Assembly: GCF_003363015.1 (NCBI RefSeq)
Contig: NZ_QRAP01000002.1
Coordinates: 1-64,000, forward strand
Source: Enterobacillus tribolii
GTDB lineage: Bacteria > Pseudomonadota > Gammaproteobacteria > Enterobacterales > Enterobacteriaceae
Direction: 5' to 3'
Length of the DNA stretch: 64,000 bases
In this document: positions 1 through 64,000 of the stretch, in pieces
Numbering within the stretch: the stretch's first letter is position 1
Layout of the letters: each line of letters opens with the position of its first letter
Made by a program: the position numbers and the translations under genes
The notes under the pieces: generated by a model
Told to the model about the DNA's origin: nothing
Databases searched by the model: none
Seen by the model: only the letters and a program-made list of their open reading frames with translations

Positions 1-3000
1 GGCGCGCAGCTTATCGTGCTGTCGGCGCGGACGCCGGCGCATTTACGCACGCAGGCGGAACAGCTGCTGGCGTTTCTCTGTGAACATGAAGTTAATCTCG
101 CCGACCTGGCCTGGACGCTGCAAACCGGGCGTGAAGCGATGGGGTGCCGGCTGGCGTTGGTGGCGGATTCGCAGGCGGCGCTGATAGAACAACTGCAGGC
201 GCAGGTGAAGGCGGCAAACGACAGCCAGAAGAGCGGGGGTGAGCGTGTTGTCTTCGCCGACAAGCACGAGCGGGATGAGGCGATTCACCGGTGGATGGCG
301 GAAGGGAATCTGGTGATGCTGGCGCGCCAGTGGATGCAGGGCGAGGAGATCGACTGGCCGGCGTTGTGGCCGGAGGATAAGCCGCAGCGCCTGAGCCTGC
401 CTGTCTATCCATTCGCCAGGGAGCGCTGTTGGGTGCCGGGCGCCCCTGTTGTTCCGGATGAGGCCGCCGGGGAAACCGGGGCCCCGCTCACGCCAAATAA
501 CGCAGATGTGAGCCGCCTGACGGTACCACGGTATGAGCCGGTTTTCTTTTGTGAAGAGTGGCAGGTACAAGCGCATGAAGGTACTGCCTCACCTGCTCTC
601 CGGCACGTTTTGTGCCTGCCGGGCGATGGCGCTTCGCTTGCGGAGATAAAGCGCTTTTTTGCGGCCAAATCGGCAGCGATTAAGGTTTCATTTATCCTCA
701 GCGGCGATGAGACAACTGCGGCGGATGATGAGGGCGTGTACTACGCGGGTTCCGCGTCGGTTGAGGGCTACCTGAATGCGCTGCGGCGCCTTGCCGGGCG
801 GGAAGCCGATATTGACGCGCTTCTTGACCTGCGTTCTCTGGCCGGTGAGGGGCAGAACGATCTTTCCGGCATGTTCCGCCTGCTCAAGGCATTGAAGCTG
901 TGTGAAATACCGTGCCGCCGGTTACTGTGGGCCGGGCACTGCAGCGAGGATGTCGGGCAGGCTTATCTTGAGGCCCGTATCGGGCTGGTTCGATCGCTGA
1001 AGTTCAGTTTTCCTGACATGGCCGCTGCGGCCGTCAGTGAACGCAGCCGTCAACGGGCCGGCGTTTCTGTCTGGCTGAGCCGGTTGTGGGACGAACTGGC
1101 CGGTGAGCAGTTGTGCGATGTGATGTATCAGGAGGGCATCCGTCATACCGGCATGATTGCACCGATGACGCCGGACGTGCCGGAAGGGGCTGAGCCGCCG
1201 TTCCGCGACGGCGGAACGTACTGGATTACCGGGGGCTGCAACGGCATCGGTGCGATGACTGCGCGTTATCTGGCCGCTCACTACCGGGTAAATCTGATTC
1301 TGAGCGGGCGAAGCGCGCCGGACGCCGCCCGGCAGCGGTTGGTTGCGGAGCTGGAGGCGCTGGGCGCCTGTGCACTGTACGTTCAGGCGGATGTTACTGA
1401 CCGCGCCGGAATGGCAGAGGCATACGGCAAAGTGAAAGCGCGTTTTGATCGGGTTGACGGCGTTATTCATGCCGCGGGTTTGTCTGAACAGGCCGATATC
1501 TCAGGCACGACTGACGTGCAGTTCGGGCAAATCTTCGCAACGAAAGCCGTTGGCGTGCAGATCCTCGAAGAGGTATTGCGTGATGAACCTCTGCATGTGA
1601 CCTGCTATTTCGGTTCGCTGTCGGCGGCTATCGGTGATTTTGGCAGCGGCGCTTATGCGGCGGCAAACCGTTTCATGATGGCCTGGGCGCGGCTGCGTCA
1701 GGCCGCGCAACCGCATAAACGGATTATCACACTCGGTTGGCCGCTTTGGTACGACGGCGGTATGAACGATTTGTATGCCGGATTCATTGAGCAATATCTG
1801 CTGAGCAGTGGTCAGGGGGCGCTGGAGACGGATGACGGGATGCGGCTGCTGGAGACACTGCTGAGGATGGACAACCGGACGCAGCCGCTGATCATGCTGG
1901 GGGAGGCGGCGCGTATGGCGCAGTTGCTGCAGCAGTCGCTGATGCGCCGGGCGGTGAAAGCGCGGCCGGCGGGCGATATCCCGCCCTTGCCGGAGCAAAA
2001 CGCCGGCCGGGGGTATCATCCGGAGATGGCGGGGTTGAGCCTGCGCGAATGTATTGCCTGGGATCTGAAGGAACAGGTGCATCTGCTGCTGGGGATTCGG
2101 CGTGAGGAGCTGGACCTGGACGCGAATTTGGCGGAGTACGGGTTTGACTCCATCCGGTTGGTGGAGATAACGCAGAAAGTTAATGATTATTATGGCTTTT
2201 CCTTGCCTCCCTCCGTCTTTTTCAACTATCCCACGATGGGACGTCTGGCTGATTATCTGGAGGAGGAACACCGGACGCTGATGATGGCGTTTTATCAGGC
2301 GCCTGATGTGCTGATGGCCGCGCCGGACGGGGGGCCGGCGGCTGCGTTTTCCGCCACTGAAGAGGCGCCGGGCGAGGCGTTGTCGCCAGCTGGCGCGGAC
2401 GGGGTGGACGATCCGATCGCCATTATCGGAATCAGCGGTCGTTTTCCGCAGGCGCGTGACGCCGGGGAACTGTGGGAGATTCTGGCGCAGGGGCGCTGCG
2501 TGGTTCAGCCTTATCCGGCGGAACGATTGCCTGCGGACGGAAAATGGGACGATGCGGCGAAGTACCTGATGGGGTCGATGCCCGGTGTTGATGAATTCGA
2601 TCCGCTGTTTTTTGAAATTTCACCGCGTGAGGCGGAGATCATGGATCCGCGCCAGCGCTTGCTGTTACAGGAGGCCTGGCGGGCGCTGGAGGATGCCGGT
2701 TACGGCGCGGCACAACTGAAGCGGCATAACGTCGGTATGTTCGTCGGCGTTGAGCAGGGGGACTATGCCCAGTTGTTCAGTGAAATGCCGGACGTTGGCG
2801 CGCTGACGGCCGGGCATAACGGCATTTTGGCCTCACGCCTGGCCTATATGCTGGATCTGCATGGCCCGACGATGGCGATTAACACCGCCTGTTCTTCCGG
2901 CCTGGTGGCTTTTCATCAGGCCTGCCAGAGCCTGCGCACGCGGGAGTGCGATACGGTGATTGCGGCGGGCGTCAGCCTGATGGCGACGCCGATGGCGATT

Positions 3001-6000
3001 GGCCTGATGGCGATGTCCGGGATGTCGTCGCCTGACGGCGTTTGTTATGCCTTTGATCGGCGTGCCAACGGCATGGTGCCCGGCGAGGCCTGCGTGGCGC
3101 TGGTGCTTAAGCGCTTGTCGCAGGCCAGGGCGGACGGCGATCCGATTCATGCGGTGATTGCCGGCAGCGGCATTAACTATGACGGTAAAACCCAGGGAAT
3201 TACGGCGCCGAGCGGAACGGCGCAGGTGCGGCTGTTGCAGGATATTTACCGGCGTTATCGCATCGCGCCGGAGCGGTTCGATTATATCGTGACTCACGGC
3301 ACCGGGACCCCGCTGGGTGATCCGATAGAAATCAATGCGCTGAATGATGTGTTCAAGCCTTACGCTGCGCAGCGGGAGTTTTGCGCGCTGACATCAAGCA
3401 AACCCAATGTAGGCCATTCGCTGGCAGCCTCCGGGCTGGTCAGCCTGGTCGCGCTGGTACAGGCGCTGCGTCATGAAACCATTCCGGCGAGCCTGAACTG
3501 TGAACAGGAAAACCAATATATAGATTGGCAAAACAGCCCGTTTTACGTCAATAAACAAGCGCGGCCGTGGCCGGTTAAGGCCGGTTCGGTAAGGCAGGGG
3601 GCGGTCAGCGCCTTCGGCATGAGTGGCACCAATGCGCATGTCGTGGTGCTGGGCGCGGAAGCCGCCGCCGTTGAAACCACGCCGGTTGCGTCGCCGCTGC
3701 CGTATCACCTGCTGGTACTCTCCGCTAAAACGGAAGATGCGCTGCGGCAGTCTATCGGGCAACTGAGTGCGCTGCTGGAAGCGAAAACGTGGGGGGCCGG
3801 GGAGCTGCAGGCGATGAGCCACACCCTGCTCAACGGACGCCATCATTTTGCCTGCCGTTGTGCGCTGGTGGCGCAGGATGGCGCCGGAGCCCGCGCGATG
3901 CTGAAGCTGGCGTTGCAGGGGGAAGACCATGCAAATCTGTTCAGCGGCACGACGAAACGTGATTTCCGGGCGCAGAAGTCACTGCAAAATCACGGGGAAA
4001 CGTTGCTGGCCGGGCTCCGCGCGGGGCAGGTGCCGGGCGACGTACGCGAAGCATTGCTGACGCTGGCGGATATGTATTGTCAGGGCTACGTTCTGCCGTG
4101 GCAGGACATGTTCGGCCCGCAGCCGCCGCGCCGGCTTCATCTGCCCGTCTATCCTTTTTCCCGGGGGCGTTACTGGGTTAACGGGGCGGGGCCGCAGGGC
4201 GTGCAGGCCAGGCCGCCCGCGCCCGCACCGGACGCCGTTACAACGGTGAAGGCGGTGTTGCCGCCCGCGGCCATTCCTCCGGTGGCGCTGACGCCGGCTC
4301 AGGTGCCGGAGCAGGCGTTGCCCGTCGGCAGCGATGATGCGATCGCCTTTGAACGTCACCTTACCCTTTTGGCCTGGGCGCAGATAGGGAACCTGGGATG
4401 GCTGGCGGATGAAACGAAGGTCACGCCTGCCTTCAGGCGCTGGTATCTGGCAACGCTGGCGATGCTGAAGGAACGGGGGATCGACACCACAACCGCTGCG
4501 CCGGACTGGCAGGCCCAGTGGGATCAATGGATGGCGCAGCGTGAGGCGCTGGAGGCCAACCCGGTGCTGACGGCGCAGGTCAGGCTAATGGGGCCTTTGC
4601 TGCAGTCTCTCGCTGAGATTTTGCGTGGTGAGAAGCAAGCCGTCGAGGTGCTGTTTGCTAAAGACCAGATGGCGCTGCTTGAAAATGTTTACCGCAATAA
4701 TCCCGTCGCCGACAGGTTCAACGGCGTGCTGGCGGAGCGGCTTGAAAACTACATTCAGGCCCGCCTGGCACAGGATCCGCAGGCCAGATTGCGGATACTT
4801 GAGGTTGGTGCGGGGACGGGCGGGACCAGCGCGTTGATTTTTGATCGGCTTGCTCCTGTGGCCGGGAATATCAGTGAGTATACCTATACCGATATCTCCG
4901 ATTTTTTCCTCCATTACGGGCAGAAAAATTATCTGACCAAGGCGCCGTACCTGCGTACCCATAAGCTGAATATCGAAGAGTCTCCCGGGGAGCAGGGGGT
5001 TGTACCGGAGAGTTACGATGTCGTCATTGCCGCCAATGTGTTGCATGCCACCCGGGATATCCGGCGCTCCCTGAACCATACCCGGCAGTTACTGAAACCC
5101 AACGGGTTGCTGCTGTTGAATGAAATCTCCGGCTCCAGCATGTTCACGCACCTGAGCTTCGCGTTGCTCGAGGGTTGGTGGTTATTTGAGGACGAGGCGC
5201 TGCGCTTGCCTGGAACGCCCGCTGTGGCGCCGGCTGTCTGGCAGCAGATCCTGCAGGAAGACGGGTGGCGTTCGGTGGCGTTCCCCGCTGCGGCGATCCA
5301 CGCCTGGGGGCAGCAGATTGTGCTGGCTTTCAGGGAGGGCAATACGGCGCCGGAGTGCGCGACAGAACCGCGTGATGCACGTGTCAGGAAGATTGCTCTG
5401 GAACTGGCGGAGATGGTGGCCGAACAACTCAAACTGCCGGTCGAAAGTTTAGATTTTGATGCTCCGCTGAGTGAGTTTGGCGTGAACTCGCTGATTTTGA
5501 TGTCGTTCAGCGAAAAGCTAAATACCCGTTTCGGGCTGGCGCTGACGCCGGCCGTGTTCTTTGAAACACCGAACCTGGGGGCGTTGGCGGCTTATCTGGC
5601 TGATGCAGGCGCCGATCTTCCCGCCGGCGCTCCCCCGGAACAGCCCGTTATTGATGAGGCTCCGGCACCGGCCGATGTCCGCTCAGCACCGGCATTCAGT
5701 GCTGGTGATGAGCCGGTGGCGATTATCGGCATCAGCGCGCACTTCCCGCAGGCACCGGATATCGGTGTGCTATGGCAAAAGCTGAAAACGGGCGAAAGCT
5801 GTATTGAGGAGATACCGCCGGAGCGCTGGCCGCTGGAAGGATTCTATATTCCCGATCGCCAGGAAGCGATCGGTCAGGGGGGAAGCTACAACAAGTGGGG
5901 TGGTTTTGTCCGTGAGGATGAGATTGACGCTTCGCTCAGCGGCGCGCAAACACGGCAATTGTTCCCGGCTCAGGCGCTGTTTGTTGAGGCCGTGCAGAAC

Positions 6001-7449
6001 GCGCTTGAGTACGCTGGCTATGATGCCGGGACACTGGCGCAGCGCAGCGGAGCGCCGGTCGGGATGTTCGTTGGCGAGGCCAGTGCTGCCGGAGATCCGC
6101 AAATGCTGGATTCTCCGGCAGCCGTCGCGGCGATGTCCTGCATCGCTTCAGGCCTGTTCGGCTTCACCGGCCCGAGCATGTCGGTAAATACGCACAGCGC
6201 CTCTTCCCTGACCGCCGTGCATTTGGCTTGCCAGAGCCTGATGCGCGGAGAGTGCGGAACGGCCATTGCCGGCGGCGTCTCCTGGTTTGATGAGACGACC
6301 TGGCGGCTACTGTGCCGTTTTAACCTGATGGGCGGGCACCCGGACAGCCGTAGCTTCGCCGCAGAGCGTGACGGCATGTTGTTTGCCGACGGCGCGGGCG
6401 CGGTGGTGCTGAAGCCGCTGTCGGCGGCGCTGCGTGACGGCGATAACGTGATTGCCCTGATTCGTTCGACCGTGTCCGGCTTTGTTGAACCGCTGGGCGA
6501 GCAAGGGAATCCGGTGAATAACCTGGCGGAGCTGATACGCGAAAATTTCCGCCGTGCAGCCGTTGATCCGCGCACTATCGGATACGTTGATGCCGCCGCC
6601 GCCGGGTTGCCGGCGGGAGACGCGCTGGAGTTTGCCGCGATGAACCGGGCTTTCGCTACCTTTACCTCAGCGCGCCAGTTCTGCGCTCTGGGAACGGTGC
6701 AGTCCAATATCGGCCATGCCGGCGCGGCTTCGGGTATTTCTCAGTTGGCGAAGGTTGTCCTGCAATTACAACACGGGCAACTGACCCCCGGTTTTTGCCA
6801 GGGCGTCACGCTGGATAAATCGATAAATCTGCCACAGTCCCCCTTCTGGACCCCCACAACGCTGACGCCGTGGGAAGCGGGGGAAACGCCGCGGCGCGCC
6901 ATGATCAATTCGCAGGGATTCGGCGGTTTTTATGCCGGCGCAATCATTGAGGGGGTTACTCCCCCTCAGGACGACGCCGATCCGGGAGCGCAGCGCGCGC
7001 AACTCATCGTACTTTCTGCTGATGACGAAGCGGGTTTGTCCGCCGCGTTACACAGACTACGGCGTTTTATTGCCGGACGCGGTCGTTTGCGCCTGGCAGA
7101 CGTGGCGTACACCCTGCAAACCGGCCGGGTGGCCGGACGCCATCGGTGGGCGGCGGTGACGGATGACCCGGCGACGCTTGCCGGGCTTCTGCGCCGTTAT
7201 TTGGACGAGCGCGAAGTGGCGGACGGCGTGATGACCGGCGTGGCCGGGCCGGACGGGGAGTTATTCGATGGCCTGCTGGATGACGGCGCACGGCAGATGA
7301 TATTGCAGCGCTACATTGCGGATGGCGATCTCAACAGGCTTGCCGGATGGTGGGTAAAGGGCGCTGAAATTGATTGGCACGCACTGCACGCCGGGAGCGA
7401 TGTGCGTCGCATCCGGCTGCCGTCCGGGCCGCGCGATAAGGAAGCATGA
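1..7449 (+). CDS. Trans-AT polyketide synthase, 3' part (KS linker-KR-ACP-KS-MT-ACP-KS0)
   Basis: The reading frame is open from base 1, so the protein starts upstream; 2482 residues are visible. Domains in order: a post-KS linker (about 1-150); a ketoreductase with a TGGxxGIG NADPH motif near 410; an ACP with DSI, Ser717; a complete KS (Cys964 in NTACSS, His1099 in HGTGT, His1139 in NVGH); a C-methyltransferase with a GAGTGG SAM loop near 1602; an ACP with NSL, Ser1830; and a final KS from about 1903. There is no AT domain, so extender units must come from the free AT proteins downstream. The last KS has Ser2066 where the nucleophilic Cys belongs and AAAAG in place of HGTGT, so it should not condense (a KS0). 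No thioesterase follows it. The modules shown would add one reduced and one methylated unit. Product unknown; assembly-line role is clear from the domains. Confidence 0.95.
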   Translation, partial: GAQLIVLSARTPAHLRTQAEQLLAFLCEHEVNLADLAWTLQTGREAMGCRLALVADSQAALIEQLQAQVKAANDSQKSGGERVVFADKHERDEAIHRWMAEGNLVMLARQWMQGEEIDWPALWPEDKPQRLSLPVYPFARERCWVPGAPVVPDEAAGETGAPLTPNNADVSRLTVPRYEPVFFCEEWQVQAHEGTASPALRHVLCLPGDGASLAEIKRFFAAKSAAIKVSFILSGDETTAADDEGVYYAGSASVEGYLNALRRLAGREADIDALLDLRSLAGEGQNDLSGMFRLLKALKLCEIPCRRLLWAGHCSEDVGQAYLEARIGLVRSLKFSFPDMAAAAVSERSRQRAGVSVWLSRLWDELAGEQLCDVMYQEGIRHTGMIAPMTPDVPEGAEPPFRDGGTYWITGGCNGIGAMTARYLAAHYRVNLILSGRSAPDAARQRLVAELEALGACALYVQADVTDRAGMAEAYGKVKARFDRVDGVIHAAGLSEQADISGTTDVQFGQIFATKAVGVQILEEVLRDEPLHVTCYFGSLSAAIGDFGSGAYAAANRFMMAWARLRQAAQPHKRIITLGWPLWYDGGMNDLYAGFIEQYLLSSGQGALETDDGMRLLETLLRMDNRTQPLIMLGEAARMAQLLQQSLMRRAVKARPAGDIPPLPEQNAGRGYHPEMAGLSLRECIAWDLKEQVHLLLGIRREELDLDANLAEYGFDSIRLVEITQKVNDYYGFSLPPSVFFNYPTMGRLADYLEEEHRTLMMAFYQAPDVLMAAPDGGPAAAFSATEEAPGEALSPAGADGVDDPIAIIGISGRFPQARDAGELWEILAQGRCVVQPYPAERLPADGKWDDAAKYLMGSMPGVDEFDPLFFEISPREAEIMDPRQRLLLQEAWRALEDAGYGAAQLKRHNVGMFVGVEQGDYAQLFSEMPDVGALTAGHNGILASRLAYMLDLHGPTMAINTACSSGLVAFHQACQSLRTRECDTVIAAGVSLMATPMAIGLMAMSGMSSPDGVCYAFDRRANGMVPGEACVALVLKRLSQARADGDPIHAVIAGSGINYDGKTQGITAPSGTAQVRLLQDIYRRYRIAPERFDYIVTHGTGTPLGDPIEINALNDVFKPYAAQREFCALTSSKPNVGHSLAASGLVSLVALVQALRHETIPASLNCEQENQYIDWQNSPFYVNKQARPWPVKAGSVRQGAVSAFGMSGTNAHVVVLGAEAAAVETTPVASPLPYHLLVLSAKTEDALRQSIGQLSALLEAKTWGAGELQAMSHTLLNGRHHFACRCALVAQDGAGARAMLKLALQGEDHANLFSGTTKRDFRAQKSLQNHGETLLAGLRAGQVPGDVREALLTLADMYCQGYVLPWQDMFGPQPPRRLHLPVYPFSRGRYWVNGAGPQGVQARPPAPAPDAVTTVKAVLPPAAIPPVALTPAQVPEQALPVGSDDAIAFERHLTLLAWAQIGNLGWLADETKVTPAFRRWYLATLAMLKERGIDTTTAAPDWQAQWDQWMAQREALEANPVLTAQVRLMGPLLQSLAEILRGEKQAVEVLFAKDQMALLENVYRNNPVADRFNGVLAERLENYIQARLAQDPQARLRILEVGAGTGGTSALIFDRLAPVAGNISEYTYTDISDFFLHYGQKNYLTKAPYLRTHKLNIEESPGEQGVVPESYDVVIAANVLHATRDIRRSLNHTRQLLKPNGLLLLNEISGSSMFTHLSFALLEGWWLFEDEALRLPGTPAVAPAVWQQILQEDGWRSVAFPAAAIHAWGQQIVLAFREGNTAPECATEPRDARVRKIALELAEMVAEQLKLPVESLDFDAPLSEFGVNSLILMSFSEKLNTRFGLALTPAVFFETPNLGALAAYLADAGADLPAGAPPEQPVIDEAPAPADVRSAPAFSAGDEPVAIIGISAHFPQAPDIGVLWQKLKTGESCIEEIPPERWPLEGFYIPDRQEAIGQGGSYNKWGGFVREDEIDASLSGAQTRQLFPAQALFVEAVQNALEYAGYDAGTLAQRSGAPVGMFVGEASAAGDPQMLDSPAAVAAMSCIASGLFGFTGPSMSVNTHSASSLTAVHLACQSLMRGECGTAIAGGVSWFDETTWRLLCRFNLMGGHPDSRSFAAERDGMLFADGAGAVVLKPLSAALRDGDNVIALIRSTVSGFVEPLGEQGNPVNNLAELIRENFRRAAVDPRTIGYVDAAAAGLPAGDALEFAAMNRAFATFTSARQFCALGTVQSNIGHAGAASGISQLAKVVLQLQHGQLTPGFCQGVTLDKSINLPQSPFWTPTTLTPWEAGETPRRAMINSQGFGGFYAGAIIEGVTPPQDDADPGAQRAQLIVLSADDEAGLSAALHRLRRFIAGRGRLRLADVAYTLQTGRVAGRHRWAAVTDDPATLAGLLRRYLDEREVADGVMTGVAGPDGELFDGLLDDGARQMILQRYIADGDLNRLAGWWVKGAEIDWHALHAGSDVRRIRLPSGPRDKEA

Positions 7450-7895
7450 TGAAAACGTTGATAGGAAGTTGGCGGCTTGAGTCCGTGGAGTATCTGGTTA
7501 ACGGCAAGCGTCTTTACCCGCTCGGCGAACGCCCGGTCGGGCGGCTGGTGTACGGCGAGAACGGGTATATGTCCGCCATTTTGATGCGTTCGGGAAGAAA
7601 GCGTATCGGCTTTCCGTCGGACGCGTTTTACGTCAGAGGAGCGCTGTTTGCCAAATGCCGGGGGCTGCTGCGCTATATGCGGGCTTCAATGCAGGGAACG
7701 AGTTATTCGGGGCGCTATACGTGCGAAGGAAATGAGGTGACGCATCATATCGATATCGCGTCGTATCCCGATCTGGAAGGCGAGGAGCGGGTACGGGTCA
7801 TTGATGTTGATGGCGACCGCCTGACCATTGAGATGCAAGACATTGCGGAGTGTCACGGACGCCTGGTTTGGCTGCGTGAAATGCCTGTGAAATAA
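7446..7895 (+). CDS. Lipocalin-like domain protein
   Basis: A 149-residue protein whose start overlaps the PKS stop codon (ATGATG), so it is almost certainly translationally coupled. It opens with a GSWRLESVEY segment and has alternating beta-strand-like stretches, a pattern I associate with the lipocalin-like family found beside some polyketide genes (small beta-barrels that bind or cyclise hydrophobic molecules). No signal peptide or membrane segment is visible, so it should be cytoplasmic. The position between PKS and AT genes suggests it acts on the polyketide or its intermediates, but no catalytic residue can be named. Family assignment moderate, function inferred only. Confidence 0.6.
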   Translation: MMKTLIGSWRLESVEYLVNGKRLYPLGERPVGRLVYGENGYMSAILMRSGRKRIGFPSDAFYVRGALFAKCRGLLRYMRASMQGTSYSGRYTCEGNEVTHHIDIASYPDLEGEERVRVIDVDGDRLTIEMQDIAECHGRLVWLREMPVK

Positions 7896-7945
7896 CGTAG
7901 GGCTGCGTTCAGGCGGCGCTGCCGGCTGAACAGGAATAAGGATAA

Positions 7946-8914
7946 ATGTTAATGGATAATCAACCTGTTAAAACCATTTTTATGTATACCGGGCAAGGCT
8001 CCCAGTATTACCACATGGGGGCAGGGCTGTATGCCACCAATCCCGTGTTTCGCCAACGCATGGACAAGCTTAATCATATGGCGACAGATCTGTTCGGATT
8101 TTCGCCGCTTGCGGGGCTTTATGCCCCCGAACGCCTGAAAAGCACGCCCTTTGAAGACACGGTGCTCTCCAGCCTGACGATTTTCATGCTGGAGCGGGCC
8201 ATAACCGACACGCTGATTCATTACGATTGCCGGCCGGATGGTGTGCTGAGCCTGAGCATGGGGGCATTCGCGGCATTGTGCGCCAGCGGCGTTTCTGATG
8301 ATGAAACGATGCTGGTCGCGTTGCATCGGCAGGCTCAGGCAATGGAGCGCTGCTGCGCCGGGGGCATTATGGTGGCGGTGTTGGCTCCCGTCACTCTTTG
8401 GCAAGAAGAGGATACGCTCCGGCTTAACAGTGAAATTGCGGCCATTAACGGTGAGTCGCATTTTGTGTTGTCGCTCCCGCGTAGCGCCCTGGCGCAGGTT
8501 GAGGCGCGGCTGACGATACGTAAAGCGCCTTTCCAGCGTATGCCCGTGTCGCGTGCTTATCATTCCCGCTGGATCGAACCCGCATGCCAGGAGGTGCTCA
8601 ATGCCTTCGGCGACGTGGCGTTTCGTCGTGCAAAAATGCCGGTTAGCCTATGCCTGGCTGCGCCGGTGAGCGGTGACATTTCGCCGCAGATAATGTGGAA
8701 CATCGCCCGTGGGCCGATTTGCCTGCGTGATGCCGTGCAGCGCCTGGAGCGGGAAGGGGGCTACCGCTACCTCGATGCCGGCCCTTCGGGAACGGCAGCC
8801 ACCCTGCTGAAGTATATGTTGCCTGCGGCCCGTCAATCTGCGGTGCGAAGCCTTCTCAGCCCGTTAAAACAGGACGAGCGGGTGCTCGACGAACTGTTAA
8901 TCACGGCGGCCTGA
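7946..8914 (+). CDS. Trans-acting acyltransferase-like protein, probable acyl hydrolase
   Basis: A 322-residue protein of the malonyl-CoA:ACP transacylase fold (TGQGSQ near the N-terminus). The nucleophile elbow reads LSLSMG (Ser104) instead of the usual GHSLG, and the catalytic His206 lies in YHS. Trans-AT systems often encode two AT-like proteins: one loads malonyl units, the other (PedC type) removes stalled acyl groups from carrier proteins. The divergent elbow, and the canonical AT encoded next door, favour the editing role here. The start at 7946 has AAGGA placed well upstream. It could instead be a loader with unusual specificity. Confidence 0.75.
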   Translation: MLMDNQPVKTIFMYTGQGSQYYHMGAGLYATNPVFRQRMDKLNHMATDLFGFSPLAGLYAPERLKSTPFEDTVLSSLTIFMLERAITDTLIHYDCRPDGVLSLSMGAFAALCASGVSDDETMLVALHRQAQAMERCCAGGIMVAVLAPVTLWQEEDTLRLNSEIAAINGESHFVLSLPRSALAQVEARLTIRKAPFQRMPVSRAYHSRWIEPACQEVLNAFGDVAFRRAKMPVSLCLAAPVSGDISPQIMWNIARGPICLRDAVQRLEREGGYRYLDAGPSGTAATLLKYMLPAARQSAVRSLLSPLKQDERVLDELLITAA

Positions 8915-8935
8915 TTACCCTGCTTAAAGGAATAA

Positions 8936-11248
8936 ATGATTATGCAAGTACTGCTTTTTCCCGGTCAGGGATCTCAGTTTAAAGGGATGGGACAAGATTT
9001 ATGGGCTGCTTATCCGGCCCTGGCGGAGGAGGCCTCGGAGATCCTCGGTTACTCAATACGCGATCTGTGCCTGAACGACCCTCAAAATCAGCTGGGGCTG
9101 ACACATTTCACCCAGCCTGCGTTGTATGTGGTTAACGCCCTGCATTTTTATCGCTGGCAGGAGAGCGGCATTCAGGCGGATGCCTTGGCCGGTCATAGCC
9201 TCGGTGAGTATTCGGCGCTGCTGGCTGGTGGGGCATTTGATTTTGCTACCGGGCTGCGCCTGGTACAAAAGCGCGGCCAACTCATGAGCGAGGCTTCCGG
9301 CGGCGGAATGGCGGCGGTGCTGGGGATGCGGGCCGACGCACTGCAGGATTTTTTACGTGAGCAAGGGCTGGAGACGATTGATATCGCCAACCAAAACTCA
9401 CCTAATCAGTCGGTTATCGCCGGGGATATTGCGGCGCTTGAGCGGGCGGAGCAGTTGTTGCGCCCGCTTAATGTGAACTGCGTCAGGCTTAACGTCAGCG
9501 CGGCATTTCACTCCCGCCATATGCGCCAGGCCCAGCAGGAGTTTGCGCTGTTTCTGCGCGAGTTTGAGCTGAACGATCCCGTGCTGCCGGTAATTGCGAA
9601 CGTAACTGCCCGGCCTTATCAGCCCGGAGAGGTGGCGTCTTTATTGGCGCAACAGATCGCCAGCCCGGTACGCTGGACGGAAAGTATCCGCTACCTGATG
9701 GGGATGGGGGAGTTTGATTACGTTGAAATGGGCGCCGATCCGAAACGTATGGGGGGACGTGTGTTGGGCAAAATGGTAGATGAGATCCGTCGTACGGAAA
9801 CCGCTATCGTTGCGCCGCCGCCTCAACCGGTTCAGAAGCAGCAGGCTGATGAGCCTCGCCCCGGCACGCTGGCTGACGATACGCCGTCGCCGGGTGGGGA
9901 TGCGCGCAGGCTTGGCAGCGCGGTGTTCAGGCAGCGCTATGGCCTGAAATATGCCTATATTGCCGGGGCTATGTTCCGGGCCACCTCGTCGGTGGAGTTG
10001 GTCGTCCGGATGGGGAAGGCTGGGATGATAGGGTATTTCGGTGCTGGCGGGCTTAGTCTGCCTGAAATTGAAAGCGCCATTCAGCGTATACAAAATCAGC
10101 TGAGCGAAGGTCAATCCTGGGGCGTCAACCTGCTGGCCAATCACGACGATCCTGAGCAGGAGAGGGCGACGGTTGAGTTGTTTTTGAAATACGGCGTGCG
10201 TTATGTGGAGGCCGCCGCATTTATGCAAATGACACTGCCTCTCGCGCTGTTTCGCATTAAGGGGCTGTACCGGGATGCAGAAGGGAAAGTGTGTTGCAGA
10301 AACCACGTCTTAGGCAAGGTATCGCGCCTGGAGGTGGCGGAAGCCTTTATGAGCCCGATTCCGGCGCATTTAATCAATATTTTACTGGCCGAGGGCGCAA
10401 TCAGCGCCGGGCAGGCTGAAATGGCCCGTGAGACGCCGATGAGCCATGAGATTTGCGTGGAAGCGGACTCCGGCGGACATACGGACGGCGGTATTCCGAC
10501 CATCTTGTTGCCCACAATGTTGCAACTGCGCAGGACGCTCGCTGAGCGTTATCAGTATCAGACGCCGCTCTGCATTGGGCTGGGCGGCGGGATTGGCGCA
10601 CCGGAGGCTGCCGCCGCCGCGTTCGCGATGGGGGCTGATTTTATTCTCACAGGGTCGATTAACCAGTGTTCCGTAGAGTCCGGTGCGACGGAAATGGTCA
10701 AGGCGCTTTTACAGGACACCAGTATTCACGATATGGCCTATGCGCCGGCGGGCGATATGTTTGAGTTTGGTTCACGTGTGCAGGTTCTGAAAAAGAAAGT
10801 TCTGTTCCCGATGCGCGCCAACCGGCTTTATGCGCTGTATACCCATTATGACAGCATTGAGGCTATTCCGGAGGCGGAGAGAAGCAAACTGGAGCGCACG
10901 GTGTTTAAGCGTTCGTTGGATGAGGTTTGGGAAGAGTGCCTGAAATACCTGAAAGCAGCCGGCCGGGACAAAGACGTTGCCCTGGCGTCGGCGAACCCTA
11001 AAGTGCGCATGGCGCGCATCTTCCGCTGGTACTTCTCTTATTCCACACTCCTGTCGTTCAGTAATTCTCCGGACGATATCGTGAATTATCAGGTGCAGAC
11101 CGGGCCGGCGATTGGCGCATTTAATCAGTGGGTGAAGGGCACTGATATGGAGCACTGGCAGCAGCGCCATGTAGACAACATTGCGCTGTCCTTGCTGGAT
11201 GCGACAGCCCGCCATTTATGTGAAATTCAGCAGCGATTGTTTGCGTGA
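8936..11248 (+). CDS. Fused malonyltransferase and trans-acting enoyl reductase (AT-ER)
   Basis: A 770-residue two-domain protein. Residues 1-290 are a canonical acyltransferase (PGQGSQ, Ser88 in GHSLGE, His192 in FHSRH) that would load malonyl units on the ACPs of the AT-less PKS. After a Pro/Gln-rich linker, residues 330-770 form a PfaD-type flavin-dependent enoyl reductase of the nitronate monooxygenase fold (GLGGGIG phosphate-binding loop, SGGHTDGG segment). This AT-ER fusion is typical of trans-AT clusters such as bacillaene (PksE type). The reductase would saturate selected double bonds in trans. The start at 8936 follows AAAGGA; a second ATG lies two codons later. Confidence 0.92.
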   Translation: MIMQVLLFPGQGSQFKGMGQDLWAAYPALAEEASEILGYSIRDLCLNDPQNQLGLTHFTQPALYVVNALHFYRWQESGIQADALAGHSLGEYSALLAGGAFDFATGLRLVQKRGQLMSEASGGGMAAVLGMRADALQDFLREQGLETIDIANQNSPNQSVIAGDIAALERAEQLLRPLNVNCVRLNVSAAFHSRHMRQAQQEFALFLREFELNDPVLPVIANVTARPYQPGEVASLLAQQIASPVRWTESIRYLMGMGEFDYVEMGADPKRMGGRVLGKMVDEIRRTETAIVAPPPQPVQKQQADEPRPGTLADDTPSPGGDARRLGSAVFRQRYGLKYAYIAGAMFRATSSVELVVRMGKAGMIGYFGAGGLSLPEIESAIQRIQNQLSEGQSWGVNLLANHDDPEQERATVELFLKYGVRYVEAAAFMQMTLPLALFRIKGLYRDAEGKVCCRNHVLGKVSRLEVAEAFMSPIPAHLINILLAEGAISAGQAEMARETPMSHEICVEADSGGHTDGGIPTILLPTMLQLRRTLAERYQYQTPLCIGLGGGIGAPEAAAAAFAMGADFILTGSINQCSVESGATEMVKALLQDTSIHDMAYAPAGDMFEFGSRVQVLKKKVLFPMRANRLYALYTHYDSIEAIPEAERSKLERTVFKRSLDEVWEECLKYLKAAGRDKDVALASANPKVRMARIFRWYFSYSTLLSFSNSPDDIVNYQVQTGPAIGAFNQWVKGTDMEHWQQRHVDNIALSLLDATARHLCEIQQRLFA

Positions 11249-11256
11249 TGTATGTT

Positions 11257-11293
11257 GTCGCTCCCGTGCTGTTTTAGCCGGTACGGGAGCGAC
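11257..11293 (+). terminator. Stem-loop after the AT-ER gene
   Basis: An 11-base perfect inverted repeat (GTCGCTCCCGT and its complement) separated by a 15-base loop, starting 8 bases after the stop codon. There is no T-run, so it is more likely an mRNA-stabilising hairpin or weak terminator than a classical intrinsic terminator. Confidence 0.45.
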
Positions 11294-11344
11294 GGCGCGC
11301 CAAATGGATAAAACCGGAACGCTTCCGGCAAGGTTATTTCACAG

Positions 11345-12058
11345 ATGACTGATCGGTTTATTACCAGGGTGTCCGAGCTAACGTTTCACCGTGAGTCGGC
11401 GATACCCTTTCATATCCCCCGTTTATTTATGTGCGATTTTTCCATTCAACATTTTCATCCGCACCTCTACCATCACTATGGTATTTGTTATCCGGATAAT
11501 ATCCGCAGAGCCGTCACTATAAGGCAGGCTGAGTTTCTTGCCGGGCGCTATATTGCGGGCTTAACGCTGGAGAGATTAGGTGTGTTGACGACCGGGATCC
11601 CCATTGGCGCAAACCGTGAGCCTATCTGGCCTTCCGGGGTCGCCGCCTCGCTATCCCACCATCGATACAGCGCCGTATGTCTGGCGGCATACGGTGAGCA
11701 ATACCGTTGCGCAGGTGTCGATATTGAGTCCATCATTGATTCGGAACGCCTGCAACGGATTAAAGCCGTGTTTTGCAGCCCTGAAGAGGAAGCACTGTTG
11801 CGGGCGTCATGTTTACCCTATGAACAGGCTATGACGCTGCTATTTTCCGCAAAGGAGAGCCTTTTTAAGGCGCTTTATCCTCAAATCCGGCGCTTTATCG
11901 ACTTCAGCTCGGCGACTATCACTGACATCGATCCGGCCTCCGGGCATTATACGCTGATGCTGGCACAACCCCTCTCGGCCGAATTATTTGAATGCCGGAA
12001 GTTTTCCGGGCGCTTTTGTTTTTTACCTCAGGGGGTGATTACGCTGTGTTATTGGTAA
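11345..12058 (+). CDS. 4'-phosphopantetheinyl transferase (EntD/Sfp class)
   Basis: A 237-residue enzyme that would move phosphopantetheine from CoA to the carrier domains of the PKS, and possibly the NRPS further on. The family signatures are all present: RQAEFLAGRY, the WPSG.AASLSHH substrate region, the metal-binding GVDIE, and the FSAKESLFKALYP helix. The length fits the EntD type. It follows the AT-ER gene by about 100 bases, interrupted by a stem-loop, and is the last clearly assignable gene of the polyketide cluster in this window. Start chosen at 11345; no strong ribosome site is visible, so the exact start is uncertain. Confidence 0.93.
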   Translation: MTDRFITRVSELTFHRESAIPFHIPRLFMCDFSIQHFHPHLYHHYGICYPDNIRRAVTIRQAEFLAGRYIAGLTLERLGVLTTGIPIGANREPIWPSGVAASLSHHRYSAVCLAAYGEQYRCAGVDIESIIDSERLQRIKAVFCSPEEEALLRASCLPYEQAMTLLFSAKESLFKALYPQIRRFIDFSSATITDIDPASGHYTLMLAQPLSAELFECRKFSGRFCFLPQGVITLCYW

Positions 12059-12105
12059 ATAACGTGCTGGCGCGGTATTTAAAAATCTGCGGGAGGACAC
12101 AGGAA

Positions 12106-12282
12106 ATGCTTACGGTTATGGGGGCGGTTTACTCCTCCGGGTTTTTTGGATCTATTCAGAATCTCTTTGAGATGCTAAGCCCCGCAAAGGTGTGCTGCCC
12201 AATTTTATGCAGACAATTAGGCCATAGTGTGATTTTCGCTCTGGGATTGTTGGCATTGCTACAGCTAATGGTTCATATATAG
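12106..12282 (+). CDS. Possible small membrane protein, 58 residues
   Basis: A short open frame preceded by GGGAGG and AGGAA ribosome-site-like sequence just before ATG 12106. The C-terminal third (VIFALGLLALLQLMVHI) is a plausible single membrane helix. I do not recognise it. It may be a real small protein at the end of the polyketide operon or a chance frame. Confidence 0.3.
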   Translation: MLTVMGAVYSSGFFGSIQNLFEMLSPAKVCCPILCRQLGHSVIFALGLLALLQLMVHI

Positions 12283-12309
12283 ATGATGCAAAAGGAGGTG
12301 TATTATCTT

Positions 12310-12390
12310 ATGCGTAAATTAAATAAATTTATCTTTGTCTTTGGGGTGGTTATTTCTGCAGCGCATAATATATGCTTGGCCATATATTAA
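12310..12390 (+). CDS. Possible 26-residue hydrophobic peptide
   Basis: A strong AAAGGAGGTG ribosome site sits about ten bases before ATG 12310. The product begins MRKLNKF and then becomes hydrophobic (signal-like), ending after 26 residues. It could be a small membrane peptide, or the signal peptide left from a gene cut short by the TAA at 12388. No family recognised. Confidence 0.35.
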   Translation: MRKLNKFIFVFGVVISAAHNICLAIY

Positions 12391-12524
12391 GATGGAGTGC
12401 GCGGGGAGTATCCATTATACTGAAAAGGATATTCGGGAATATGATTTTTACAACCCTGATATCCTTCCTAAAAATCCCGATCCTCACAAAAAAAAGCCAT
12501 AACGTACTTGTTGTTCGCACCGAC

Positions 12525-13574
12525 CTAATTATTCATCATTTCATCCATAATGATGCCAACTTGCGCCATCACACTCCCTGCATCTTTGGTTCCTTTCGCT
12601 TCCTGTTCCTTTACCCATTTATCCTGCGCAGCCTGGTAACGAGTGGCAGTTTTCCATTGTGTAACCTCTTCTGGTTTCAGAATGCGTACCGTTGCACCAG
12701 CTTTGCGTAAATCGTCTATCTGAGTGTTAAAGCTGCTGTCCATCACCGCCCCCAGGGACTGATACGCGGTTTGTGCAGCACGCTGGATTGCGATCTGATC
12801 TTTTGTGGAGAGTTTGTTCCAGGTTTTTTCGTTCATTGCCAGAATGTAGAGGTGCCCCAGCCACAGATCTTTTGAAATCAATACACTGGGTGCAAACTGA
12901 TAGGCTTTCAAATCGTAGCCGCTGTCAACATTTAGCATCATGCCATCAATAGCACCGCTTTTCAGTGCCTGATATGTTTCCTCGCCCCAGGGCATCGTTA
13001 CCGGATTAGCACCTGCATTTTGCAGGAAATCACGGTGCCAGAAGCTGGCGGAACGCCATGTTCCCCCTTTTATATCATTCAGGGCAGCCATTGTTTTGGT
13101 GCTGAAAAAGGACAGTGGATAGCCGGTCGCGAGAAAAATGGGGACCACATTGTTTTTCTTCAGTTCAGCCGGAAATGCCGGGATAGTGCTATACACGCGA
13201 CGAAAGAACGCGACCTGCGCATTTCCGCTGGGGCCAACAGGAAAACTTTTGAATATTTGGTTCAGGGGAAGATCATTAGCCGCGTATTCGGGAACAACAA
13301 CGGCCAGATCTACTTTTCCGTCCTTACCAACATAGCGTAATGCATCATAACCGGCGCTAAGTTCACCTCCCCAGTGAGCCTCTATTTTCAGCCGACCGCC
13401 CGATTCCTTCTCAATGGCGGGAAAGAGGACATCGTTGAGGAAGCGGGTACGCATGTTACCCAGCGACTCATGATCGCTGTAAGTTAAGATCCGGGTGGCG
13501 AATGCATTGACGGGTAGCAGCAATATGGCAGACAGAATAAGAAAAAGTGTTCCAACAGAATTGTTAAATTTCAT
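12525..13574 (-). CDS. TRAP transporter solute-binding protein (DctP family), stand-alone
   Basis: A 349-residue periplasmic protein. A signal peptide (basic start, hydrophobic core, cleavage near NAFA-TR) is clear, and AAGGA lies before the ATG. The body matches DctP-type extracytoplasmic binding proteins: a central ALKSGAIDGMMLN segment is the usual ligand-loop signature. No DctQ or DctM gene is adjacent on this strand; the only membrane subunit nearby is the fused one at 15157, in a divergent unit that has its own binding protein. It may share that membrane protein, serve a distant one, or be a leftover. It faces the 14043 operon across a regulatory region with a strong inverted repeat. 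Confidence 0.85.
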   Translation of the reverse strand: MKFNNSVGTLFLILSAILLLPVNAFATRILTYSDHESLGNMRTRFLNDVLFPAIEKESGGRLKIEAHWGGELSAGYDALRYVGKDGKVDLAVVVPEYAANDLPLNQIFKSFPVGPSGNAQVAFFRRVYSTIPAFPAELKKNNVVPIFLATGYPLSFFSTKTMAALNDIKGGTWRSASFWHRDFLQNAGANPVTMPWGEETYQALKSGAIDGMMLNVDSGYDLKAYQFAPSVLISKDLWLGHLYILAMNEKTWNKLSTKDQIAIQRAAQTAYQSLGAVMDSSFNTQIDDLRKAGATVRILKPEEVTQWKTATRYQAAQDKWVKEQEAKGTKDAGSVMAQVGIIMDEMMNN

Positions 13575-14042
13575 ACATTATCCTTTGCTTGAGCGCCTCT
13601 TCGCCCTTTTGGACGGAAAGAGCGTCAATTCTCTGCTTTACCTGGTGCGGCGTAAAGTCCTTCCTTCCGGCGGGGATTAACCTGGTGTTCACCGAACGCC
13701 TGATTATGCGGAAAGTTATACGATTAATTATATAAACTTATGAAATGGTAAAGATTGAACAAGAATCCAGAGTATTGATAGCAGTTTCCCAAAACCGGTC
13801 TGCAACTCTTTTATCGTCACATCACAATCAGTGATCTTCCCTGCAAATTTTTAATCTTCCTGCTTCCCTGATTTAAAGGCGCTTGCTTTTTATACACCGC
13901 CTCTATACGTTTACTGTGACGTTACACTAAAACGTTACAGTAAATTGTCTACCGCTTTTAAAAGCCCTGATTCTGATGCCCTGGACGGGGTTGGCGCTTC
14001 CCGGTACAGGAACTTTATCTTATTGATTGTTAAAGGATGACC
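13575..14042. other. Divergent control region between two DctP genes
   Basis: A 468-base gene-free stretch between the divergent binding-protein genes. It is more AT-rich than its neighbours and should hold promoters for both directions. The one feature I can defend is the inverted repeat at 13910-13944, listed separately. Confidence 0.6.
13910..13944. promoter_or_regulatory. Inverted repeat, candidate LacI-family operator
   Basis: Two 14-base arms, TTTACTGTGACGTT and AACGTTACAGTAAA, are complementary with one mismatch around a 7-base spacer. The left half contains TGTGACGTTACA, itself a near-palindrome with a central CG, the layout preferred by LacI/GalR-type regulators. It lies about 100 bases before the TRAP operon, which includes a LacI-family gene (17908). 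Binding by that protein is an inference. Confidence 0.6.
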
Positions 14043-15077
14043 ATGATGAAAACTAACCAGCATCCGCTATACCGTATGATGACTTATGCATGTTTGGGAA
14101 CCGTGTTGGCCGCAGGGAGCATGGTATTCAGCTCCGCACAAGCTGCCGTGAACTTACGTGTTTATTCCTCGCTGCCCGCCGACGAAACTTCAGCGCATTA
14201 CGTTTGGTTTAAACGTTTTCAGGACAACGTGAACAACAACGACAAGCTGAAGGGGCAACTGAAGCTGAATTATTTTCCCAACGGCATGTTGGGGAAAGAA
14301 GCCGATGCCACCCAACAGGTACGTATCGGCGCCATCGGCATGATGATTTCCGGCACTTCCATCTGGGCAACCCTGGTGCCGGAGATTGGCGTTCTGGATC
14401 TGGGGTATCTATTCAAAGATTACGATCAGGTCGGTAAGGCGCTGGACGGCAAGGCCGGTGAACAACTGTCTGACCTGATGATGAAGAAAGCCAACGTAAT
14501 GGTGCTGGGTTATGGCTATAGCCTGGGTTCGCGCAACATCTATTCCAAAAAGCCGATTGAAAAGCCGGATGATCTGAAGAATCAGAAAATCAGGGTGTTA
14601 CCGGTACCAAACTTTATTGCCACCCTCAATCATATGGGCGCAGTGGCGATTCCCATGCCCGGCGGTGAGGTTTACTCCAGCCTGCAGATGGGGGTGATCG
14701 ACGGCGTTGAGCACGACTCTGCCACCGTCTACGCCAGCAAATATTATGAAATCGTAAAAAATGCCACGCTGACCCGCCATATCTATAACCCGGTGATGAT
14801 CGCGATGAACAAGAACAGCTTCCAGCAAATTCCGGAGCCACTGCGCGCCGATGTGCTGGCGGCGGCTAAAGAGGCGACGGAATATGAACGCTTGCAGTCC
14901 CATCGCATGGAGCAACAGGCGATCAAGGATCTGGAAGAGAAAGGCGTCGTCTTCCGTGAAATCGACCGGGATTATTTCCGCCAGCAAGTTCAGCCGGTGT
15001 GGGACAAGTTCCTCGCGCAATATCCTCAAATGAAACCGATCGTCGACGAAATTAACAGTGTTCCTGCCGCTGAATAA
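14043..15077 (+). CDS. TRAP transporter solute-binding protein (DctP family)
   Basis: Periplasmic binding subunit of a tripartite ATP-independent transporter, 344 residues. A signal peptide ends near AQAA. The family's ligand-binding region is visible (GGEVYSSLQMGVIDGVE). It precedes the fused membrane subunit in the same operon. I chose ATG 14043 because AAAGGA sits at proper distance; the ATG at 14037 overlaps that site. With sugar-acid type genes downstream, the ligand is probably a sugar acid or polyol oxidised by the SDRs, but the sequence does not say which. Confidence 0.92.
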   Translation: MMKTNQHPLYRMMTYACLGTVLAAGSMVFSSAQAAVNLRVYSSLPADETSAHYVWFKRFQDNVNNNDKLKGQLKLNYFPNGMLGKEADATQQVRIGAIGMMISGTSIWATLVPEIGVLDLGYLFKDYDQVGKALDGKAGEQLSDLMMKKANVMVLGYGYSLGSRNIYSKKPIEKPDDLKNQKIRVLPVPNFIATLNHMGAVAIPMPGGEVYSSLQMGVIDGVEHDSATVYASKYYEIVKNATLTRHIYNPVMIAMNKNSFQQIPEPLRADVLAAAKEATEYERLQSHRMEQQAIKDLEEKGVVFREIDRDYFRQQVQPVWDKFLAQYPQMKPIVDEINSVPAAE

Positions 15078-15156
15078 TTGACCGGCTTACGCCTGCTACT
15101 GATACCGACGGATGCAGCAGGCCCGTTTTCCCAAGAACCGAACGGAGAGGTTCACT

Positions 15157-17031
15157 ATGGCAAACGCATCTGTGATGGAAAAAGATGAGGTTAAACCCAT
15201 CTTTTTCCTGAGCCGGCTTAGCCGGTTCCTTACTACGCTGACGTCCTATGCGGGGGCGTTGGTGCTGCTTATTAACGTACTGGTGGTATTTGCCTCCGTG
15301 ATTTGGCGCTATATGCTGCACTCGCCGATACACTGGGCGGAAGAAGTCGCACGCGCCATGATGATTGCACTGGTCTTTTTCGGCGTAGCGACGTCAACCG
15401 GGCGCGGCGGGCATATCGGGGTCGATTTGTTCCTGCGTTATCTGCCGGAGCATGTACGGCCTTATGTCATCCACGCCAGCCGCTGGATTCTGTTTCTGGT
15501 TTCGGTTGGGTTGGTTGTCTCCAGCTATGACCTGGTTCAGGCTGCGCGGGTACAAACAACGGAAACCGGGCTTCCGCAGGTTATCTATGTCATCCCGGTG
15601 CTGATAGGTTCCGTGGTGATGATGGTCGCTGCGCTGGAACACGCTCTGCGCGAGCGCTCACGTATCGTGTTGCTGAGCGGTGCGGGTATTCTGGTTCTGG
15701 CACTTCTCGGCTACCTGAAACTTTCGCTGATGGCCGATCCCGCCAGCGCCGCCGCCGGCCTGATGCTGATCTGCTTTTTGCTTGGGATTCTGGCTGGTGT
15801 GCCGATTGCATTTACCCTCGGCATGTCGGCGATGGTGTTCTTTATCTGCGATCCTTCGCTGCCTTTTGTGTTCTTCTCCCAGCAGGTTGCCGCGGGCGTT
15901 GACCACTTCGTGCTGCTTGCCATTCCTTTCTTCCTGCTGGCCGGTGCGGCAATGGAGATCAACGGCATGTCGACCCGCCTGGTGGAGCTCATCGTGCGGG
16001 GAATGGGGCGCTTTCGCGGCGGCCTGAACATGACGACCGTCCTTTCCATGGCGTTCTTTTCCGGTATCTCCGGTTCCAAACTGGCAGACGTGGCGGCGGT
16101 CGGCGGTGTTCTGATGCCGGCGGTGCGTCGCGCCAGGCAAGACAGCGAAGAGGCCGCGGGGGTTTTTGCCGCTTCGGCGGTGATGGCGGAAACCATCCCG
16201 CCCTGCGTGAACCTGATTGTTATGGGATTCGTGGCGAACATCTCTATCGGCGCGCTGTTTATCGCCGGGTTGGTGCCTGCGGCCTGTTTGCTGGTTCTGC
16301 TGCTGATTGCTGCCAACCGTTTCGGTGGCCGGATTAACGTCAGCGAAGCGTATCCGGTAATGCGTCCGCGCGTTCAGCTTTACCTCGGCGCCGCGGTCGG
16401 CCTGGTGATGATCTTTATGATCGGCCGTGGCGTCATGATGGGCATTGCGACCTCAACGGAAATCTCAGCCTTTGCCGTGGTGTACGCCATCGTGGTCGGG
16501 CGCCTGGCGTTTCGCGAATTAACGCTGAAAGCCACGGTAAAAATGTTTATCGACATTGCGGCGATGTCCGGCGTGTTGCTGTTCATCGTCGCGTGTGCGA
16601 CCAGCCTCTCTTATGCGCTGACTATCCAGATGATCCCGCAGCAAATCGCGGAGTTCATGGTGGGTATCGGTATCGAACAGGGCGCCTGGCTGTTCCTGCT
16701 GCTGACCATCATCATTCTGATCATCTTCGGTGCGGTGCTGGAAGGCGCGCCTGCGCTGATCATCTTCGCTCCGATTCTGGTGCCTATCGCGGTTCAGCTC
16801 GGATTTAATCCGCTGCACTTCGGCATCATCATGATTCTGGCGATGGGGTTCGGGCTGTTCTCCCCGCCGATCGGGCTGGGACTGTACACCACCTGTGCGA
16901 TTTGCGGCGTGGAAATGAAGAACGTTATCCGCCCGATGGCGAAATATCTGGCCGTGGTGTTCGTCGGCATCGTTATCGTCGCGTTAGTACCGACGTTGAC
17001 CACCTGGCTTCCGGGGTTGGCCGGATACTGA
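15157..17031 (+). CDS. TRAP transporter fused small and large permease (DctQM)
   Basis: A 624-residue inner-membrane protein. Residues 1-190 are the four-helix DctQ-type small subunit (WAEEVARAMMIALVFFG segment), followed by a large DctM-type permease with many hydrophobic helices. Fused DctQM forms are known. It imports the solute captured by the binding protein using the sodium gradient. ATG 15157 is preferred over an upstream in-frame ATG because GGAGAGG lies just before it. The same operon then carries dehydrogenase, regulator and kinase genes. Confidence 0.93.
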   Translation: MANASVMEKDEVKPIFFLSRLSRFLTTLTSYAGALVLLINVLVVFASVIWRYMLHSPIHWAEEVARAMMIALVFFGVATSTGRGGHIGVDLFLRYLPEHVRPYVIHASRWILFLVSVGLVVSSYDLVQAARVQTTETGLPQVIYVIPVLIGSVVMMVAALEHALRERSRIVLLSGAGILVLALLGYLKLSLMADPASAAAGLMLICFLLGILAGVPIAFTLGMSAMVFFICDPSLPFVFFSQQVAAGVDHFVLLAIPFFLLAGAAMEINGMSTRLVELIVRGMGRFRGGLNMTTVLSMAFFSGISGSKLADVAAVGGVLMPAVRRARQDSEEAAGVFAASAVMAETIPPCVNLIVMGFVANISIGALFIAGLVPAACLLVLLLIAANRFGGRINVSEAYPVMRPRVQLYLGAAVGLVMIFMIGRGVMMGIATSTEISAFAVVYAIVVGRLAFRELTLKATVKMFIDIAAMSGVLLFIVACATSLSYALTIQMIPQQIAEFMVGIGIEQGAWLFLLLTIIILIIFGAVLEGAPALIIFAPILVPIAVQLGFNPLHFGIIMILAMGFGLFSPPIGLGLYTTCAICGVEMKNVIRPMAKYLAVVFVGIVIVALVPTLTTWLPGLAGY

Positions 17032-17078
17032 TGCCGGCTAAGCGGACGCGGGCAAATTAAAGAACGACGGAGAATGCT

Positions 17079-17852
17079 ATGTTAAGTGAAATTCAGGGGA
17101 AACGCGTGTTGATTACCGGCTCTTCCGCCGGAATCGGGCTGGCGATCGCGAAGCTGTTTTTACGCTACGGCGCGCAGGTCGGCATCAACGGGCGTAGTAC
17201 GATTACCGCGCCTCAGGTGCTGGATGAACTGAATGCCCTGCCCGGCCGGTTTACCCAGTTCAGCGGCGACCTGAGCCGATCAGAGAATTGCGAAAACGTG
17301 GTGAGCGATTTCGTGCAGCACTTCGGTGGAATGGATGTGCTGATCAATAATGCTGGTGGTCTCGGGGGGCGCAGCGGACTGGAAGGTATAGATGATGAAT
17401 TCTATGAGCGGGTGATGGATCTTAATGTGCGCTCGGTGCTGATGACGACCAAATACGCCATTCCGCACCTGCGTGCTTCTGCCCGTGAAAGCGGCCTGAG
17501 CAGTGCGGTGATCAGCACCGGATCGATCGCCGGGCGTGACGGCGGCGGCATCGGCGCCGGGGTGTACGGCAGTGCGAAAGCCTGGGTTCATAACATGCAC
17601 CGCAACTGGGTGAAAGAATTCACTAAAGACAATATTCGCTTCAACATCGTTTCTCCGGGTAGTATTGACACCAGATTTCATGCGGATAAGCGTGATGACG
17701 TTCTGCAAAACATGCGTAACAGCATCCCGATGGGGCGTTTTGGCCTCAGCGAGGAGGTTGCGCCCGCTTATCTTTTTCTGGCCACCCATGCATTCAGCGG
17801 GTATATCACCGGGCAGATCATTGATGTAAACGGCGGGCAATTAGCGCCCTGA
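17079..17852 (+). CDS. Short-chain dehydrogenase/reductase
   Basis: A 257-residue classical SDR: TGSSAGIG nucleotide loop near residue 13, NNAGG at about 90, a catalytic Ser in STGSIAG, and a YGSAK motif giving the Tyr/Lys pair. It ends with the usual VNGGQ stretch. It should oxidise or reduce a hydroxyl or keto group of the sugar taken up by the TRAP system. GGAG precedes the start. Substrate not determinable; the second SDR at 19760 suggests a two-step oxidation/reduction of the carbon chain. Confidence 0.9.
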   Translation: MLSEIQGKRVLITGSSAGIGLAIAKLFLRYGAQVGINGRSTITAPQVLDELNALPGRFTQFSGDLSRSENCENVVSDFVQHFGGMDVLINNAGGLGGRSGLEGIDDEFYERVMDLNVRSVLMTTKYAIPHLRASARESGLSSAVISTGSIAGRDGGGIGAGVYGSAKAWVHNMHRNWVKEFTKDNIRFNIVSPGSIDTRFHADKRDDVLQNMRNSIPMGRFGLSEEVAPAYLFLATHAFSGYITGQIIDVNGGQLAP

Positions 17853-17907
17853 TACAGCGCATTCAAGGAAGCGCCTGTCACGAAAAAGCACTATGACGAG
17901 GAGAGGT

Positions 17908-18942
17908 ATGGCAAACATTCGCGATGTCGCCCGACACGCCGGCGTTTCGGTCAGCACGGTGTCTAACGTACTGAACGGACGCGCCAATCAGATGCGCCAG
18001 GAGACGCTGGAGCGTATTGAGCAGGCCATGAAAGAGCTGAACTATCACCCCAACCGGGTGGCGCAGCAACTGAAAACCGGCCAGGCGAAGATGATTGGTT
18101 TGCTGGTACCTTCGATCGTCAACCCCAGCTTTGCGGCGTTGGCCCGCGAGGTGGATCTGGCCGCTAAAAAGCACCAGTACCGCGTATTGCTGGGGAACAC
18201 TTACCGTCAGGAAGAGGAAGAGCGTGCGTTTCTGGAAGATATGATGTCTCACGGCGTGCGCGGCGTGATTGTCGCTGCAAGCAACATGGAGAAACCCTAT
18301 TTTGCCAGTGCGGCGGCGCAGGGCATGATCATGATCAACTACGACAGCCGTATGCCCGGCGGCGACGTATACAATGCGATGCCTTTCGACAGCGTTTCGA
18401 TGGATAACGTCGAAGCCGGACGGCAGGCCGCGCAGCACCTGATTGACCGGGGATGCCGTAACATCGTTTTCGTTACGGAAGCGACGCCGACGGTCAGCCG
18501 CAGCCATAAAATCGGCGGGTTTCTTGAGGCGCTGCGCGACAGCGGCCTGCCCTGCGAGCACCGTATTATTGAGGGCAAGGCGCTCTCTGCCTACGGCGAT
18601 ACTGAAATGAGCGAGCTTGGCCGCGCGCTGGCCGGTAAAGTGCTGGACATCTCACCACATCCGGACGGGGTCGTGGCAATAAACGACGCGCTGGGGATCG
18701 GCCTGCTGGTTGGGCTACGTGACGCTAACATCTCGGTTCCCGGGGATATTTCAGTGGTAGGCATCGATAATATTCCGCTGTCGGAACTGATTAATCCGGG
18801 GTTGACGTCCGTCATGCCGCCGCTGGCGAAAATGGCGGAGCTGATGGTGGATCGTTTGCTGGTACGTATTGAAGAGCCGGCGATTGCACCGGAGGAAATG
18901 TTATTTGTTCCGACGCTGGTAAGCCGCCAGTCGGTTCGTTAA
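17908..18942 (+). CDS. LacI-family transcriptional regulator
   Basis: A 344-residue repressor-type regulator. The N-terminus ANIRDVARHAGVSVSTVSNV is the LacI helix-turn-helix, followed by the hinge region (NYHPNRVAQQL) and a periplasmic-binding-protein-like effector domain. ATG 17908 is chosen because GAGGAGAGG lies immediately upstream and the product then starts at the usual place. It sits inside the operon it probably controls; the effector is likely the transported sugar or its phosphate. Candidate operator at 13910-13944. Confidence 0.93.
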   Translation: MANIRDVARHAGVSVSTVSNVLNGRANQMRQETLERIEQAMKELNYHPNRVAQQLKTGQAKMIGLLVPSIVNPSFAALAREVDLAAKKHQYRVLLGNTYRQEEEERAFLEDMMSHGVRGVIVAASNMEKPYFASAAAQGMIMINYDSRMPGGDVYNAMPFDSVSMDNVEAGRQAAQHLIDRGCRNIVFVTEATPTVSRSHKIGGFLEALRDSGLPCEHRIIEGKALSAYGDTEMSELGRALAGKVLDISPHPDGVVAINDALGIGLLVGLRDANISVPGDISVVGIDNIPLSELINPGLTSVMPPLAKMAELMVDRLLVRIEEPAIAPEEMLFVPTLVSRQSVR

Positions 18943-19039
18943 TACATTATCTGACACATACGGGAATTTATTTCAGACAACGGTATTAATACCGTTGCCA
19001 AAGGCAGATATTACCCAAACTCTGAGGGTGGTAAATAAA

Positions 19040-19597
19040 ATGGATCATAGCAACGATATTAATAACCGGCCGGCGGCGGGTAAGCATCGTTTATTCGTTA
19101 TCATGGGGGTCTCCGGCAGCGGTAAATCTGTCGTGGCGCAGAAACTGAGCCAGCGCCTGGGAATACCGTGCCTGGACGGTGACTTTCTGCACCCCCGCGC
19201 CAACGTTGACAAAATGGCGGGCGGAAATGCCTTAAACGATGATGAGCGTCTTCCCTGGCTGCAGGCGCTGAACGAGGCGGCTTATGCCATGCTGCGCACT
19301 AATCCTGCTTCATTGTTGGTGTGTTCTGCGTTGAAAAAGCGTTACCGTGATATTTTACGTCAGGGAAATCCACATCTTTCCTTTCTGTTTATGAATGGGG
19401 AGTATGGGGTTATTGAGGAGCGGCTAAAACAGCGCAAAGGGCATTTTTTCCGCCCGCAAATGCTGGACTCTCAATTCTCCGCATTGGAATTACCGGATGC
19501 AACGGAAAAAGACGTGACCAGCATAGATATTCACGCTTCACTAGACGTCGTCGTGGAAAAATGTGCGCAATTAATTAATGAAACAACGCAGGCGTAA
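19040..19597 (+). CDS. Gluconokinase family sugar-acid kinase
   Basis: A 185-residue P-loop kinase: GVSGSGKS Walker A near residue 21, the substrate segment DGDFLHPRANVDKMAGG, and SALKKRYRD, all typical of GntK/IdnK. It phosphorylates gluconate at O6 with ATP, feeding the pentose phosphate or Entner-Doudoroff path. In this operon it is probably the last step after transport and SDR reactions, implying that the imported compound ends up as gluconate or a close relative. ATG 19040 follows GAGGGTGG; an upstream in-frame ATG has no such site. Confidence 0.9.
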   Translation: MDHSNDINNRPAAGKHRLFVIMGVSGSGKSVVAQKLSQRLGIPCLDGDFLHPRANVDKMAGGNALNDDERLPWLQALNEAAYAMLRTNPASLLVCSALKKRYRDILRQGNPHLSFLFMNGEYGVIEERLKQRKGHFFRPQMLDSQFSALELPDATEKDVTSIDIHASLDVVVEKCAQLINETTQA

Positions 19598-19759
19598 ATA
19601 CCCGGTTAATTAACTGACTATTGATATTTAAAACTCAACGGCTTGCTACTCGTCATCATCCTTTGGCTGATGATGTGCGTATGCGCTTATGCCAAATAAC
19701 GCGAGTGGGATTATTTATGCCCGGCGCGTGCAGACACAGAGAATAAACGGAGTCGAAAA

Positions 19760-20524
19760 ATGGGAACTTTAGCGGGAAAAAAAGCATTTATTACGGGTGC
19801 GGAGCAGGGGATTGGTAAGGCCACCGCGCAGAAACTGATTGAAGCGGGCTGCGATGTCTACATCCATTATTTTAGCGGGGAAGAGGGGCCGAAAGAACTG
19901 GTCGCGCTTGCGGAGAGCCGCGGGCAAAAAGCCGCTTACGGGTTTGCCGATTTAACCAATGAACCGGCTGCCGTGCAGTGTGTTTCTGCTGCCGCGGAAT
20001 TTTTAGGCGGCATAGATATTCTGGTTAATAACGTCGGCGGTATTATTGCCAGAAAGTGGTTGGGCGATATCGACATTAAATTCTGGCAAACCGTGATTGA
20101 TATTAATATGACCACGATGCTGAACGTAACACAAAGTGCATTACCCTACCTGAAAGTTGCCGATGAAGGCGCCAGCATTGTAAACCTGGCTTCTCTGGCA
20201 GGACGTTCCGGCGGGCATTCCGGATCTCTGGTTTACTCCATGACCAAAGGCGCCGTGCTGACGTGGACGCGCTCGCTTGCTGCGGAGCTGGGAGAGCACC
20301 AGATTCGGGTTAACGCCGTTGCTCCCGGTTTGATCCTGGGCACCCGCTTCCATAATCAGCATACGACGAAAGAATCCGCTGACCAAACCATCCGGGATAT
20401 TCCGTTGGGCAGAGCGGGAACACCGGAAGATGTGGCGAATGCGATCTGTTTTCTGGCGTCCGAATATGACGGGTTCATTTCCGGTGCGACGATCGACATT
20501 AACGGCGGTGTTTACCGGATGTAA
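19760..20524 (+). CDS. Short-chain dehydrogenase/reductase
   Basis: A 254-residue classical SDR with TGAEQGIGKA, NNVGG, a catalytic Ser in NLASLAG and a YSMTK Tyr/Lys motif, and a C-terminal INGGVYRM. It is clearly a different family member from the 17079 gene. It lies 162 bases after the kinase, with a short hairpin between, and shares an operon-like unit with the mutarotase that follows. Expected to act on a sugar or sugar acid; the substrate is not visible from sequence. Confidence 0.9.
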   Translation: MGTLAGKKAFITGAEQGIGKATAQKLIEAGCDVYIHYFSGEEGPKELVALAESRGQKAAYGFADLTNEPAAVQCVSAAAEFLGGIDILVNNVGGIIARKWLGDIDIKFWQTVIDINMTTMLNVTQSALPYLKVADEGASIVNLASLAGRSGGHSGSLVYSMTKGAVLTWTRSLAAELGEHQIRVNAVAPGLILGTRFHNQHTTKESADQTIRDIPLGRAGTPEDVANAICFLASEYDGFISGATIDINGGVYRM

Positions 20525-20575
20525 GGCGCATGGCGGCGGAAGTGGCCCTTCCACCGCATGATGTGAGGTAATAAT

Positions 20576-20995
20576 ATGATTAAGTCAGAGATCATCCATC
20601 CTGAATTATTGTGTGCGTTGGCGAAATGCGGTCATAAGGCCAAAATACTCATTGCCGACAGCAATTATTCGTTCGTCACCAATGCATCCCGGCATGCGAC
20701 GATTATTTATCTGAACTTATCGCCAGGGATGATTAGCAGTACGATTATTCTTGATAAAATTCTTTGCCACATCAACGTGGAAAGCGCCACGCTGATGGCT
20801 TACCCGGAAGATTTCGATAATACCATCGAGCGGGAATATAAAAAGCAGTTACCGGCATCGGTTGAGATGGCGTATGTCGACAGACAGGCGTTTTATGATA
20901 TGGCTAAGTCTGACGATACGTTATTAGTTATCGCATCCGGGGAAACCCGGCGCTTTGCTAATATTTTGCTGACCGTTGGTGTTGTGCTGCGTTAG
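20576..20995 (+). CDS. RbsD/FucU family sugar mutarotase
   Basis: A 139-residue protein. The start of the chain, HPELLCALAKCGHKAKILIADSN, is the RbsD/FucU signature, with the family's catalytic His and Asp. These enzymes interconvert pyranose/furanose or alpha/beta forms of sugars such as ribose and fucose. GAGG precedes ATG 20576. As the last gene of the TRAP locus it probably helps present the imported sugar in the form the kinase or dehydrogenase needs. The exact sugar is unknown. Confidence 0.85.
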   Translation: MIKSEIIHPELLCALAKCGHKAKILIADSNYSFVTNASRHATIIYLNLSPGMISSTIILDKILCHINVESATLMAYPEDFDNTIEREYKKQLPASVEMAYVDRQAFYDMAKSDDTLLVIASGETRRFANILLTVGVVLR

Positions 20996-21005
20996 TATAA
21001 AACAG

Positions 21006-21032
21006 GGAGGTAAGCCGTTTGGCTTTACCTCC
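21006..21032 (-). terminator. Stem-loop between the mutarotase gene and a minus-strand pseudogene
   Basis: GGAGGTAAGCC and its complement with one bulged base around GTTT. On the minus strand it is followed by a short T-run, so it best suits the decayed minus-strand gene at 21046; it could also stop the plus-strand operon ending at 20995. Confidence 0.45.
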
Positions 21033-21045
21033 TGGGGGGAGTCCG

Positions 21046-21265
21046 TTACCCTTTCCTGTCGGGTTTAAATTGCTCCCCCAGTTTCAGTTTGAATAACTCA
21101 TTGTCACGGTTTGAGTAGCGAACCGTGCCATCCGGCAACAGGTAAGCACCTTCCGTAAATCTGGTGCCGTTCAGGAAAGGTGCGACGGCGTCAGGCTGCT
21201 TCCAGAGTCAGTAAGACATACGGCGCGATGCTGTCGACGTTGGCCGTAAATATATTACGGCTCAT
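21046..21265 (-). pseudogene. Frameshifted small gene of about 75 residues
   Basis: Read on the minus strand, ATG 21265 opens MSRNIFTANVDSIAPYVLL and runs into a stop after 24 residues. A neighbouring frame then continues to a stop at 21046 with a well-formed stretch including EGAYLLPDGTVRYSN and NELFKLKLGEQF. The two parts join through one frameshift near 21200. I do not recognise the family. Confidence 0.45.
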
Positions 21266-21421
21266 CAACAAAAAACATTCACCCAATGGGGCGTGATAAT
21301 GTTGCCGGCTACTCAGCTTAGATCGAACCTGTATAAGTCAGTTGTCAATGGTTTTAGGTTCTTCACCAGCATAAGACAGGAGGTGCGGACGATTTCCTGG
21401 GCCTTCAGAAGTTACATATCA

Positions 21422-21843
21422 ATGGTACATAACACTATTTATGCTAAATCGTCTGTGATGATGACGACTGTCTTGTTAGCCGGTTGTGCAGAAAACCAGA
21501 ACTACATACCGCGCTCTACTGGGGTCAGCTCAGGGTGACACCGCGCAACTGCGGGTAATCTGCTTTACGGATTCCATGTGGTTCTCATTGGATTTGCCCC
21601 TATATATCGAATCGTGCAACCCTGGCTACCACATGGGCGCTGTACGTGATCCTAATTGTCCCGCCTGCAACCCTCCCAGGATGCGTGATAAGGGCTTCAA
21701 AAAAGGACAGCTATTTATTAGATTATGCCAAAGTGATTATTCCCAGTAGTGGTGTAGTTCACATCTTCGCGTCGTTCAGAACGTCGGATAACCGCAGACA
21801 GCCCCGAAAAATCGGTGTGTTTATAAGTAGAGTTTTCTCGTAG
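21422..21843 (+). pseudogene. Decayed lipoprotein gene
   Basis: ATG 21422 begins a peptide with a lipobox, VLLAGC, and stops after STGVSSG. The next frame continues with GDTAQLRVICFTDSMWF and a Cys-rich stretch, and a third frame later has VIIPSSGVVHIFASFR. This looks like one outer- or inner-membrane lipoprotein broken by two frameshifts. The family is unknown and the join points are approximate. Confidence 0.4.
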
Positions 21844-21934
21844 TCTGAGCTATGGATATTTCTATGATGGATAGCCCCCACGGCAGGAGCGCCTACCGGC
21901 ATAGGAGCAGCCCACCCCTTGCGTGGGCAGAATC

Positions 21935-21960
21935 AAAAAGCCCGATTCAAATCGGGCTTA
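21935..21960 (-). terminator. Intrinsic terminator of the Ig-like protein gene
   Basis: AGCCCGATT and its complement around a two-base loop, followed on the minus strand by five T. It lies 64 bases after the stop codon of the 22024 gene and is a convincing terminator. Confidence 0.75.
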
Positions 21961-22023
21961 CACGTAATTACATTGCGCTCAAATGAGATATACCTTCACG
22001 GAAGATGCTCATTTAACACAATA

Positions 22024-22692
22024 TCAGCTTGCCAGTTGCAACTGGACATCTTCAACCAACAGTGCGGATACATCACAAGCGTATGCAAACGGAGTAACAT
22101 CAGCAATCATTTCGGCGTTATTACCTGCAATCTCCACAGTCTCTTCCTGTTGCATTTCTGTGGGAGCAAAAGCCAGGGTGGTTTCACCGGTTGTCAGCAC
22201 TTCAGAAAAACTGATGGCCTGCGGAGGGGAAACGGGATCAGAGTCATGAGATGTAGCCGCCAGATTCAGCGAATCCTCATGCTCTCCTACCAAGCTTACT
22301 GTTTCAGTTATTTCTGTAACAACATCTGATGCCTGGGAGGGAGCTTGATACTTCTCGATCAGTAAAAGATCATAGCTACCTGCTTTTACAGGGATGATAG
22401 TGCTGCTGGCTTCCGGCATTGCTGTAAATTTATGCATGTCGCAAGGAATACCTTGTGCCGCATGGCTTGCAGTCAAATTACTTACTGGCAAACTCCAGTC
22501 ACCATACTGATCGGTAGTTACTGTGCCAATCAGTTTACCATTGTCATAAACAAACACTTTCGTGTTTGGCTGGCTCCCGCCCTTTAAAATAAGAGGTTCA
22601 TCATAGGCAACATCACCCCTTCTAAGAGTACTCCCATCACTTGCTTTGATGACACGTTCAACAGTCGCCGACACATACAATTTATCAGCCAT
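22024..22692 (-). CDS. Protein with one bacterial Ig-like domain, unknown function
   Basis: A 222-residue acidic protein with a strong ribosome site (AAAGGAG) before its ATG. Residues 1-75 resemble a single bacterial Ig-like repeat as found in large adhesins (KVFVYDNGKLIGTVTTDQYGDWSLPV). The rest is low in complexity, rich in Glu, Thr, Ser and Ala, and unrecognised. No signal peptide is visible. It has its own terminator. It may be a fragment of a larger surface protein that became independent, or a partner of one. Lower GC than neighbours suggests transfer. Confidence 0.6.
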   Translation of the reverse strand: MADKLYVSATVERVIKASDGSTLRRGDVAYDEPLILKGGSQPNTKVFVYDNGKLIGTVTTDQYGDWSLPVSNLTASHAAQGIPCDMHKFTAMPEASSTIIPVKAGSYDLLLIEKYQAPSQASDVVTEITETVSLVGEHEDSLNLAATSHDSDPVSPPQAISFSEVLTTGETTLAFAPTEMQQEETVEIAGNNAEMIADVTPFAYACDVSALLVEDVQLQLAS

Positions 22693-23084
22693 AAGTAATC
22701 TCCTTTCAATATTATGCTAACTTTCCCACATTGTTCTATTATTTATCTTAACAGAACACCATATATTTAAAGAATATACTGCGAGCAATATTTGTGTCAA
22801 AAAAATAATTTATAATATGATGCGTTATATAAAGGTTGAAAAAATAACTGGCGCTAATAAAAAGAATTATCCTATGCAGTGTTTAATTATAACTTGAATG
22901 AATGTATATAGGGGTCTCTGAGGCTAACAATAATAATTGTGATGCCAGCATATAAACGTCACACATTTTTCACTCCAGAAAGTTAATTTTCCAGAAATAC
23001 ATTTAATAAGAAGTTACTTACACTCTACAGATAATGCACCGCTCATGTTTATATTTCATACAACTGGTAGTTTGGAGAGAAGTT
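22693..23084. other. AT-rich gene-free stretch
   Basis: About 390 bases, clearly AT-rich, between the Ig-like gene and the colicin remnant. It must contain the promoter of the 22692 gene. I see no gene, and no clear LexA box of the kind that precedes intact colicin genes. Confidence 0.6.
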
Positions 23085-23372
23085 GTCATCAGCGTTATAT
23101 ACGAAGCGTTTGGCCTGGTCGGTACGGCTATCGATATCAACGATATGCGGGTTGCAGTCACGAAAGGCGTGCGTACCGGTGACTGGAACGACGCTTTCCG
23201 AACAGCGGAAAGGCTGGCTACTTCCGGGCTGGCGTCGGCCGCGGTGGCCTTTGCCGCCCTGACGGCGACGCTGATGGGAATTGTCGGCTATGCGCTGATC
23301 ATGGCATTCACCAGCGCCCTGATTGATGATGCCTTGATGGATCGTATTAATAAGTTTGTAATGAGCCTGTAA
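23085..23372 (+). pseudogene. Remnant of a pore-forming colicin (end of channel domain)
   Basis: The last 90 or so residues resemble the end of a channel-forming colicin domain: a TGDW segment, an Ala/Val/Leu-rich hairpin (two membrane helices, AAVAFAALTATLMGIVGYALIM), then SALIDDALMDRIN as in colicins A, N and Ia. The translocation and receptor domains and the start of the channel domain are absent. An ATG at 23034 would give a 112-residue frame but lacks a ribosome site. It ends one base from the stop of the opposing immunity gene, the usual tail-to-tail layout of pore-forming colicins. Confidence 0.75.
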
Positions 23373-23756
23373 TTATTTACTTGTCTGCGGCCTGTTCAGG
23401 CCGCATTTCTTTACGCCCTGGAAAAGAAAATAAATACCGCCTAAGGGGATCGCGAAGGTAAAACAAAAAAGATAAAACAGTGTCCACAAACCATTTTTAC
23501 CCGGTGTGTCGATAAAAAATCCGGTAGTCCAGAATTTCTTACTCGTAAAATTCAGGGCTATTTTTTCCACACCAAAACAGGCGAACGGGAATAACAATCC
23601 ACAGATGGTTAGCACGACTGCATAATATAAACCGTCTTTACCAGCAATCAGACCGTCATAAATTCCCCCGCCGAGCAAGATGGCGTACAACAGCAAGGCC
23701 AAACCATAATTGATCCACAGGTATTTGGCGGTGAGTTCGTGCCGGTCGTGTGCCAT
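23373..23756 (-). CDS. Colicin E1-type immunity protein
   Basis: A 127-residue inner-membrane protein with three to four hydrophobic helices. The central FGVEKIALNFTSKKFW and the later FTFAIPLGGIYFLF match the pattern of colicin E1 immunity (which has IEYIAFNF and LAIPFGLLGLF). It protects the cell by binding the colicin pore helices in the membrane. A strong ribosome site (GGAGGGGG) precedes the ATG. The matching colicin is only a fragment, so this is an orphan immunity gene that may still protect against outside colicins. Confidence 0.8.
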   Translation of the reverse strand: MAHDRHELTAKYLWINYGLALLLYAILLGGGIYDGLIAGKDGLYYAVVLTICGLLFPFACFGVEKIALNFTSKKFWTTGFFIDTPGKNGLWTLFYLFCFTFAIPLGGIYFLFQGVKKCGLNRPQTSK

Positions 23757-24309
23757 ATCCCCCTCCTGTGTAACGTGCCTGGTATAAAGTACGTTGCAGT
23801 ATGATGTCCTTTCCTGGCCAGGATGATTTTACGGTTTTCAACGCGGCGAGGCTATCAACCGTATGCGTTTTTTCATCGTAAGCGATGAACAGCATATATT
23901 TCAAATATGGATTATCTATTCTCTTTTGTACTGTTGCTCAGCACCCATCATTATCATCATTTTAATTGCGATGCTGCAAAAATCCTTTTTTTCCACACGG
24001 CAGATCCGATTTCCGTGTAAGCCGGATCCGGGGAAATGTCACTACAAAATACGGTCCTGCGCGGTACATGGTGGCTACGGTGAGAATGCCAGACTGAATC
24101 AAAGCTGCAGGTACTGTGAGATAAGGCAAAAATGGCGAGTCACCGTTCTGGGGCAAGGAGGCATTGTTACAGTCGATGTACGATAGACCTTTGGCTTGCC
24201 TAAGTTTGTAAAGAAGTGATAATGTTTTTCACTTGCGCATAGGACATCCTCGCTGGTGGCATAGCGCGAACGTCGTGCGGGATGCGGAGTCAGTGAGGTA
24301 GGCTTTCTT
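23757..24309. other. Gene-free region before the LysR gene
   Basis: About 550 bases without a convincing gene. Short frames exist on both strands but none has a ribosome site plus recognisable content. It should hold the promoters of the immunity gene (minus) and the LysR gene (plus). Confidence 0.5.
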
Positions 24310-25206
24310 ATGCGGTTTGATATCATCGACTTACGTTTGTTTCTGAATGTCTATAAGGCGGGTAGTATTACTGGTGGTGCTGCATTGTCAAACCTTACAT
24401 TGCAGTCAGCCAGCGAGCGCATCCGCGGTATGGAAGGCGAGCTGGGTGTTCCGTTATTGAGCCGTTCGAGAAAAGGCGTGAGGCTGTCAGATGCGGGATA
24501 TTCGTTGGTCAATCATGCCAATATCGTCCTGCAGCAGTTTGATCATATGCGCAGTGAATTGTACCAATACGGTAAAGGGCTGCGCGGACATATCAATTTA
24601 TTATGTAATTCTTCAGCGCAGAGCGAGTTTTTACCCGGCCTGCTCGGTCCTTATTTACTCAGTAAGCCCAATATTTCCGTTTCCGTTAAAGAAATGCCCA
24701 GCTACGACATTGTTGCTGCTATTAAGAATCAAACAGCGAATTTAGGTATCGTGGCTGACTCGACCGAATTGAACGGACTGGCCTCACTGCCTTTCCGTAG
24801 TGACGAGTTGGTCGTGTTTGCACCGGCAAATGGTTGTTGGCGTGATACCACAAGCACGACGTTTGAAGAGATCGTCGCGGCTGAATTTATCGGATTATCT
24901 GAAGGGAGCGCACTTCAGGAACATATTGAAGATCACGCTAAAAAATTGGGGCACCGTCTTAACTACCGTGTTCGTATGACCACGTTTGATGCCGTGATGC
25001 AGGTTGTCAGTAGCGGCGTAGGTATCGCAATTCTCCCGAGGCAGGCCGCAAATCGTTATTGTCATCATCACAACAGTAAAATTATCCGTCTGTCAGAAAG
25101 TTGGGCTGACCGCAAACTTATCATTTGTGCGCGAGACTTTACCGATCTGCCGGGGTATGTGAAGGAGTTCGTTGATTTTCTTGTGCAATACCCGTCTGAT
25201 CCATAA
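24310..25206 (+). CDS. LysR-family transcriptional regulator
   Basis: A 298-residue regulator with the LysR helix-turn-helix at the start (RLFLNVYKAGSITGGAALSN.TLQSASERIRGMEGELG) followed by a type 2 periplasmic-binding-like effector domain. It ends 3 bases before the convergent stop of the permease gene at 25210. The divergent permease and oxidoreductase nearby make a sulfur-related target plausible, but this is inferred from position only. Confidence 0.9.
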   Translation: MRFDIIDLRLFLNVYKAGSITGGAALSNLTLQSASERIRGMEGELGVPLLSRSRKGVRLSDAGYSLVNHANIVLQQFDHMRSELYQYGKGLRGHINLLCNSSAQSEFLPGLLGPYLLSKPNISVSVKEMPSYDIVAAIKNQTANLGIVADSTELNGLASLPFRSDELVVFAPANGCWRDTTSTTFEEIVAAEFIGLSEGSALQEHIEDHAKKLGHRLNYRVRMTTFDAVMQVVSSGVGIAILPRQAANRYCHHHNSKIIRLSESWADRKLIICARDFTDLPGYVKEFVDFLVQYPSDP

Positions 25207-25209
25207 TTG

Positions 25210-25926
25210 CTACTTGAGTGCCATATAGGCGCCCAGCGCGATTAAGCCGCTAAAAAAACAGCGCCGGAAGGTGAGTTCGCTGATCACCTTGCGCAGGTAT
25301 TGACCTGCATACATCCCTGCAATTGCAGGGATCAAGGCAATGGCGGACAAATAATAGTCAACATGTTCTAATTTGCTATCCAACGATAAATGCATTGCCA
25401 GCGCGATGGTGGAAGCCGTAAAAGCCAGCCCGAGCGCCTGGACAAGATCGTTTTTATTTAATTGGAGCGATTGCAGATAGGGGACTGCCGGAATAACGAA
25501 AACGCCGGTTGCCGCGGTAATGGCGCCGGTAATATACCCCACCAGTGGTGAGAGCCACTTCTCTGATTTGCCTGGGGAGGGGAGTTTTGTGGCAATAAGC
25601 CCCCAAAGGCCATACAGAATAAGAACGATACCCAACGCCACTTCAGTCCATGAGGATGTAGATGATAAACCAGGCAGCACACTGAATAGTGTGCCAATGA
25701 AAATTCCTGCGATAAATCCCCATAATCTTTTTATTAAATTAAGGAATGCGGGGCCAATAAAGAGTTGCCATATATTAGTTACCAAAGATGGAATAATTAA
25801 CAAACTGGCTGCACTGGCTGGCGCCATCACGACAGTTAATAACCCCATGGATATTGTTGGTAGCCCCAGACCAATCACACCTTTTACTATTCCGGCTAAC
25901 AGGAATACGGACATAATGGTAATCAT
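25210..25926 (-). CDS. TauE/SafE family membrane permease
   Basis: A 238-residue inner-membrane protein with about seven hydrophobic helices and a repeated gly-rich helix pattern (VKGVIGLGLPTISMG and GAITAATGVFVIPAVPYL) typical of TauE/SafE sulfite or sulfonate exporters. It is divergent from the SfnB-like gene across a 274-base region. The likely role is export of sulfite or uptake/export of a sulfonate released by that enzyme. Confidence 0.85.
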   Translation of the reverse strand: MITIMSVFLLAGIVKGVIGLGLPTISMGLLTVVMAPASAASLLIIPSLVTNIWQLFIGPAFLNLIKRLWGFIAGIFIGTLFSVLPGLSSTSSWTEVALGIVLILYGLWGLIATKLPSPGKSEKWLSPLVGYITGAITAATGVFVIPAVPYLQSLQLNKNDLVQALGLAFTASTIALAMHLSLDSKLEHVDYYLSAIALIPAIAGMYAGQYLRKVISELTFRRCFFSGLIALGAYMALK

Positions 25927-26200
25927 TTGAGCCCCCGTTGATATGACACCGAGCTTTATCTCTTTGATACCAAGAATATTAAGTGGAGTGATAATGCCTG
26001 TATATGAGTATTTCGCTGAGGGTATATCAAGGAAAAGCTGATTTCAGTCTTCACCGTAATATGCGTGATTACATGGTGTAACAAGAAGACAGTCTAATCA
26101 GGATTTTCCTTAGGATATCAGCGGAAATAACTAAGAAAAAACATTTCATTAACGTTTAATATACATGCTCTGAAAAGCAACCACTCTGGAGCCATGTACT

Positions 26201-27379
26201 ATGAAATCAATGATAAGTCCGCAGTTATCCAAGTCGTTGTCTGATGCTGATGATATTGCACAATGGTTACGCCACAGCGCATCTGAGCGGGATCAGAGCC
26301 GTCATATCAGCACGGAGCAGGTGGATGCCTACGCGTCATCCGGGCTTTGGGCCGTGACAGTACCACGGGAGTATGGCGGTCTTGACTTAGGTTATAAAGC
26401 GCTCAGTCAAATAACGCGCCTTATTGCGGCAGCCGACCCCTCAATAGCGCAAATTCCCCGCAGCCATTTTCATATTATCGATCTCCTCAACGCTGTGGCC
26501 CTTCCTTCTCAGAAGCAATTTTTCTTTAACGAAATCCTGGCGGGTAAAAAGTTTGCTCAGGCAGCGTCGGAAATCGGTGGCAAGAATGCATCCGATATAC
26601 AGACAACGCTGACGCAGGAAAGCGGGGCCTGGCGACTGAACGGTAAGAAGTATTATGCGACGGGCTGCATACACGCGGACTGGATAGGCGTTGTTGCCAA
26701 AGATGACATCGGCGTGTTCATGCATGCATTTGTTCCGAAAGACACGCCGGGTATGGAGATTAAAACGGACTGGTCAGGCTTTGGTCAAAAAGTGACGGCA
26801 AGCGGTACTGTGCTGCTGAATGACGTCGTGGTGGATGAGGAGCATATTATTCCGTTTACCGAAGCATTTCTTGATGTCCATCCAATCGGCGCCAGCTCAC
26901 AGTTGATTCATTCATCAATTGATATTGGGATTGCCCGGGAATCTATCGATGAGGCGATAAAATATATCAGGCAAACGGCCCGTCCGTGGGTTGACAGCGG
27001 TGCGGAGAAGGCGAGTGACGACCCCTATCTTATTGCGGGGATCGGCGATCTTGAAATTCGTTATGCCGCTGCCGTTGCCATGCTGGATCAGGTAGCCGGA
27101 GAATTGGATGAAACAGAAATCAACACCGACGGTGACCTTGCCCGCCTTTCCGTGCGCGTGGGGATAGCAAAAGTACTGGCAAGCGACATTGCGTTATTGG
27201 CGAGTAATAAGCTTTTTGAATTTGCCGGGGCTGGTTCAACCCGGGAGTCACTCAATCTGCACCGTCACTGGCGCAATGCGCGTACGCATACGTTGCACGA
27301 TCCGGTACGTTGGAAGGTTAATGCTATCGGCCAGTACTACTTAAATGATGTCTATCCCAAACGGCACAATTACATTTAG
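26201..27379 (+). CDS. Acyl-CoA dehydrogenase-fold flavoprotein, SfnB/DszC-like
   Basis: A 392-residue protein with the acyl-CoA dehydrogenase fold: N-terminal helices, a beta domain (SGAWRLNGKKYYATGC), and a C-terminal helix bundle ending in LHDPVRWKVNAIGQYYLND. That ending and the lack of a typical YEG catalytic Glu place it with SfnB/DszC-type enzymes, which use reduced flavin and oxygen on sulfur compounds. Its divergent TauE-like partner supports a role in sulfur acquisition from sulfones. It is separated from the biosynthetic operon by about 500 bases and probably does not belong to it. Confidence 0.8.
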   Translation: MKSMISPQLSKSLSDADDIAQWLRHSASERDQSRHISTEQVDAYASSGLWAVTVPREYGGLDLGYKALSQITRLIAAADPSIAQIPRSHFHIIDLLNAVALPSQKQFFFNEILAGKKFAQAASEIGGKNASDIQTTLTQESGAWRLNGKKYYATGCIHADWIGVVAKDDIGVFMHAFVPKDTPGMEIKTDWSGFGQKVTASGTVLLNDVVVDEEHIIPFTEAFLDVHPIGASSQLIHSSIDIGIARESIDEAIKYIRQTARPWVDSGAEKASDDPYLIAGIGDLEIRYAAAVAMLDQVAGELDETEINTDGDLARLSVRVGIAKVLASDIALLASNKLFEFAGAGSTRESLNLHRHWRNARTHTLHDPVRWKVNAIGQYYLNDVYPKRHNYI

Positions 27380-27893
27380 TGGCTTTGCTTCACCCGGAGT
27401 GATGATGCTACTCGGATGCAATGAGTAATCCGTCACGCCTGAGTCTGTAGGTGGCGGTGAATACATGAACCAAGCCGCTCATGATTGCCGGAAATCCTTC
27501 AGTCCCCCCGCTTCGAAAAACATGATCAGATGATTTTATTGCAGACAACGACGACATAATTGATCTGACTAAAACGCAATAAACATATAAATATTCTTAT
27601 TATATAAATATTTCCGATGCGTTCATCGCTATAAAATCCCATGATGACCGCTGATATTTTTATTTTATGCCTTTATCTGGTCATTAATTAACTAATTGAT
27701 TAAATTGAAATAAAATCCAATGTAAGGTTTTTTTTGTATTAACGTAAGTTAAATCCTTATGTACATAGTTCAATATGCAACGTTATGATTGCAAAAAAAC
27801 ATTTTATTAACATTAGTTAGGTTGATATGTTCCGGATTTGGCTTAGCGGGAGATGATCGGGATGCCTGCAACAAACCAGGAGTTACCGCAAAA
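27380..27893. promoter_or_regulatory. AT-rich leader and promoter region of the hydrazine/NRPS operon
   Basis: About 510 bases, strongly AT-rich between 27560 and 27800, with several TATAAT-like segments. It is the only sizeable gap before the 17-gene operon, so the main promoter must lie here. I cannot point to a defined operator. An in-frame ATG at 27789 extends the first gene but lacks a ribosome site. Confidence 0.5.
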
Positions 27894-28676
27894 ATGAGTT
27901 ACAGGCTTGGACAAGGGCATTGGTTTACGGCGGTCAGAGAAGCGCGGTCAAATGATTCAGTGCTGTATTGCCTGGCTCACGCGGGAGGTAACGCGGAGGA
28001 TTACCTTCGCTGGCAGCCCGGATTATCGGACGATCTGCTCATGAAGGCCGTGACGTTACCCGGGACCGGGCGTCGTTACGGCGAAGCGTACCCAACCGAT
28101 ATCAATCTGCTGACGGAAAACATTGCTGCCGCTATCGAACGGGAAGCCGATAAGACGTTTTATCTTTTCGGCCACAGTATGGGGGCAATACTCGCCTGGG
28201 AGGTGGCAAAAAAGCTACGGATACCTCCTGCAGGATTGCTTCTTTCTGCCAGCCTGAGCCCGACGGAAATACCTTCGCCACGCATCATCCGTATGGCTGA
28301 AATGGATAATGAGACGTTTATTCAGGAGATGGCTTATTTCAACGGTATTGACGAAAGCCTCATGCACAATCCGTTTCTGAATGACATCGTTGCCGAAAAA
28401 TTAAAACGCGATTTCCAGCTTATTGCCAGATATCGCTATCAACATTCTGCGCCAGTGAGCGCCCCCGTGATGGTTATCGTCGGTGAAGATGATGCGCATG
28501 TTCCGGTTGGCAGCCTGATGAAATGGCAGTCACATACGCAGTATTTTCTCGGTACAAAGCAGGTACCCGGGAATCATTTTTATTTTAACGATCATCCGGA
28601 AAGTGTGATTAATGCCGTCAAAGAGATGGTTCATGAAAGCCGGAAAAGAATCGACGATAACTCCATATATATATAA
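27894..28676 (+). CDS. Type II thioesterase
   Basis: A 260-residue alpha/beta hydrolase of the editing thioesterase family. It shows the start AHAGGNAEDY, the nucleophile GHSMG (about residue 104), and a late Asp (GEDDAH) and His (GNHFYF) completing the triad. Such enzymes clear stalled or wrong acyl groups from carrier domains, and sometimes release the product. First gene of the operon. ATG 27894 is preferred over the upstream ATG because AGGAG precedes it and the protein then has the family's normal length. Confidence 0.88.
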   Translation: MSYRLGQGHWFTAVREARSNDSVLYCLAHAGGNAEDYLRWQPGLSDDLLMKAVTLPGTGRRYGEAYPTDINLLTENIAAAIEREADKTFYLFGHSMGAILAWEVAKKLRIPPAGLLLSASLSPTEIPSPRIIRMAEMDNETFIQEMAYFNGIDESLMHNPFLNDIVAEKLKRDFQLIARYRYQHSAPVSAPVMVIVGEDDAHVPVGSLMKWQSHTQYFLGTKQVPGNHFYFNDHPESVINAVKEMVHESRKRIDDNSIYI

Positions 28677-28699
28677 GTGTACGTTTGCTGAGGTTATTT

Positions 28700-29566
28700 A
28701 TGTTTACGGCGAATACGCAACCTGACAATTTGAGCCAATACGAAAAGGCTGAACGATTCAAAAAATTGCATACCGGGGGAACGCCTTTTGTCATGCCGAA
28801 CCCCTGGGATCGCGGAACCGCGATTCTGATGCAAAACGCCGGGTTTAAGGCTATCGGGACGACCAGCGCCGGGTTGGCGTTCTCTCTGGGTAAGCTGGAT
28901 CGCGCGCAGTCCGTAACGCTTGAAGAAACGCTGGAAAATGCCCGGGCACTGGTTGGTGTGACTCAAATTCCTGTGTCTATCGATCTTGAAGATGGTTTCG
29001 GTGACGACGCCGACGCCATTATGCAGACCATCCGTGCCGCCGCGGAAAGCGGCGCCGTCGGGGGATCGATCGAAGATTACAGCAGCGATCCGGCAAACCC
29101 GATCCGGGATTTCGCCGCGTCGGTGGCCCGCGTAGAAGCGGCGGTCGAGGCGGCAAAACGTTTACCGTTTCCCTTCACCATTACGGCACGGGCGGAAAAC
29201 TATCTTTATGGCGTCTGCGACCTTAAGGACACAATCGCAAGACTAAAGGCATACCGTGATGCCGGCGCCAACGTACTTTACGCACCGGCGCTGCCGGACG
29301 CCGACACGATCAAAACGCTATGCGCGGCCGTTGATGCTCCGGTAAATGTGCTTCTGGGGGCGGGTAATCGTTTGTCCGTTACGGAGCTGTTTGCGCTCGG
29401 CGTCACCCGTGTCAGCCTGGGCTCAGCGCTGTCCCGCGCTGCCCTGGGCGGATTTGTTGCCGGGCTTCAGGAGTTACAGCAGCACGGTACTTGCCGCTTC
29501 CTTGAGCGCGCCATCGGCTATTTTGATGTGGCTAAGCTGCTTGAGAACGGAGATCTCCCGTGCTGA
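28700..29566 (+). CDS. Isocitrate lyase/PEP mutase superfamily enzyme, without the PEP mutase motif
   Basis: A 288-residue TIM-barrel enzyme. The superfamily's pattern is clear: NPWDRGTA near 34, GTTSAGLA near 53, and the metal-binding DLEDGFGDD from residue 95. At the place where true PEP mutases have EDK..NS it has E125-D126-Y127 (EDYSSD), so C-P bond formation is unlikely; a C-C lyase or hydrolase acting on an oxaloacetate-like acid fits better. Start at ATG 28700 is supported by GAGG. It overlaps the next gene. Its role in the pathway is unknown. Confidence 0.8.
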   Translation: MFTANTQPDNLSQYEKAERFKKLHTGGTPFVMPNPWDRGTAILMQNAGFKAIGTTSAGLAFSLGKLDRAQSVTLEETLENARALVGVTQIPVSIDLEDGFGDDADAIMQTIRAAAESGAVGGSIEDYSSDPANPIRDFAASVARVEAAVEAAKRLPFPFTITARAENYLYGVCDLKDTIARLKAYRDAGANVLYAPALPDADTIKTLCAAVDAPVNVLLGAGNRLSVTELFALGVTRVSLGSALSRAALGGFVAGLQELQQHGTCRFLERAIGYFDVAKLLENGDLPC

Positions 29567-30492
29567 ACGCCGCAGCTGCTTCGCAGAGCAGGCTGCTGGC
29601 TGCGCAGTATGTGTTGGGTGAGCAAACGCTTGCCTGGCATGAACTTGCGGATCTTCAGGCGCGGGCAAAACAGTTTTCCATGCCGCTGCAGGCAGATTTG
29701 TGGGGGTGGGGGCAGATTTACAAAACAGCGGGCAGCGTCACGGACATGGCGATAAAGACGGCCCGGATGACGCTCGCCGAAGCGGGTTACTCGGGGCAGG
29801 ACATCGACACGACGATCGTGTGCAGCTCTTCGCTGCAAAGCGGCACGGAGGCGCATCAGCATTTTTTGCGCGAGTTTGCCGGCCAGCTGCAGTTGGAGCA
29901 GTCGGCGATCACCGGCGTGTCGCTCGGGCGTTGCACGAATTTGCTCAAAGGGATCCATCTGGCCCGCGGCCTGATTCACAGCGGCCAGGCAAGACGGGCA
30001 CTGGTCGTCACCAGCGACGCTATCAGTGATGAACGACAGCGGATAGAGAACTTCGCGCTTTTCTCTGATGGTGCCGCCAGTTGTCTGATTTGTCATGCTG
30101 ATGATACGTCCCGGGGCGATACGCTGCTTGCCAGCGGCGGGCGGCAGGATCTCAGCCAACTGTATCAGGGGCTTTCAGCCGGGCTGGTACGGGGGGTCAA
30201 TCAGGACTTATTTTCATCCGCAGGCATCACGCTTGGTGATATTACCCGTCTGTTTCACAGCAACGTTTATCTTCCTTTGTGTCAACTGAATGAAATGCAG
30301 GCGGGTTATCAGCGGGCGCAGCTTTATACCGACAATATCCCGCGTTTCGGGCATTGCTTTGCCGCTGATCCGCTGATCAATTTTATCGATGCCCGGAATA
30401 ACGGGGCCGTGAGCGACACCGGATTATACCAACTGGCGGTCAGCATTCCCGGCGCCAGAGCCTCACTGTTACTGCGAAAAGGAAGCGTCTGA
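29560..30492 (+). CDS. KAS III-like acyltransferase/ketosynthase
   Basis: A 310-residue thiolase-fold protein. The KAS III active-site Cys is Cys125 (SLGRCTN), and His233 lies in FHSNVYLP. The position normally filled by Asn reads His265 (FGHCFAAD). In the KAS III relatives that lack this Asn (CerJ-type), the enzyme transfers acyl groups to O or N rather than making C-C bonds. The GTG start at 29560 overlaps the previous stop by 7 bases. It could prime a chain or acylate the scaffold with a carrier-bound acid. Confidence 0.8.
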   Translation: MLNAAAASQSRLLAAQYVLGEQTLAWHELADLQARAKQFSMPLQADLWGWGQIYKTAGSVTDMAIKTARMTLAEAGYSGQDIDTTIVCSSSLQSGTEAHQHFLREFAGQLQLEQSAITGVSLGRCTNLLKGIHLARGLIHSGQARRALVVTSDAISDERQRIENFALFSDGAASCLICHADDTSRGDTLLASGGRQDLSQLYQGLSAGLVRGVNQDLFSSAGITLGDITRLFHSNVYLPLCQLNEMQAGYQRAQLYTDNIPRFGHCFAADPLINFIDARNNGAVSDTGLYQLAVSIPGARASLLLRKGSV

Positions 30493-32681
30493 TGTCTTTC
30501 TCATTCACCGATAACACCACATCGCTGCCCGATGAAAAATTTCATTTTTCGCCTGATGCCCACGCGGTGCTGATCGCGCTGCGTGACCGCGCGGATGTAT
30601 CCGAACTGTACAGCAGCCTGGTCAGCGACATTGAAAGCGAAACGCCGCAGATTCTGGCCTTACAACTTAGCCAGACATTTCTGAGTGCGCCTCTGCCGTT
30701 GCCGGCATGGGAGCGCGCCGCGTTTGAGGCGTCGATTGCCCGGGCGAAAACGACACTGGCACAATCCGCGGCCATGCTGCTGCGGTCTGATGAAGAAGAG
30801 CGCCGTATCCTGCTGGAGCAACGGGCGTTGCTTTCGATGCTGGCCGGATGCTGGCTTGACCGGGTATCCCAGCCCGCCACCGAGCCTGCCGGCGTCGTGA
30901 ACCTGTTGAATGACCATCACTTTACGCTGAAGGGAAGGGGTGAAATCAGCCTCAGCCAGCAACAACAACGTCAGCGCCGCTTTGCTGCGTCAGGCATCAT
31001 TCTTCCTTTTGTCGGCTTACCCGGCGCGCCGGCACAGTTGCACAGCAATGCGCTGACGCTCTGGCAGGCCGTGTTTTGGCTGGCGTTTTCCCGTTTGCCC
31101 GCCAGCTACCTGCCGGAAGTCGCCGGTATTCATTTCGCTTATTACGCGCTCGGTTTTGATGACGCGCTGCTGGAAATGCCGCCGTCGCTGACGACAGCAC
31201 AGTGCACGGCGCTGCTGGACGGTTGGTTGAGCGCCTGTAATGACTCCGTGAGTGGTCAGGAGGATCTGCAACGGTTTTATCGGGCGGCCAGCCTGGCGAC
31301 GGAGCTGGAGCTGAGTCATGCCGGCATGCTGTTGACGCAGCAGGAACAGCTTGCGGCCCGAACGCCGGATGATCGCATGGCTGAAGTTATGGCGCGCCAT
31401 TTTCCTTTTGCGGGGAAACAGCACCAACTGGTCATGTTGGAGAAAAAAGCGCTGAGCCAATGGAGTGTTGACGACGTTGCCGGGATGACGGCGTTTTTAA
31501 CCGCCTTTAAACGCTCCCCGTATTTACGTCAAAAAGAGGCAAAGCCGGAGGGCTGCCGTTTCATGCAGGCCATCCGCTTTGGCGGAGCCATGTTCGGTAT
31601 TTTCAGCCAGCGTGAGGCTGAGATCATGGCGTCCTGGATTGCCGATATCCAACAGCACGAACGAGAAATTACGCTGAGCCATTTCCGGGAACCGGGAAGC
31701 GAGCAGGCAGCCATCTGGCGCGATCGCTATCGTTGTACCTGCATTGATTCTCTGCTCACCCTTGAAACGCCATCATTGCCGGATGCCCGCACGCTGTTTT
31801 ATCGCCTGGTGAACATTGAGCACTATGCCAGCCATCTGGCGGCGATCAAACAACGGGTGATGGACACGCTGCAACAAGCTCAGGCGCTGTTTGCCTGTGG
31901 TCAGCAGGGGCGTTACACCGACGCCAGCGAGTTCGATTACAGCCCTGAGGCCCTGAGGGCGCGAACAGACGCGATTTATTGGCAAAAACTGGTGAACCCC
32001 CTGGCGCGGTTGACGACCATTCCCGATCGTGAAAGCGTGATTTTCAATCAGAAACTGATGGCGCTGGGAAGCATGATTGACGGTGCCTGGGCACATCGTT
32101 TCGGCAGCGTATTGCGTAGCCATCGCCGCAGCGACGGTATGATGCAGGCCATTTATGCAGATGAAATGGGGCGTGGCGACGTGGAGAAAAACCATATTAC
32201 GCTGATCCTGCGTGTCCTGCACAGCATGGGAATTACGCTTCCACACATCCGCGACCCTGAATTCTGCCACCAGCAGGAATTACCGGATGTTTACGACTTC
32301 TCCCTGCACCAACTGAGCATGTCCCTGTTCCCGGATACATTTTATGAAGAACTGCTGGGCTATAACCTGGGAATTGAAATGCTGGGGCTGGGCGAAATGC
32401 GTATGCACGAGATTCAGAAGCTGCGCCGTTATGGCTTCGACACCATTTACGAGGAAGCCCACCTCACCATCGACAACTTTTCCGCCGGACACGCCCGGCA
32501 ATCCGTTGATTTGATTATCGCCTACATGGAAGACCTGCCGCTGAATATGACGCCCGACGAACGTCAGCAATGCTGGCGCCGCATATGGCGGGGCTATGCC
32601 TCTTTCGCGTGGTTCCTGGAGACTGACCTGAAAAATAACGTATCCGCCGCTGCGAACACATACAGCGAAGTACTGATTTAA
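30492..32681 (+). CDS. Heme-oxygenase-like diiron protein with a long N-terminal part
   Basis: A 729-residue protein whose C-terminal third carries the heme-oxygenase-like diiron (HDO) pattern: E-x9-H in ADEMGRGDVEKNH (about 555-566), a Glu in NLGIEMLGLG (about 625) and H-x3-D-x5-H in AHLTIDNFSAGHA (about 656-666). HDO enzymes use two irons and oxygen for N-oxygenation (SznF), C-C cleavage (BesC, UndA) and similar steps. The first 480 residues are unrecognised, helix-rich, and about twice the usual size for the family; they may be a decayed second HDO-like half. The ATG overlaps the preceding stop. A role in tailoring the N-N unit is plausible. Confidence 0.7.
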   Translation: MSFSFTDNTTSLPDEKFHFSPDAHAVLIALRDRADVSELYSSLVSDIESETPQILALQLSQTFLSAPLPLPAWERAAFEASIARAKTTLAQSAAMLLRSDEEERRILLEQRALLSMLAGCWLDRVSQPATEPAGVVNLLNDHHFTLKGRGEISLSQQQQRQRRFAASGIILPFVGLPGAPAQLHSNALTLWQAVFWLAFSRLPASYLPEVAGIHFAYYALGFDDALLEMPPSLTTAQCTALLDGWLSACNDSVSGQEDLQRFYRAASLATELELSHAGMLLTQQEQLAARTPDDRMAEVMARHFPFAGKQHQLVMLEKKALSQWSVDDVAGMTAFLTAFKRSPYLRQKEAKPEGCRFMQAIRFGGAMFGIFSQREAEIMASWIADIQQHEREITLSHFREPGSEQAAIWRDRYRCTCIDSLLTLETPSLPDARTLFYRLVNIEHYASHLAAIKQRVMDTLQQAQALFACGQQGRYTDASEFDYSPEALRARTDAIYWQKLVNPLARLTTIPDRESVIFNQKLMALGSMIDGAWAHRFGSVLRSHRRSDGMMQAIYADEMGRGDVEKNHITLILRVLHSMGITLPHIRDPEFCHQQELPDVYDFSLHQLSMSLFPDTFYEELLGYNLGIEMLGLGEMRMHEIQKLRRYGFDTIYEEAHLTIDNFSAGHARQSVDLIIAYMEDLPLNMTPDERQQCWRRIWRGYASFAWFLETDLKNNVSAAANTYSEVLI

Positions 32682-32713
32682 TTGTCTTATGACTATTTAT
32701 GTAAGGATGCCTT

Positions 32714-33907
32714 GTGAATCAATGTATTAGCCACGACCCGACGTTACTGTCGCTGCCTTTTTTCACGCCGGGGCACCAACAATATGTGCATGAACTGGAT
32801 CGGTGGTGTCAGCAGCAGTGTGAAACGTTACGGTCACTGCGTGACCGTCCGGTAGCAGAGCAGAGCCGTCAGATGCTGCATCTGTTGGGAAAGGGAGGGT
32901 GGCTTGAGCACCTGAATACGCCCGATCTGCCGGTGCCGAATGATGCGCGCAGAATGTGTTTATCCCGGCAGACGCTGGCCTATTTTGACGATCTGCTTGA
33001 TTTTTCCTGGTCGATTCAATCCCTGAGCGCCAGCGTGATTCAGCGCTACGGCAATGAGGCGCAGCGCAGCGACTATTTACCCGCATTGGCGCGCGGAGAA
33101 CGCATCGCCGCATTCGCGTTGTCTGAATTACAGGCGGGGACAGATATTGCCGCGCTGACGCTGGAGGCACAGCGCTGCGGGGATGGTTGGCGGCTGAATG
33201 GGGAAAAGGCGTGGATTGCCCTGGGAGATATCGCCAGCGACATTATCGTGATCGCCCGTACCGGTGAAGGACCGGGGCCGCTGGGGCTGAGTGCGTTTAT
33301 CGTCGATGCTGCCGGCGGCGGCGTCAGCGCCCGTCCGCTGGACGCTGTTGCTCCCCGGTCGTGGTCGCATCTGCGTTTCGGCAATGTCCGGGTTTCACCG
33401 GAAAACCTGTTGGGGCAACCGGGGCAAGGATTCATCATCGCGCTGGATATTCTCGATCGTTTTCGCATGACGGTCGCCAGCGCCGCGGTCGGGTTTGCCC
33501 GGCGTGCGGCGGATATCGCACTGCGGCATGCCGCGCAGCGCAAAATTTACCGCGGACGTCTGCTGGATCTGCAACTGACCCAGGCCACGCTGGCCAAAAT
33601 GGAAGTTGCGCTTTCCGCTGCTTCCCTGCTGACGGCCAGAGCCGCCTGGCAACACGACGATGGCCGGCCGTTTGCGCGGGAGTCCGCCGCCGCGAAATAT
33701 TTCGCTTGTGAACAAGCCTGCAAAATCGTTGATGATGCGCTGCAGCTTCTCGGGGCTGCGGGCATCGTTGCTGGCAGTCAATTGGAACGGCTGTACCGGC
33801 AAATTCGCCCGTTGCGCATTTATGAAGGCGCATCCGAAGCCTTACTGATGAACATCGCTTCTGCTCTGGATACCCAGCGGGTTATTAACCGGGAGGATTT
33901 ATCGTGA
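32714..33907 (+). CDS. Acyl-CoA dehydrogenase-like flavoenzyme
   Basis: A 397-residue FAD enzyme with the standard acyl-CoA dehydrogenase layout. The flavin-contact strand FALSELQAGTD and the late RIYEGASEALLM, which holds the catalytic Glu, are both clear. GTG 32714 follows AAGGATG. In hydrazine-type pathways such as triacsin's, a dehydrogenase of this kind oxidises the carrier-bound N-N unit. Here it may do the same, or desaturate an amino-acyl thioester. Its stop overlaps the P450 start by four bases. Confidence 0.88.
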   Translation: MNQCISHDPTLLSLPFFTPGHQQYVHELDRWCQQQCETLRSLRDRPVAEQSRQMLHLLGKGGWLEHLNTPDLPVPNDARRMCLSRQTLAYFDDLLDFSWSIQSLSASVIQRYGNEAQRSDYLPALARGERIAAFALSELQAGTDIAALTLEAQRCGDGWRLNGEKAWIALGDIASDIIVIARTGEGPGPLGLSAFIVDAAGGGVSARPLDAVAPRSWSHLRFGNVRVSPENLLGQPGQGFIIALDILDRFRMTVASAAVGFARRAADIALRHAAQRKIYRGRLLDLQLTQATLAKMEVALSAASLLTARAAWQHDDGRPFARESAAAKYFACEQACKIVDDALQLLGAAGIVAGSQLERLYRQIRPLRIYEGASEALLMNIASALDTQRVINREDLS

Positions 33908-35052
33908 GTGATTTACTTAACCCGATCAGCGCGATTCAGCATGACTCGCCCTGGGAATATTACGCCCGCCTGACCCGTGAGACTCCGGTCTATTTTGACA
34001 GCGACCTTAAGCTGTGGGTGGTGAGCGACGCCGCATCGGCGGACGCGGTGCTCAGCAACCCGGTGCTGCAGGTACGCCCGGTGTCGCAGCCTGTCCCTCC
34101 CGGCCTTGTCGGCCAGCCGGCGGGTGATGTCTTCGGCCAGTTGGTGCGTATGCGTGAAGGTGAGTATCAGCAGCAGCTTAAGGCCGTCATTGTCCGCGCG
34201 TTTTCCACGATAGATTCCGCACAGGTGAGCCATTTGGCCCGCCAACTGGCGCAGCAGTCGCTGAGCGACGGCGAGGAGATTAACCGCTGGATGTTTTCCG
34301 TACCGGCGGCCGTGGTTGCGACGCTGTGCGGATTCCTGCCGCGGGATGTGCCGGAGGTTGTGGCGCTTATTGCGGAGTTTGTGTTGTGCATTCCCGCCGC
34401 CGCCGGTCCTGAGCATCAACAGCGTGCCAGCCTTGCGGCCAGGTCGCTGCTGGAGAGATTTTCTGCACAGATCGCGCAGGCGCCCCAGGGTTCTCTGCTG
34501 ACGGAACTGCTGCGATGCGCCGGCGAAGAAGGCTGGTCGCAACGTGCGCCGCTGATTGCGAATGCGATCGGTTTCTTGTCGCAAACCTTTGATGCCACAG
34601 CCAGCCTGGCGGGCAATACGCTGCTGACCGTGCAGCGTTATCCGGATCTCTGGCAGTGCGGACCTGCCGACGCTTTTATAGATGAAACCGCGCGTTACAC
34701 CTCACCAATACAAAATACCCGCCGTTTCGCTGCGCATGAGGTGACGCTGCTCGGCCAGCGGATCGCGCCGGACGACACGATATTGCTGCTGCTGGCGGCA
34801 GCAAACCGCGATCCTGCCCGGTTTGCGCAGCCTGATGTTTTTCAGCCGCAACGCAATACGCAGGCGTATTTCTCTTTCAGCGGCGGCCGTCATCGCTGCC
34901 CGGGCGCCGCGGTTGCCCGCGCTATTACGCACGGTATGGTTTGCGCGCTGGATGCGTACATGCCGGGCTGGCATCAGCGTTTGCATAAGCGTCGTTACTT
35001 ACCTTCAGGTAATGCCCGTATTCCCGAATTCTCACTTTCCGAGATTAACTGA
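33904..35052 (+). CDS. Cytochrome P450
   Basis: A 382-residue soluble P450. The haem-binding FSFSGGRHRCPG gives the axial Cys332, and DETARY carries the ExxR-like region. The I-helix reads SQTFDATAS, somewhat degenerate against the usual AGxDT, so oxygen activation may be atypical. It starts with GTG overlapping the previous stop codon. Bacterial class I P450s of this length need external ferredoxin; none is encoded here. Expected to hydroxylate or otherwise oxidise a carrier-bound intermediate. Confidence 0.9.
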   Translation: MSDLLNPISAIQHDSPWEYYARLTRETPVYFDSDLKLWVVSDAASADAVLSNPVLQVRPVSQPVPPGLVGQPAGDVFGQLVRMREGEYQQQLKAVIVRAFSTIDSAQVSHLARQLAQQSLSDGEEINRWMFSVPAAVVATLCGFLPRDVPEVVALIAEFVLCIPAAAGPEHQQRASLAARSLLERFSAQIAQAPQGSLLTELLRCAGEEGWSQRAPLIANAIGFLSQTFDATASLAGNTLLTVQRYPDLWQCGPADAFIDETARYTSPIQNTRRFAAHEVTLLGQRIAPDDTILLLLAAANRDPARFAQPDVFQPQRNTQAYFSFSGGRHRCPGAAVARAITHGMVCALDAYMPGWHQRLHKRRYLPSGNARIPEFSLSEIN

Positions 35053-35061
35053 GGTCCCAGA

Positions 35062-36384
35062 ATGAATACTAAAACGCCGCTGCCTGACGCTTTTGTTTTA
35101 ACCGGTGCTTTTTGGGTTATTTGCCGTAATTCGCTTTATCTGACACAGCTTGCCGAACGCGGGCTGGCTATTTTGGTTTTAACGCCGGAGAGTTACCGCC
35201 GGCAGGTGGAAGAAGCCCGCAGTAATCCGGACAGCCCCGTCTCGCGGATTACCGATGTGGCGTATGCCGAAGGATCGCTGGACAAAGAGGCGTCATTTAA
35301 CCCCAGTGTTGTTGCCGCCATACAGCAGTGGCGTACACGCTACCGGATTGTGGGCGCTTTTGCGGTGGGAGAGACGCTGGTTGAACCGACCGGCATTATC
35401 GCCGATGCCCTGGGCATCCGTTCTCCGGGGCTGCGCGCCACGCGTACCTGCCGCAGCAAATATCTCCAGCGTTTTTATCTTAACGCGTTCAGTCCGGATT
35501 CAGTGATGGTGCCGCCAGAGCAGCGCCACCGCATCAGCACGGAGGGGCTTGCTTATCCGCTGATCATTAAACCGGCTACCCGTCACTCCTCTTCCGGCGT
35601 CATCAGCGTCGATTCGCCGCAGCAGGCCAGCCGCGCATTAGCGGATTATCCCGCCCATGAAACATTATTGCTGGAACAGAAAATCGCAGGGCAGGAGTAT
35701 TCGGTGGAAACCCTGTCGCAAAACGGCGTGGTGATTTTCGCCTCTGCGACCCATAAGGTGACGACGGACACCCATTCGAACACCTTTGTGGAGCTGGCGC
35801 ATACGGTGCCTAACCCCGATAAAAACAGCGCGCTGCTGCTGGAAGTGACACAAAAGGTTCTGACTGCGCTGGACTTTGGTGACGGCATCGCGCATGCGGA
35901 ATGGCGTGTAGACGCCAGCGGCCGTCCCTGGCTGATGGAAATCGCTTCGCGTACGCCGGGTGACGGTATTTTACCGCTGTATAACCTGGCGTACGGCCAA
36001 CCCCTCGAGCCGGTTATTTTACGCATTATGCTCGGTGAACCGGCCGCTTTGCCCACCCCCGGGCGTATCGCCCGCCAGGTGTATCTGGAGCATACCCCCG
36101 GAATACTGAAAGACGTGCGCATAGACTGGCCGGGAGTGGAGATTGCCTGGCTTAACGATAACGATCCCTGGCCGGTTGTCCCGGCCGGCGGCCAGGATGA
36201 TGAACCCACCCTGCGGGCCGTTTTCATCCATAAGCAACGCGGTGCTCGTCTAGAGCCGCTGCGCTCTTCGGAAGATCGTGCGGTGGTTTTCTTTATTGAT
36301 GCGCGCAGTGCGCAAGAGCTGGATCGGCTGGAAAAACAGGTCAGGGAAAAAATTACGTTACATATTGAGGGATATCATGACTGA
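35062..36384 (+). CDS. ATP-grasp carboxylate-amine ligase
   Basis: A 440-residue ATP-grasp enzyme. The ATP-binding core is seen in YPLIIKPATRHSSSGV (about 160-175), LLLEQKIAGQEYSVET, and AHAEWRVDASGRPWLMEIASR (metal-binding Glu/Asn side). These ligases join an amino acid to another amine through an acyl phosphate. In this operon it could form an amide or hydrazide with the N-N unit. A separate possibility is self-protection by ligating an amino acid onto a toxic product. The start follows GAGG. Confidence 0.85.
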   Translation: MNTKTPLPDAFVLTGAFWVICRNSLYLTQLAERGLAILVLTPESYRRQVEEARSNPDSPVSRITDVAYAEGSLDKEASFNPSVVAAIQQWRTRYRIVGAFAVGETLVEPTGIIADALGIRSPGLRATRTCRSKYLQRFYLNAFSPDSVMVPPEQRHRISTEGLAYPLIIKPATRHSSSGVISVDSPQQASRALADYPAHETLLLEQKIAGQEYSVETLSQNGVVIFASATHKVTTDTHSNTFVELAHTVPNPDKNSALLLEVTQKVLTALDFGDGIAHAEWRVDASGRPWLMEIASRTPGDGILPLYNLAYGQPLEPVILRIMLGEPAALPTPGRIARQVYLEHTPGILKDVRIDWPGVEIAWLNDNDPWPVVPAGGQDDEPTLRAVFIHKQRGARLEPLRSSEDRAVVFFIDARSAQELDRLEKQVREKITLHIEGYHD

Positions 36385-37645
36385 TTCATCGTCCGCACCG
36401 GGCGTACTGGAAACATTTTCGCAAAGCCCGCTGTCATCAAAAGTTGTCTTGCTCGGCGTGATGATCAACCGGTTGTCCGGGTTTCTGCAAATCTTCATCG
36501 TGCTGTATCTGGTGTCGCTCGGCTATTCGCATCAGCAAACCATCATTGCGCTGGCGGTGTACGGCACTGGCGCCGTTATTGGCGCACTGCTCGGCGGCGC
36601 GATCAGCGAACGTTTCGGGCCGCGTCTTGCCAGCATGGTCAGCATGGGGGCGACCGCGGTGCTGACGGCGGCGTTGCTCTACCTTGACCATTTTATTTCC
36701 ATCCTGATTGTCGTGGCGCTGGCCAGCCTGTGTGCCCAATTGTTCCGCCCGGCCTCTGCCGCCTTGCTGTCCTGGCAAACGCCGCCGGAGCGGCAAACGA
36801 TGATTTTTGCCATTTACCGCCTGGGCCTGAACCTTGGGGCGACGGGAGCGCCGCTCATCGGTTATGCCCTTTATCACTGGGGCGGGGAGAGCTTTACGCT
36901 GCTGTTCTGGGGAGAGGCGATTATTGCGGCGCTGTACGCCGTACTGGCGATGCTGACCCTGCCGGGGAAAAACGACGTCGGGGAAATCAGTACGCGGGCC
37001 GGAGCGGATAAAACGGTCGCGGGCGGCTACCTTGACGTGCTGGCTGACCGGCGTTTCGTCTTATTTTTACTGGCGACCTTCTGCCATTCCGCGGTTTACG
37101 TGCAATACATCACCACGCTTCCTCTCTACGTTGAAGACAAAGGGATTGCGCTGTTCTGGTACACCCTGGCGGTATCGCTCAACGGTATAATTGTTATCTG
37201 CTTTGAGCTGTTCATCACCAAGTTCACCCAGGGATACAACAAACGTTATGTACTGGCGTTCGGTTTTGCGCTGATTGGCGCAGGCGTTGCCTTTTATGCC
37301 GTTCCTATCGGCCCTGCGGCGCTGATTGTCGGCACACTGATTTGGTCGTTGGGGGAAATCATCTCCGGCCCTTCCTTTTTTGCTTTTCCGGCGAACGCCG
37401 GCCCGGGTCACCTGAAGTCCCACTATCTGGGCAGTTTTCACTTTATGTTCAGTCTGGGGATCGCGCTGGGGCCGGTTATCGGCGGTTGGCTTTATCTTTC
37501 GCTGGATACGGCCTTCTGGCCCGTCATTGCGTTGGGCTCCATCTTCGCGGCCCTGGTTTGCGGGGCGTGCGTCAAAGAACCCGCCCCGGCGCCGTTGAAA
37601 ACAGAGGCCGGTACGTCAATGACGTCCAGTGAGGCTATCGAGTAG
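36377..37645 (+). CDS. MFS transporter
   Basis: A 422-residue inner-membrane protein with twelve hydrophobic helices. It has the helix 2-3 loop of the major facilitator family (LLGGAISERFGPRLAS). ATG 36377 sits within the end of the ATP-grasp gene and has GAGGG upstream. It is the only transporter of the operon and is the natural candidate to export the product, giving the producer protection. Confidence 0.9.
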   Translation: MTDSSSAPGVLETFSQSPLSSKVVLLGVMINRLSGFLQIFIVLYLVSLGYSHQQTIIALAVYGTGAVIGALLGGAISERFGPRLASMVSMGATAVLTAALLYLDHFISILIVVALASLCAQLFRPASAALLSWQTPPERQTMIFAIYRLGLNLGATGAPLIGYALYHWGGESFTLLFWGEAIIAALYAVLAMLTLPGKNDVGEISTRAGADKTVAGGYLDVLADRRFVLFLLATFCHSAVYVQYITTLPLYVEDKGIALFWYTLAVSLNGIIVICFELFITKFTQGYNKRYVLAFGFALIGAGVAFYAVPIGPAALIVGTLIWSLGEIISGPSFFAFPANAGPGHLKSHYLGSFHFMFSLGIALGPVIGGWLYLSLDTAFWPVIALGSIFAALVCGACVKEPAPAPLKTEAGTSMTSSEAIE

Positions 37646-37704
37646 TTAACGATCCCGGATTCATTATCCCGGATGAAATATCTCAAATATATAAGGGCGA
37701 ATTT

Positions 37705-39060
37705 ATGAAACAGGCATTAAACGGCGCACCTTCTCATTATACCCTGCTGGGTATCGGGGCAGGACCGGCAAATCTGAGTCTGGCCTCGTTGTTACATGAT
37801 AAGCCAGAAATCAGTAATCTTTTTCTTGACCAGAAAGCCGCCTTTTCCTGGCACGACGATCAGATGATCGATGGCGCTACGCTGCAGGTGTCACTGTTTA
37901 AGGATCTGAGTACGCTGACCGATCCGACCAATAAATTTACCTTTATGTCTTATCTGCATGAGAAGGGGCGCATCTACCACTTTCTTAATGCACAGTTTGA
38001 TGAGATCCCGCGCCGTGAGTTTCGCAATTACATGGCCTGGGCGGCGGAGAAAAACCGCAATGTATCATTCGGCGAACGTGTGTTACACATTGATTTTGAT
38101 GGTGTATTTCGTATTGAAACCGACAAGCGCCAACTCACCGCCGATCATCTTGCCGTTGGCGTAGGCACCAAGCCCTGGGTGCCGGAATTTGCGGCGCCGT
38201 TGCTTGATAATTCGCAGTTCCACGTCAGTCAGTATATGAAGAAAAACCATAATACCGCGGGGAAACAGGTGGTTATTATCGGTGGTGGTCAGTCAGGGGC
38301 TGAGGTGTTTCTCGATCTGTCGTCGAAACCGGCAAGTGAGCGACCGGAGCGCATTACCTGGTTGTCGCGGCGGCGTAATTTTTTCCCAATCGATGATTCG
38401 ACGTTCACCAACGATTTTTATATGCCCTGCTATTCTGAATATTTCAGTAAATTGCCTTTGCACCTGCGTCAAAAAACCAACCGTGAGAATATATTAACGT
38501 CTGACGGTATTTCCGAGTCAACGTTACGGGCAATTTATCAGAAGCTTTATTGCCTCCGGTTTATTACGCCGGGTGAACTTGAGTTTGATTTAATGACCAG
38601 CCGTTCGGTAAGCAATGTGGTACAAACATCATCAGGGCGCTGGCGGGTTGATTATAAACATCTGGATGTTGAACAGGCAGAACATATAGAGGCTGATGTT
38701 ATTATCTGGGCGACCGGTTATGCGCCGGCGGAAAAAAACTTTCTGGATGGTCTGAAAGATCGGATTCATTATGAAAATGACGAATTCGTTATTGATGATG
38801 ATTTTGCGATCGTATGGGATGGCCCCCGCCAAAATAATATCTTCGTGCAAAACGCGGTACGCGGCCAGCGCGGGCTGCCGGACGTCAACCTGAGCCTGAA
38901 TGCATGGCGGGCGCAGCGCATAATGGGGCGGCTGTGCGGAGAGTATCCGCGCCAGCAAATATCTTCATTTATTGACTGGTCGCCCGGCGTTGATAATAAC
39001 GGCGCGCATAAGATTAAGGATGACGTTATGCCGGAGAAGAAAATCATTACGGCGCGTTAA
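37705..39060 (+). CDS. L-lysine N6-monooxygenase (hydrazine pathway)
   Basis: A 451-residue flavin-dependent N-hydroxylase of the IucD/SidA family. The FAD site GIGAGPANLS (from residue 16), the NADPH site GGGQSGAE (near 195) and the late ATGY motif are all there. It hydroxylates the side-chain amine of lysine (or ornithine). Directly followed by the DAO-like oxidase and the cupin-MetRS protein, it completes the same three-gene set as in s56-p1 (Spb38-40) and triacsin, so lysine is the expected substrate. No siderophore genes accompany it. Confidence 0.88.
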   Translation: MKQALNGAPSHYTLLGIGAGPANLSLASLLHDKPEISNLFLDQKAAFSWHDDQMIDGATLQVSLFKDLSTLTDPTNKFTFMSYLHEKGRIYHFLNAQFDEIPRREFRNYMAWAAEKNRNVSFGERVLHIDFDGVFRIETDKRQLTADHLAVGVGTKPWVPEFAAPLLDNSQFHVSQYMKKNHNTAGKQVVIIGGGQSGAEVFLDLSSKPASERPERITWLSRRRNFFPIDDSTFTNDFYMPCYSEYFSKLPLHLRQKTNRENILTSDGISESTLRAIYQKLYCLRFITPGELEFDLMTSRSVSNVVQTSSGRWRVDYKHLDVEQAEHIEADVIIWATGYAPAEKNFLDGLKDRIHYENDEFVIDDDFAIVWDGPRQNNIFVQNAVRGQRGLPDVNLSLNAWRAQRIMGRLCGEYPRQQISSFIDWSPGVDNNGAHKIKDDVMPEKKIITAR

Positions 39061-39091
39061 ATATCATATTCCAATACAGTCTTAAAATATC

Positions 39092-40132
39092 ATGATGAAT
39101 AAAAACGATATTGCTATTATCGGCGGTGGTATTATTGGCGCCGTTATTGCCCGTGAGGTGATAAAACAATATCCGCAGGCAAGTGTTTCACTTATCGAGA
39201 GACAGTTGTGCGGTGCCGGAAGTTCATTTTATTCCGCAGGCGTTCATTTCCCCCGGGGCATAAGTGAACGCGTGCGGGAAATGTCCCGCCACAGCCATGA
39301 TTATTATCAACCGTTTGTGGATGACGGGGCGCCTTTCTATTTTTTACCCATGGAGCTGGTGACCGGAAAAGCGCATTGGGAAGAGACGTGCAGTAATTAC
39401 CTTCCCACTGCCGGGTTTGTGCTGTCGGAAAGCATGAATCCCCTGATTTATCTTTCTGAGGATGGCGGACAGGTCGTGCTGCGGGGAAAGGGTGCGCATT
39501 ATGCCGATGTGTTTGCCCTGATCCAAAAATGGCTGCCGGTGCTGCGCTCGTCTGTTGCGGTACGTGAGGGACTGCGGGTGACGGCACTGCATCCCCGCCC
39601 TGGTGGCTATGACATAGCGCTCAGCGACGACACGGTTCAGGCGGCCAGTCAGGTGATCCTGGCGCCGGGCCCCTGGCTGGCTGAGCCGGCCTGGCGCGAG
39701 CGTATCGCCGGGCTGGGCATCCGGGTAAAAAAAATTGTTGCCGTCCATATTGCCAGCAAACCAGAGCCCGGCGCGCCCCTGACGATTTTCCATGATGAAG
39801 ATGCTTTTCTGGTGCCGTGCCACAGCCGCGGGCATTGGTTGTTCAGCTATACCTGCCAGGAGTGGGATGTCCTGCCGGGGGAGACCGGGCCTCTGCAAGC
39901 CCGTGATTTGGCGGCAGCCCGGGAATTATTGCGCCGCTACGCGCCGGCGCTCGCCGGGGAAATCAGGGACGGCCGGGTTTTCTGTGATGCTTACAGTCCG
40001 TCGCGGGAGCCGGTCATCACCCGCCTGGATGAACACCTTATCTTTGCCGGTGGCGCTAACGGCTCCGGTTACCGGCTGGCACCCGCTATTGCCGCCGATG
40101 TTATTCACCTTTTAACGCAAACCGCTTTCTGA
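39092..40132 (+). CDS. DAO-family FAD-dependent oxidoreductase (hydrazine pathway)
   Basis: A 346-residue oxidase of the D-amino acid/glycine oxidase family. A dinucleotide motif IIGGGIIGAVIARE starts at residue 9, and the C-terminal end has FAGGANGSGYRLAPAIA, the second FAD contact. In known hydrazinoacetate pathways an enzyme of this kind oxidatively splits N6-(carboxymethylamino)lysine into hydrazinoacetate and aminoadipate semialdehyde. The same step is the best proposal here. The ribosome site is weak. Confidence 0.85.
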   Translation: MMNKNDIAIIGGGIIGAVIAREVIKQYPQASVSLIERQLCGAGSSFYSAGVHFPRGISERVREMSRHSHDYYQPFVDDGAPFYFLPMELVTGKAHWEETCSNYLPTAGFVLSESMNPLIYLSEDGGQVVLRGKGAHYADVFALIQKWLPVLRSSVAVREGLRVTALHPRPGGYDIALSDDTVQAASQVILAPGPWLAEPAWRERIAGLGIRVKKIVAVHIASKPEPGAPLTIFHDEDAFLVPCHSRGHWLFSYTCQEWDVLPGETGPLQARDLAAARELLRRYAPALAGEIRDGRVFCDAYSPSREPVITRLDEHLIFAGGANGSGYRLAPAIAADVIHLLTQTAF

Positions 40133-40144
40133 GGATGCCCGGAT

Positions 40145-42409
40145 ATGATCATTCATCGCTATGATGCCACACGTATGTCAAAGCAGTTCGGTATTGATAT
40201 CAGCAGTATTGATGGCATGGATTTTCCTGCCGGCTGGGGCCGGGTCAGGCCCGGAGAGCGTTCGGACAGTCATCAGCATGATGAAACCGAAATGTTCGTG
40301 ATCATCGCGGGAGAAGGGGTGTTGATCGTGGATGGTCACCGCTATCCGGTGACGGCGGGCTGTGCGGCGCAGTTTGCGCCCTTTGAGTCGCACGTGCTGG
40401 AAAATACGGGAGATAAAGACATTCTCTTTTTCCTCCAGTACCGCCGCGACGCTGACAGCGCCCGGCGTTCCGCCTCTTCACAGGAGCGGCAGGATCCCCG
40501 GCGCCCGCAATTCGTTTTTTCCACGCCGCCGACGCCAAACGGCGATTTGCATCTCGGCCATTTGTCGGGCCCGTATCTGGGGGCCGATGTTTATGTCCGT
40601 TATCAGCGGATGATTGGCAACCCGGCATGGCACATGACCGGCTCCGATGATTATCAAAGCTATGTCGTCGCACTGGCTGAACGTGAAAACACGACGCCCG
40701 CCGCCGCCGCGCAGCATTTTTCCCGCGAGATTTTGCAGACGCTGAAAATGATGGATATCGAGCCGGATCATTACACGGTGACCAATGATGCGCCCGGTTA
40801 TGCTCAGGGCGCACAGCGCTTTTTCAGCCGTACACTGGGCGAAGATAAGGTGATTTTTGCCGAGAGCGCCGCCCTGCGTGACGCGCAGAATGGTAAATAT
40901 CTTTATGAAGTTGACGTTTCCGGCCAGTGTCCCGGTTGCGGCGGCGCGACCAACGGCAACATCTGCGAAGAGTGCGGAGAACCCAACGTGGTCACGGATA
41001 TGGCACAGCCGTTATCCAAGCGCTCCCAGCTTCCGCCTGAACATACCCGGGTAGCCCGTTATCTTCTGCCGTTGCACCGTTTTGAACAACAGATCGCTGA
41101 GCATCACAAAGTCGGCCGGGTTCCCGCCCGCATGCGTGAGCTGGCTCACCGGGTCTTTTCCCGCCCTGAATTCACCGTACCGGTGTCTCACCCATCCGAA
41201 TGGGGGATCGCACCGGCAGAAGCTGAAGGCGAGGGGCAGGTTATTTGGGTATGGCCGGAAATGAGTTATGGCTTCCTGTACGACATCGAGCAACTGGGTA
41301 AAAAAATCAATCGTCCCTGGTCGGCAGATGAACCCGGTAAAGACTGGAAAATTGTGCATTTCTTTGGTTACGACAACAGTTTCTATCACAGCATCCTTTA
41401 TCCGGCGCTGTATCACCTGGCTTACCCGGAATGGCAGCCGGACATTGATTATCACTACAACGAATTTTATCTGCTCGATGGCAAAAAGTTTTCGACCAGC
41501 CGCCGCCATGCCGTGTGGGGGAAAGAAATCCTGGCACCGCAGAGCGTGGATGCGGTGCGCTTTTACCTGTGCCTGACGCGCCCTGAGCAGGAGAGAACCA
41601 ACTTCCGTCTGGCGCAATGGGAAGAGGAAGTGCGTGACACCCTGCTCGGCGAATGGCAGGACTGGCTGCACGATCTGGGTGAGCGGGTCAGTACGGCCTA
41701 CCAGGGAAATGCGCCGGATGCCGGTATCTGGACCAAAGAACACGTCGCCTTTTGGGCGCGGTTGAACGGGTTGCTGCAGGCGATCACCGATGCGTTGAAC
41801 CCCGACGGGTTTTCGTTGCGCAGCGCTGCCCGTCACCTGAAAACGCTGGTCACTGAAACGCGCGCTTTTTCCCGCAGTCAGCAGCAACTGGCGGGTATCG
41901 CACAATGGCGTGATGAATACCGTACCGCCGTGGCGCTGGAGCTCGCGGCCGCAAATCTGCTCTCCGCCGTTGCCCAACCGTTGATGCCGCGCTTCTCTGC
42001 CCGCCTGGCGGCGGCGCTCGGAAATGAGACCGCACAGTCATGGCCGCAGCAGGCTCAGTTGGTGACGCCGGGTAACCGCATTACGTTGCAGGAAACGCCT
42101 TTTTTCTGTGATCCACAAGCATGTGATCCACAAGAATGTGTTCCTCAGGAACCAGCCGGTCAGGAACAACCTAGTGACGTCCATTGGCAGTGGCTTGAGG
42201 AAAAACTGGGCGTTCTGCTGCCTGAAACCCGTCTGCACCCGACACATGTTTTATCTCAGCTGGGGGCGACCTCGCTGATGACCGTGACGCTGCAATATCA
42301 GTTACTTCATGAATACCAGGTCGATGTTCCGCTGGAAACTCTGCTGAATCAGCCGTTGGGGGAAATCGCCGGTCATATTGCACGCCAACAGCAGGGGGCT
42401 ACGGCATGA
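40145..42409 (+). CDS. Cupin-MetRS-like hydrazine-forming enzyme fused to a carrier protein
   Basis: A 754-residue three-part protein. Residues 30-100 are a cupin with metal ligands His43, His45, Glu49 and His83. Residues 120-650 are a class I aminoacyl-tRNA synthetase-like ligase of MetRS type: HLGH at 136-139, a zinc knuckle (Cys262, 265, 274, 277) and KKFSTSR at 447-453 for KMSKS. Cupin-MetRS fusions (Spb40 type) join N6-hydroxylysine to glycine with ATP and rearrange it to an N-N bond. A third part, residues 675-754, is a carrier domain with GATSL, attachment Ser710. From memory the known relatives end after the MetRS part, so this carrier is unusual. The stop overlaps the NRPS start. Confidence 0.9.
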   Translation: MIIHRYDATRMSKQFGIDISSIDGMDFPAGWGRVRPGERSDSHQHDETEMFVIIAGEGVLIVDGHRYPVTAGCAAQFAPFESHVLENTGDKDILFFLQYRRDADSARRSASSQERQDPRRPQFVFSTPPTPNGDLHLGHLSGPYLGADVYVRYQRMIGNPAWHMTGSDDYQSYVVALAERENTTPAAAAQHFSREILQTLKMMDIEPDHYTVTNDAPGYAQGAQRFFSRTLGEDKVIFAESAALRDAQNGKYLYEVDVSGQCPGCGGATNGNICEECGEPNVVTDMAQPLSKRSQLPPEHTRVARYLLPLHRFEQQIAEHHKVGRVPARMRELAHRVFSRPEFTVPVSHPSEWGIAPAEAEGEGQVIWVWPEMSYGFLYDIEQLGKKINRPWSADEPGKDWKIVHFFGYDNSFYHSILYPALYHLAYPEWQPDIDYHYNEFYLLDGKKFSTSRRHAVWGKEILAPQSVDAVRFYLCLTRPEQERTNFRLAQWEEEVRDTLLGEWQDWLHDLGERVSTAYQGNAPDAGIWTKEHVAFWARLNGLLQAITDALNPDGFSLRSAARHLKTLVTETRAFSRSQQQLAGIAQWRDEYRTAVALELAAANLLSAVAQPLMPRFSARLAAALGNETAQSWPQQAQLVTPGNRITLQETPFFCDPQACDPQECVPQEPAGQEQPSDVHWQWLEEKLGVLLPETRLHPTHVLSQLGATSLMTVTLQYQLLHEYQVDVPLETLLNQPLGEIAGHIARQQQGATA
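42107..42151 (+). repeat. Three tandem 15-base repeats in the ligase-carrier linker
   Basis: TGTGATCCACAAGCA, then TGTGATCCACAAGAA, then a diverged third copy, in frame, encoding CDPQA-CDPQE-CVPQE. It lies exactly in the linker between the MetRS-like and carrier domains, which suggests slippage expansion of a flexible hinge and possibly a recent fusion. Confidence 0.8.
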
Positions 42410-45400
42410 GTATCAGCACGTTACTTGATCGAATCACCGGTGCCGGGCTGAGGATCAGCAGGCAGGGTGATAACCTGAAGCTGGAAGGTCTGACGAACGC
42501 GATTCCGCCGCAACTGGTAGCGGATATCCGTACGAACAAGGCGCAACTGCTCGCCTGGCTGGAAGAGAGCCAGGATACGTTTCCGCTGACTCCGCTGCAG
42601 CAGGCATATTACCGTGGCCGTGATTTGGTCACGGAAGGCGGGGGCGTGGCCAACCAGGTTTACCATGAGATCGAAGGCGTCTGGGACATTGAGCGGCTGG
42701 AGCAGGCATTGCAGCGTGTGGCGCAGGAGCATTCGGCGCTTCGCCTGCGGATAAGTGGTGATGATGCGCAGTATGAAAGCAGCGAACTGCCCCGTATCGC
42801 CCGCCGTGACTGGCAGGGGTTCAGCGACGGGGAGCAGCGTCAGATGCGTGCCCGGCTGCGTGAGGAGAAGTCTCATCAGATACTGTCACCGCAGGGTTCA
42901 CTGCTGCAGGCAGAAGTGGTGATCCTTTCACCGGAAAGCATGGTGTTGTATGTCAATCATGACGGCATGATTGTGGACGGCATCAGTATGTTTTTACTGT
43001 TCCGGCTCTGGCACCAGCATTATCAAACGCCGCAGCCGCAGGCTGAATATCTGTCGTTCCGCCAGCACATCGCTGCCCGCGAGCAGGATAAACAGCACGC
43101 CGTCAGCGATCGTTCGCGGGATTACTGGCTGCGGCGTCTGGAATCATTGCCGAAAGCGCCTGCATTGGCGCAAAACCCCCGTCCTGCCACCGGGGCGCCC
43201 CGCTTCCGGCAGCATCTTGTCACTCTGGATGCGGCCCGCTGGCAGCAGTTACAACAGCAGACCAAAGCGCAGCAACTGACGCCTGCAGCCGTGCTGATGG
43301 CAGCCTGGGCGGAAACGCTGTACGTCTGGGGGGCCGGGGAGGATTTCACGCTTAACGTGACGATCTCTGAACGTCGCCCGATTCACCCCCGGGCCTTCAG
43401 CACCATCGGGCCGTTTTCTGTTCCGATGCTGACCGAGATTCATCTTGATCACCAGCATCCGTTTATTCAGCGCGCCCGGCGTTTGCAAGCGCAATTGCAT
43501 CAGGATATCGATCACCGCTATTTTTCCGGCATTGACGTTATGCGAGAACTGGCGAAAACGCGCGGGCTGGCAGATGCGCGGATGCCGTACACGTTTAATT
43601 GCACGCTGGGCGCGTTGGAAGGGGTGAACGGCGATGCGCTGACGCTACTTGGCCGCGAGGTTTATACGCTGAGTCAGACGCCTCAGGTACTGCTGGACGT
43701 TTTTCTGTTTGAGCAGCAGGGGCAACTGGTCATCCGGCTGGACGGTGTGGAGTCGGCGTTTCCCGAAGGCTTCCTGGCCGCGATGGCGGAAGGTTTTGAG
43801 CGTATGCTGCTTTCGCTTTGTCAGCCGGAAAGCTGGCAGCGGGCAGTGTTTGATTTGCTTCCTGCCGCACAACGTCAACGACGGGAACAAATCAATGCGA
43901 CTGAGGCGGAAATCCCGTCCGAACTGCTCGGCGATGCCTTCGTAATTCAGGCCCGCAGAAATCCGGATGCCGCGGCGATTTGTACGATGGCGCGGCAGAT
44001 CGGTTACGGAGAGTTGTTGAACCGCGTCGCAGAAGCTGCGCAGTGGTTGCACGGTCAGGGGGTAAAGCGTAATGAACTGGTTGGCCTCATTGCGACCCGC
44101 GGGCCAGAGCAGATTATCGGCATTCTGGCCATTGTGCTGTCCGGCGCGTGTTATCTGCCCATTGACGCCGGTCTGCCTGAAGCCCGTCGCTGCTATATGT
44201 TGCAGGATGGCGGCGTTAGGGTAGTACTGACCAACGTTGACGCCGCCGCACCGCTGCCTTGCTTTGATTTGCGAACGCCCGCGGAGGAAATCTTCGCGTT
44301 GCCCGTGCGCGATGTTGCCGCAACGCAGGATGATCTCGCTTACGTGTTGTATACCTCCGGCACGACCGGCGATCCCAAAGGCGTGATGGTGACGCATCGC
44401 AACGTAGTGAACCTGATCGCCGACTGCCAGCGGCGTTTCAGCGTGCGTCCGGAAGATCGTTTCTTCGCCATCAGCGCTTTCAACTTTGATCTGTCCGTCT
44501 GGGACATTTTTGGTGCGCTGTCAGCCGGTGCTGCGTTGGTAATGCCAGATGCAGATCGGGCTGCTGATACCCAACATTGGGCGGAGCTCTGCCGGATGCA
44601 CCAGGTCACTATCTGGAACTCGGTACCCGCCATTGTACGAATGATGTTTGACTATCAGCCCGGGCTGGTGGACAGCCTGCGTCTCATTATGATGAGTGGC
44701 GATCGTATTCCGCCAGATTTGCCGGCGGCCATGATGGAACGCCGTCCCGATATCGCGTACTGGTCATTGGGTGGGCCGACGGAAACGACCATCTGGAACA
44801 TTTGCCATCCGATTTCGCCTGAGGACTGCAACGGAGAAAACATTCCTTATGGCCGCCCTAATGCCAACAACCAATGTTCGGTACGCAACGCACAGGGAGG
44901 TGAATGCCCCGATTGGGTGGCCGGTGAAATCTATGCTGCCGGCGCTGGGATTACCCGGGGTTACTGGAATGACGAAGTCAGAACCCACGAGCGATATCCC
45001 GTTGATGCTCATGATAGACAACGTTATTTCCGCACCGGCGATCTGGGACGCTATTTGCCCGATGGCGACATCGACATCCTTGGCCGGGTGGATTTGCAGA
45101 TAAAAATTAACGGATACCGCATCGAGGCCGGGGAAGTCGAGAACGTGCTTACAACCCTGCCTGAGATTGCCCAGGCCGCGGTGGTTGCAGCCAAAGATGC
45201 GCAGGGCGATGTGCTGGTGGCGCACCTGGTGGCAGACGGTTCCCGGCCGGCACTGGCCGAACTGCGTCAACGCGTCGCACATTTGTTGCCGGATTACATG
45301 ATCCCTGCGCACCTGGTATGGCATGAAGCCCTTCCCCTGAACCGCAATCAGAAAGTCGATCGCAAGGCGCTGTCCCAGTTTCCCCTGCTCGCCGACGTGC

Positions 45401-45660
45401 CGGGAGACAGCGGATCCCGGCAGGCCAATGGCGACATCGAACGTCAGTTGCAGACGCTGTGGCAGGATATTTTGGCCCGCGACAATATCGGGATGGAGCA
45501 AGACTTTTTCAGCCTGGGGGGCAACTCCCTCAAAGCCCTGCGTATTTTAACGTCGGTGCGTAAGGCGTTTGGCGTGGCGATGCCGCTGGAATCCGTTTAC
45601 CAGTTTAATACCGTTCAGGCGATGGCGGGCCAAATCGCGGATCGCGGAGGAAAACTATGA
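42406..45660 (+). CDS. NRPS, TubC docking-Cy-A-PCP, cysteine-like specificity
   Basis: A 1084-residue single-module NRPS. Residues 1-55 resemble the TubC-type docking domain. A cyclization-type condensation domain follows, with DxxxxDxxS at Asp186-Asp191-Ser194 (NHDGMIVDGIS). The A domain shows YTSGTTGDPKG, SLGGPTETTIW, YFRTGD and NGYRIEAGE. Its specificity pocket, read by eye, is D-L-W-N-M-S-L-I-W-K, one change from the cysteine code DLYNMSLIWK. The PCP has Ser1041 (GGNSL). The protein stops there, with no TE or further C domain. It should attach an upstream acyl group to cysteine and close a thiazoline ring. Its start overlaps the carrier-bearing cupin-MetRS gene. Confidence 0.92.
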   Translation: MSISTLLDRITGAGLRISRQGDNLKLEGLTNAIPPQLVADIRTNKAQLLAWLEESQDTFPLTPLQQAYYRGRDLVTEGGGVANQVYHEIEGVWDIERLEQALQRVAQEHSALRLRISGDDAQYESSELPRIARRDWQGFSDGEQRQMRARLREEKSHQILSPQGSLLQAEVVILSPESMVLYVNHDGMIVDGISMFLLFRLWHQHYQTPQPQAEYLSFRQHIAAREQDKQHAVSDRSRDYWLRRLESLPKAPALAQNPRPATGAPRFRQHLVTLDAARWQQLQQQTKAQQLTPAAVLMAAWAETLYVWGAGEDFTLNVTISERRPIHPRAFSTIGPFSVPMLTEIHLDHQHPFIQRARRLQAQLHQDIDHRYFSGIDVMRELAKTRGLADARMPYTFNCTLGALEGVNGDALTLLGREVYTLSQTPQVLLDVFLFEQQGQLVIRLDGVESAFPEGFLAAMAEGFERMLLSLCQPESWQRAVFDLLPAAQRQRREQINATEAEIPSELLGDAFVIQARRNPDAAAICTMARQIGYGELLNRVAEAAQWLHGQGVKRNELVGLIATRGPEQIIGILAIVLSGACYLPIDAGLPEARRCYMLQDGGVRVVLTNVDAAAPLPCFDLRTPAEEIFALPVRDVAATQDDLAYVLYTSGTTGDPKGVMVTHRNVVNLIADCQRRFSVRPEDRFFAISAFNFDLSVWDIFGALSAGAALVMPDADRAADTQHWAELCRMHQVTIWNSVPAIVRMMFDYQPGLVDSLRLIMMSGDRIPPDLPAAMMERRPDIAYWSLGGPTETTIWNICHPISPEDCNGENIPYGRPNANNQCSVRNAQGGECPDWVAGEIYAAGAGITRGYWNDEVRTHERYPVDAHDRQRYFRTGDLGRYLPDGDIDILGRVDLQIKINGYRIEAGEVENVLTTLPEIAQAAVVAAKDAQGDVLVAHLVADGSRPALAELRQRVAHLLPDYMIPAHLVWHEALPLNRNQKVDRKALSQFPLLADVPGDSGSRQANGDIERQLQTLWQDILARDNIGMEQDFFSLGGNSLKALRILTSVRKAFGVAMPLESVYQFNTVQAMAGQIADRGGKL

Positions 45661-47174
45661 CGTTCTCCATCATAAATGAGATTGTTAACCGGCCGCCGGC
45701 GTCGGGTGGCAACCTGTACATCTCAACCCTGAGCGAACAAAAAACGATTTCGTTACGTGCGCTGTACCGTATGGCAGGACAGGTTGCCAACGGCTTGCTG
45801 GCACAAGGCATCACTGCCGGTGATACCATCGGTATCCTGGCGGATAACCGGCTCGAATGGGTATTGCTCGACCTGGCTGCACTGCGCCTTAAGGTGCGTA
45901 CGGCAGGGTTTGATCCCGGCAAGTTCACCGCTGCGCCGTCGCTGGTGAAAAATTACCGGCTCAAGTGTCTGTTTACTGATAAAAATGTCGCCACTGCGCA
46001 TCCGGCAATCTGTGATATCAACACCATCAGCGCATTTCCCGATGTTTATCCTGAAGACTTGCCCGCTGTTAGCTATGCGGCAGACGAGACAACCACCATC
46101 AAGTTTACTTCCGGTTCCACGGGCGTGCCGAAGGGGCTGGCGGCGACGGTCGGCAGTATCGACGCATCGTTGCGCGGCGTTCAGCGTCTGTTCGCTCATG
46201 GCCCGGATGACAGCCTTTTCGTCTTTTTGCCGTTATCGCTACTACAACAGCGATACTGGATCTATTCGGCGCTGAAATACGGTCATGACATTGTCCTGAG
46301 TAATTACCAATCAGCATTCGTTTTCATGGCGCAGCGGCAGCCGACCGTAGTGATGGGCGTGCCCGCGTTTTTTGAAACCGCGCGTCAGCATATTATCCGC
46401 CAGGGGGGCGACGACGCAGCAATGAAAGCCCATGCCCGCGCGCTGTTTGGTGAGCGAATCCGTTATTTATGGACAGGGTCCGCGCCTGCCGATGCTGCAA
46501 CGCTCGACTTCTACCCGCGCATGGGGCTGCCGATTTATGAAGGGTACGGCATGAATGAAACGTGTATCGTCACGAAAAACCATCCTGGCGCCTTTCGGCC
46601 AGGCAGCGTCGGGCAGGTGATCGAAGGGAAAAAGGTGGTGATCGATGAAAACGGCAATGTTGTCGTCTACAGTGATTATCCGGTCAACACCCGCTATCTC
46701 TACGCTCAGGAGGGGGCTTCGGAGAAAATCTTTACGCCTGATGGGGGAGTACGTACCGGCGATATCGGATTTATCGACGAAGACGGTTTTTTGTATATCA
46801 AAGGCCGCTCGGACAACGTAATTGTCCTGGATAACGGCAAAAAAATCGACGTACAGCCCATTGAAGCCCGACTGCGTAATGCGGAGGTTATTGCGGAGTG
46901 CGTCATCTTCAGCCCGCAACAAACCGATCTGGTCGCCGTCGTTTCACCGGCGTCCGTCCCCGCCGATATTCCGGCGATTCATGCCGCACTGGAAAGCGTT
47001 AACGCGGTGACAGAAAAGGATGAGTTTATCAGCCGTCTTGTGATTGCCGGACAGCCGTTCAGCATCGATAACGGCCTGCTGACTTCTCAGTATAAACCCA
47101 TCCGCAAGGCGATATTCGAACGTTATCAACATGAACTGAATACTACTGTTAAGGAGAGTCTCTATGTCCGTTAA
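45657..47174 (+). CDS. AMP-dependent acid ligase (probable acyl-ACP ligase)
   Basis: A 505-residue adenylate-forming enzyme with KFTSGSTGVPKG (phosphate loop), YEGYGMNE and RTGDIGFIDEDG. It lacks the extended C-terminal insertions of long-chain fatty acyl-CoA synthetases. Its start overlaps the NRPS stop, and the next gene encodes a small free ACP, so it probably activates a carboxylic acid and loads it on that ACP. In triacsin biosynthesis a ligase/ACP pair handles the hydrazinoacetate derivative; the same is inferred here. Confidence 0.85.
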   Translation: MTFSIINEIVNRPPASGGNLYISTLSEQKTISLRALYRMAGQVANGLLAQGITAGDTIGILADNRLEWVLLDLAALRLKVRTAGFDPGKFTAAPSLVKNYRLKCLFTDKNVATAHPAICDINTISAFPDVYPEDLPAVSYAADETTTIKFTSGSTGVPKGLAATVGSIDASLRGVQRLFAHGPDDSLFVFLPLSLLQQRYWIYSALKYGHDIVLSNYQSAFVFMAQRQPTVVMGVPAFFETARQHIIRQGGDDAAMKAHARALFGERIRYLWTGSAPADAATLDFYPRMGLPIYEGYGMNETCIVTKNHPGAFRPGSVGQVIEGKKVVIDENGNVVVYSDYPVNTRYLYAQEGASEKIFTPDGGVRTGDIGFIDEDGFLYIKGRSDNVIVLDNGKKIDVQPIEARLRNAEVIAECVIFSPQQTDLVAVVSPASVPADIPAIHAALESVNAVTEKDEFISRLVIAGQPFSIDNGLLTSQYKPIRKAIFERYQHELNTTVKESLYVR

Positions 47175-47448
47175 TCTGGAAAGCATCGCCCGACAAAAAC
47201 TCGCCGCCGTGCTGACCTCTCCGGCAGAGATCGGGCAACTGGACGCCGGCGCCAACATGCGCGATGCGTATGGCCTGACGTCGCTGAATAAAATCTTATT
47301 CATCACGTCGTTGTGTCAGGAAGCGGGGATCAACCTTGCCGGACTGACGGAGGACGATCTGGCGCATATGAACACTCTGGGCGATGTTATCCGTATTCTG
47401 GCGCCGCTCGCTGATGCACCGGCGGCAAGTCACCAGCAGGGAGCATAA
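47164..47448 (+). CDS. Free acyl carrier protein
   Basis: A 94-residue carrier protein; the attachment Ser is in AYGLTSLNKIL (Ser42), replacing the common DSL. It has four-helix carrier character and a loose Ala/Gln tail. A strong AAGGAG lies before the ATG, which is inside the end of the ligase gene, so the two are coupled. It should carry the acid activated by that ligase for oxidation or acylation by neighbouring enzymes. Confidence 0.85.
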   Translation: MSVNLESIARQKLAAVLTSPAEIGQLDAGANMRDAYGLTSLNKILFITSLCQEAGINLAGLTEDDLAHMNTLGDVIRILAPLADAPAASHQQGA

Positions 47449-47450
47449 AG

Positions 47451-48065
47451 ATGAACTGGCAAACGACGGCGTCAGCAACGCTGGAAAACGAGCACGTCAT
47501 GCTGCGTCCCGTCCGTGAGGACGATCGGGAGAGCATTCGCGCCCTGGCGCGCGACAGTCATATCTGGCGCTATTTTGTTTTTCGCGTCAGCAGCGAGGAG
47601 GAGTTTGAGAACTTCTTCAATGCGATGCTCAGCGATCAGGCTACGGGAACGCGCGCCGTATTTATCGTGGTGGACAAAGCCAGCGGACAGATCGCCGGCA
47701 GTATGAGCTTCGGTAACATGGTGGAAAAAGAAGCCCGGCTGGAAATCGGCTGGTCCTGGCTCGGCGAGGCGTTTCGCGGCAAAGGGATTAATCGTTGGGC
47801 TAAATATCTGCTGATGCGTCATGCGTTTGAAGTGCTCGGCGTATTACGGGTGGAATTCAAAACGGATGTGCTCAATCTTCAGGCCAGAGCCGGGCTGCGT
47901 AATATCGGGGCAAAAGAGGAGGGCGTACTGCGCAGCTTCAACTTTATGCCGGATGGCCGGCGTCGTGATGCTGTCTTCTATAGCGTCCTTGCTGATGAAT
48001 GGCCGCAGGTGAGTCATTCGTTACAGCACAATGCGAAAGTCAGTCACCGGCCGGAGGTGCAATGA
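47451..48065 (+). CDS. GNAT-family N-acyltransferase
   Basis: A 204-residue acetyltransferase of the RimJ/RimL type. Typical features: LENEHVMLRPVREDD at the start, EIGWSWLGEAFRGKGIN (acetyl-CoA pyrophosphate loop with RGKGIN), and a C-terminal GRRRDAVFYSVL. It would acylate an amine with an acyl-CoA; in hydrazine pathways a GNAT caps the free hydrazine, so the N-N nitrogen is the likely target here. The stop overlaps the next gene's start. Confidence 0.85.
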   Translation: MNWQTTASATLENEHVMLRPVREDDRESIRALARDSHIWRYFVFRVSSEEEFENFFNAMLSDQATGTRAVFIVVDKASGQIAGSMSFGNMVEKEARLEIGWSWLGEAFRGKGINRWAKYLLMRHAFEVLGVLRVEFKTDVLNLQARAGLRNIGAKEEGVLRSFNFMPDGRRRDAVFYSVLADEWPQVSHSLQHNAKVSHRPEVQ

Positions 48066-49114
48066 GCGCCACGATCCCAATGATCAGGTTATCCGGAGAT
48101 GCGCGCAGCAGAGGGGTTCAGCATGGTGAGCAGTGCCGGCAGGCACTGTGGCAATTTGCCGACGACCATCTGTGCCGTCTCAACCTGCTGAGTGACGTTA
48201 CGTTCTCCCTGGCGGCGCTGGAGGAAAAGATCGGCCGCTATCGCCGGATCGTCACCCATTGGCTACCGGACATCGCGCAGGAAATTGACGGACTGGCCGT
48301 TGGTGCGCAAATGCCGGTGGCGTTGGCGTGGCTGCTGCAACTGCGGCGGGAGGTTCTCGGCTATAACCGGATTAACACGGGCGGGGACTGTACCACGATG
48401 TCTTCTCTGGCAAGCGAGCCCTGGCTGGCGCAGACCGTGGATCTGAACGGTAATCTGGATGATTTCATCCATATCCTGGCCTGCCAGGGAACCCGTATTC
48501 CCGCGCGGGTACTGAGTTTTGGCGGGCTGCTGGGGTATCTCGGTATTAATCAGGCAGGGCTGGCCGTCGGCTTGAATATGGTACTGGGTGGAAAATGGGA
48601 GCCGGGGATCCCACCTTATCTGGCGATCCGGCATATACTGGACACCTGCGCCAGCGCAGAAAAAGCGCTGGAGGTTCTGACCCGGTTGCCGCTTTCCAGC
48701 TCGCGCGCGTTTACGCTTTGTGACCGGCAACAGACTTTCTGCGTAGAAAGCCTGAACAACCAGTGGCGTATCGTTTCGCAGGGGAATATCCGGCAAGGCG
48801 GTGGCACGACGTCGCATACCAACCACTTCCTGCACCAGGACTTTTTAGCCGATGATGCGATTAATATTTTCGCGAAGAACTCGTCGCTTCAGCGACTGGC
48901 TAAGGCCCGTGAGTTTCTGGCGTTTGGATCGCATAGCGGTGAGGACTGCTTCATGCCGTTCAGCGAGGCCCCTTTGTGCGTGGCCGACAACGGCGATATT
49001 CGGCGTGAACGTACCGTGGCGGCAGCGGTGATGCTGCCGGAGCAGGGGATAATGCTGGTACGGCCGGGGAATCCGGCCGTGAATCAGACCCAATGTTTCT
49101 CATTTTCTGATTAA
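48062..49114 (+). CDS. C45 peptidase/penicillin acyltransferase-like Ntn hydrolase
   Basis: A 350-residue protein like acyl-CoA:6-aminopenicillanate acyltransferase. The self-processing nucleophile is Cys110 in GGDCTTMSS; GGLLGYLGINQAGLAVGLNM and TSHTNHFLHQDF are further family blocks. These enzymes cut themselves just before the Cys and then hydrolyse or exchange an amide-bound acyl group. Here it could transfer an acyl group to or from the product, or release the chain from a carrier, since the NRPS lacks a TE. ATG 48062 overlaps the previous stop and follows GGAGG. Confidence 0.8.
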   Translation: MSATIPMIRLSGDARSRGVQHGEQCRQALWQFADDHLCRLNLLSDVTFSLAALEEKIGRYRRIVTHWLPDIAQEIDGLAVGAQMPVALAWLLQLRREVLGYNRINTGGDCTTMSSLASEPWLAQTVDLNGNLDDFIHILACQGTRIPARVLSFGGLLGYLGINQAGLAVGLNMVLGGKWEPGIPPYLAIRHILDTCASAEKALEVLTRLPLSSSRAFTLCDRQQTFCVESLNNQWRIVSQGNIRQGGGTTSHTNHFLHQDFLADDAINIFAKNSSLQRLAKAREFLAFGSHSGEDCFMPFSEAPLCVADNGDIRRERTVAAAVMLPEQGIMLVRPGNPAVNQTQCFSFSD

Positions 49115-49137
49115 TCAATGCTATTGAGGGCAAGCCT

Positions 49138-49617
49138 ATGTCAAAGCATCTTCACTCTTACCAGGTTGCGCTGACCTGGACCGGTAACCGGGGAGAAGGA
49201 ACGACGAGCTATAAAGCCTATGGGCGTGAGTATGACATCACGGGGAACACCGGCAAAGTGATGAAGGGCTCGGCGGATCCGCAGTTCCTGGGTGATCCCG
49301 CCTGTTGGAACCCGGAAGAGATGCTGCTGGCGTCCCTGAGCGCCTGCCATCAGCTTTGGTACCTGCATTTGTGCGCCGACGCCGGTGTCCGGGTATTGCG
49401 TTATGAAGACACTCCACGAGGCATTATGGATGAGCTGAGCGGGAAGTTTACTGAGGTGACGCTGGCGCCCAGGGTGGTGATTTCTGCCGGCTCTGACGCA
49501 GAACTGGCGGTGGAGCTGCATCATCTGGCCCACAAAAAGTGTTATATCGCTAACTCAATGAACTTTCCGGTGCAAATAACGTGTACCGATGTGGTGGTTC
49601 AGGATGCCATAACGTGA
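49138..49617 (+). CDS. OsmC-family peroxiredoxin-like protein
   Basis: A 159-residue OsmC/Ohr-fold protein. The two conserved Cys positions are seen: one in ASLSACHQLWYLH and one in HKKCYIANS. Family members reduce organic hydroperoxides with these Cys residues. It is the last gene of the operon, 23 bases after the C45 gene, so it may deal with peroxide or reactive by-products of the flavin and diiron oxygenases, or protect against the metabolite. Confidence 0.85.
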   Translation: MSKHLHSYQVALTWTGNRGEGTTSYKAYGREYDITGNTGKVMKGSADPQFLGDPACWNPEEMLLASLSACHQLWYLHLCADAGVRVLRYEDTPRGIMDELSGKFTEVTLAPRVVISAGSDAELAVELHHLAHKKCYIANSMNFPVQITCTDVVVQDAIT

Positions 49618-50072
49618 AATCAGGCAGGGCGAAACGGTAAGCACACCTGTTTTATAACCTGGTTCTTCTTGATATTTATGGGGTTTCATCCATCAGCCGA
49701 TATTCTTGCGGCGCCAGGTTATTCAGGGAGTCATGGGAACGCGCCGTTACATCCGGTTAGCCGGTACTCTGTGATCTTCCATACTTCATTTAGGTGTTCT
49801 GAACAGGTAAAAACTCAGCGCTTCTGTACGACACGTCTGGCTAACCGTTGTATAGAAGTATTTTGTGTAGGTTTACCTGGCTTAGTAAACTCCGGCTAAA
49901 GGCCAGGAGTGTCTGGCAGTGGTACGCCGGCGACACTCCCCCTGCCCGTGCAATCACAGAAAATCCCATGTCATGACGCCATTTTTTGTATTTTTCTGCG
50001 GTTATTGATTAACCTGCGATGCTATCTTCCGCGCAATTGATAGTGATTTCTTTCATTGAGCGATCGTCTCAT
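49618..50072. other. Scarred region between the biosynthetic operon and dbpA
   Basis: About 455 bases. It contains a degraded IS3-family transposase end (49660-49750, listed separately). No clear terminator for the operon was found. The rest shows no gene. Confidence 0.55.
49660..49750 (-). pseudogene. Degraded end of an IS3-family transposase
   Basis: On the minus strand the bases read SHDSLNNLAPQEYRLMDETP, then a stop where the family would continue with two or so residues and ISK. This is the usual end of IS3-family OrfB. Only the tail is left. Confidence 0.7.
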
Positions 50073-51446
50073 TTACTTTAACAACCTAACTTTCACTGCC
50101 TTCCCTTTTATTTTCCCCTGTTGCAACTGCTTCCACGCCTGACGCGCGACCGACTGCTTCACCGCCACGTACGCATGTACAGGATGAATCGCAATCTTAC
50201 CGATATCTGCGCTTTCCAGCCCGATATCACCGGTTAAAGCACCCAGAATATCGCCCGGGCGCATTTTGGCTTTTTTACCGCCGTCGATGCACAGCGTCGC
50301 CATTGCGGCTTCCAGCGGAGCGATCCGCAGGCCGGTCGGCGCGGGCAGCCAGTTGACTTTTATGTTGAGCATATCTTCCAGCGCGTTGGCGCGCTGAGTC
50401 TCTTCCGGCGAGCAGAGGCTAATGGCCAACCCGCTTTCGCCGGCGCGGGCGGTGCGGCCGATGCGGTGAACATGCACCTCTGGATCCCACGACAGCTCGT
50501 AGTTCACTACCATCTCCAACGCTTTGATGTCCAGCCCGCGCGCAGCCACGTCGGTTGCCACCAGTACGCGGCTGCTGCCGTTAGAGAAACGCACCAGAGT
50601 TTGGTCGCGGTCGCGCTGTTCCATGTCGCCGTGCAGCGCCAGCGCGCTTTGGTTGCTGTCGTTTAGCGCATCGCATACCGTCTGGCAGTCCTTTTTGGTA
50701 TTACAGAACACCACGCAGGAGGCCGGTTGTTCGCGGCTCAGCAGCTTTTGCAGCAGATCAATCTTTCCGCTGCGGGAAACCTCATAGAACTGTTGTTCAA
50801 CCGCAGGCAGTTCGTCCACTGAGTCGATCTCAATCGTCAGCGGATCCTGTTGAATTCGGCGGCTAATGGCGGCGATAGCATCCGGCCAGGTAGCGGAAAA
50901 CAGCAGCGTTTGACGCCGGGCCGGGGCATGGGAAATCACCGCGTCAATGTCGTCAGCGAAACCCATATCAAGCATTCGGTCGGCTTCGTCCAACACCAGA
51001 GTCTGTAGAGCATCAAGGTTTACCGTCTCCTTTTGCAGGTGATCCAGCAATCGCCCCGGCGTAGCAACAATGATATGAGGGGCATGGCTCAGCGAATCAC
51101 GCTGAATATTGAACGGGACGCCGCCGCAAAGGGTCAACACTTTGATATTCGGCATGTAACGGGCCAGACGACGCAGCTCGTTTGCTACCTGATCGGCGAG
51201 TTCGCGGGTCGGGCACAGCACCAGCGCCTGAGTGTTGTACTGACCGGCCTCAATGTGCTGCAACAGGCCCAGGCCGAAAGCGGCGGTCTTGCCGCTGCCG
51301 GTTTTCGCCTGCGCTCGAACGTCTTTTCCTGCAAGAATTGCCGGTAACGCCGCTGCCTGAACGGGTGTCATGGTCAGGTAGCCAAGTTCGTTAAGATTGG
51401 AGAGTTGTTCCGCAGGGAGCGCGTTGAGTTCAGCAAATGAGGTCAC
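50073..51446 (-). CDS. dbpA: ATP-dependent RNA helicase DbpA
   Basis: A 457-residue DEAD-box helicase acting on 23S rRNA (hairpin 92) in large-subunit assembly. Motifs: AKTGSGKT, PTRELA, DEAD (VLDEADRMLDMGF), SATW, HRIGRTAR, and the C-terminal RNA-binding domain beginning LCIDGGKKAKMRPGD that gives DbpA its rRNA specificity. GTG 51446 is chosen over the longer open frame because the length and N-terminus (TSFAELNALP) then match E. coli DbpA exactly, with GGA nine bases upstream. A conserved chromosomal gene. Confidence 0.97.
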   Translation of the reverse strand: MTSFAELNALPAEQLSNLNELGYLTMTPVQAAALPAILAGKDVRAQAKTGSGKTAAFGLGLLQHIEAGQYNTQALVLCPTRELADQVANELRRLARYMPNIKVLTLCGGVPFNIQRDSLSHAPHIIVATPGRLLDHLQKETVNLDALQTLVLDEADRMLDMGFADDIDAVISHAPARRQTLLFSATWPDAIAAISRRIQQDPLTIEIDSVDELPAVEQQFYEVSRSGKIDLLQKLLSREQPASCVVFCNTKKDCQTVCDALNDSNQSALALHGDMEQRDRDQTLVRFSNGSSRVLVATDVAARGLDIKALEMVVNYELSWDPEVHVHRIGRTARAGESGLAISLCSPEETQRANALEDMLNIKVNWLPAPTGLRIAPLEAAMATLCIDGGKKAKMRPGDILGALTGDIGLESADIGKIAIHPVHAYVAVKQSVARQAWKQLQQGKIKGKAVKVRLLK

Positions 51447-51905
51447 AGTAAAAATTCCGGATGAAGTAAAAAAGCCAGTGGGCGGCAATGATACCATTCC
51501 TTTCCTGCTGTACCGTGATGAGTTTTTATCCTGTCGCCGTCGGGCAGCTATAGTTTGAATAGTGAACCTGTCTGAATAAGCCGCAGGCAAGAAAATGGCA
51601 CGGTAAGTATCCCGTGCATAATCGTGCCATTCACATTTAGAGATCATCCGGCATCAGGAAAGCCTGTGCCCAAATGGGTACTCCGCACACAATCGCCTCA
51701 GCAACTGAACGGTCTCGAAGACCAATATAATCGTCAGGTTCCGATTGTGCAGGTGCAACCTGTTACCATTTCAATACCTTGCAACTTTTAAAAGGTGAGT
51801 ATCATATTTTCTCTGGTTGGTATCCTGTTTTATGCCTCAGGAGCGACCGGATAATCCTGGCATTTGATCGTCATGATCACTCTCCTTCTGAACACCTAAA
51901 AGGTT
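51447..51905. other. Gene-free stretch between dbpA and the S33 hydrolase
   Basis: About 460 bases. It holds the dbpA promoter (minus strand, right part of its leader). I see no other gene; short frames lack ribosome sites. Confidence 0.5.
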
Positions 51906-53363
51906 TCACCGACAGACGCTATCGTTGCGCTTTTTATCAGGATTTATCAGATAATCCACTACCGTCTTATCCACACAAAGATTTGCTCCTGACAACACCA
52001 GCGTATGTCCGTCACCTTCCAGTGTCAGCAGCGGACTGCTGAATAGTGTGGCCATGGTTCGGGCATTATGCCAGGGTGTGGTGGGATCGTGCTGCTGCGC
52101 AACAAACAGTAACTGCGGCAGATGAGGTATATGCGCCGGGCGTTTGGCATGAACGTTGTTTTTCCACGGCCATAAGTCACACAAATCCAGTGAAGCCGGC
52201 TCCTGAGGCTGATAATTCGTCGCCGCGAACGCTTCCCTGATCAACTGGCGCTGACGGCGAATTTCACTCTGCCTGAATTCGCGCACAGATTGATCTGCGC
52301 AAGAGATAACGCTCAATGCGTCCGTATCACCAAATGATGCGGAATAATCCAGCAATCCGCTGACCTCTTTACTGACAATACCGGCACTGAGTTGTCTGAC
52401 TGCTGTGGCCAAGGAGGGCCAAGATGAGCGCCATAGCAGGAGAGACGTTGTCAGTGATATCAAGTCATTGGCGGTTATCTGCCGCCCTTCGGCATCATAT
52501 AGCGGCTGAGAGTGCAGTTGACTCAGCAGATTGCGATACTGCTGGGTAGCGAGCATTTTGTCTGATGAGAGAGGGCAACTGCCGGTTTCTGCACACCAGA
52601 CGGCAAAGCGCTCGAAGGTATTCTGGTATCCCCGGGCCTGGTTACGCTGCATGGTGGCATCATCCTTTGCCTCCTCCAAGTCGACAACGCCATCAAGCAC
52701 TATTGCCCGGACCGTCGAGGGAAAGCGTTCGGCGTAGAGTGCAGCAACCTGAGTGCCGTAGGAATAAGCCACTGCCGTCAGCTTGCTGTCACCCAGTGCC
52801 TGACGAATACGATCCACATCACTGACGGCTTCATCAGTACCGATATGTTTTAGTACCTCTACGCCCGTATTAGCTATGCAGGCTTTAAGCATATTGCGGG
52901 CATCCTGTTCTTGAGTGGTGACCGCGGCTGGTGCATTTTCTGGTATCGTGCAGTTAATTCTAGGGGTAGATTGACCAACTCCCCGAGGGTCATATCCCAC
53001 GAGATCCCAGGATTCACGCAGGTCAGTGACTGGCCAGTCATTATCTATCCTGGGGTTTATACCCGGCATACCCGGACCTCCATTGATCACCACTAAGCTC
53101 CCCTTGCGTACACTTTTTGCTGGTAGCAGGGTCAATGCCAGTCTGACGGTTTTATCTGTACCGTATTCTTCAATACTGGTGCCATTTTTATACTGTAATG
53201 GCACCTCCAGAAAGCCACAACGCAGTTGGGGGGAGGGGGGAGAGTCGTTAAACCAAGAATGAAACTTGCTGTTTAAGCAGGACTCCCATTGAATTGAGCT
53301 AGCCTGGCAGCGGAACGGGATAATACCAACTATAAGTAATATCAATGATATCGTTTTTAACAT
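51906..53363 (-). CDS. Secreted alpha/beta hydrolase with TAP-like C-terminus (S33 family)
   Basis: A 485-residue serine hydrolase. A signal peptide (hydrophobic core LKTISLILLIVGIIPF, cleavage near CQASS) targets it to the periplasm or outside. GGPGMPG forms the oxyanion region, GYDPRGVG follows, and the nucleophile is the Ser in AYSYGTQ. The C-terminal TAP-like part (PHLPQLLFVAQQHDPTTPWHNA, GDGHTLV) supplies Asp and His. Relatives are aminopeptidases or esterases. ATG 53363 is chosen, with GGGGAA upstream; an earlier in-frame ATG would bury the signal peptide. Confidence 0.82.
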   Translation of the reverse strand: MLKTISLILLIVGIIPFRCQASSIQWESCLNSKFHSWFNDSPPSPQLRCGFLEVPLQYKNGTSIEEYGTDKTVRLALTLLPAKSVRKGSLVVINGGPGMPGINPRIDNDWPVTDLRESWDLVGYDPRGVGQSTPRINCTIPENAPAAVTTQEQDARNMLKACIANTGVEVLKHIGTDEAVSDVDRIRQALGDSKLTAVAYSYGTQVAALYAERFPSTVRAIVLDGVVDLEEAKDDATMQRNQARGYQNTFERFAVWCAETGSCPLSSDKMLATQQYRNLLSQLHSQPLYDAEGRQITANDLISLTTSLLLWRSSWPSLATAVRQLSAGIVSKEVSGLLDYSASFGDTDALSVISCADQSVREFRQSEIRRQRQLIREAFAATNYQPQEPASLDLCDLWPWKNNVHAKRPAHIPHLPQLLFVAQQHDPTTPWHNARTMATLFSSPLLTLEGDGHTLVLSGANLCVDKTVVDYLINPDKKRNDSVCR

Positions 53364-54032
53364 AAAGATTCCCCAATTCTTCCATGATGCTGGCGATTTT
53401 AGCAATGATAAACTAAACCATTGCTAAAAGAGTCCGTACAATAAACAATATTTTCTGGGGTGACCTGCTCCCCATTGATTAACACATTGGGCTGCCCTAT
53501 GCCCGGGAGCTCTATATTAAGCAGGTTTATTATCGTGGTGCAGAAGAATAGGTCGGCGTATTTTCATTCCGATGGTGATTGAAATGAAATGAAATGTAAG
53601 AGAGGTAATTACAATGTTGAATCACCATGAGATAAAAAGAGTAAAGGCGTGTCGGATCACTGACCATGCCGTCATTTAAGAGTGACGGTCAGGCAGGAGG
53701 TTTTCGTCTCGAGTTGACGATTAGAATGACTGAGGTAGCCTTTCGATAGACTGCACGCCATGGATATGATTGGTACAAAGTTGCCTGACGTGGATGCACT
53801 GTCTGTCCGCTATGAGCGAGTAGCGGACAGTCAAACGGGATGCGATAAGGTAATCGGATAATGCGGACGGACGAACTGCCTGCTGCCGTTAACATTTTTC
53901 AATCTCAGCAGGTCAGGAAGTGTGGATTATGAAAGCTGATCTGCGTACTGTTGCAATACAGTACTGAACGCTGATACCTGCAAAATCCGGTAACAGACGA
54001 AAGTCATGTTCAGCGTTCAGACTTAGGCTTAC
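53364..54032. other. Gene-free stretch with an IS-end-like sequence and a repeat copy
   Basis: About 670 bases. Near 53460 TGACCTGCTCCCCATTGATT resembles the terminal repeat of some IS3-family elements, without any transposase. A perfect inverted repeat of the dispersed family is at 53803-53830. No gene recognised. Confidence 0.45.
53803..53830. repeat. Inverted repeat, copy A of a dispersed family
   Basis: CTGTCCGCTA, eight bases, TAGCGGACAG: a perfect 10-base inverted repeat. The unit GTCCGCTATGAGCGAGTAGC resembles the second half of copies B and C. Possibly a REP-like element or a mobile scar. Confidence 0.65.
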
Positions 54033-55043
54033 TCAATCTGTTGTGAGGCATATTTTCCCTATATGGTGACCACTAACTTGGTATTCAAACGCGGCGGTAA
54101 TATCTTCCAGAGGGAATACTTTATCGATTATTGGTCGAATATTACTGGCATTCAGCGCCCTGATCATATCTATTTGATGAGTCCGGCTCCCCACAATTAC
54201 ACCTTTGATTGAGAGCTGTTTCCCCATGATTGTACCTGTCGGTATTTCGCCATAGGTTCCGGTAAATACTCCGACCAGCGTAATATGCCCACCGATTCGG
54301 GCAGCCGCTATGGACTGCGGAAACGTACCGGGTCCGCCAATCTCAACAACATGATCAACACCACGCCCGCCTGTCATCTCAAGGATTTTTTTACCCCATT
54401 CTGGCTCGCTGCGGTAATTAACGACACCGGCTACACCCTGTTTAAGCAACCATTTCGCTTTCTCATCAGATGATGTAGTAGCCCACACGCGAGCCCCGGC
54501 CATAAGTGCAAACTGGAGAGCAAAGATAGATACGCCACCTGTTCCGAGGATCAGCACATCATCACCGGCCTTAATCTGCCCGTTAACAACCAGCGCTCGC
54601 CAGGCGGTTAGTGCGGCCGTTGGAAGTGTTGCTGTTTCTGTATGTGTCCACCCTTCAGGAGCATGTGTGAACCAGCTTGCAGGGCGCACCACATGTGATG
54701 TGGCATAGCCGTCAAGTCCGTCACCTGGAGTGCGACTGAATCCGGCGAGAGGGGCTTCCCCATCGCTCCAGTCAGGGAAGAAGAGAGAAACAACGTTATC
54801 CCCCAGATTAAAATCGGTGACACCTTCTCCGACTTCCTCCACGACACCTGCACCATCAGACATCAGAAGGCGGCCAGGGTTGGAAGGAAGAACACCGTTA
54901 GCAACGTTGATATCGTGATAGTTAAGTGAGTTACTGATGATTCTGACACGTATTTCCCCATATGCTGGCTGGCCCGGATCCTGAATGTCTGCCAGTTCAA
55001 TATAATTAATTCCTGGGGTTGCTCCTAGTTTCGCTGCTTTCAT
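54033..55043 (-). CDS. Zinc-less MDR alcohol dehydrogenase/quinone oxidoreductase
   Basis: A 336-residue medium-chain dehydrogenase/reductase. The nucleotide site GTGGVSIFALQFA and the typical start LADIQDPGQPAYGEIRVR are clear; the four Cys of the structural zinc loop are absent. It should reduce quinones or enals with NADPH. The HxlR regulator gene is divergent, 73 bases away, a common pairing in which the regulator responds to electrophiles and controls the reductase. Confidence 0.88.
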   Translation of the reverse strand: MKAAKLGATPGINYIELADIQDPGQPAYGEIRVRIISNSLNYHDINVANGVLPSNPGRLLMSDGAGVVEEVGEGVTDFNLGDNVVSLFFPDWSDGEAPLAGFSRTPGDGLDGYATSHVVRPASWFTHAPEGWTHTETATLPTAALTAWRALVVNGQIKAGDDVLILGTGGVSIFALQFALMAGARVWATTSSDEKAKWLLKQGVAGVVNYRSEPEWGKKILEMTGGRGVDHVVEIGGPGTFPQSIAAARIGGHITLVGVFTGTYGEIPTGTIMGKQLSIKGVIVGSRTHQIDMIRALNASNIRPIIDKVFPLEDITAAFEYQVSGHHIGKICLTTD

Positions 55044-55116
55044 TATTCTGCCTCTGTTTATTTTCAGTAATGCATATATTATCTTGTCATTCGTTTTCCT
55101 ATAAGTACGAACAAAA

Positions 55117-55518
55117 ATGTCAGTAAGCCGAGATAATCAAAAAGAACAGCAATACATGCTGGCTGGTATGCTGGATGGTAAAAAAACTATTGACCCATCA
55201 TGCCCCTCAAGAGAGCTTCTCAGCCATATTACCAGTCGCTGGGGAGTGCTGACACTCATTGCACTCAAGAATAAAACTCTCAGATTCAGTGAGCTGAGGC
55301 AGAAACTCAATGGCGTGAGCGAGCGGATGCTTATTAAGGTTCTTAAGGACTTCGAAAAGGATGGACTGGTACTACGCGAGTCTTACCCTGTTGTCCCGCC
55401 ACATACCGAATACTCGTTAACTACGTCTGGCCTAGAAGCGGCAGGATTGATCACTCTGTTGACTGACTGGATTGGGAATTATCAGATGAAGGAAAATGCC
55501 AAGCCTAATAAATCGTAG
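55117..55518 (+). CDS. HxlR-family transcriptional regulator
   Basis: A 133-residue winged-helix regulator. It has the HxlR block SRWGVLTLIALKNKTLRFSEL, a Cys early in the chain (PSCPSRELL) that often senses electrophiles, and the wing VVPPHTEYSLT. Divergent from the MDR reductase gene, which it likely controls. Confidence 0.9.
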   Translation: MSVSRDNQKEQQYMLAGMLDGKKTIDPSCPSRELLSHITSRWGVLTLIALKNKTLRFSELRQKLNGVSERMLIKVLKDFEKDGLVLRESYPVVPPHTEYSLTTSGLEAAGLITLLTDWIGNYQMKENAKPNKS

Positions 55519-55843
55519 TTATTTCCGGCCATTAGAGGCTATATAGAGTAAACCATTACGTTGGATACCAAGTTGAGGAATTTCAGAATTTCACAACGTC
55601 CGCTTCTGGCACAAAGCGGACCGCCTGCAGTATCGCGAGGTCCGCTCTGAGCGACAAGCGGCTGTTCGTAATTGAATCGCCATGGATGTTGCTAGCAAAG
55701 CCGTGTGCCAATCAACTGGGAGCGGATCAACGTAAAAATCATGACTAAGGATTGAAAGACTTGTCGAACGAGTGAAATAATGGCCATCTGAGTAAGGACG
55801 ATGTCCACATATACACTTTTAGGGCTACAAGGCGAGATCTCTA
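55519..55843. other. Gap before the nuclease gene
   Basis: About 325 bases. Holds repeat copy B (55598-55668) and presumably the promoter of the nuclease gene. Nothing else recognised. Confidence 0.5.
55598..55668 (+). repeat. Dispersed repeat, copy B (left of the nuclease gene)
   Basis: Two small hairpins in a row: GTCCGCTT...AAGCGGAC (perfect 8-base arms, 55598-55621) and GTCCGCTCTGAGCGACAAGC (55640 onward). Copy C beyond the nuclease gene has the same two-part layout in the same orientation. Confidence 0.7.
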
Positions 55844-57040
55844 ATGAGCATCGAGAATGTATCAAGATTAAAACGAAATCGCGGAGTTCCTGTAGCGATC
55901 CGACGTAAATTGCTTGAGAAATACGATCATGCTTGCGCTGCCTGTGGTGTTAAAGATGACGTGGTCCCACTTGAGCTTGCTCATCTTGTTCCCACCTATG
56001 CAGGTGGTGAATCATCTGAAGACAATTTGACAATTCTTTGCCCAAATTGCCACCGAACATTTGATCGCCAGCCACGTGAATATGAATTTGTCAGTTTTCT
56101 CACTGAGCTATTGAAAAATCATCCTAACTTCAGTGATATACAACAGGAGATACTGTTAGGCCGCGAAATTCGTTATAGGGCTGATCTTCTAGTAAACCGA
56201 CGGTTAAATGATACAAAGGAAGTTTTGCTAATCGAGTGCAAGACCTATTTAGCACTAACTTCCGGCCATATTCATAATGTCATTGGACAATTGGAAAAAT
56301 ACAAATCCAGTTACGGTAATGGCAGGATGGTTCTCGCTATTCCAGCAACCTTGAGAGCAACTGACTTGTCGGCTCTGAATGTGGCGGACATTGAAGCGTG
56401 GGATATTAAATACATTGCAAACAATTTTTCTAAACAAATAGAGGCTGCATCTCCAAGCTATTATAGGGCATTATTTCTTGCGCGGATCACTCGTCCTACA
56501 AAAAAGATTACTCGCGAGCAAGAGTTAATTAATTCTTTATCTTCCTGTATTCCAGGGAAGAACGACTGCTATGTGTATCAGAACCTCGTTGGAGATATTC
56601 TTGAACATTTGTTCACGCCCCCTCTTGGGAAGCCAATTCCAGAGCTATCTGACAAGTTGAAAGCCAATCGCCGCGACTTCATCATGCCAAACTATACTGA
56701 TAAGGGATTCTGGTCTTTCTTGCGACAAAAGTATGGAGCTGATTACGTTGTGATTGATGCAAAAAACTACTCAAGAAAAGTCAAAAAGTCTGAGATCTTG
56801 CAAATCGCGAACTACTTGAAACCACATGGAGCTGGTCTCTTTGGGTTAATCATATCTCGCAAGGGTGGCGACGCATTAGGTTGTGAACATACGTTGAGAG
56901 AACAATGGCTAGTTCATAAAAAAATGATCTTGGTGCTGGATGACGAAGATGTTAAAGCTATGCTAGTTGCCAAGTCAGATGGTCGGCAGCCTGAAGAAAT
57001 ATTGGGGCAGAAAATTGAAGACTTCAGGCTATCAATGTAG
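55844..57040 (+). CDS. HNH endonuclease with two further restriction-nuclease-like domains
   Basis: A 398-residue protein, lower in GC than its neighbours. Residues 25-85 form an HNH module: a zinc site (CAACG and CPNCH) around AHLVPTYAGG and the N of EDNLTILC. A second block, about 115-185, has a PD-(D/E)xK look: RADLL then LLIECKTY. A third, about 275-345, repeats the logic: RRDFIMPN then YVVIDAKNY. I know of no named family with all three. It stands alone, between two direct repeats, which suggests a small mobile cargo gene. A phage-defence role is plausible but inferred. Confidence 0.7.
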   Translation: MSIENVSRLKRNRGVPVAIRRKLLEKYDHACAACGVKDDVVPLELAHLVPTYAGGESSEDNLTILCPNCHRTFDRQPREYEFVSFLTELLKNHPNFSDIQQEILLGREIRYRADLLVNRRLNDTKEVLLIECKTYLALTSGHIHNVIGQLEKYKSSYGNGRMVLAIPATLRATDLSALNVADIEAWDIKYIANNFSKQIEAASPSYYRALFLARITRPTKKITREQELINSLSSCIPGKNDCYVYQNLVGDILEHLFTPPLGKPIPELSDKLKANRRDFIMPNYTDKGFWSFLRQKYGADYVVIDAKNYSRKVKKSEILQIANYLKPHGAGLFGLIISRKGGDALGCEHTLREQWLVHKKMILVLDDEDVKAMLVAKSDGRQPEEILGQKIEDFRLSM

Positions 57041-57154
57041 CAGTAAACCGGAATTACGCGAAAAGACGTGCAGGTTCGGTAACTTCTACGTAGTATTTTC
57101 CAACGCACAGGATGGTGAGTGTAATTTATCTATATAGATGATCTAGCTCGTAAT

Positions 57155-57223
57155 GTCCGCAGTTGGCACGGAGCGGATTTGTGAGGAGACTTAGGTCTAC
57201 CTTGAGCGAGCAGCGGAAGTTCG
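57155..57223 (+). repeat. Dispersed repeat, copy C (right of the nuclease gene)
   Basis: GTCCGCAGTTGGCACGGAGC, a spacer, then CTTGAGCGAGCAGCGGAAGT. Same order, spacing (69 versus 71 bases) and orientation as copy B, with an estimated two thirds of bases matching by eye. Confidence 0.65.
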
Positions 57224-57417
57224 CCATGGTTGTATGACTAACATTGCCATTTATGGAATTGGTCAATAACCGTTATAATCACGTAGAGTGAGCCATAGTT
57301 AATACGGGGTGTGCTGTACTGGCTGTTCAAACAGCTTGAATTCAAAGCATCCGTGTTTTGGGGTATAAGATAACGCATGGCTTAAAAATTAATTATTTTC
57401 AATTGATTATCTTTGTT

Positions 57418-57440
57418 TTCCGATTCCCTTCGCCGCTCCA
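57418..57440 (+). other. tRNA-Gly 3'-end-like sequence, possible attachment-site scar
   Basis: CCGATTCCCTTCGCCGCTCCA matches the T-arm/acceptor end of enterobacterial tRNA-Gly (CCC or TCC type, ...CGATTCCCTTCGCCCGCTCCA) with one base missing. No tRNA body precedes it. Such partial tRNA ends are left at the far border of integrated elements. No integrase gene is nearby. Confidence 0.5.
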
Positions 57441-57608
57441 GTTTCAACTCTCCAGCATTTCTGAGACCGAACACATATTCTACATGGCGACTTCGTGATC
57501 GTTATGATGGGAAGACTAAATGTCACTCGCCAACCCCACAATCAATTTCATCTTCACCGCTTTTCGCTGTTATGGGTCTATGTCAGCGAGCAAATGTCAG
57601 GTAAATTG

Positions 57609-57639
57609 TTATAATACATGGCGGGTATTTTATAATACA
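57609..57639 (+). promoter_or_regulatory. Promoter and paired repeats before fraR
   Basis: TTATAATACA occurs twice, at 57609-57618 and 57630-57639, exactly 21 bases (two helix turns) apart. Each includes a perfect TATAAT. This can be a -10 box overlapped by regulator sites; autoregulation by FraR is a guess. Confidence 0.5.
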
Positions 57640-57653
57640 AAGAGATACAAATA

Positions 57654-58370
57654 ATGGAGCAGCCTGACAGCAAAAGCGCGAAGCCACTCTATAAACAGCT
57701 TGAAGCCTCCCTCAAAGAAGCTATTTTGTGTGGCGAATATCAACCTGGACAGCAGATCCCTACTGAAAATGAGCTAAGCGCACAATGGGAGGTCAGTAGG
57801 GTGACCGTGCGAAAAGCACTGGACGCATTAACGCGTGAAAATCTCCTGACCCGCGTGTCGGGTAAGGGAACGTTTGTTTCCAGTGAAAAATTTCAGCGTA
57901 GTATGACAGGGATAATGAGCTTCACCGAGTTATGCCAGTCGCAGGGGCGACGGCCCGGTTCACGTACTATCAAATCAGTATTCGAGTCTATCGATGATGA
58001 AACACGATGCTTGCTGGGCATGACTGCCGAAGAAAAAGCCGTTGTCATCGAACGTATTCGTTATGCTGATGACATTCCCGTCTCGCTGGAAACCGTCCAG
58101 ATGCCACCACGCTTTGCCTTTCTGTTGCAGGAAGAGCTTAACAATCAATCACTATATGAGTGCTTGCGTGAGAAATACGGTTTGTGGTTTACCCACTCAC
58201 GTAAAATGATCGAACTGGTTTATGCGAATTTTGAGGTCTCTCATTATCTTGGTGTGGCAGAGCGTTACCCTCTTATCCTTATTAAGAGTGAAATGATCGA
58301 CAACAAAGGCGAGTTGTCCTGTGTCTCCAGGCAACTGATTGTCGGCGACAAAATTCGCTTCACGGTGTAG
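57654..58370 (+). CDS. fraR: GntR-family regulator of the fructose-asparagine operon
   Basis: A 238-residue regulator. The winged helix (PLYKQLEASLKEAILCGEYQPGQQIPTENELSAQ and VTVRKALDAL) is GntR/HutC type, and the C-terminal part is a UTRA ligand domain. It sits directly before fraBDAE, like fraR in Salmonella, where it represses the operon until an intermediate (probably the 6-phosphate) appears. It has its own terminator at 58408. Confidence 0.88.
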   Translation: MEQPDSKSAKPLYKQLEASLKEAILCGEYQPGQQIPTENELSAQWEVSRVTVRKALDALTRENLLTRVSGKGTFVSSEKFQRSMTGIMSFTELCQSQGRRPGSRTIKSVFESIDDETRCLLGMTAEEKAVVIERIRYADDIPVSLETVQMPPRFAFLLQEELNNQSLYECLREKYGLWFTHSRKMIELVYANFEVSHYLGVAERYPLILIKSEMIDNKGELSCVSRQLIVGDKIRFTV

Positions 58371-58407
58371 TTTTCTCCCTTTAGCTAACAAGCTGATTCA
58401 TCTAAAT

Positions 58408-58439
58408 CGGGATCCGCGTCGCGGATCCCGTTTTTTTTT
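58408..58439 (+). terminator. Intrinsic terminator after fraR
   Basis: CGGGATCCGC, GTC loop, GCGGATCCCG, then nine T. A textbook rho-independent terminator, so fraB must have its own promoter in the roughly 100 bases that follow. Confidence 0.93.
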
Positions 58440-58545
58440 GCCTTGCATCTTGAATGTATCTAAATGTCATATAAAAATAACAACACATTATAAGTCATTT
58501 GTGGCGGCATAGTTCGCCGGGTCAAAGTAAGAACCAGAGGGATGT

Positions 58546-59523
58546 ATGATGAGTATGAAAGAGATTGTTAGCGGCATTTTGGCCAGCCAGGTGGATAAAG
58601 GAGGAGTAAAATACGTTTATTATGTGGCCTGCGGTGGCTCTTATGCTGCATTTTATCCGGCGAAAGCCTTTTTAGAAAAAGAGGCGAAAGGTCTTACCGT
58701 TGGCCTGTACAACAGCGGAGAGTTCATTAACAACCTGCCATCGGCGTTGGGAGAGAATGCGGTTGTTATCGTGGCTTCGCACAAAGGGAATACCCCGGAG
58801 ACCATTAAGGCGGCTGAGCTTGCGCGTCAACATGGCGCGTCGGTTATTGGGCTAACATGGGTGATGGATTCGCCATTAGTCGCCCATTGCGACTATGTGG
58901 AAAGTTACACTTTTGGCGATAACAAAGACATTGCTGAAGAAAAGACGATGAAAGGTTTGCTGAGCGCAGTCGAGCTCTTGCAGCAGACTGAAGGCTATAT
59001 TCATTACGATGACTTCCTTGACGGGGTAAGTAAAATTAATCGCATTGTCTATCGTGCTTGTGAGCATGTTGCAGAGCGGGCTTTGACATTTGCGCAGGAA
59101 TACAAAGACGACAACGTTATTTATACCGTCGCAAGTGGCGCCGGTTACGGCGCGGCATATCTTCAGAGTATCTGTATCTTTATGGAAATGCAGTGGATTC
59201 ACTCAGCATGTATCCACAGCGGTGAGTTTTTCCATGGACCTTTTGAGATCACTGATGCGAACACGCCGTTTTTCTTCCAGTTATCTGAGGGTAGCGCCCG
59301 GCCTGTGGATGAGCGCGCTCTAAACTTCCTGAAAAAGTATGGCCGCCGGATTGAAGTTGTCGATGCGAAAGAATTAGGGTTATCTACGATCAAGACGACG
59401 GTGATAGATTATTTCAATCATTCTCTCTTTAATAATGTTTACCCTGTCTACAATCGCGCACTTGCAATGGCTCGTCAGCACCCGTTGACCACGCGTCGCT
59501 ATATGTGGAAAGTTGAGTATTAA
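58546..59523 (+). CDS. fraB: 6-phosphofructose-aspartate deglycase
   Basis: A 325-residue SIS-domain enzyme that splits 6-phosphofructose-aspartate into glucose-6-phosphate and aspartate. The catalytic residues reported for Salmonella FraB, Glu214 (in MEMQW) and His230 (in GEFFH), fall at exactly the same numbers here. SIS sugar-phosphate loops CGGSYAA and SHKGNTPET are intact. AGAGGGA precedes ATG 58546. Loss of this enzyme is toxic in Salmonella because its substrate accumulates. Confidence 0.95.
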   Translation: MMSMKEIVSGILASQVDKGGVKYVYYVACGGSYAAFYPAKAFLEKEAKGLTVGLYNSGEFINNLPSALGENAVVIVASHKGNTPETIKAAELARQHGASVIGLTWVMDSPLVAHCDYVESYTFGDNKDIAEEKTMKGLLSAVELLQQTEGYIHYDDFLDGVSKINRIVYRACEHVAERALTFAQEYKDDNVIYTVASGAGYGAAYLQSICIFMEMQWIHSACIHSGEFFHGPFEITDANTPFFFQLSEGSARPVDERALNFLKKYGRRIEVVDAKELGLSTIKTTVIDYFNHSLFNNVYPVYNRALAMARQHPLTTRRYMWKVEY

Positions 59524-59585
59524 TAACCAGGGATTTTGAAAAAGCAGGGACGCTTTTTATTCTATATATAAATCAAGGATTAGTT

Positions 59586-60434
59586 ATGAGCATTAGCGTT
59601 ATAGGTATTGGTGACAATGTTGTCGATAAATACCTCCATTCCGGAATAATGTATCCGGGGGGGAATGCATTAAATTTTTCCGTGTATGCAAAACTCGCTG
59701 GCGTACCTGCTGCTTTCATGGGAGCCTTTGGCGATGATGAAGCTGCAAGGCATGTGCAGGATGTCTTGCATGAGTTTGAGATAGATACTACTCACTGCCG
59801 TCATTATGCTGGTGAGAATGGATACGCATGTATTCGACTGAAAAATGGTGATCGGGAGTTTGTTGCCAGCAATAAAAATGGGGTGCTGCGTGAGCATCCT
59901 TTGACACTATCACAAGACGATCTCCATTATATTTCTCAATTCAATTTAGTACACTCCAGTATCAACGGTTTTCTGGAGCCAGAGCTGGAAAAGATAAAAC
60001 AGAATAATAATCTTATTTCATTTGATTTTTCCGGGCGCGGTACTGATGAATATTTCGAAAGTGTATGTCCATGGATAAGCTACGGTTTTATTTCTTGCAG
60101 TGATTTATCATCAGATGAAATAAAAGAAAAAATTGAGAAAGTTTATCATTACGGTTGCCGGCATGTTATCGCGACCCGTGGACATGAGGGTGTTTATTAT
60201 TTTTCTGCCAATGGTTATCTTGAGTGGCATCCTCAGTATATCGAACCAGTGGATACGCTGGGAGCTGGTGACGCGTTTTTAACCGGCTTTATGCTCTCCA
60301 TTATGCAATCCGGTACAGATGAACCTGATAATGAAATGGTGATGTCAGCTATGCGAGCGGGAGGGCAATCTGCGGCGCAGGTTTTATCACATTACGGCGC
60401 ATTCGGTTTTGGCAAACCTTATTCTGCCTGTTAA
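59586..60434 (+). CDS. fraD: Fructose-aspartate kinase
   Basis: A 282-residue PfkB-family sugar kinase (start GNALNFSVYA; catalytic DTLGAGDAFLTGF near 222). It phosphorylates fructose-aspartate on carbon 6 before FraB acts. Position between fraB and fraA matches the Salmonella order. AAGGA precedes the ATG. AT-richer than the clusters to the left. Confidence 0.93.
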   Translation: MSISVIGIGDNVVDKYLHSGIMYPGGNALNFSVYAKLAGVPAAFMGAFGDDEAARHVQDVLHEFEIDTTHCRHYAGENGYACIRLKNGDREFVASNKNGVLREHPLTLSQDDLHYISQFNLVHSSINGFLEPELEKIKQNNNLISFDFSGRGTDEYFESVCPWISYGFISCSDLSSDEIKEKIEKVYHYGCRHVIATRGHEGVYYFSANGYLEWHPQYIEPVDTLGAGDAFLTGFMLSIMQSGTDEPDNEMVMSAMRAGGQSAAQVLSHYGAFGFGKPYSAC

Positions 60435-60487
60435 CGCTGTTCCATTAAATTAACCCAGCATTCACTCCACACAGGTCAGGAGGAAGT

Positions 60488-61807
60488 ATGTTTTGGACGG
60501 AATTGTGTTTTATTCTTATTGCTTTGATGATTGGCGCCAGAATCGGCGGCGTATTTTTAGGGATGGTCGGTGGGTTGGGTGTGGGCGTCATGGTATTCGT
60601 ATTCGGCCTGACACCTTCAACTCCGCCGATTGATGTTATTCTTATTATTCTTTCTGTTGTATTAGCCGCCTCATCATTGCAGGCTGCCGGGGGGTTGGAT
60701 TTACTGGTTAAACTGGCAGAAAAAATTCTGCGACGGCACCCACGTTATATTACGTTGCTGGCTCCTTTTATTTGTTATCTTTTTACCTTTATGTCTGGAA
60801 CGGGGCATGTGGTATACAGCTTGTTGCCGGTTATCTCTGAAGTTGCTCGTGACTCAGGGATCCGCCCTGAACGTCCACTATCCATTTCTGTCATCGCCTC
60901 ACAACAGGCAATCACCGCCAGCCCGATATCAGCCGCAATGGCGGCGATGATCGGCCTGATGGCGCCTTTAGGTATTTCAATTTCCACCATCATGATGATT
61001 TGTGTCCCTGCAACATTGATTGGTGTGGCATTGGGGGCAATCGCAACCTTCAATAAAGGCAAAGAATTAAAAGACGACCCGGAGTATCAGCGCCGACTGG
61101 CTGAAGGGGTAATTCAGCCGGTTCAGAAGGAAAGCAAAAAAACAGAAGTTACGTCGCGCGCCAGGCTCTCAGTTGTGCTGTTTTTAATGAGTGCGGTTGT
61201 GATTGTATTGTTGGGGCTTATTCCGGCCCTGCGTCCAATGGTCGAAACAGCAAAAGGGCTACAACCGCTTTCAATGTCAGCAGCAATCCAGATTACTATG
61301 CTCTCCTTTGCCTGTCTGATTGTATTGTTGTGTCGCCCGCAAGTGGATCAAATCATTAGCGGTACGGTTTTCCGCGCCGGAGCGCTGGCGATTGTCTGTG
61401 CTTTCGGGCTTGCATGGATGAGCGAAACCTTTGTAAACGGGCATATCGAACTGATCAAAGCGGAAGTTCAGACACTTTTACAACAGCATACCTGGCTCAT
61501 TGCTATCATGATGTTTTTTGTCTCCGCGATGGTCAGCAGTCAGGCCGCAACAACCCTCATTTTATTGCCCCTGGGGTTGGCGTTAGGGCTGCCCGCCTAT
61601 GCGCTGATTGGATCATGGCCAGCAGTCAATGGCTATTTCTTTATTCCCGTGGCGGGTCAGTGTCTTGCAGCATTAGCTTTTGATGACACCGGAACCACGC
61701 GGATTGGTAAGTACGTACTTAATCATAGCTTTATGCGACCAGGCTTAGTCAACGTCATTGTTTCGGTTACCGTTGGCTTAATTATTGGAAAAATGGTGCT
61801 GGCCTGA
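60488..61807 (+). CDS. fraA: Fructose-asparagine/aspartate transporter
   Basis: A 439-residue inner-membrane protein with about ten to twelve hydrophobic helices, of the anaerobic C4-dicarboxylate (Dcu) transporter family (VASQQAITASPISAAMAAMIGLMAPLG). In the fra system it imports fructose-aspartate made in the periplasm. CAGGAGGA lies before ATG 60488. A cytoplasmic, Lys-rich loop occurs near 190-220. Confidence 0.9.
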   Translation: MFWTELCFILIALMIGARIGGVFLGMVGGLGVGVMVFVFGLTPSTPPIDVILIILSVVLAASSLQAAGGLDLLVKLAEKILRRHPRYITLLAPFICYLFTFMSGTGHVVYSLLPVISEVARDSGIRPERPLSISVIASQQAITASPISAAMAAMIGLMAPLGISISTIMMICVPATLIGVALGAIATFNKGKELKDDPEYQRRLAEGVIQPVQKESKKTEVTSRARLSVVLFLMSAVVIVLLGLIPALRPMVETAKGLQPLSMSAAIQITMLSFACLIVLLCRPQVDQIISGTVFRAGALAIVCAFGLAWMSETFVNGHIELIKAEVQTLLQQHTWLIAIMMFFVSAMVSSQAATTLILLPLGLALGLPAYALIGSWPAVNGYFFIPVAGQCLAALAFDDTGTTRIGKYVLNHSFMRPGLVNVIVSVTVGLIIGKMVLA

Positions 61808-61864
61808 TTATTTAATAAGTCTGACAGGTTTCACCCTGTTCAATTAAATTCAGAGGAAAAGAAA

Positions 61865-62908
61865 ATGAATATAAGAATATTCATTGCTGTGGCTTTGGTT
61901 TTTATCAGTCAAAGTATATTTAGCGCTACTACACAACCTCATATTGTGATTCTTGCGACAGGTGGCACGATTGCTGGGACGGCAGCAAATACAACACAAA
62001 CATCGGGTTATAAATCTGGCGAAATTGGTGTTCAGACATTAATTAACGCTGTGCCAGAGATAAAAAATATTGCACGTGTTGATGGTCAACAAATTGCTAA
62101 TATTGGAAGTGAAAATATGACCAGCGATATTATTTTAAAACTGTCTCAGCAGGTGAATACGCTACTGGCGCGGGATGATGTTGATGGTGTGGTGATTACT
62201 CATGGTACAGATACGCTGGATGAAACAGCGTACTTCCTGAATCTGACGGTCAAGAGCGATAAGCCCGTGGTGTTCACTGCCGCAATGAGACCAGCGACAG
62301 CGATTAGCGCGGATGGTGCGATGAACCTGTTGGAAGCCGTTACTGTGGCAGCAGACCCCAATGCCAGGGGCCGCGGGGTGATGGTGGTATTAAATGATCG
62401 TATTGGTTCGGCAAGATTTGCCACTAAAACTAACGCGACCACGTTGGATACATTCAAAGCGACCGAGCAGGGGTATCTGGGCATTATTGTAAACGGTACA
62501 CCGCAATTTGAGACGCGAGTGGAAAAGGTGCATACCCTGCGTTCAGTATTTGATGTGCGAAATCTGCGCAAATTACCAGAAGTCGTGATTATTTATGGTT
62601 ATCAGGACGATCCGGAATATATGTATGATGCAGCAATTTCACATCATGTTGACGGGATCATTTATGCCGGAACCGGGGCGGGTTCTGTTTCTGTCAGAAG
62701 CGAGGCAGGGATCAGGAAAGCAGAGGAAGCCGGAATTATAGTGATACGTTCATCCCGCACAGGGAATGGTGTTGTACCCGTCGATAAAGGCCAACCTGGC
62801 CTGGTCGCGGATTCATTGAATCCTGCTAAAGCCCGGATATTGCTGATGACTGCGCTGACGCAAACAAAAAAACCTGAGCTGATTCAACACTATTTCCGTA
62901 CCTACTAA
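61865..62908 (+). CDS. fraE: Periplasmic L-asparaginase of the fra operon
   Basis: A 347-residue type II asparaginase with a signal peptide (hydrophobic [15 protein letters not shown], cleavage near SATTQ). Both catalytic Thr motifs are there: ATGGTIAG and HGTDTLDE. It removes ammonia from fructose-asparagine in the periplasm, giving fructose-aspartate for FraA. Last gene of the operon; no clear terminator follows. Confidence 0.93.
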
Positions 62909-63239
62909 ACAACACCGCGCGTTAAACCTGTGCCAGAAAGTACAAAAAGCGGTTTAGCGCAGCGGAAGGTGTTTCATCATTACGCCAGAAAATGGACTGC
63001 CCCCACGACAGTAGACAAATTCTGTCCTCACGACGGGGCCTGTTCAAAGGCCTCCGGACTGACGCCACCGAGGTGCCTAGAGACGGCTTTACGGAGGATG
63101 TAAACGCCGAAACGGTTCTTTATTGGTTGTATCATAATGCTCATTTTGTACCACCTTCCTGTACCACCGGGAAGCGGGGCCGGAGGAAAGTAAAAAGAGG
63201 TCACTACTGATAAACCAACAAGTTGTTGACTCAGAAAGC
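62909..63239. other. Gap between fraE and tRNA-Phe
   Basis: About 330 bases. Contains the transposase tail listed at 62995-63110. The rest shows no gene. Confidence 0.55.
62995..63110 (-). pseudogene. Transposase tail and end of an IS3-family element
   Basis: The minus strand encodes RHLGGVSPEAFEQAPS then a stop, the usual end of IS3-family transposases, followed by TGTCTACTGTCGTGGGGGCA, which looks like the element's terminal repeat. Everything upstream in the transposase is gone. Confidence 0.65.
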
Positions 63240-63262
63240 AAAAACCCCCGCCGAAGCGAGGG
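63240..63262 (-). terminator. Terminator of tRNA-Phe
   Basis: On the minus strand CCCTCGC, TTCG loop, GCGGGGG (one G-T pair), then five T, starting 11 bases beyond the tRNA 3' end. Confidence 0.88.
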
Positions 63263-63273
63263 TTATAAATGAG

Positions 63274-63349
63274 TGGTGCCCGGACTCGGAATCGAACCAA
63301 GGACACGGGGATTTTCAATCCCCTGCTCTACCGACTGAGCTATCCGGGC
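63274..63349 (-). tRNA. tRNA-Phe (GAA)
   Basis: A 76-base cloverleaf on the minus strand, GCCCGGATAGCTCAGTCGGT onward. The anticodon loop TTGAAAA gives GAA (63314-63316), with a GGGGA/TCCCC anticodon stem, GGTTCGATTCC T-arm and encoded CCA. In E. coli the same gene (pheU) lies beside yjdC, as here. A frequent insertion point for genomic islands. Confidence 0.98.
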
Positions 63350-63454
63350 AACGAGGCGCATTAAACCGTATCAGGCGTCCGGCGTCAACGCTTTTCCTGA
63401 AAAAGTGACAAATTCATGAATCGACTGCTGAAAAAGTGCCCATGATGTTTGTTT

Positions 63455-64000
63455 TTAGCTCAATGCGCCGTGTTTTCGGCAGTTTGCGATGCGTAAAATG
63501 TCTTCCGCCAGGCGACGAGCCGTTTCTACATCATTCAAATTACGTTTCACCATCAGCTTGCTCAGGCAGCCCTCCAGAATCAGTTCCATCTGATCGGCGA
63601 CCATCACGGCATCATCAACCTCCAGTTCCTGCAACAACGTCAGGGTGAAGTCGTGGGAAGCGTGTTTTTGCTGTTCCGCTAACTGATGGATAGGGTGGTC
63701 GGCTTCCGGGAAGATAGTGCAGGCGGCGATAAACAGGCAGCCGGGGTAGCGCAGTTGTTTGACGTACTGCGCCAGTACCTCATAACGGGCCAGGAGCTTC
63801 TGTTGCGGGGTTTGGCTCTCATCCAGCAATAGCTGGCGGCGCCAGGTGTCAATTTGCTGGGCGTGATAGCGCAGGCTGTCATAAATCAGCGCTTCGCGAT
63901 CCGGCCAGTAACGGACGATATCCTCCACGCTTTCTTCCAACTGTGGCGCCAGCCTTTCCAGCGTGGTCGTCGCCAGCCCTTGTTGCTCCAGCAGGTTGAG
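63455..64000 (-). CDS. yjdC: TetR-family regulator YjdC, cut by the window edge
   Basis: The reading frame enters from the right edge; 181 residues are visible and the start is missing by a short distance. The sequence resembles E. coli YjdC throughout ([11 protein letters not shown] in the helix-turn-helix, [50 protein letters not shown]). Its ligand and targets are unknown. Its place next to tRNA-Phe is the conserved chromosomal arrangement and marks the outer side of the accessory region. Confidence 0.93.

What the first reader, a model, noticed from the sequence alone, without database searches (positions are those of the whole stretch)
37705..42409. Complete hydrazine-forming gene set whose ligase is fused to a carrier protein
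Seen: a lysine N-hydroxylase, a DAO-like oxidase and a cupin-MetRS protein in order, with all key motifs intact (cupin His/Glu, HLGH, four-Cys zinc site, KFSTS). Known: this trio makes N6-(carboxymethylamino)lysine and hydrazinoacetate in actinomycete pathways (s56-p1, triacsin, pyrazofurin/formycin). New here: the setting is an enterobacterium, and the ligase ends in a carrier domain (Ser710). Inference: the N-N product, or a derivative, may be held on this carrier and passed straight to the NRPS.
Basis: partly seen in the sequence, partly recalled or inferred. Interest (0 to 1): 0.95.

Follow-up and report, generated by a model that had tools for sequence, protein, structure and literature searches.

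The report
Azaserine-type gene cluster in an enterobacterium
An enterobacterium carries 16 of the 21 genes of the cluster with which Streptomyces makes the diazo antibiotic azaserine, on a 25-kilobase stretch that also sits at a different place in a bacterium of another genus, so it is predicted to make azaserine or a close relative; the fused carrier domain that looked new is already known from azaserine makers.

Summary
The three genes are real and intact, but they are azsL-azsM-azsN of a 17-gene run (27789-49617): 16 homologues of the Streptomyces fragilis azaserine genes in the published order (azsA, azsH, azsI, azsR, azsU not seen in the run) plus osmC. The cupin-MetRS-carrier fusion is not new: it is AzsN/AzaE/NngM, and in vitro the AzsN carrier receives the oxidised hydrazone from AzsQ through AzsD and gives it to the NRPS AzsO. 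The window's AzsO has the DxxxxD and Asn marks of AzsO and the same A-domain code as the serine-loading S. fragilis enzyme. Prediction: azaserine or a close relative. Erwinia, Lonsdalea, Xenorhabdus and Pseudomonas hold related clusters; Serratia and Photorhabdus hold the fused protein. A block at 89.5% DNA identity sits at another place in an enterobacterium of another genus, so the cluster looks mobile. On the open question which enzyme turns hydrazone into diazo: AzsE (heme-oxygenase-like) occurs in 35 of 37 searched genomes, the P450 AzsG in 30, never without AzsE; published in vitro tests of both saw no activity. AzsE's model has two heme-oxygenase-like folds, the second nearest to N-oxygenases. 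New member of a known kind.

The parts
24310..25206 (+). LysR-type regulator; left end of the block shared with G051
   Evidence: Pfam; block start 24304; a LysR gene (38%) also lies beside the Pseudomonas cluster L006
25210..25926 (-). TauE/SafE-type exporter, inside the shared block
   Evidence: Pfam
26201..27379 (+). SfnB-like acyl-CoA-dehydrogenase-fold flavoenzyme, inside the shared block
   Evidence: NCBIfam TIGR04022 over cut-off; 59% homologue after Pseudomonas azsT (L006), 46% homologue before Bradyrhizobium azsL (L052)
27789..28676 (+). azsB: thioesterase, predicted to release the product (first ATG at 27894)
   Evidence: Pfam Thioesterase E 4.8e-30; azsB; starts
28685..29566 (+). 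azsC: isocitrate-lyase/PEP-mutase family, predicted succinate supply
   Evidence: Pfam PEP_mutase; azsC
29560..30492 (+). azsD: KAS III-like acyltransferase, predicted to move the hydrazone from AzsQ to the AzsN carrier
   Evidence: Pfam ACP_syn_III; AzsD
30492..32681 (+). azsE: two heme-oxygenase-like folds in the model; candidate hydrazone-to-diazo oxidase
   Evidence: Pfam Haem_oxygenas_2; E558, H568, E629, H657, D661, H667 invariant in 16 of 16; model and fold matches; 35 of 37 genomes
32714..33907 (+). azsF: acyl-CoA-dehydrogenase-like, predicted hydrazine-to-hydrazone oxidation on AzsQ
   Evidence: Pfam; AzsF assay
33904..35052 (+). azsG: cytochrome P450 with Cys332, role unknown
   Evidence: Pfam p450; Cys332 in at least 95% of 28 aligned; 30 of 37 genomes
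35062..36384 (+). azsJ: ATP-grasp ligase with a LAL_C2 match (24.1 bits, under its cut-off of 29.4)
   Evidence: Pfam; beside azs together with azsK in 19 of 37 genomes
36278..37645 (+). azsK: MFS transporter (ATG at 36377 just before the azsJ stop is the likelier start)
   Evidence: Pfam MFS_1; starts
37705..39060 (+). azsL: lysine N6-hydroxylase (predicted)
39092..40132 (+). azsM: DAO-like FAD oxidase, predicted to free hydrazinoacetate
40145..42409 (+). azsN: cupin-MetRS hydrazine synthetase (predicted) with C-terminal carrier (Ser710)
42406..45660 (+). azsO: NRPS Cy-A-CP, predicted ester bond to serine; D186/D191, N398, D431, code DLWNMGLIW, carrier Ser1041
45657..47174 (+). azsP: AMP-dependent ligase, predicted to load succinyl-hydrazinoacetate on AzsQ
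47164..47448 (+). azsQ: free-standing carrier protein (94 aa)
   Evidence: 46% over 0.8 of its length to the S. fragilis locus, 88% to G051
47451..48065 (+). azsS: GNAT, predicted succinylation of hydrazinoacetate
47999..49114 (+). azsT: C45-family hydrolase, predicted desuccinylation
   Evidence: NCBIfam C45_proenzyme over cut-off
49138..49617 (+). OsmC-family protein; also after azsT in Erwinia psidii, Xenorhabdus and G388, not found after azsT in Lonsdalea L004; match to G051 stops inside it

Best explanation
The three genes are azsL-azsM-azsN of a cluster (27789-49617) whose gene order and domains match the azaserine cluster of Streptomyces fragilis, so the cluster likely makes azaserine (O-diazoacetyl-L-serine) or a close relative. 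Predicted working, by homology with published work on azs and related enzymes: AzsL hydroxylates lysine N6; the cupin-MetRS part of AzsN joins it to glycine with an N-N bond; AzsM frees hydrazinoacetate; AzsS succinylates it; AzsP loads it on AzsQ; AzsT removes the succinyl group; AzsF oxidises it to the hydrazone; AzsD moves the hydrazone from AzsQ to the carrier at the end of AzsN; the Cy domain of AzsO esterifies it to the side-chain hydroxyl of serine held on AzsO; AzsB releases it. The last oxidation, hydrazone to diazo, is unassigned in the literature; I infer that AzsE does it, not the P450 AzsG. The cluster with a LysR regulator, a TauE exporter and an SfnB-like enzyme would be a transferable island. 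Shown here: sequences, order, motifs, distribution, shared block. Inferred: every reaction in this organism, the product, and the transfer.
For: Order B-C-D-E-F-G-J-K-L-M-N-O-P-Q-S-T as in the azs table. Homologues of azsF to azsT in that order in the S. fragilis locus L012; in Glycomyces harbinensis L041 azsE to azsT in that order, with the thioesterase after azsT; both species are named azaserine producers in PMC10445470. AzsO: DxxxxD in 39 of 39, Asn for the heterocyclisation Thr in 38 of 39; code DLWNMGLIW identical to S. fragilis AzsO, which loads serine in vitro. Carrier fusion followed by azsO in 36 of 36 fused loci. Best Foldseek match of AzsN is the hydrazine synthetase PyrN. Best window match to the S. 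noursei ORF taken as NngS is azsG at 23%, which argues against N-nitroglycine. AzsE in 35 of 37 genomes; AzsG in 30 of 37, never without AzsE; five have AzsE without AzsG. Island: an alignment of 24,919 columns at 89.5% identity to G051; within the 60 kb of G051 compared, the only other match outside it is a 263-column patch at 72%; dbpA, next to osmC in the window, lies 1.4 Mb from the cluster in G051.
Against: No chemistry from this organism. azsA, azsH, azsI, azsR and azsU are not in the run (not searched for elsewhere, except PPTases: one lies about 16 kb upstream and three more in the genome). AzsO keeps Asp431 where S. fragilis has Asn447 (9 of 39 have Asp), and N447D abolished ester formation in the S. 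fragilis enzyme, so the Cy reaction could differ. Shikai et al. tried the putative oxidoreductases on the hydrazone-serine in vitro and saw no oxidation. antiSMASH predicted cysteine for S. fragilis AzsO. AzsJ could alter the product.
Confidence: 0.8

Rival explanations
1. The product is an azaserine dipeptide or amide: the ATP-grasp ligase AzsJ joins azaserine to an amino acid and AzsK exports it, which would also protect the maker.
For: [quoted passage not shown] Beside azs, azsJ and azsK occur together in 19 of 37 genomes, one alone in none. The two genes overlap or nearly so.
Against: S. fragilis and G. harbinensis have both genes and are reported to make azaserine. On the tree only 5 well-supported independent pairs differ in azsJ; azsK goes the same way in 4 and does not differ in 1, p 0.125. 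Away from azs, G036 has a 56% azsJ homologue without azsK, G009 a second copy at 52%, and G014 and G025 have 43% azsK homologues without azsJ. PMC10445470 doubts that AzsJ takes part, as some clusters lack it.
Confidence: 0.2
2. The P450 AzsG, not AzsE, makes the diazo group, and AzsE does another step.
For: Shikai et al. name AzsG as an example of the likely last oxidase, with AzsE as the other candidate. The window keeps both, with the haem Cys in place.
Against: AzsG is missing from five genomes that keep azsN, azsO and azsE, and no P450 is annotated within 16 kb in the Sinorhizobium plasmid cluster (PLSDB gene tables are incomplete); three loci have azsE without azsO or azsG inside the stored stretch (L046, L050, L065); PMC13274452 reports, second-hand, that the P450 gene nngJ is not needed for N-nitroglycine while the HDO nngH is.
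Confidence: 0.25
3. The cluster makes a different hydrazine or hydrazone product (for instance N-nitroglycine, a thrazarine-like analogue, or a free hydrazone), not azaserine.
For: Shared early pathway with N-nitroglycine; Asp431 variant in AzsO; extra SfnB-like and OsmC genes.
Against: No NngS-like P450; A-domain code identical to the serine-loading enzyme; azsE and azsG both kept.
Confidence: 0.15
4. One reading: a new fusion that holds its own N-N product and passes it straight to the NRPS.
For: Fusion and NRPS neighbour are real.
Against: The fusion is published; azsM, S, P, Q, T, F and D are all present, which in azaserine act between the two roles of AzsN.
Confidence: 0.03

Closest known systems
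Azaserine cluster azs of Streptomyces fragilis (aza of Glycomyces harbinensis)
   Same: Gene order, domain make-up, carrier fused to AzsN, Cy-A-CP AzsO with the Asn414-type mark and identical A-domain code, AzsE, AzsG, AzsJ, AzsK
   Different: Host is an enterobacterium; no azsA/H/I/R/U in the run; LysR, TauE, SfnB-like and OsmC genes beside it; Asp instead of Asn at the second Cy position; proteins 41-68% identical to S. fragilis where locus L012 covers them
N-nitroglycine cluster nng of Streptomyces noursei (L038)
   Same: HAA set, carrier-fused NngM, NRPS, HDO and one P450
   Different: nng has a further P450 and a hydrolase; the window's best match to the ORF taken as NngS is azsG at 23%
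Triacsin and s56-p1 hydrazinoacetate genes (Tri26-31, Spb38-40)
   Same: Lysine hydroxylase, oxidase, cupin-MetRS; Tri29/30/31/22 steps
   Different: No fused carrier and other downstream assembly
dob cluster of Nocardia ninae (4-diazo-3-oxobutanoic acid)
   Same: Hydrazone on a carrier, later N-oxidation to diazo
   Different: Uses a ferritin-like oxidase (Dob3) and a PKS; in 63 loci azsE is seen in 24 and a homologue of the ORF taken as Dob3 in 3, never both

Membership tests
Azaserine (azs/aza) biosynthetic cluster | HAA set azsL, azsM, azsN adjacent and intact | tested here: met
Azaserine (azs/aza) biosynthetic cluster | Carrier domain on AzsN, gene just upstream of azsO | tested here: met
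   azsN and azsO overlap by 4 bases
Azaserine (azs/aza) biosynthetic cluster | Hydrazone-forming genes azsS, azsP, azsQ, azsT, azsF | tested here: met
Azaserine (azs/aza) biosynthetic cluster | AzsO Cy domain with DxxxxD and Asn for Thr (N414) | tested here: met
   D186, D191, N398
Azaserine (azs/aza) biosynthetic cluster | Second Cy substitution (N447) | tested here: not met
   Asp431. The paper says Asp is kept in some homologues, 9 of 39 here, so I do not treat it as defining
Azaserine (azs/aza) biosynthetic cluster | Serine-loading A domain | tested here: inconclusive
   code identical to S. fragilis AzsO, which loads serine; positions placed from recalled core motifs; activity not testable
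Azaserine (azs/aza) biosynthetic cluster | AzsB, AzsD, AzsE, AzsG | tested here: met
Azaserine (azs/aza) biosynthetic cluster | Production of azaserine | not testable with these tools
   needs LC-MS
Hydrazine synthetase (cupin-MetRS, Spb40/PyrN type) | Cupin His/Glu, HLGH, four-Cys site, KFSTS and PyrN-like fold | tested here: met
Hydrazine synthetase (cupin-MetRS, Spb40/PyrN type) | N-N bond formation activity | not testable with these tools
   needs assay
N-nitroglycine (nng) cluster | Second P450 (NngS) | tested here: not met
   best window match to the L038 ORF taken as NngS is azsG at 23%; which ORF is nngS was inferred from gene order
Heme-oxygenase-like diiron oxidase/oxygenase (AzsE) | 3 His / 3 carboxylate ligand set and HO-like fold | tested here: met

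The most novel reading that the evidence does not exclude
Azaserine-type diazo chemistry has moved into Enterobacterales as a mobile island, and AzsE, a protein with two heme-oxygenase-like folds, is the missing enzyme that oxidises the hydrazone to the diazo group, while the P450 AzsG is dispensable.
Probability: 0.45. Interest if true: 0.7.

Novelty: new member of a known kind. Interest (0 to 1): 0.45.

Why it matters
The hydrazone oxidase of azaserine biosynthesis is stated to be unidentified (PMC13061610). A cluster with all the proposed core genes in a Gram-negative host, plus a presence/absence pattern that favours AzsE over AzsG, makes that step testable by two gene deletions. It also suggests that enterobacteria such as Erwinia, Lonsdalea and Xenorhabdus (plant- or insect-associated, from general knowledge) may make a glutamine antagonist (recalled) known so far from actinomycetes.

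Tried and rejected
Rejected: (1) a new kind of fusion: published as AzsN. (2) Phosphonate chemistry from the Pfam PEP_mutase hit: the protein scores 41.4 bits against a cut-off of 319.55 for NCBIfam's PEP mutase and sits where azsC, an isocitrate lyase, sits. (3) Solanimycin: partial hits to SolG and SolI far under their cut-offs. (4) N-nitroglycine: no second P450. (5) A single origin of the carrier fusion: the label needs 9 changes on the cupin-MetRS tree, at least 5 on well-supported branches; a quick tree with several long branches, so I do not claim repeated fusion. (6) att-like repeats: no 12 bases shared between 22500-24500 and 48900-50300, direct or inverted. (7) E. coli genomes: no match to 24304-49200 at megablast sensitivity. 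(8) An empty site: not defined, since the G051 DNA next to dbpA matches another contig of the window's genome.

Led nowhere: naming the host. Xenorhabdus: one contig starts inside azsL, the other about 300 bases before azsM, and azsE, F, G, J and K were not found in the two drafts at the thresholds used; loss and assembly gap cannot be told apart. PDB sequence search with AzsE: no match up to E 1.

Print: that I found no paper on an enterobacterial azaserine cluster rests in open-licence PMC only; one search listed 25 of 3,725 papers. PMC10445470 speaks of about 50 clusters and PMC13061610 of Actinobacteria and Proteobacteria; their supplements, which may name such hosts, were not seen. Van Cura et al. 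2023 (PMC10330308) is not held: nothing read.
Full report
WHAT IS THERE. The three ORFs are present at the stated coordinates and intact. They lie in a run of same-strand genes from 27789 to 49617, overlapping or with gaps of up to 59 bases. In order: thioesterase, isocitrate-lyase/PEP-mutase family, KAS III-like, iron-containing redox enzyme, acyl-CoA dehydrogenase, P450, ATP-grasp, MFS, lysine hydroxylase, DAO-like oxidase, cupin-MetRS-carrier, condensation-adenylation-carrier NRPS, AMP-ligase, a 94-aa carrier, GNAT, C45 hydrolase, OsmC. That is azsB-C-D-E-F-G-J-K-L-M-N-O-P-Q-S-T of the azaserine cluster of Streptomyces fragilis (PMC10445470, table read), 16 of its 21 genes. azsH and azsI are not between azsG and azsJ here (9-base gap), and azsA, azsR and azsU are not in the run. 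In locus L012 (S. fragilis) azsF to azsT stand in that order; in L014 (Streptomyces sp. CT34) azsB to azsG do.

THE FUSION IS KNOWN. PMC10445470 (outline, section 5 and part 1 of section 13 read) describes AzsN as cupin/tRNA ligase/carrier and shows in vitro that AzsD transfers the hydrazone from AzsQ to the AzsN carrier and that AzsO takes it from there and not from AzsQ. The review PMC11705231 (passages) and the N-nitroglycine paper PMC13274452 (passages and section 15) also describe the fused carrier. In a scan of genome contigs 97 stretches encode a relative; the best 80 loci were returned. Of 75 loci with enough of the protein, 36 have the carrier; all 36 are followed by an azsO homologue; of 38 loci with azsO, L052 and L077 lack a recognisable carrier.

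TESTS OF THE AZASERINE READING. AzsO of the window has the DxxxxD pair (D186, D191), Asn398 at the position of N414 (38 of 39 aligned have Asn), and Asp431 at the position of N447 (30 Asn, 9 Asp). Its A-domain positions read DLWNMGLIW, as in S. fragilis and G. harbinensis and 22 of 39 in all; I placed the positions from recalled core motifs, and the same columns were compared in all rows. S. fragilis AzsO loads serine in vitro. N447D abolished activity in S. fragilis, a point against simple equivalence, although natural homologues with Asp exist.

WHERE ELSE. Named enterobacterial relatives: Erwinia psidii, E. mallotivora (contig ends inside azsN), Lonsdalea britannica, Xenorhabdus yunnanensis and X. 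indica; AzsN-like proteins of Serratia sp. NPDC078593, S. marcescens and Photorhabdus luminescens, whose clusters I did not look at; also Pseudomonas sp. S30. Of 392 genomes drawn from the window's own family, the own one, G051 and G388 have AzsN at 71% identity or more; two others match at 34-36% only. On the cupin-MetRS tree the window pairs with G051; in the drawn tree (which has one bad row, L082) it groups with Xenorhabdus, Erwinia, Lonsdalea and G388, and this group with Pseudomonas L006; one search has well-supported sets of 7 and 8 rows that fit this, their members not printed.

AN ISLAND. Window 24304-49200 aligns to G051 in one stretch of 24,919 columns at 89.5% identity. In the 60 kb of G051 around its cluster, matches over 150 columns besides this are a second TauE gene and a 263-column patch at 72%. 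The left edge is at the LysR start codon, the right edge inside osmC; two ORFs next to it in G051 read like transposases (my reading, no family search). dbpA, next door in the window, is 83% identical in DNA and lies 1.4 Mb from the cluster in G051. So the same block sits at two sites in two genera, and is more alike than dbpA. Direction and means of transfer are unknown.

azsJ AND azsK. Beside azs both are found in 19 of 37 genomes and neither in 18, two of these being the cut Xenorhabdus contigs; never one alone beside azs, though homologues stand alone elsewhere in G036 (azsJ, 56%), G014 and G025 (azsK, 43%). On the tree this rests on few independent changes (p 0.125). The pair may form a tailoring-and-export unit.

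VERDICT. Observation confirmed, novelty claim not; a new member of a known kind in a less studied host group, useful for testing the missing oxidation.

Noticed in passing
window 7946-12058 (and perhaps 16-7449): Two acyltransferase genes, one FabD-type, and a PPTase: they look like the end of a trans-AT polyketide cluster; the 2477-aa ORF at 16-7449 was not scanned.
   Followed up: partly
L105 (Sinorhizobium meliloti plasmid pSmeSM11b) 394-29572: An azs-like set on a plasmid typed as conjugative, with two further NRPS genes and an MbtH gene and no annotated azsG, azsJ or azsK; the hydrazone-serine may be built into a larger peptide. 23 plasmid records hold a relative of AzsN, all under 60% identity, 4 Pantoea and 1 Klebsiella among them.
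   Followed up: partly
window 26201-27379; L006:19321-20454; L052:6461-7558: An SfnB-like flavoenzyme stands beside azs genes in the window, in Pseudomonas and in Bradyrhizobium; its role is unknown.
   Followed up: no
window 49138-49617; L003, L001, L002, L097: OsmC-family gene directly after azsT in several enterobacteria; possible self-protection, untested.
   Followed up: partly
L046, L050, L065: Hydrazone-forming clusters with azsE but no azsO NRPS and no azsG in the stored stretch: perhaps other diazo products.
   Followed up: no
L001, L002: Xenorhabdus contigs hold only azsL/M to azsT plus osmC; azsE, F, G, J, K not found in the drafts.
   Followed up: partly
P0014: Pseudomonas coronafaciens has a close cupin-MetRS (64%, 671 aa) that ends without a carrier.
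   Followed up: no
window 55844-57040: HNH-endonuclease-domain protein of 398 aa with weak partial hits to IscB and to a phosphorothioate-dependent restriction enzyme.
   Followed up: no
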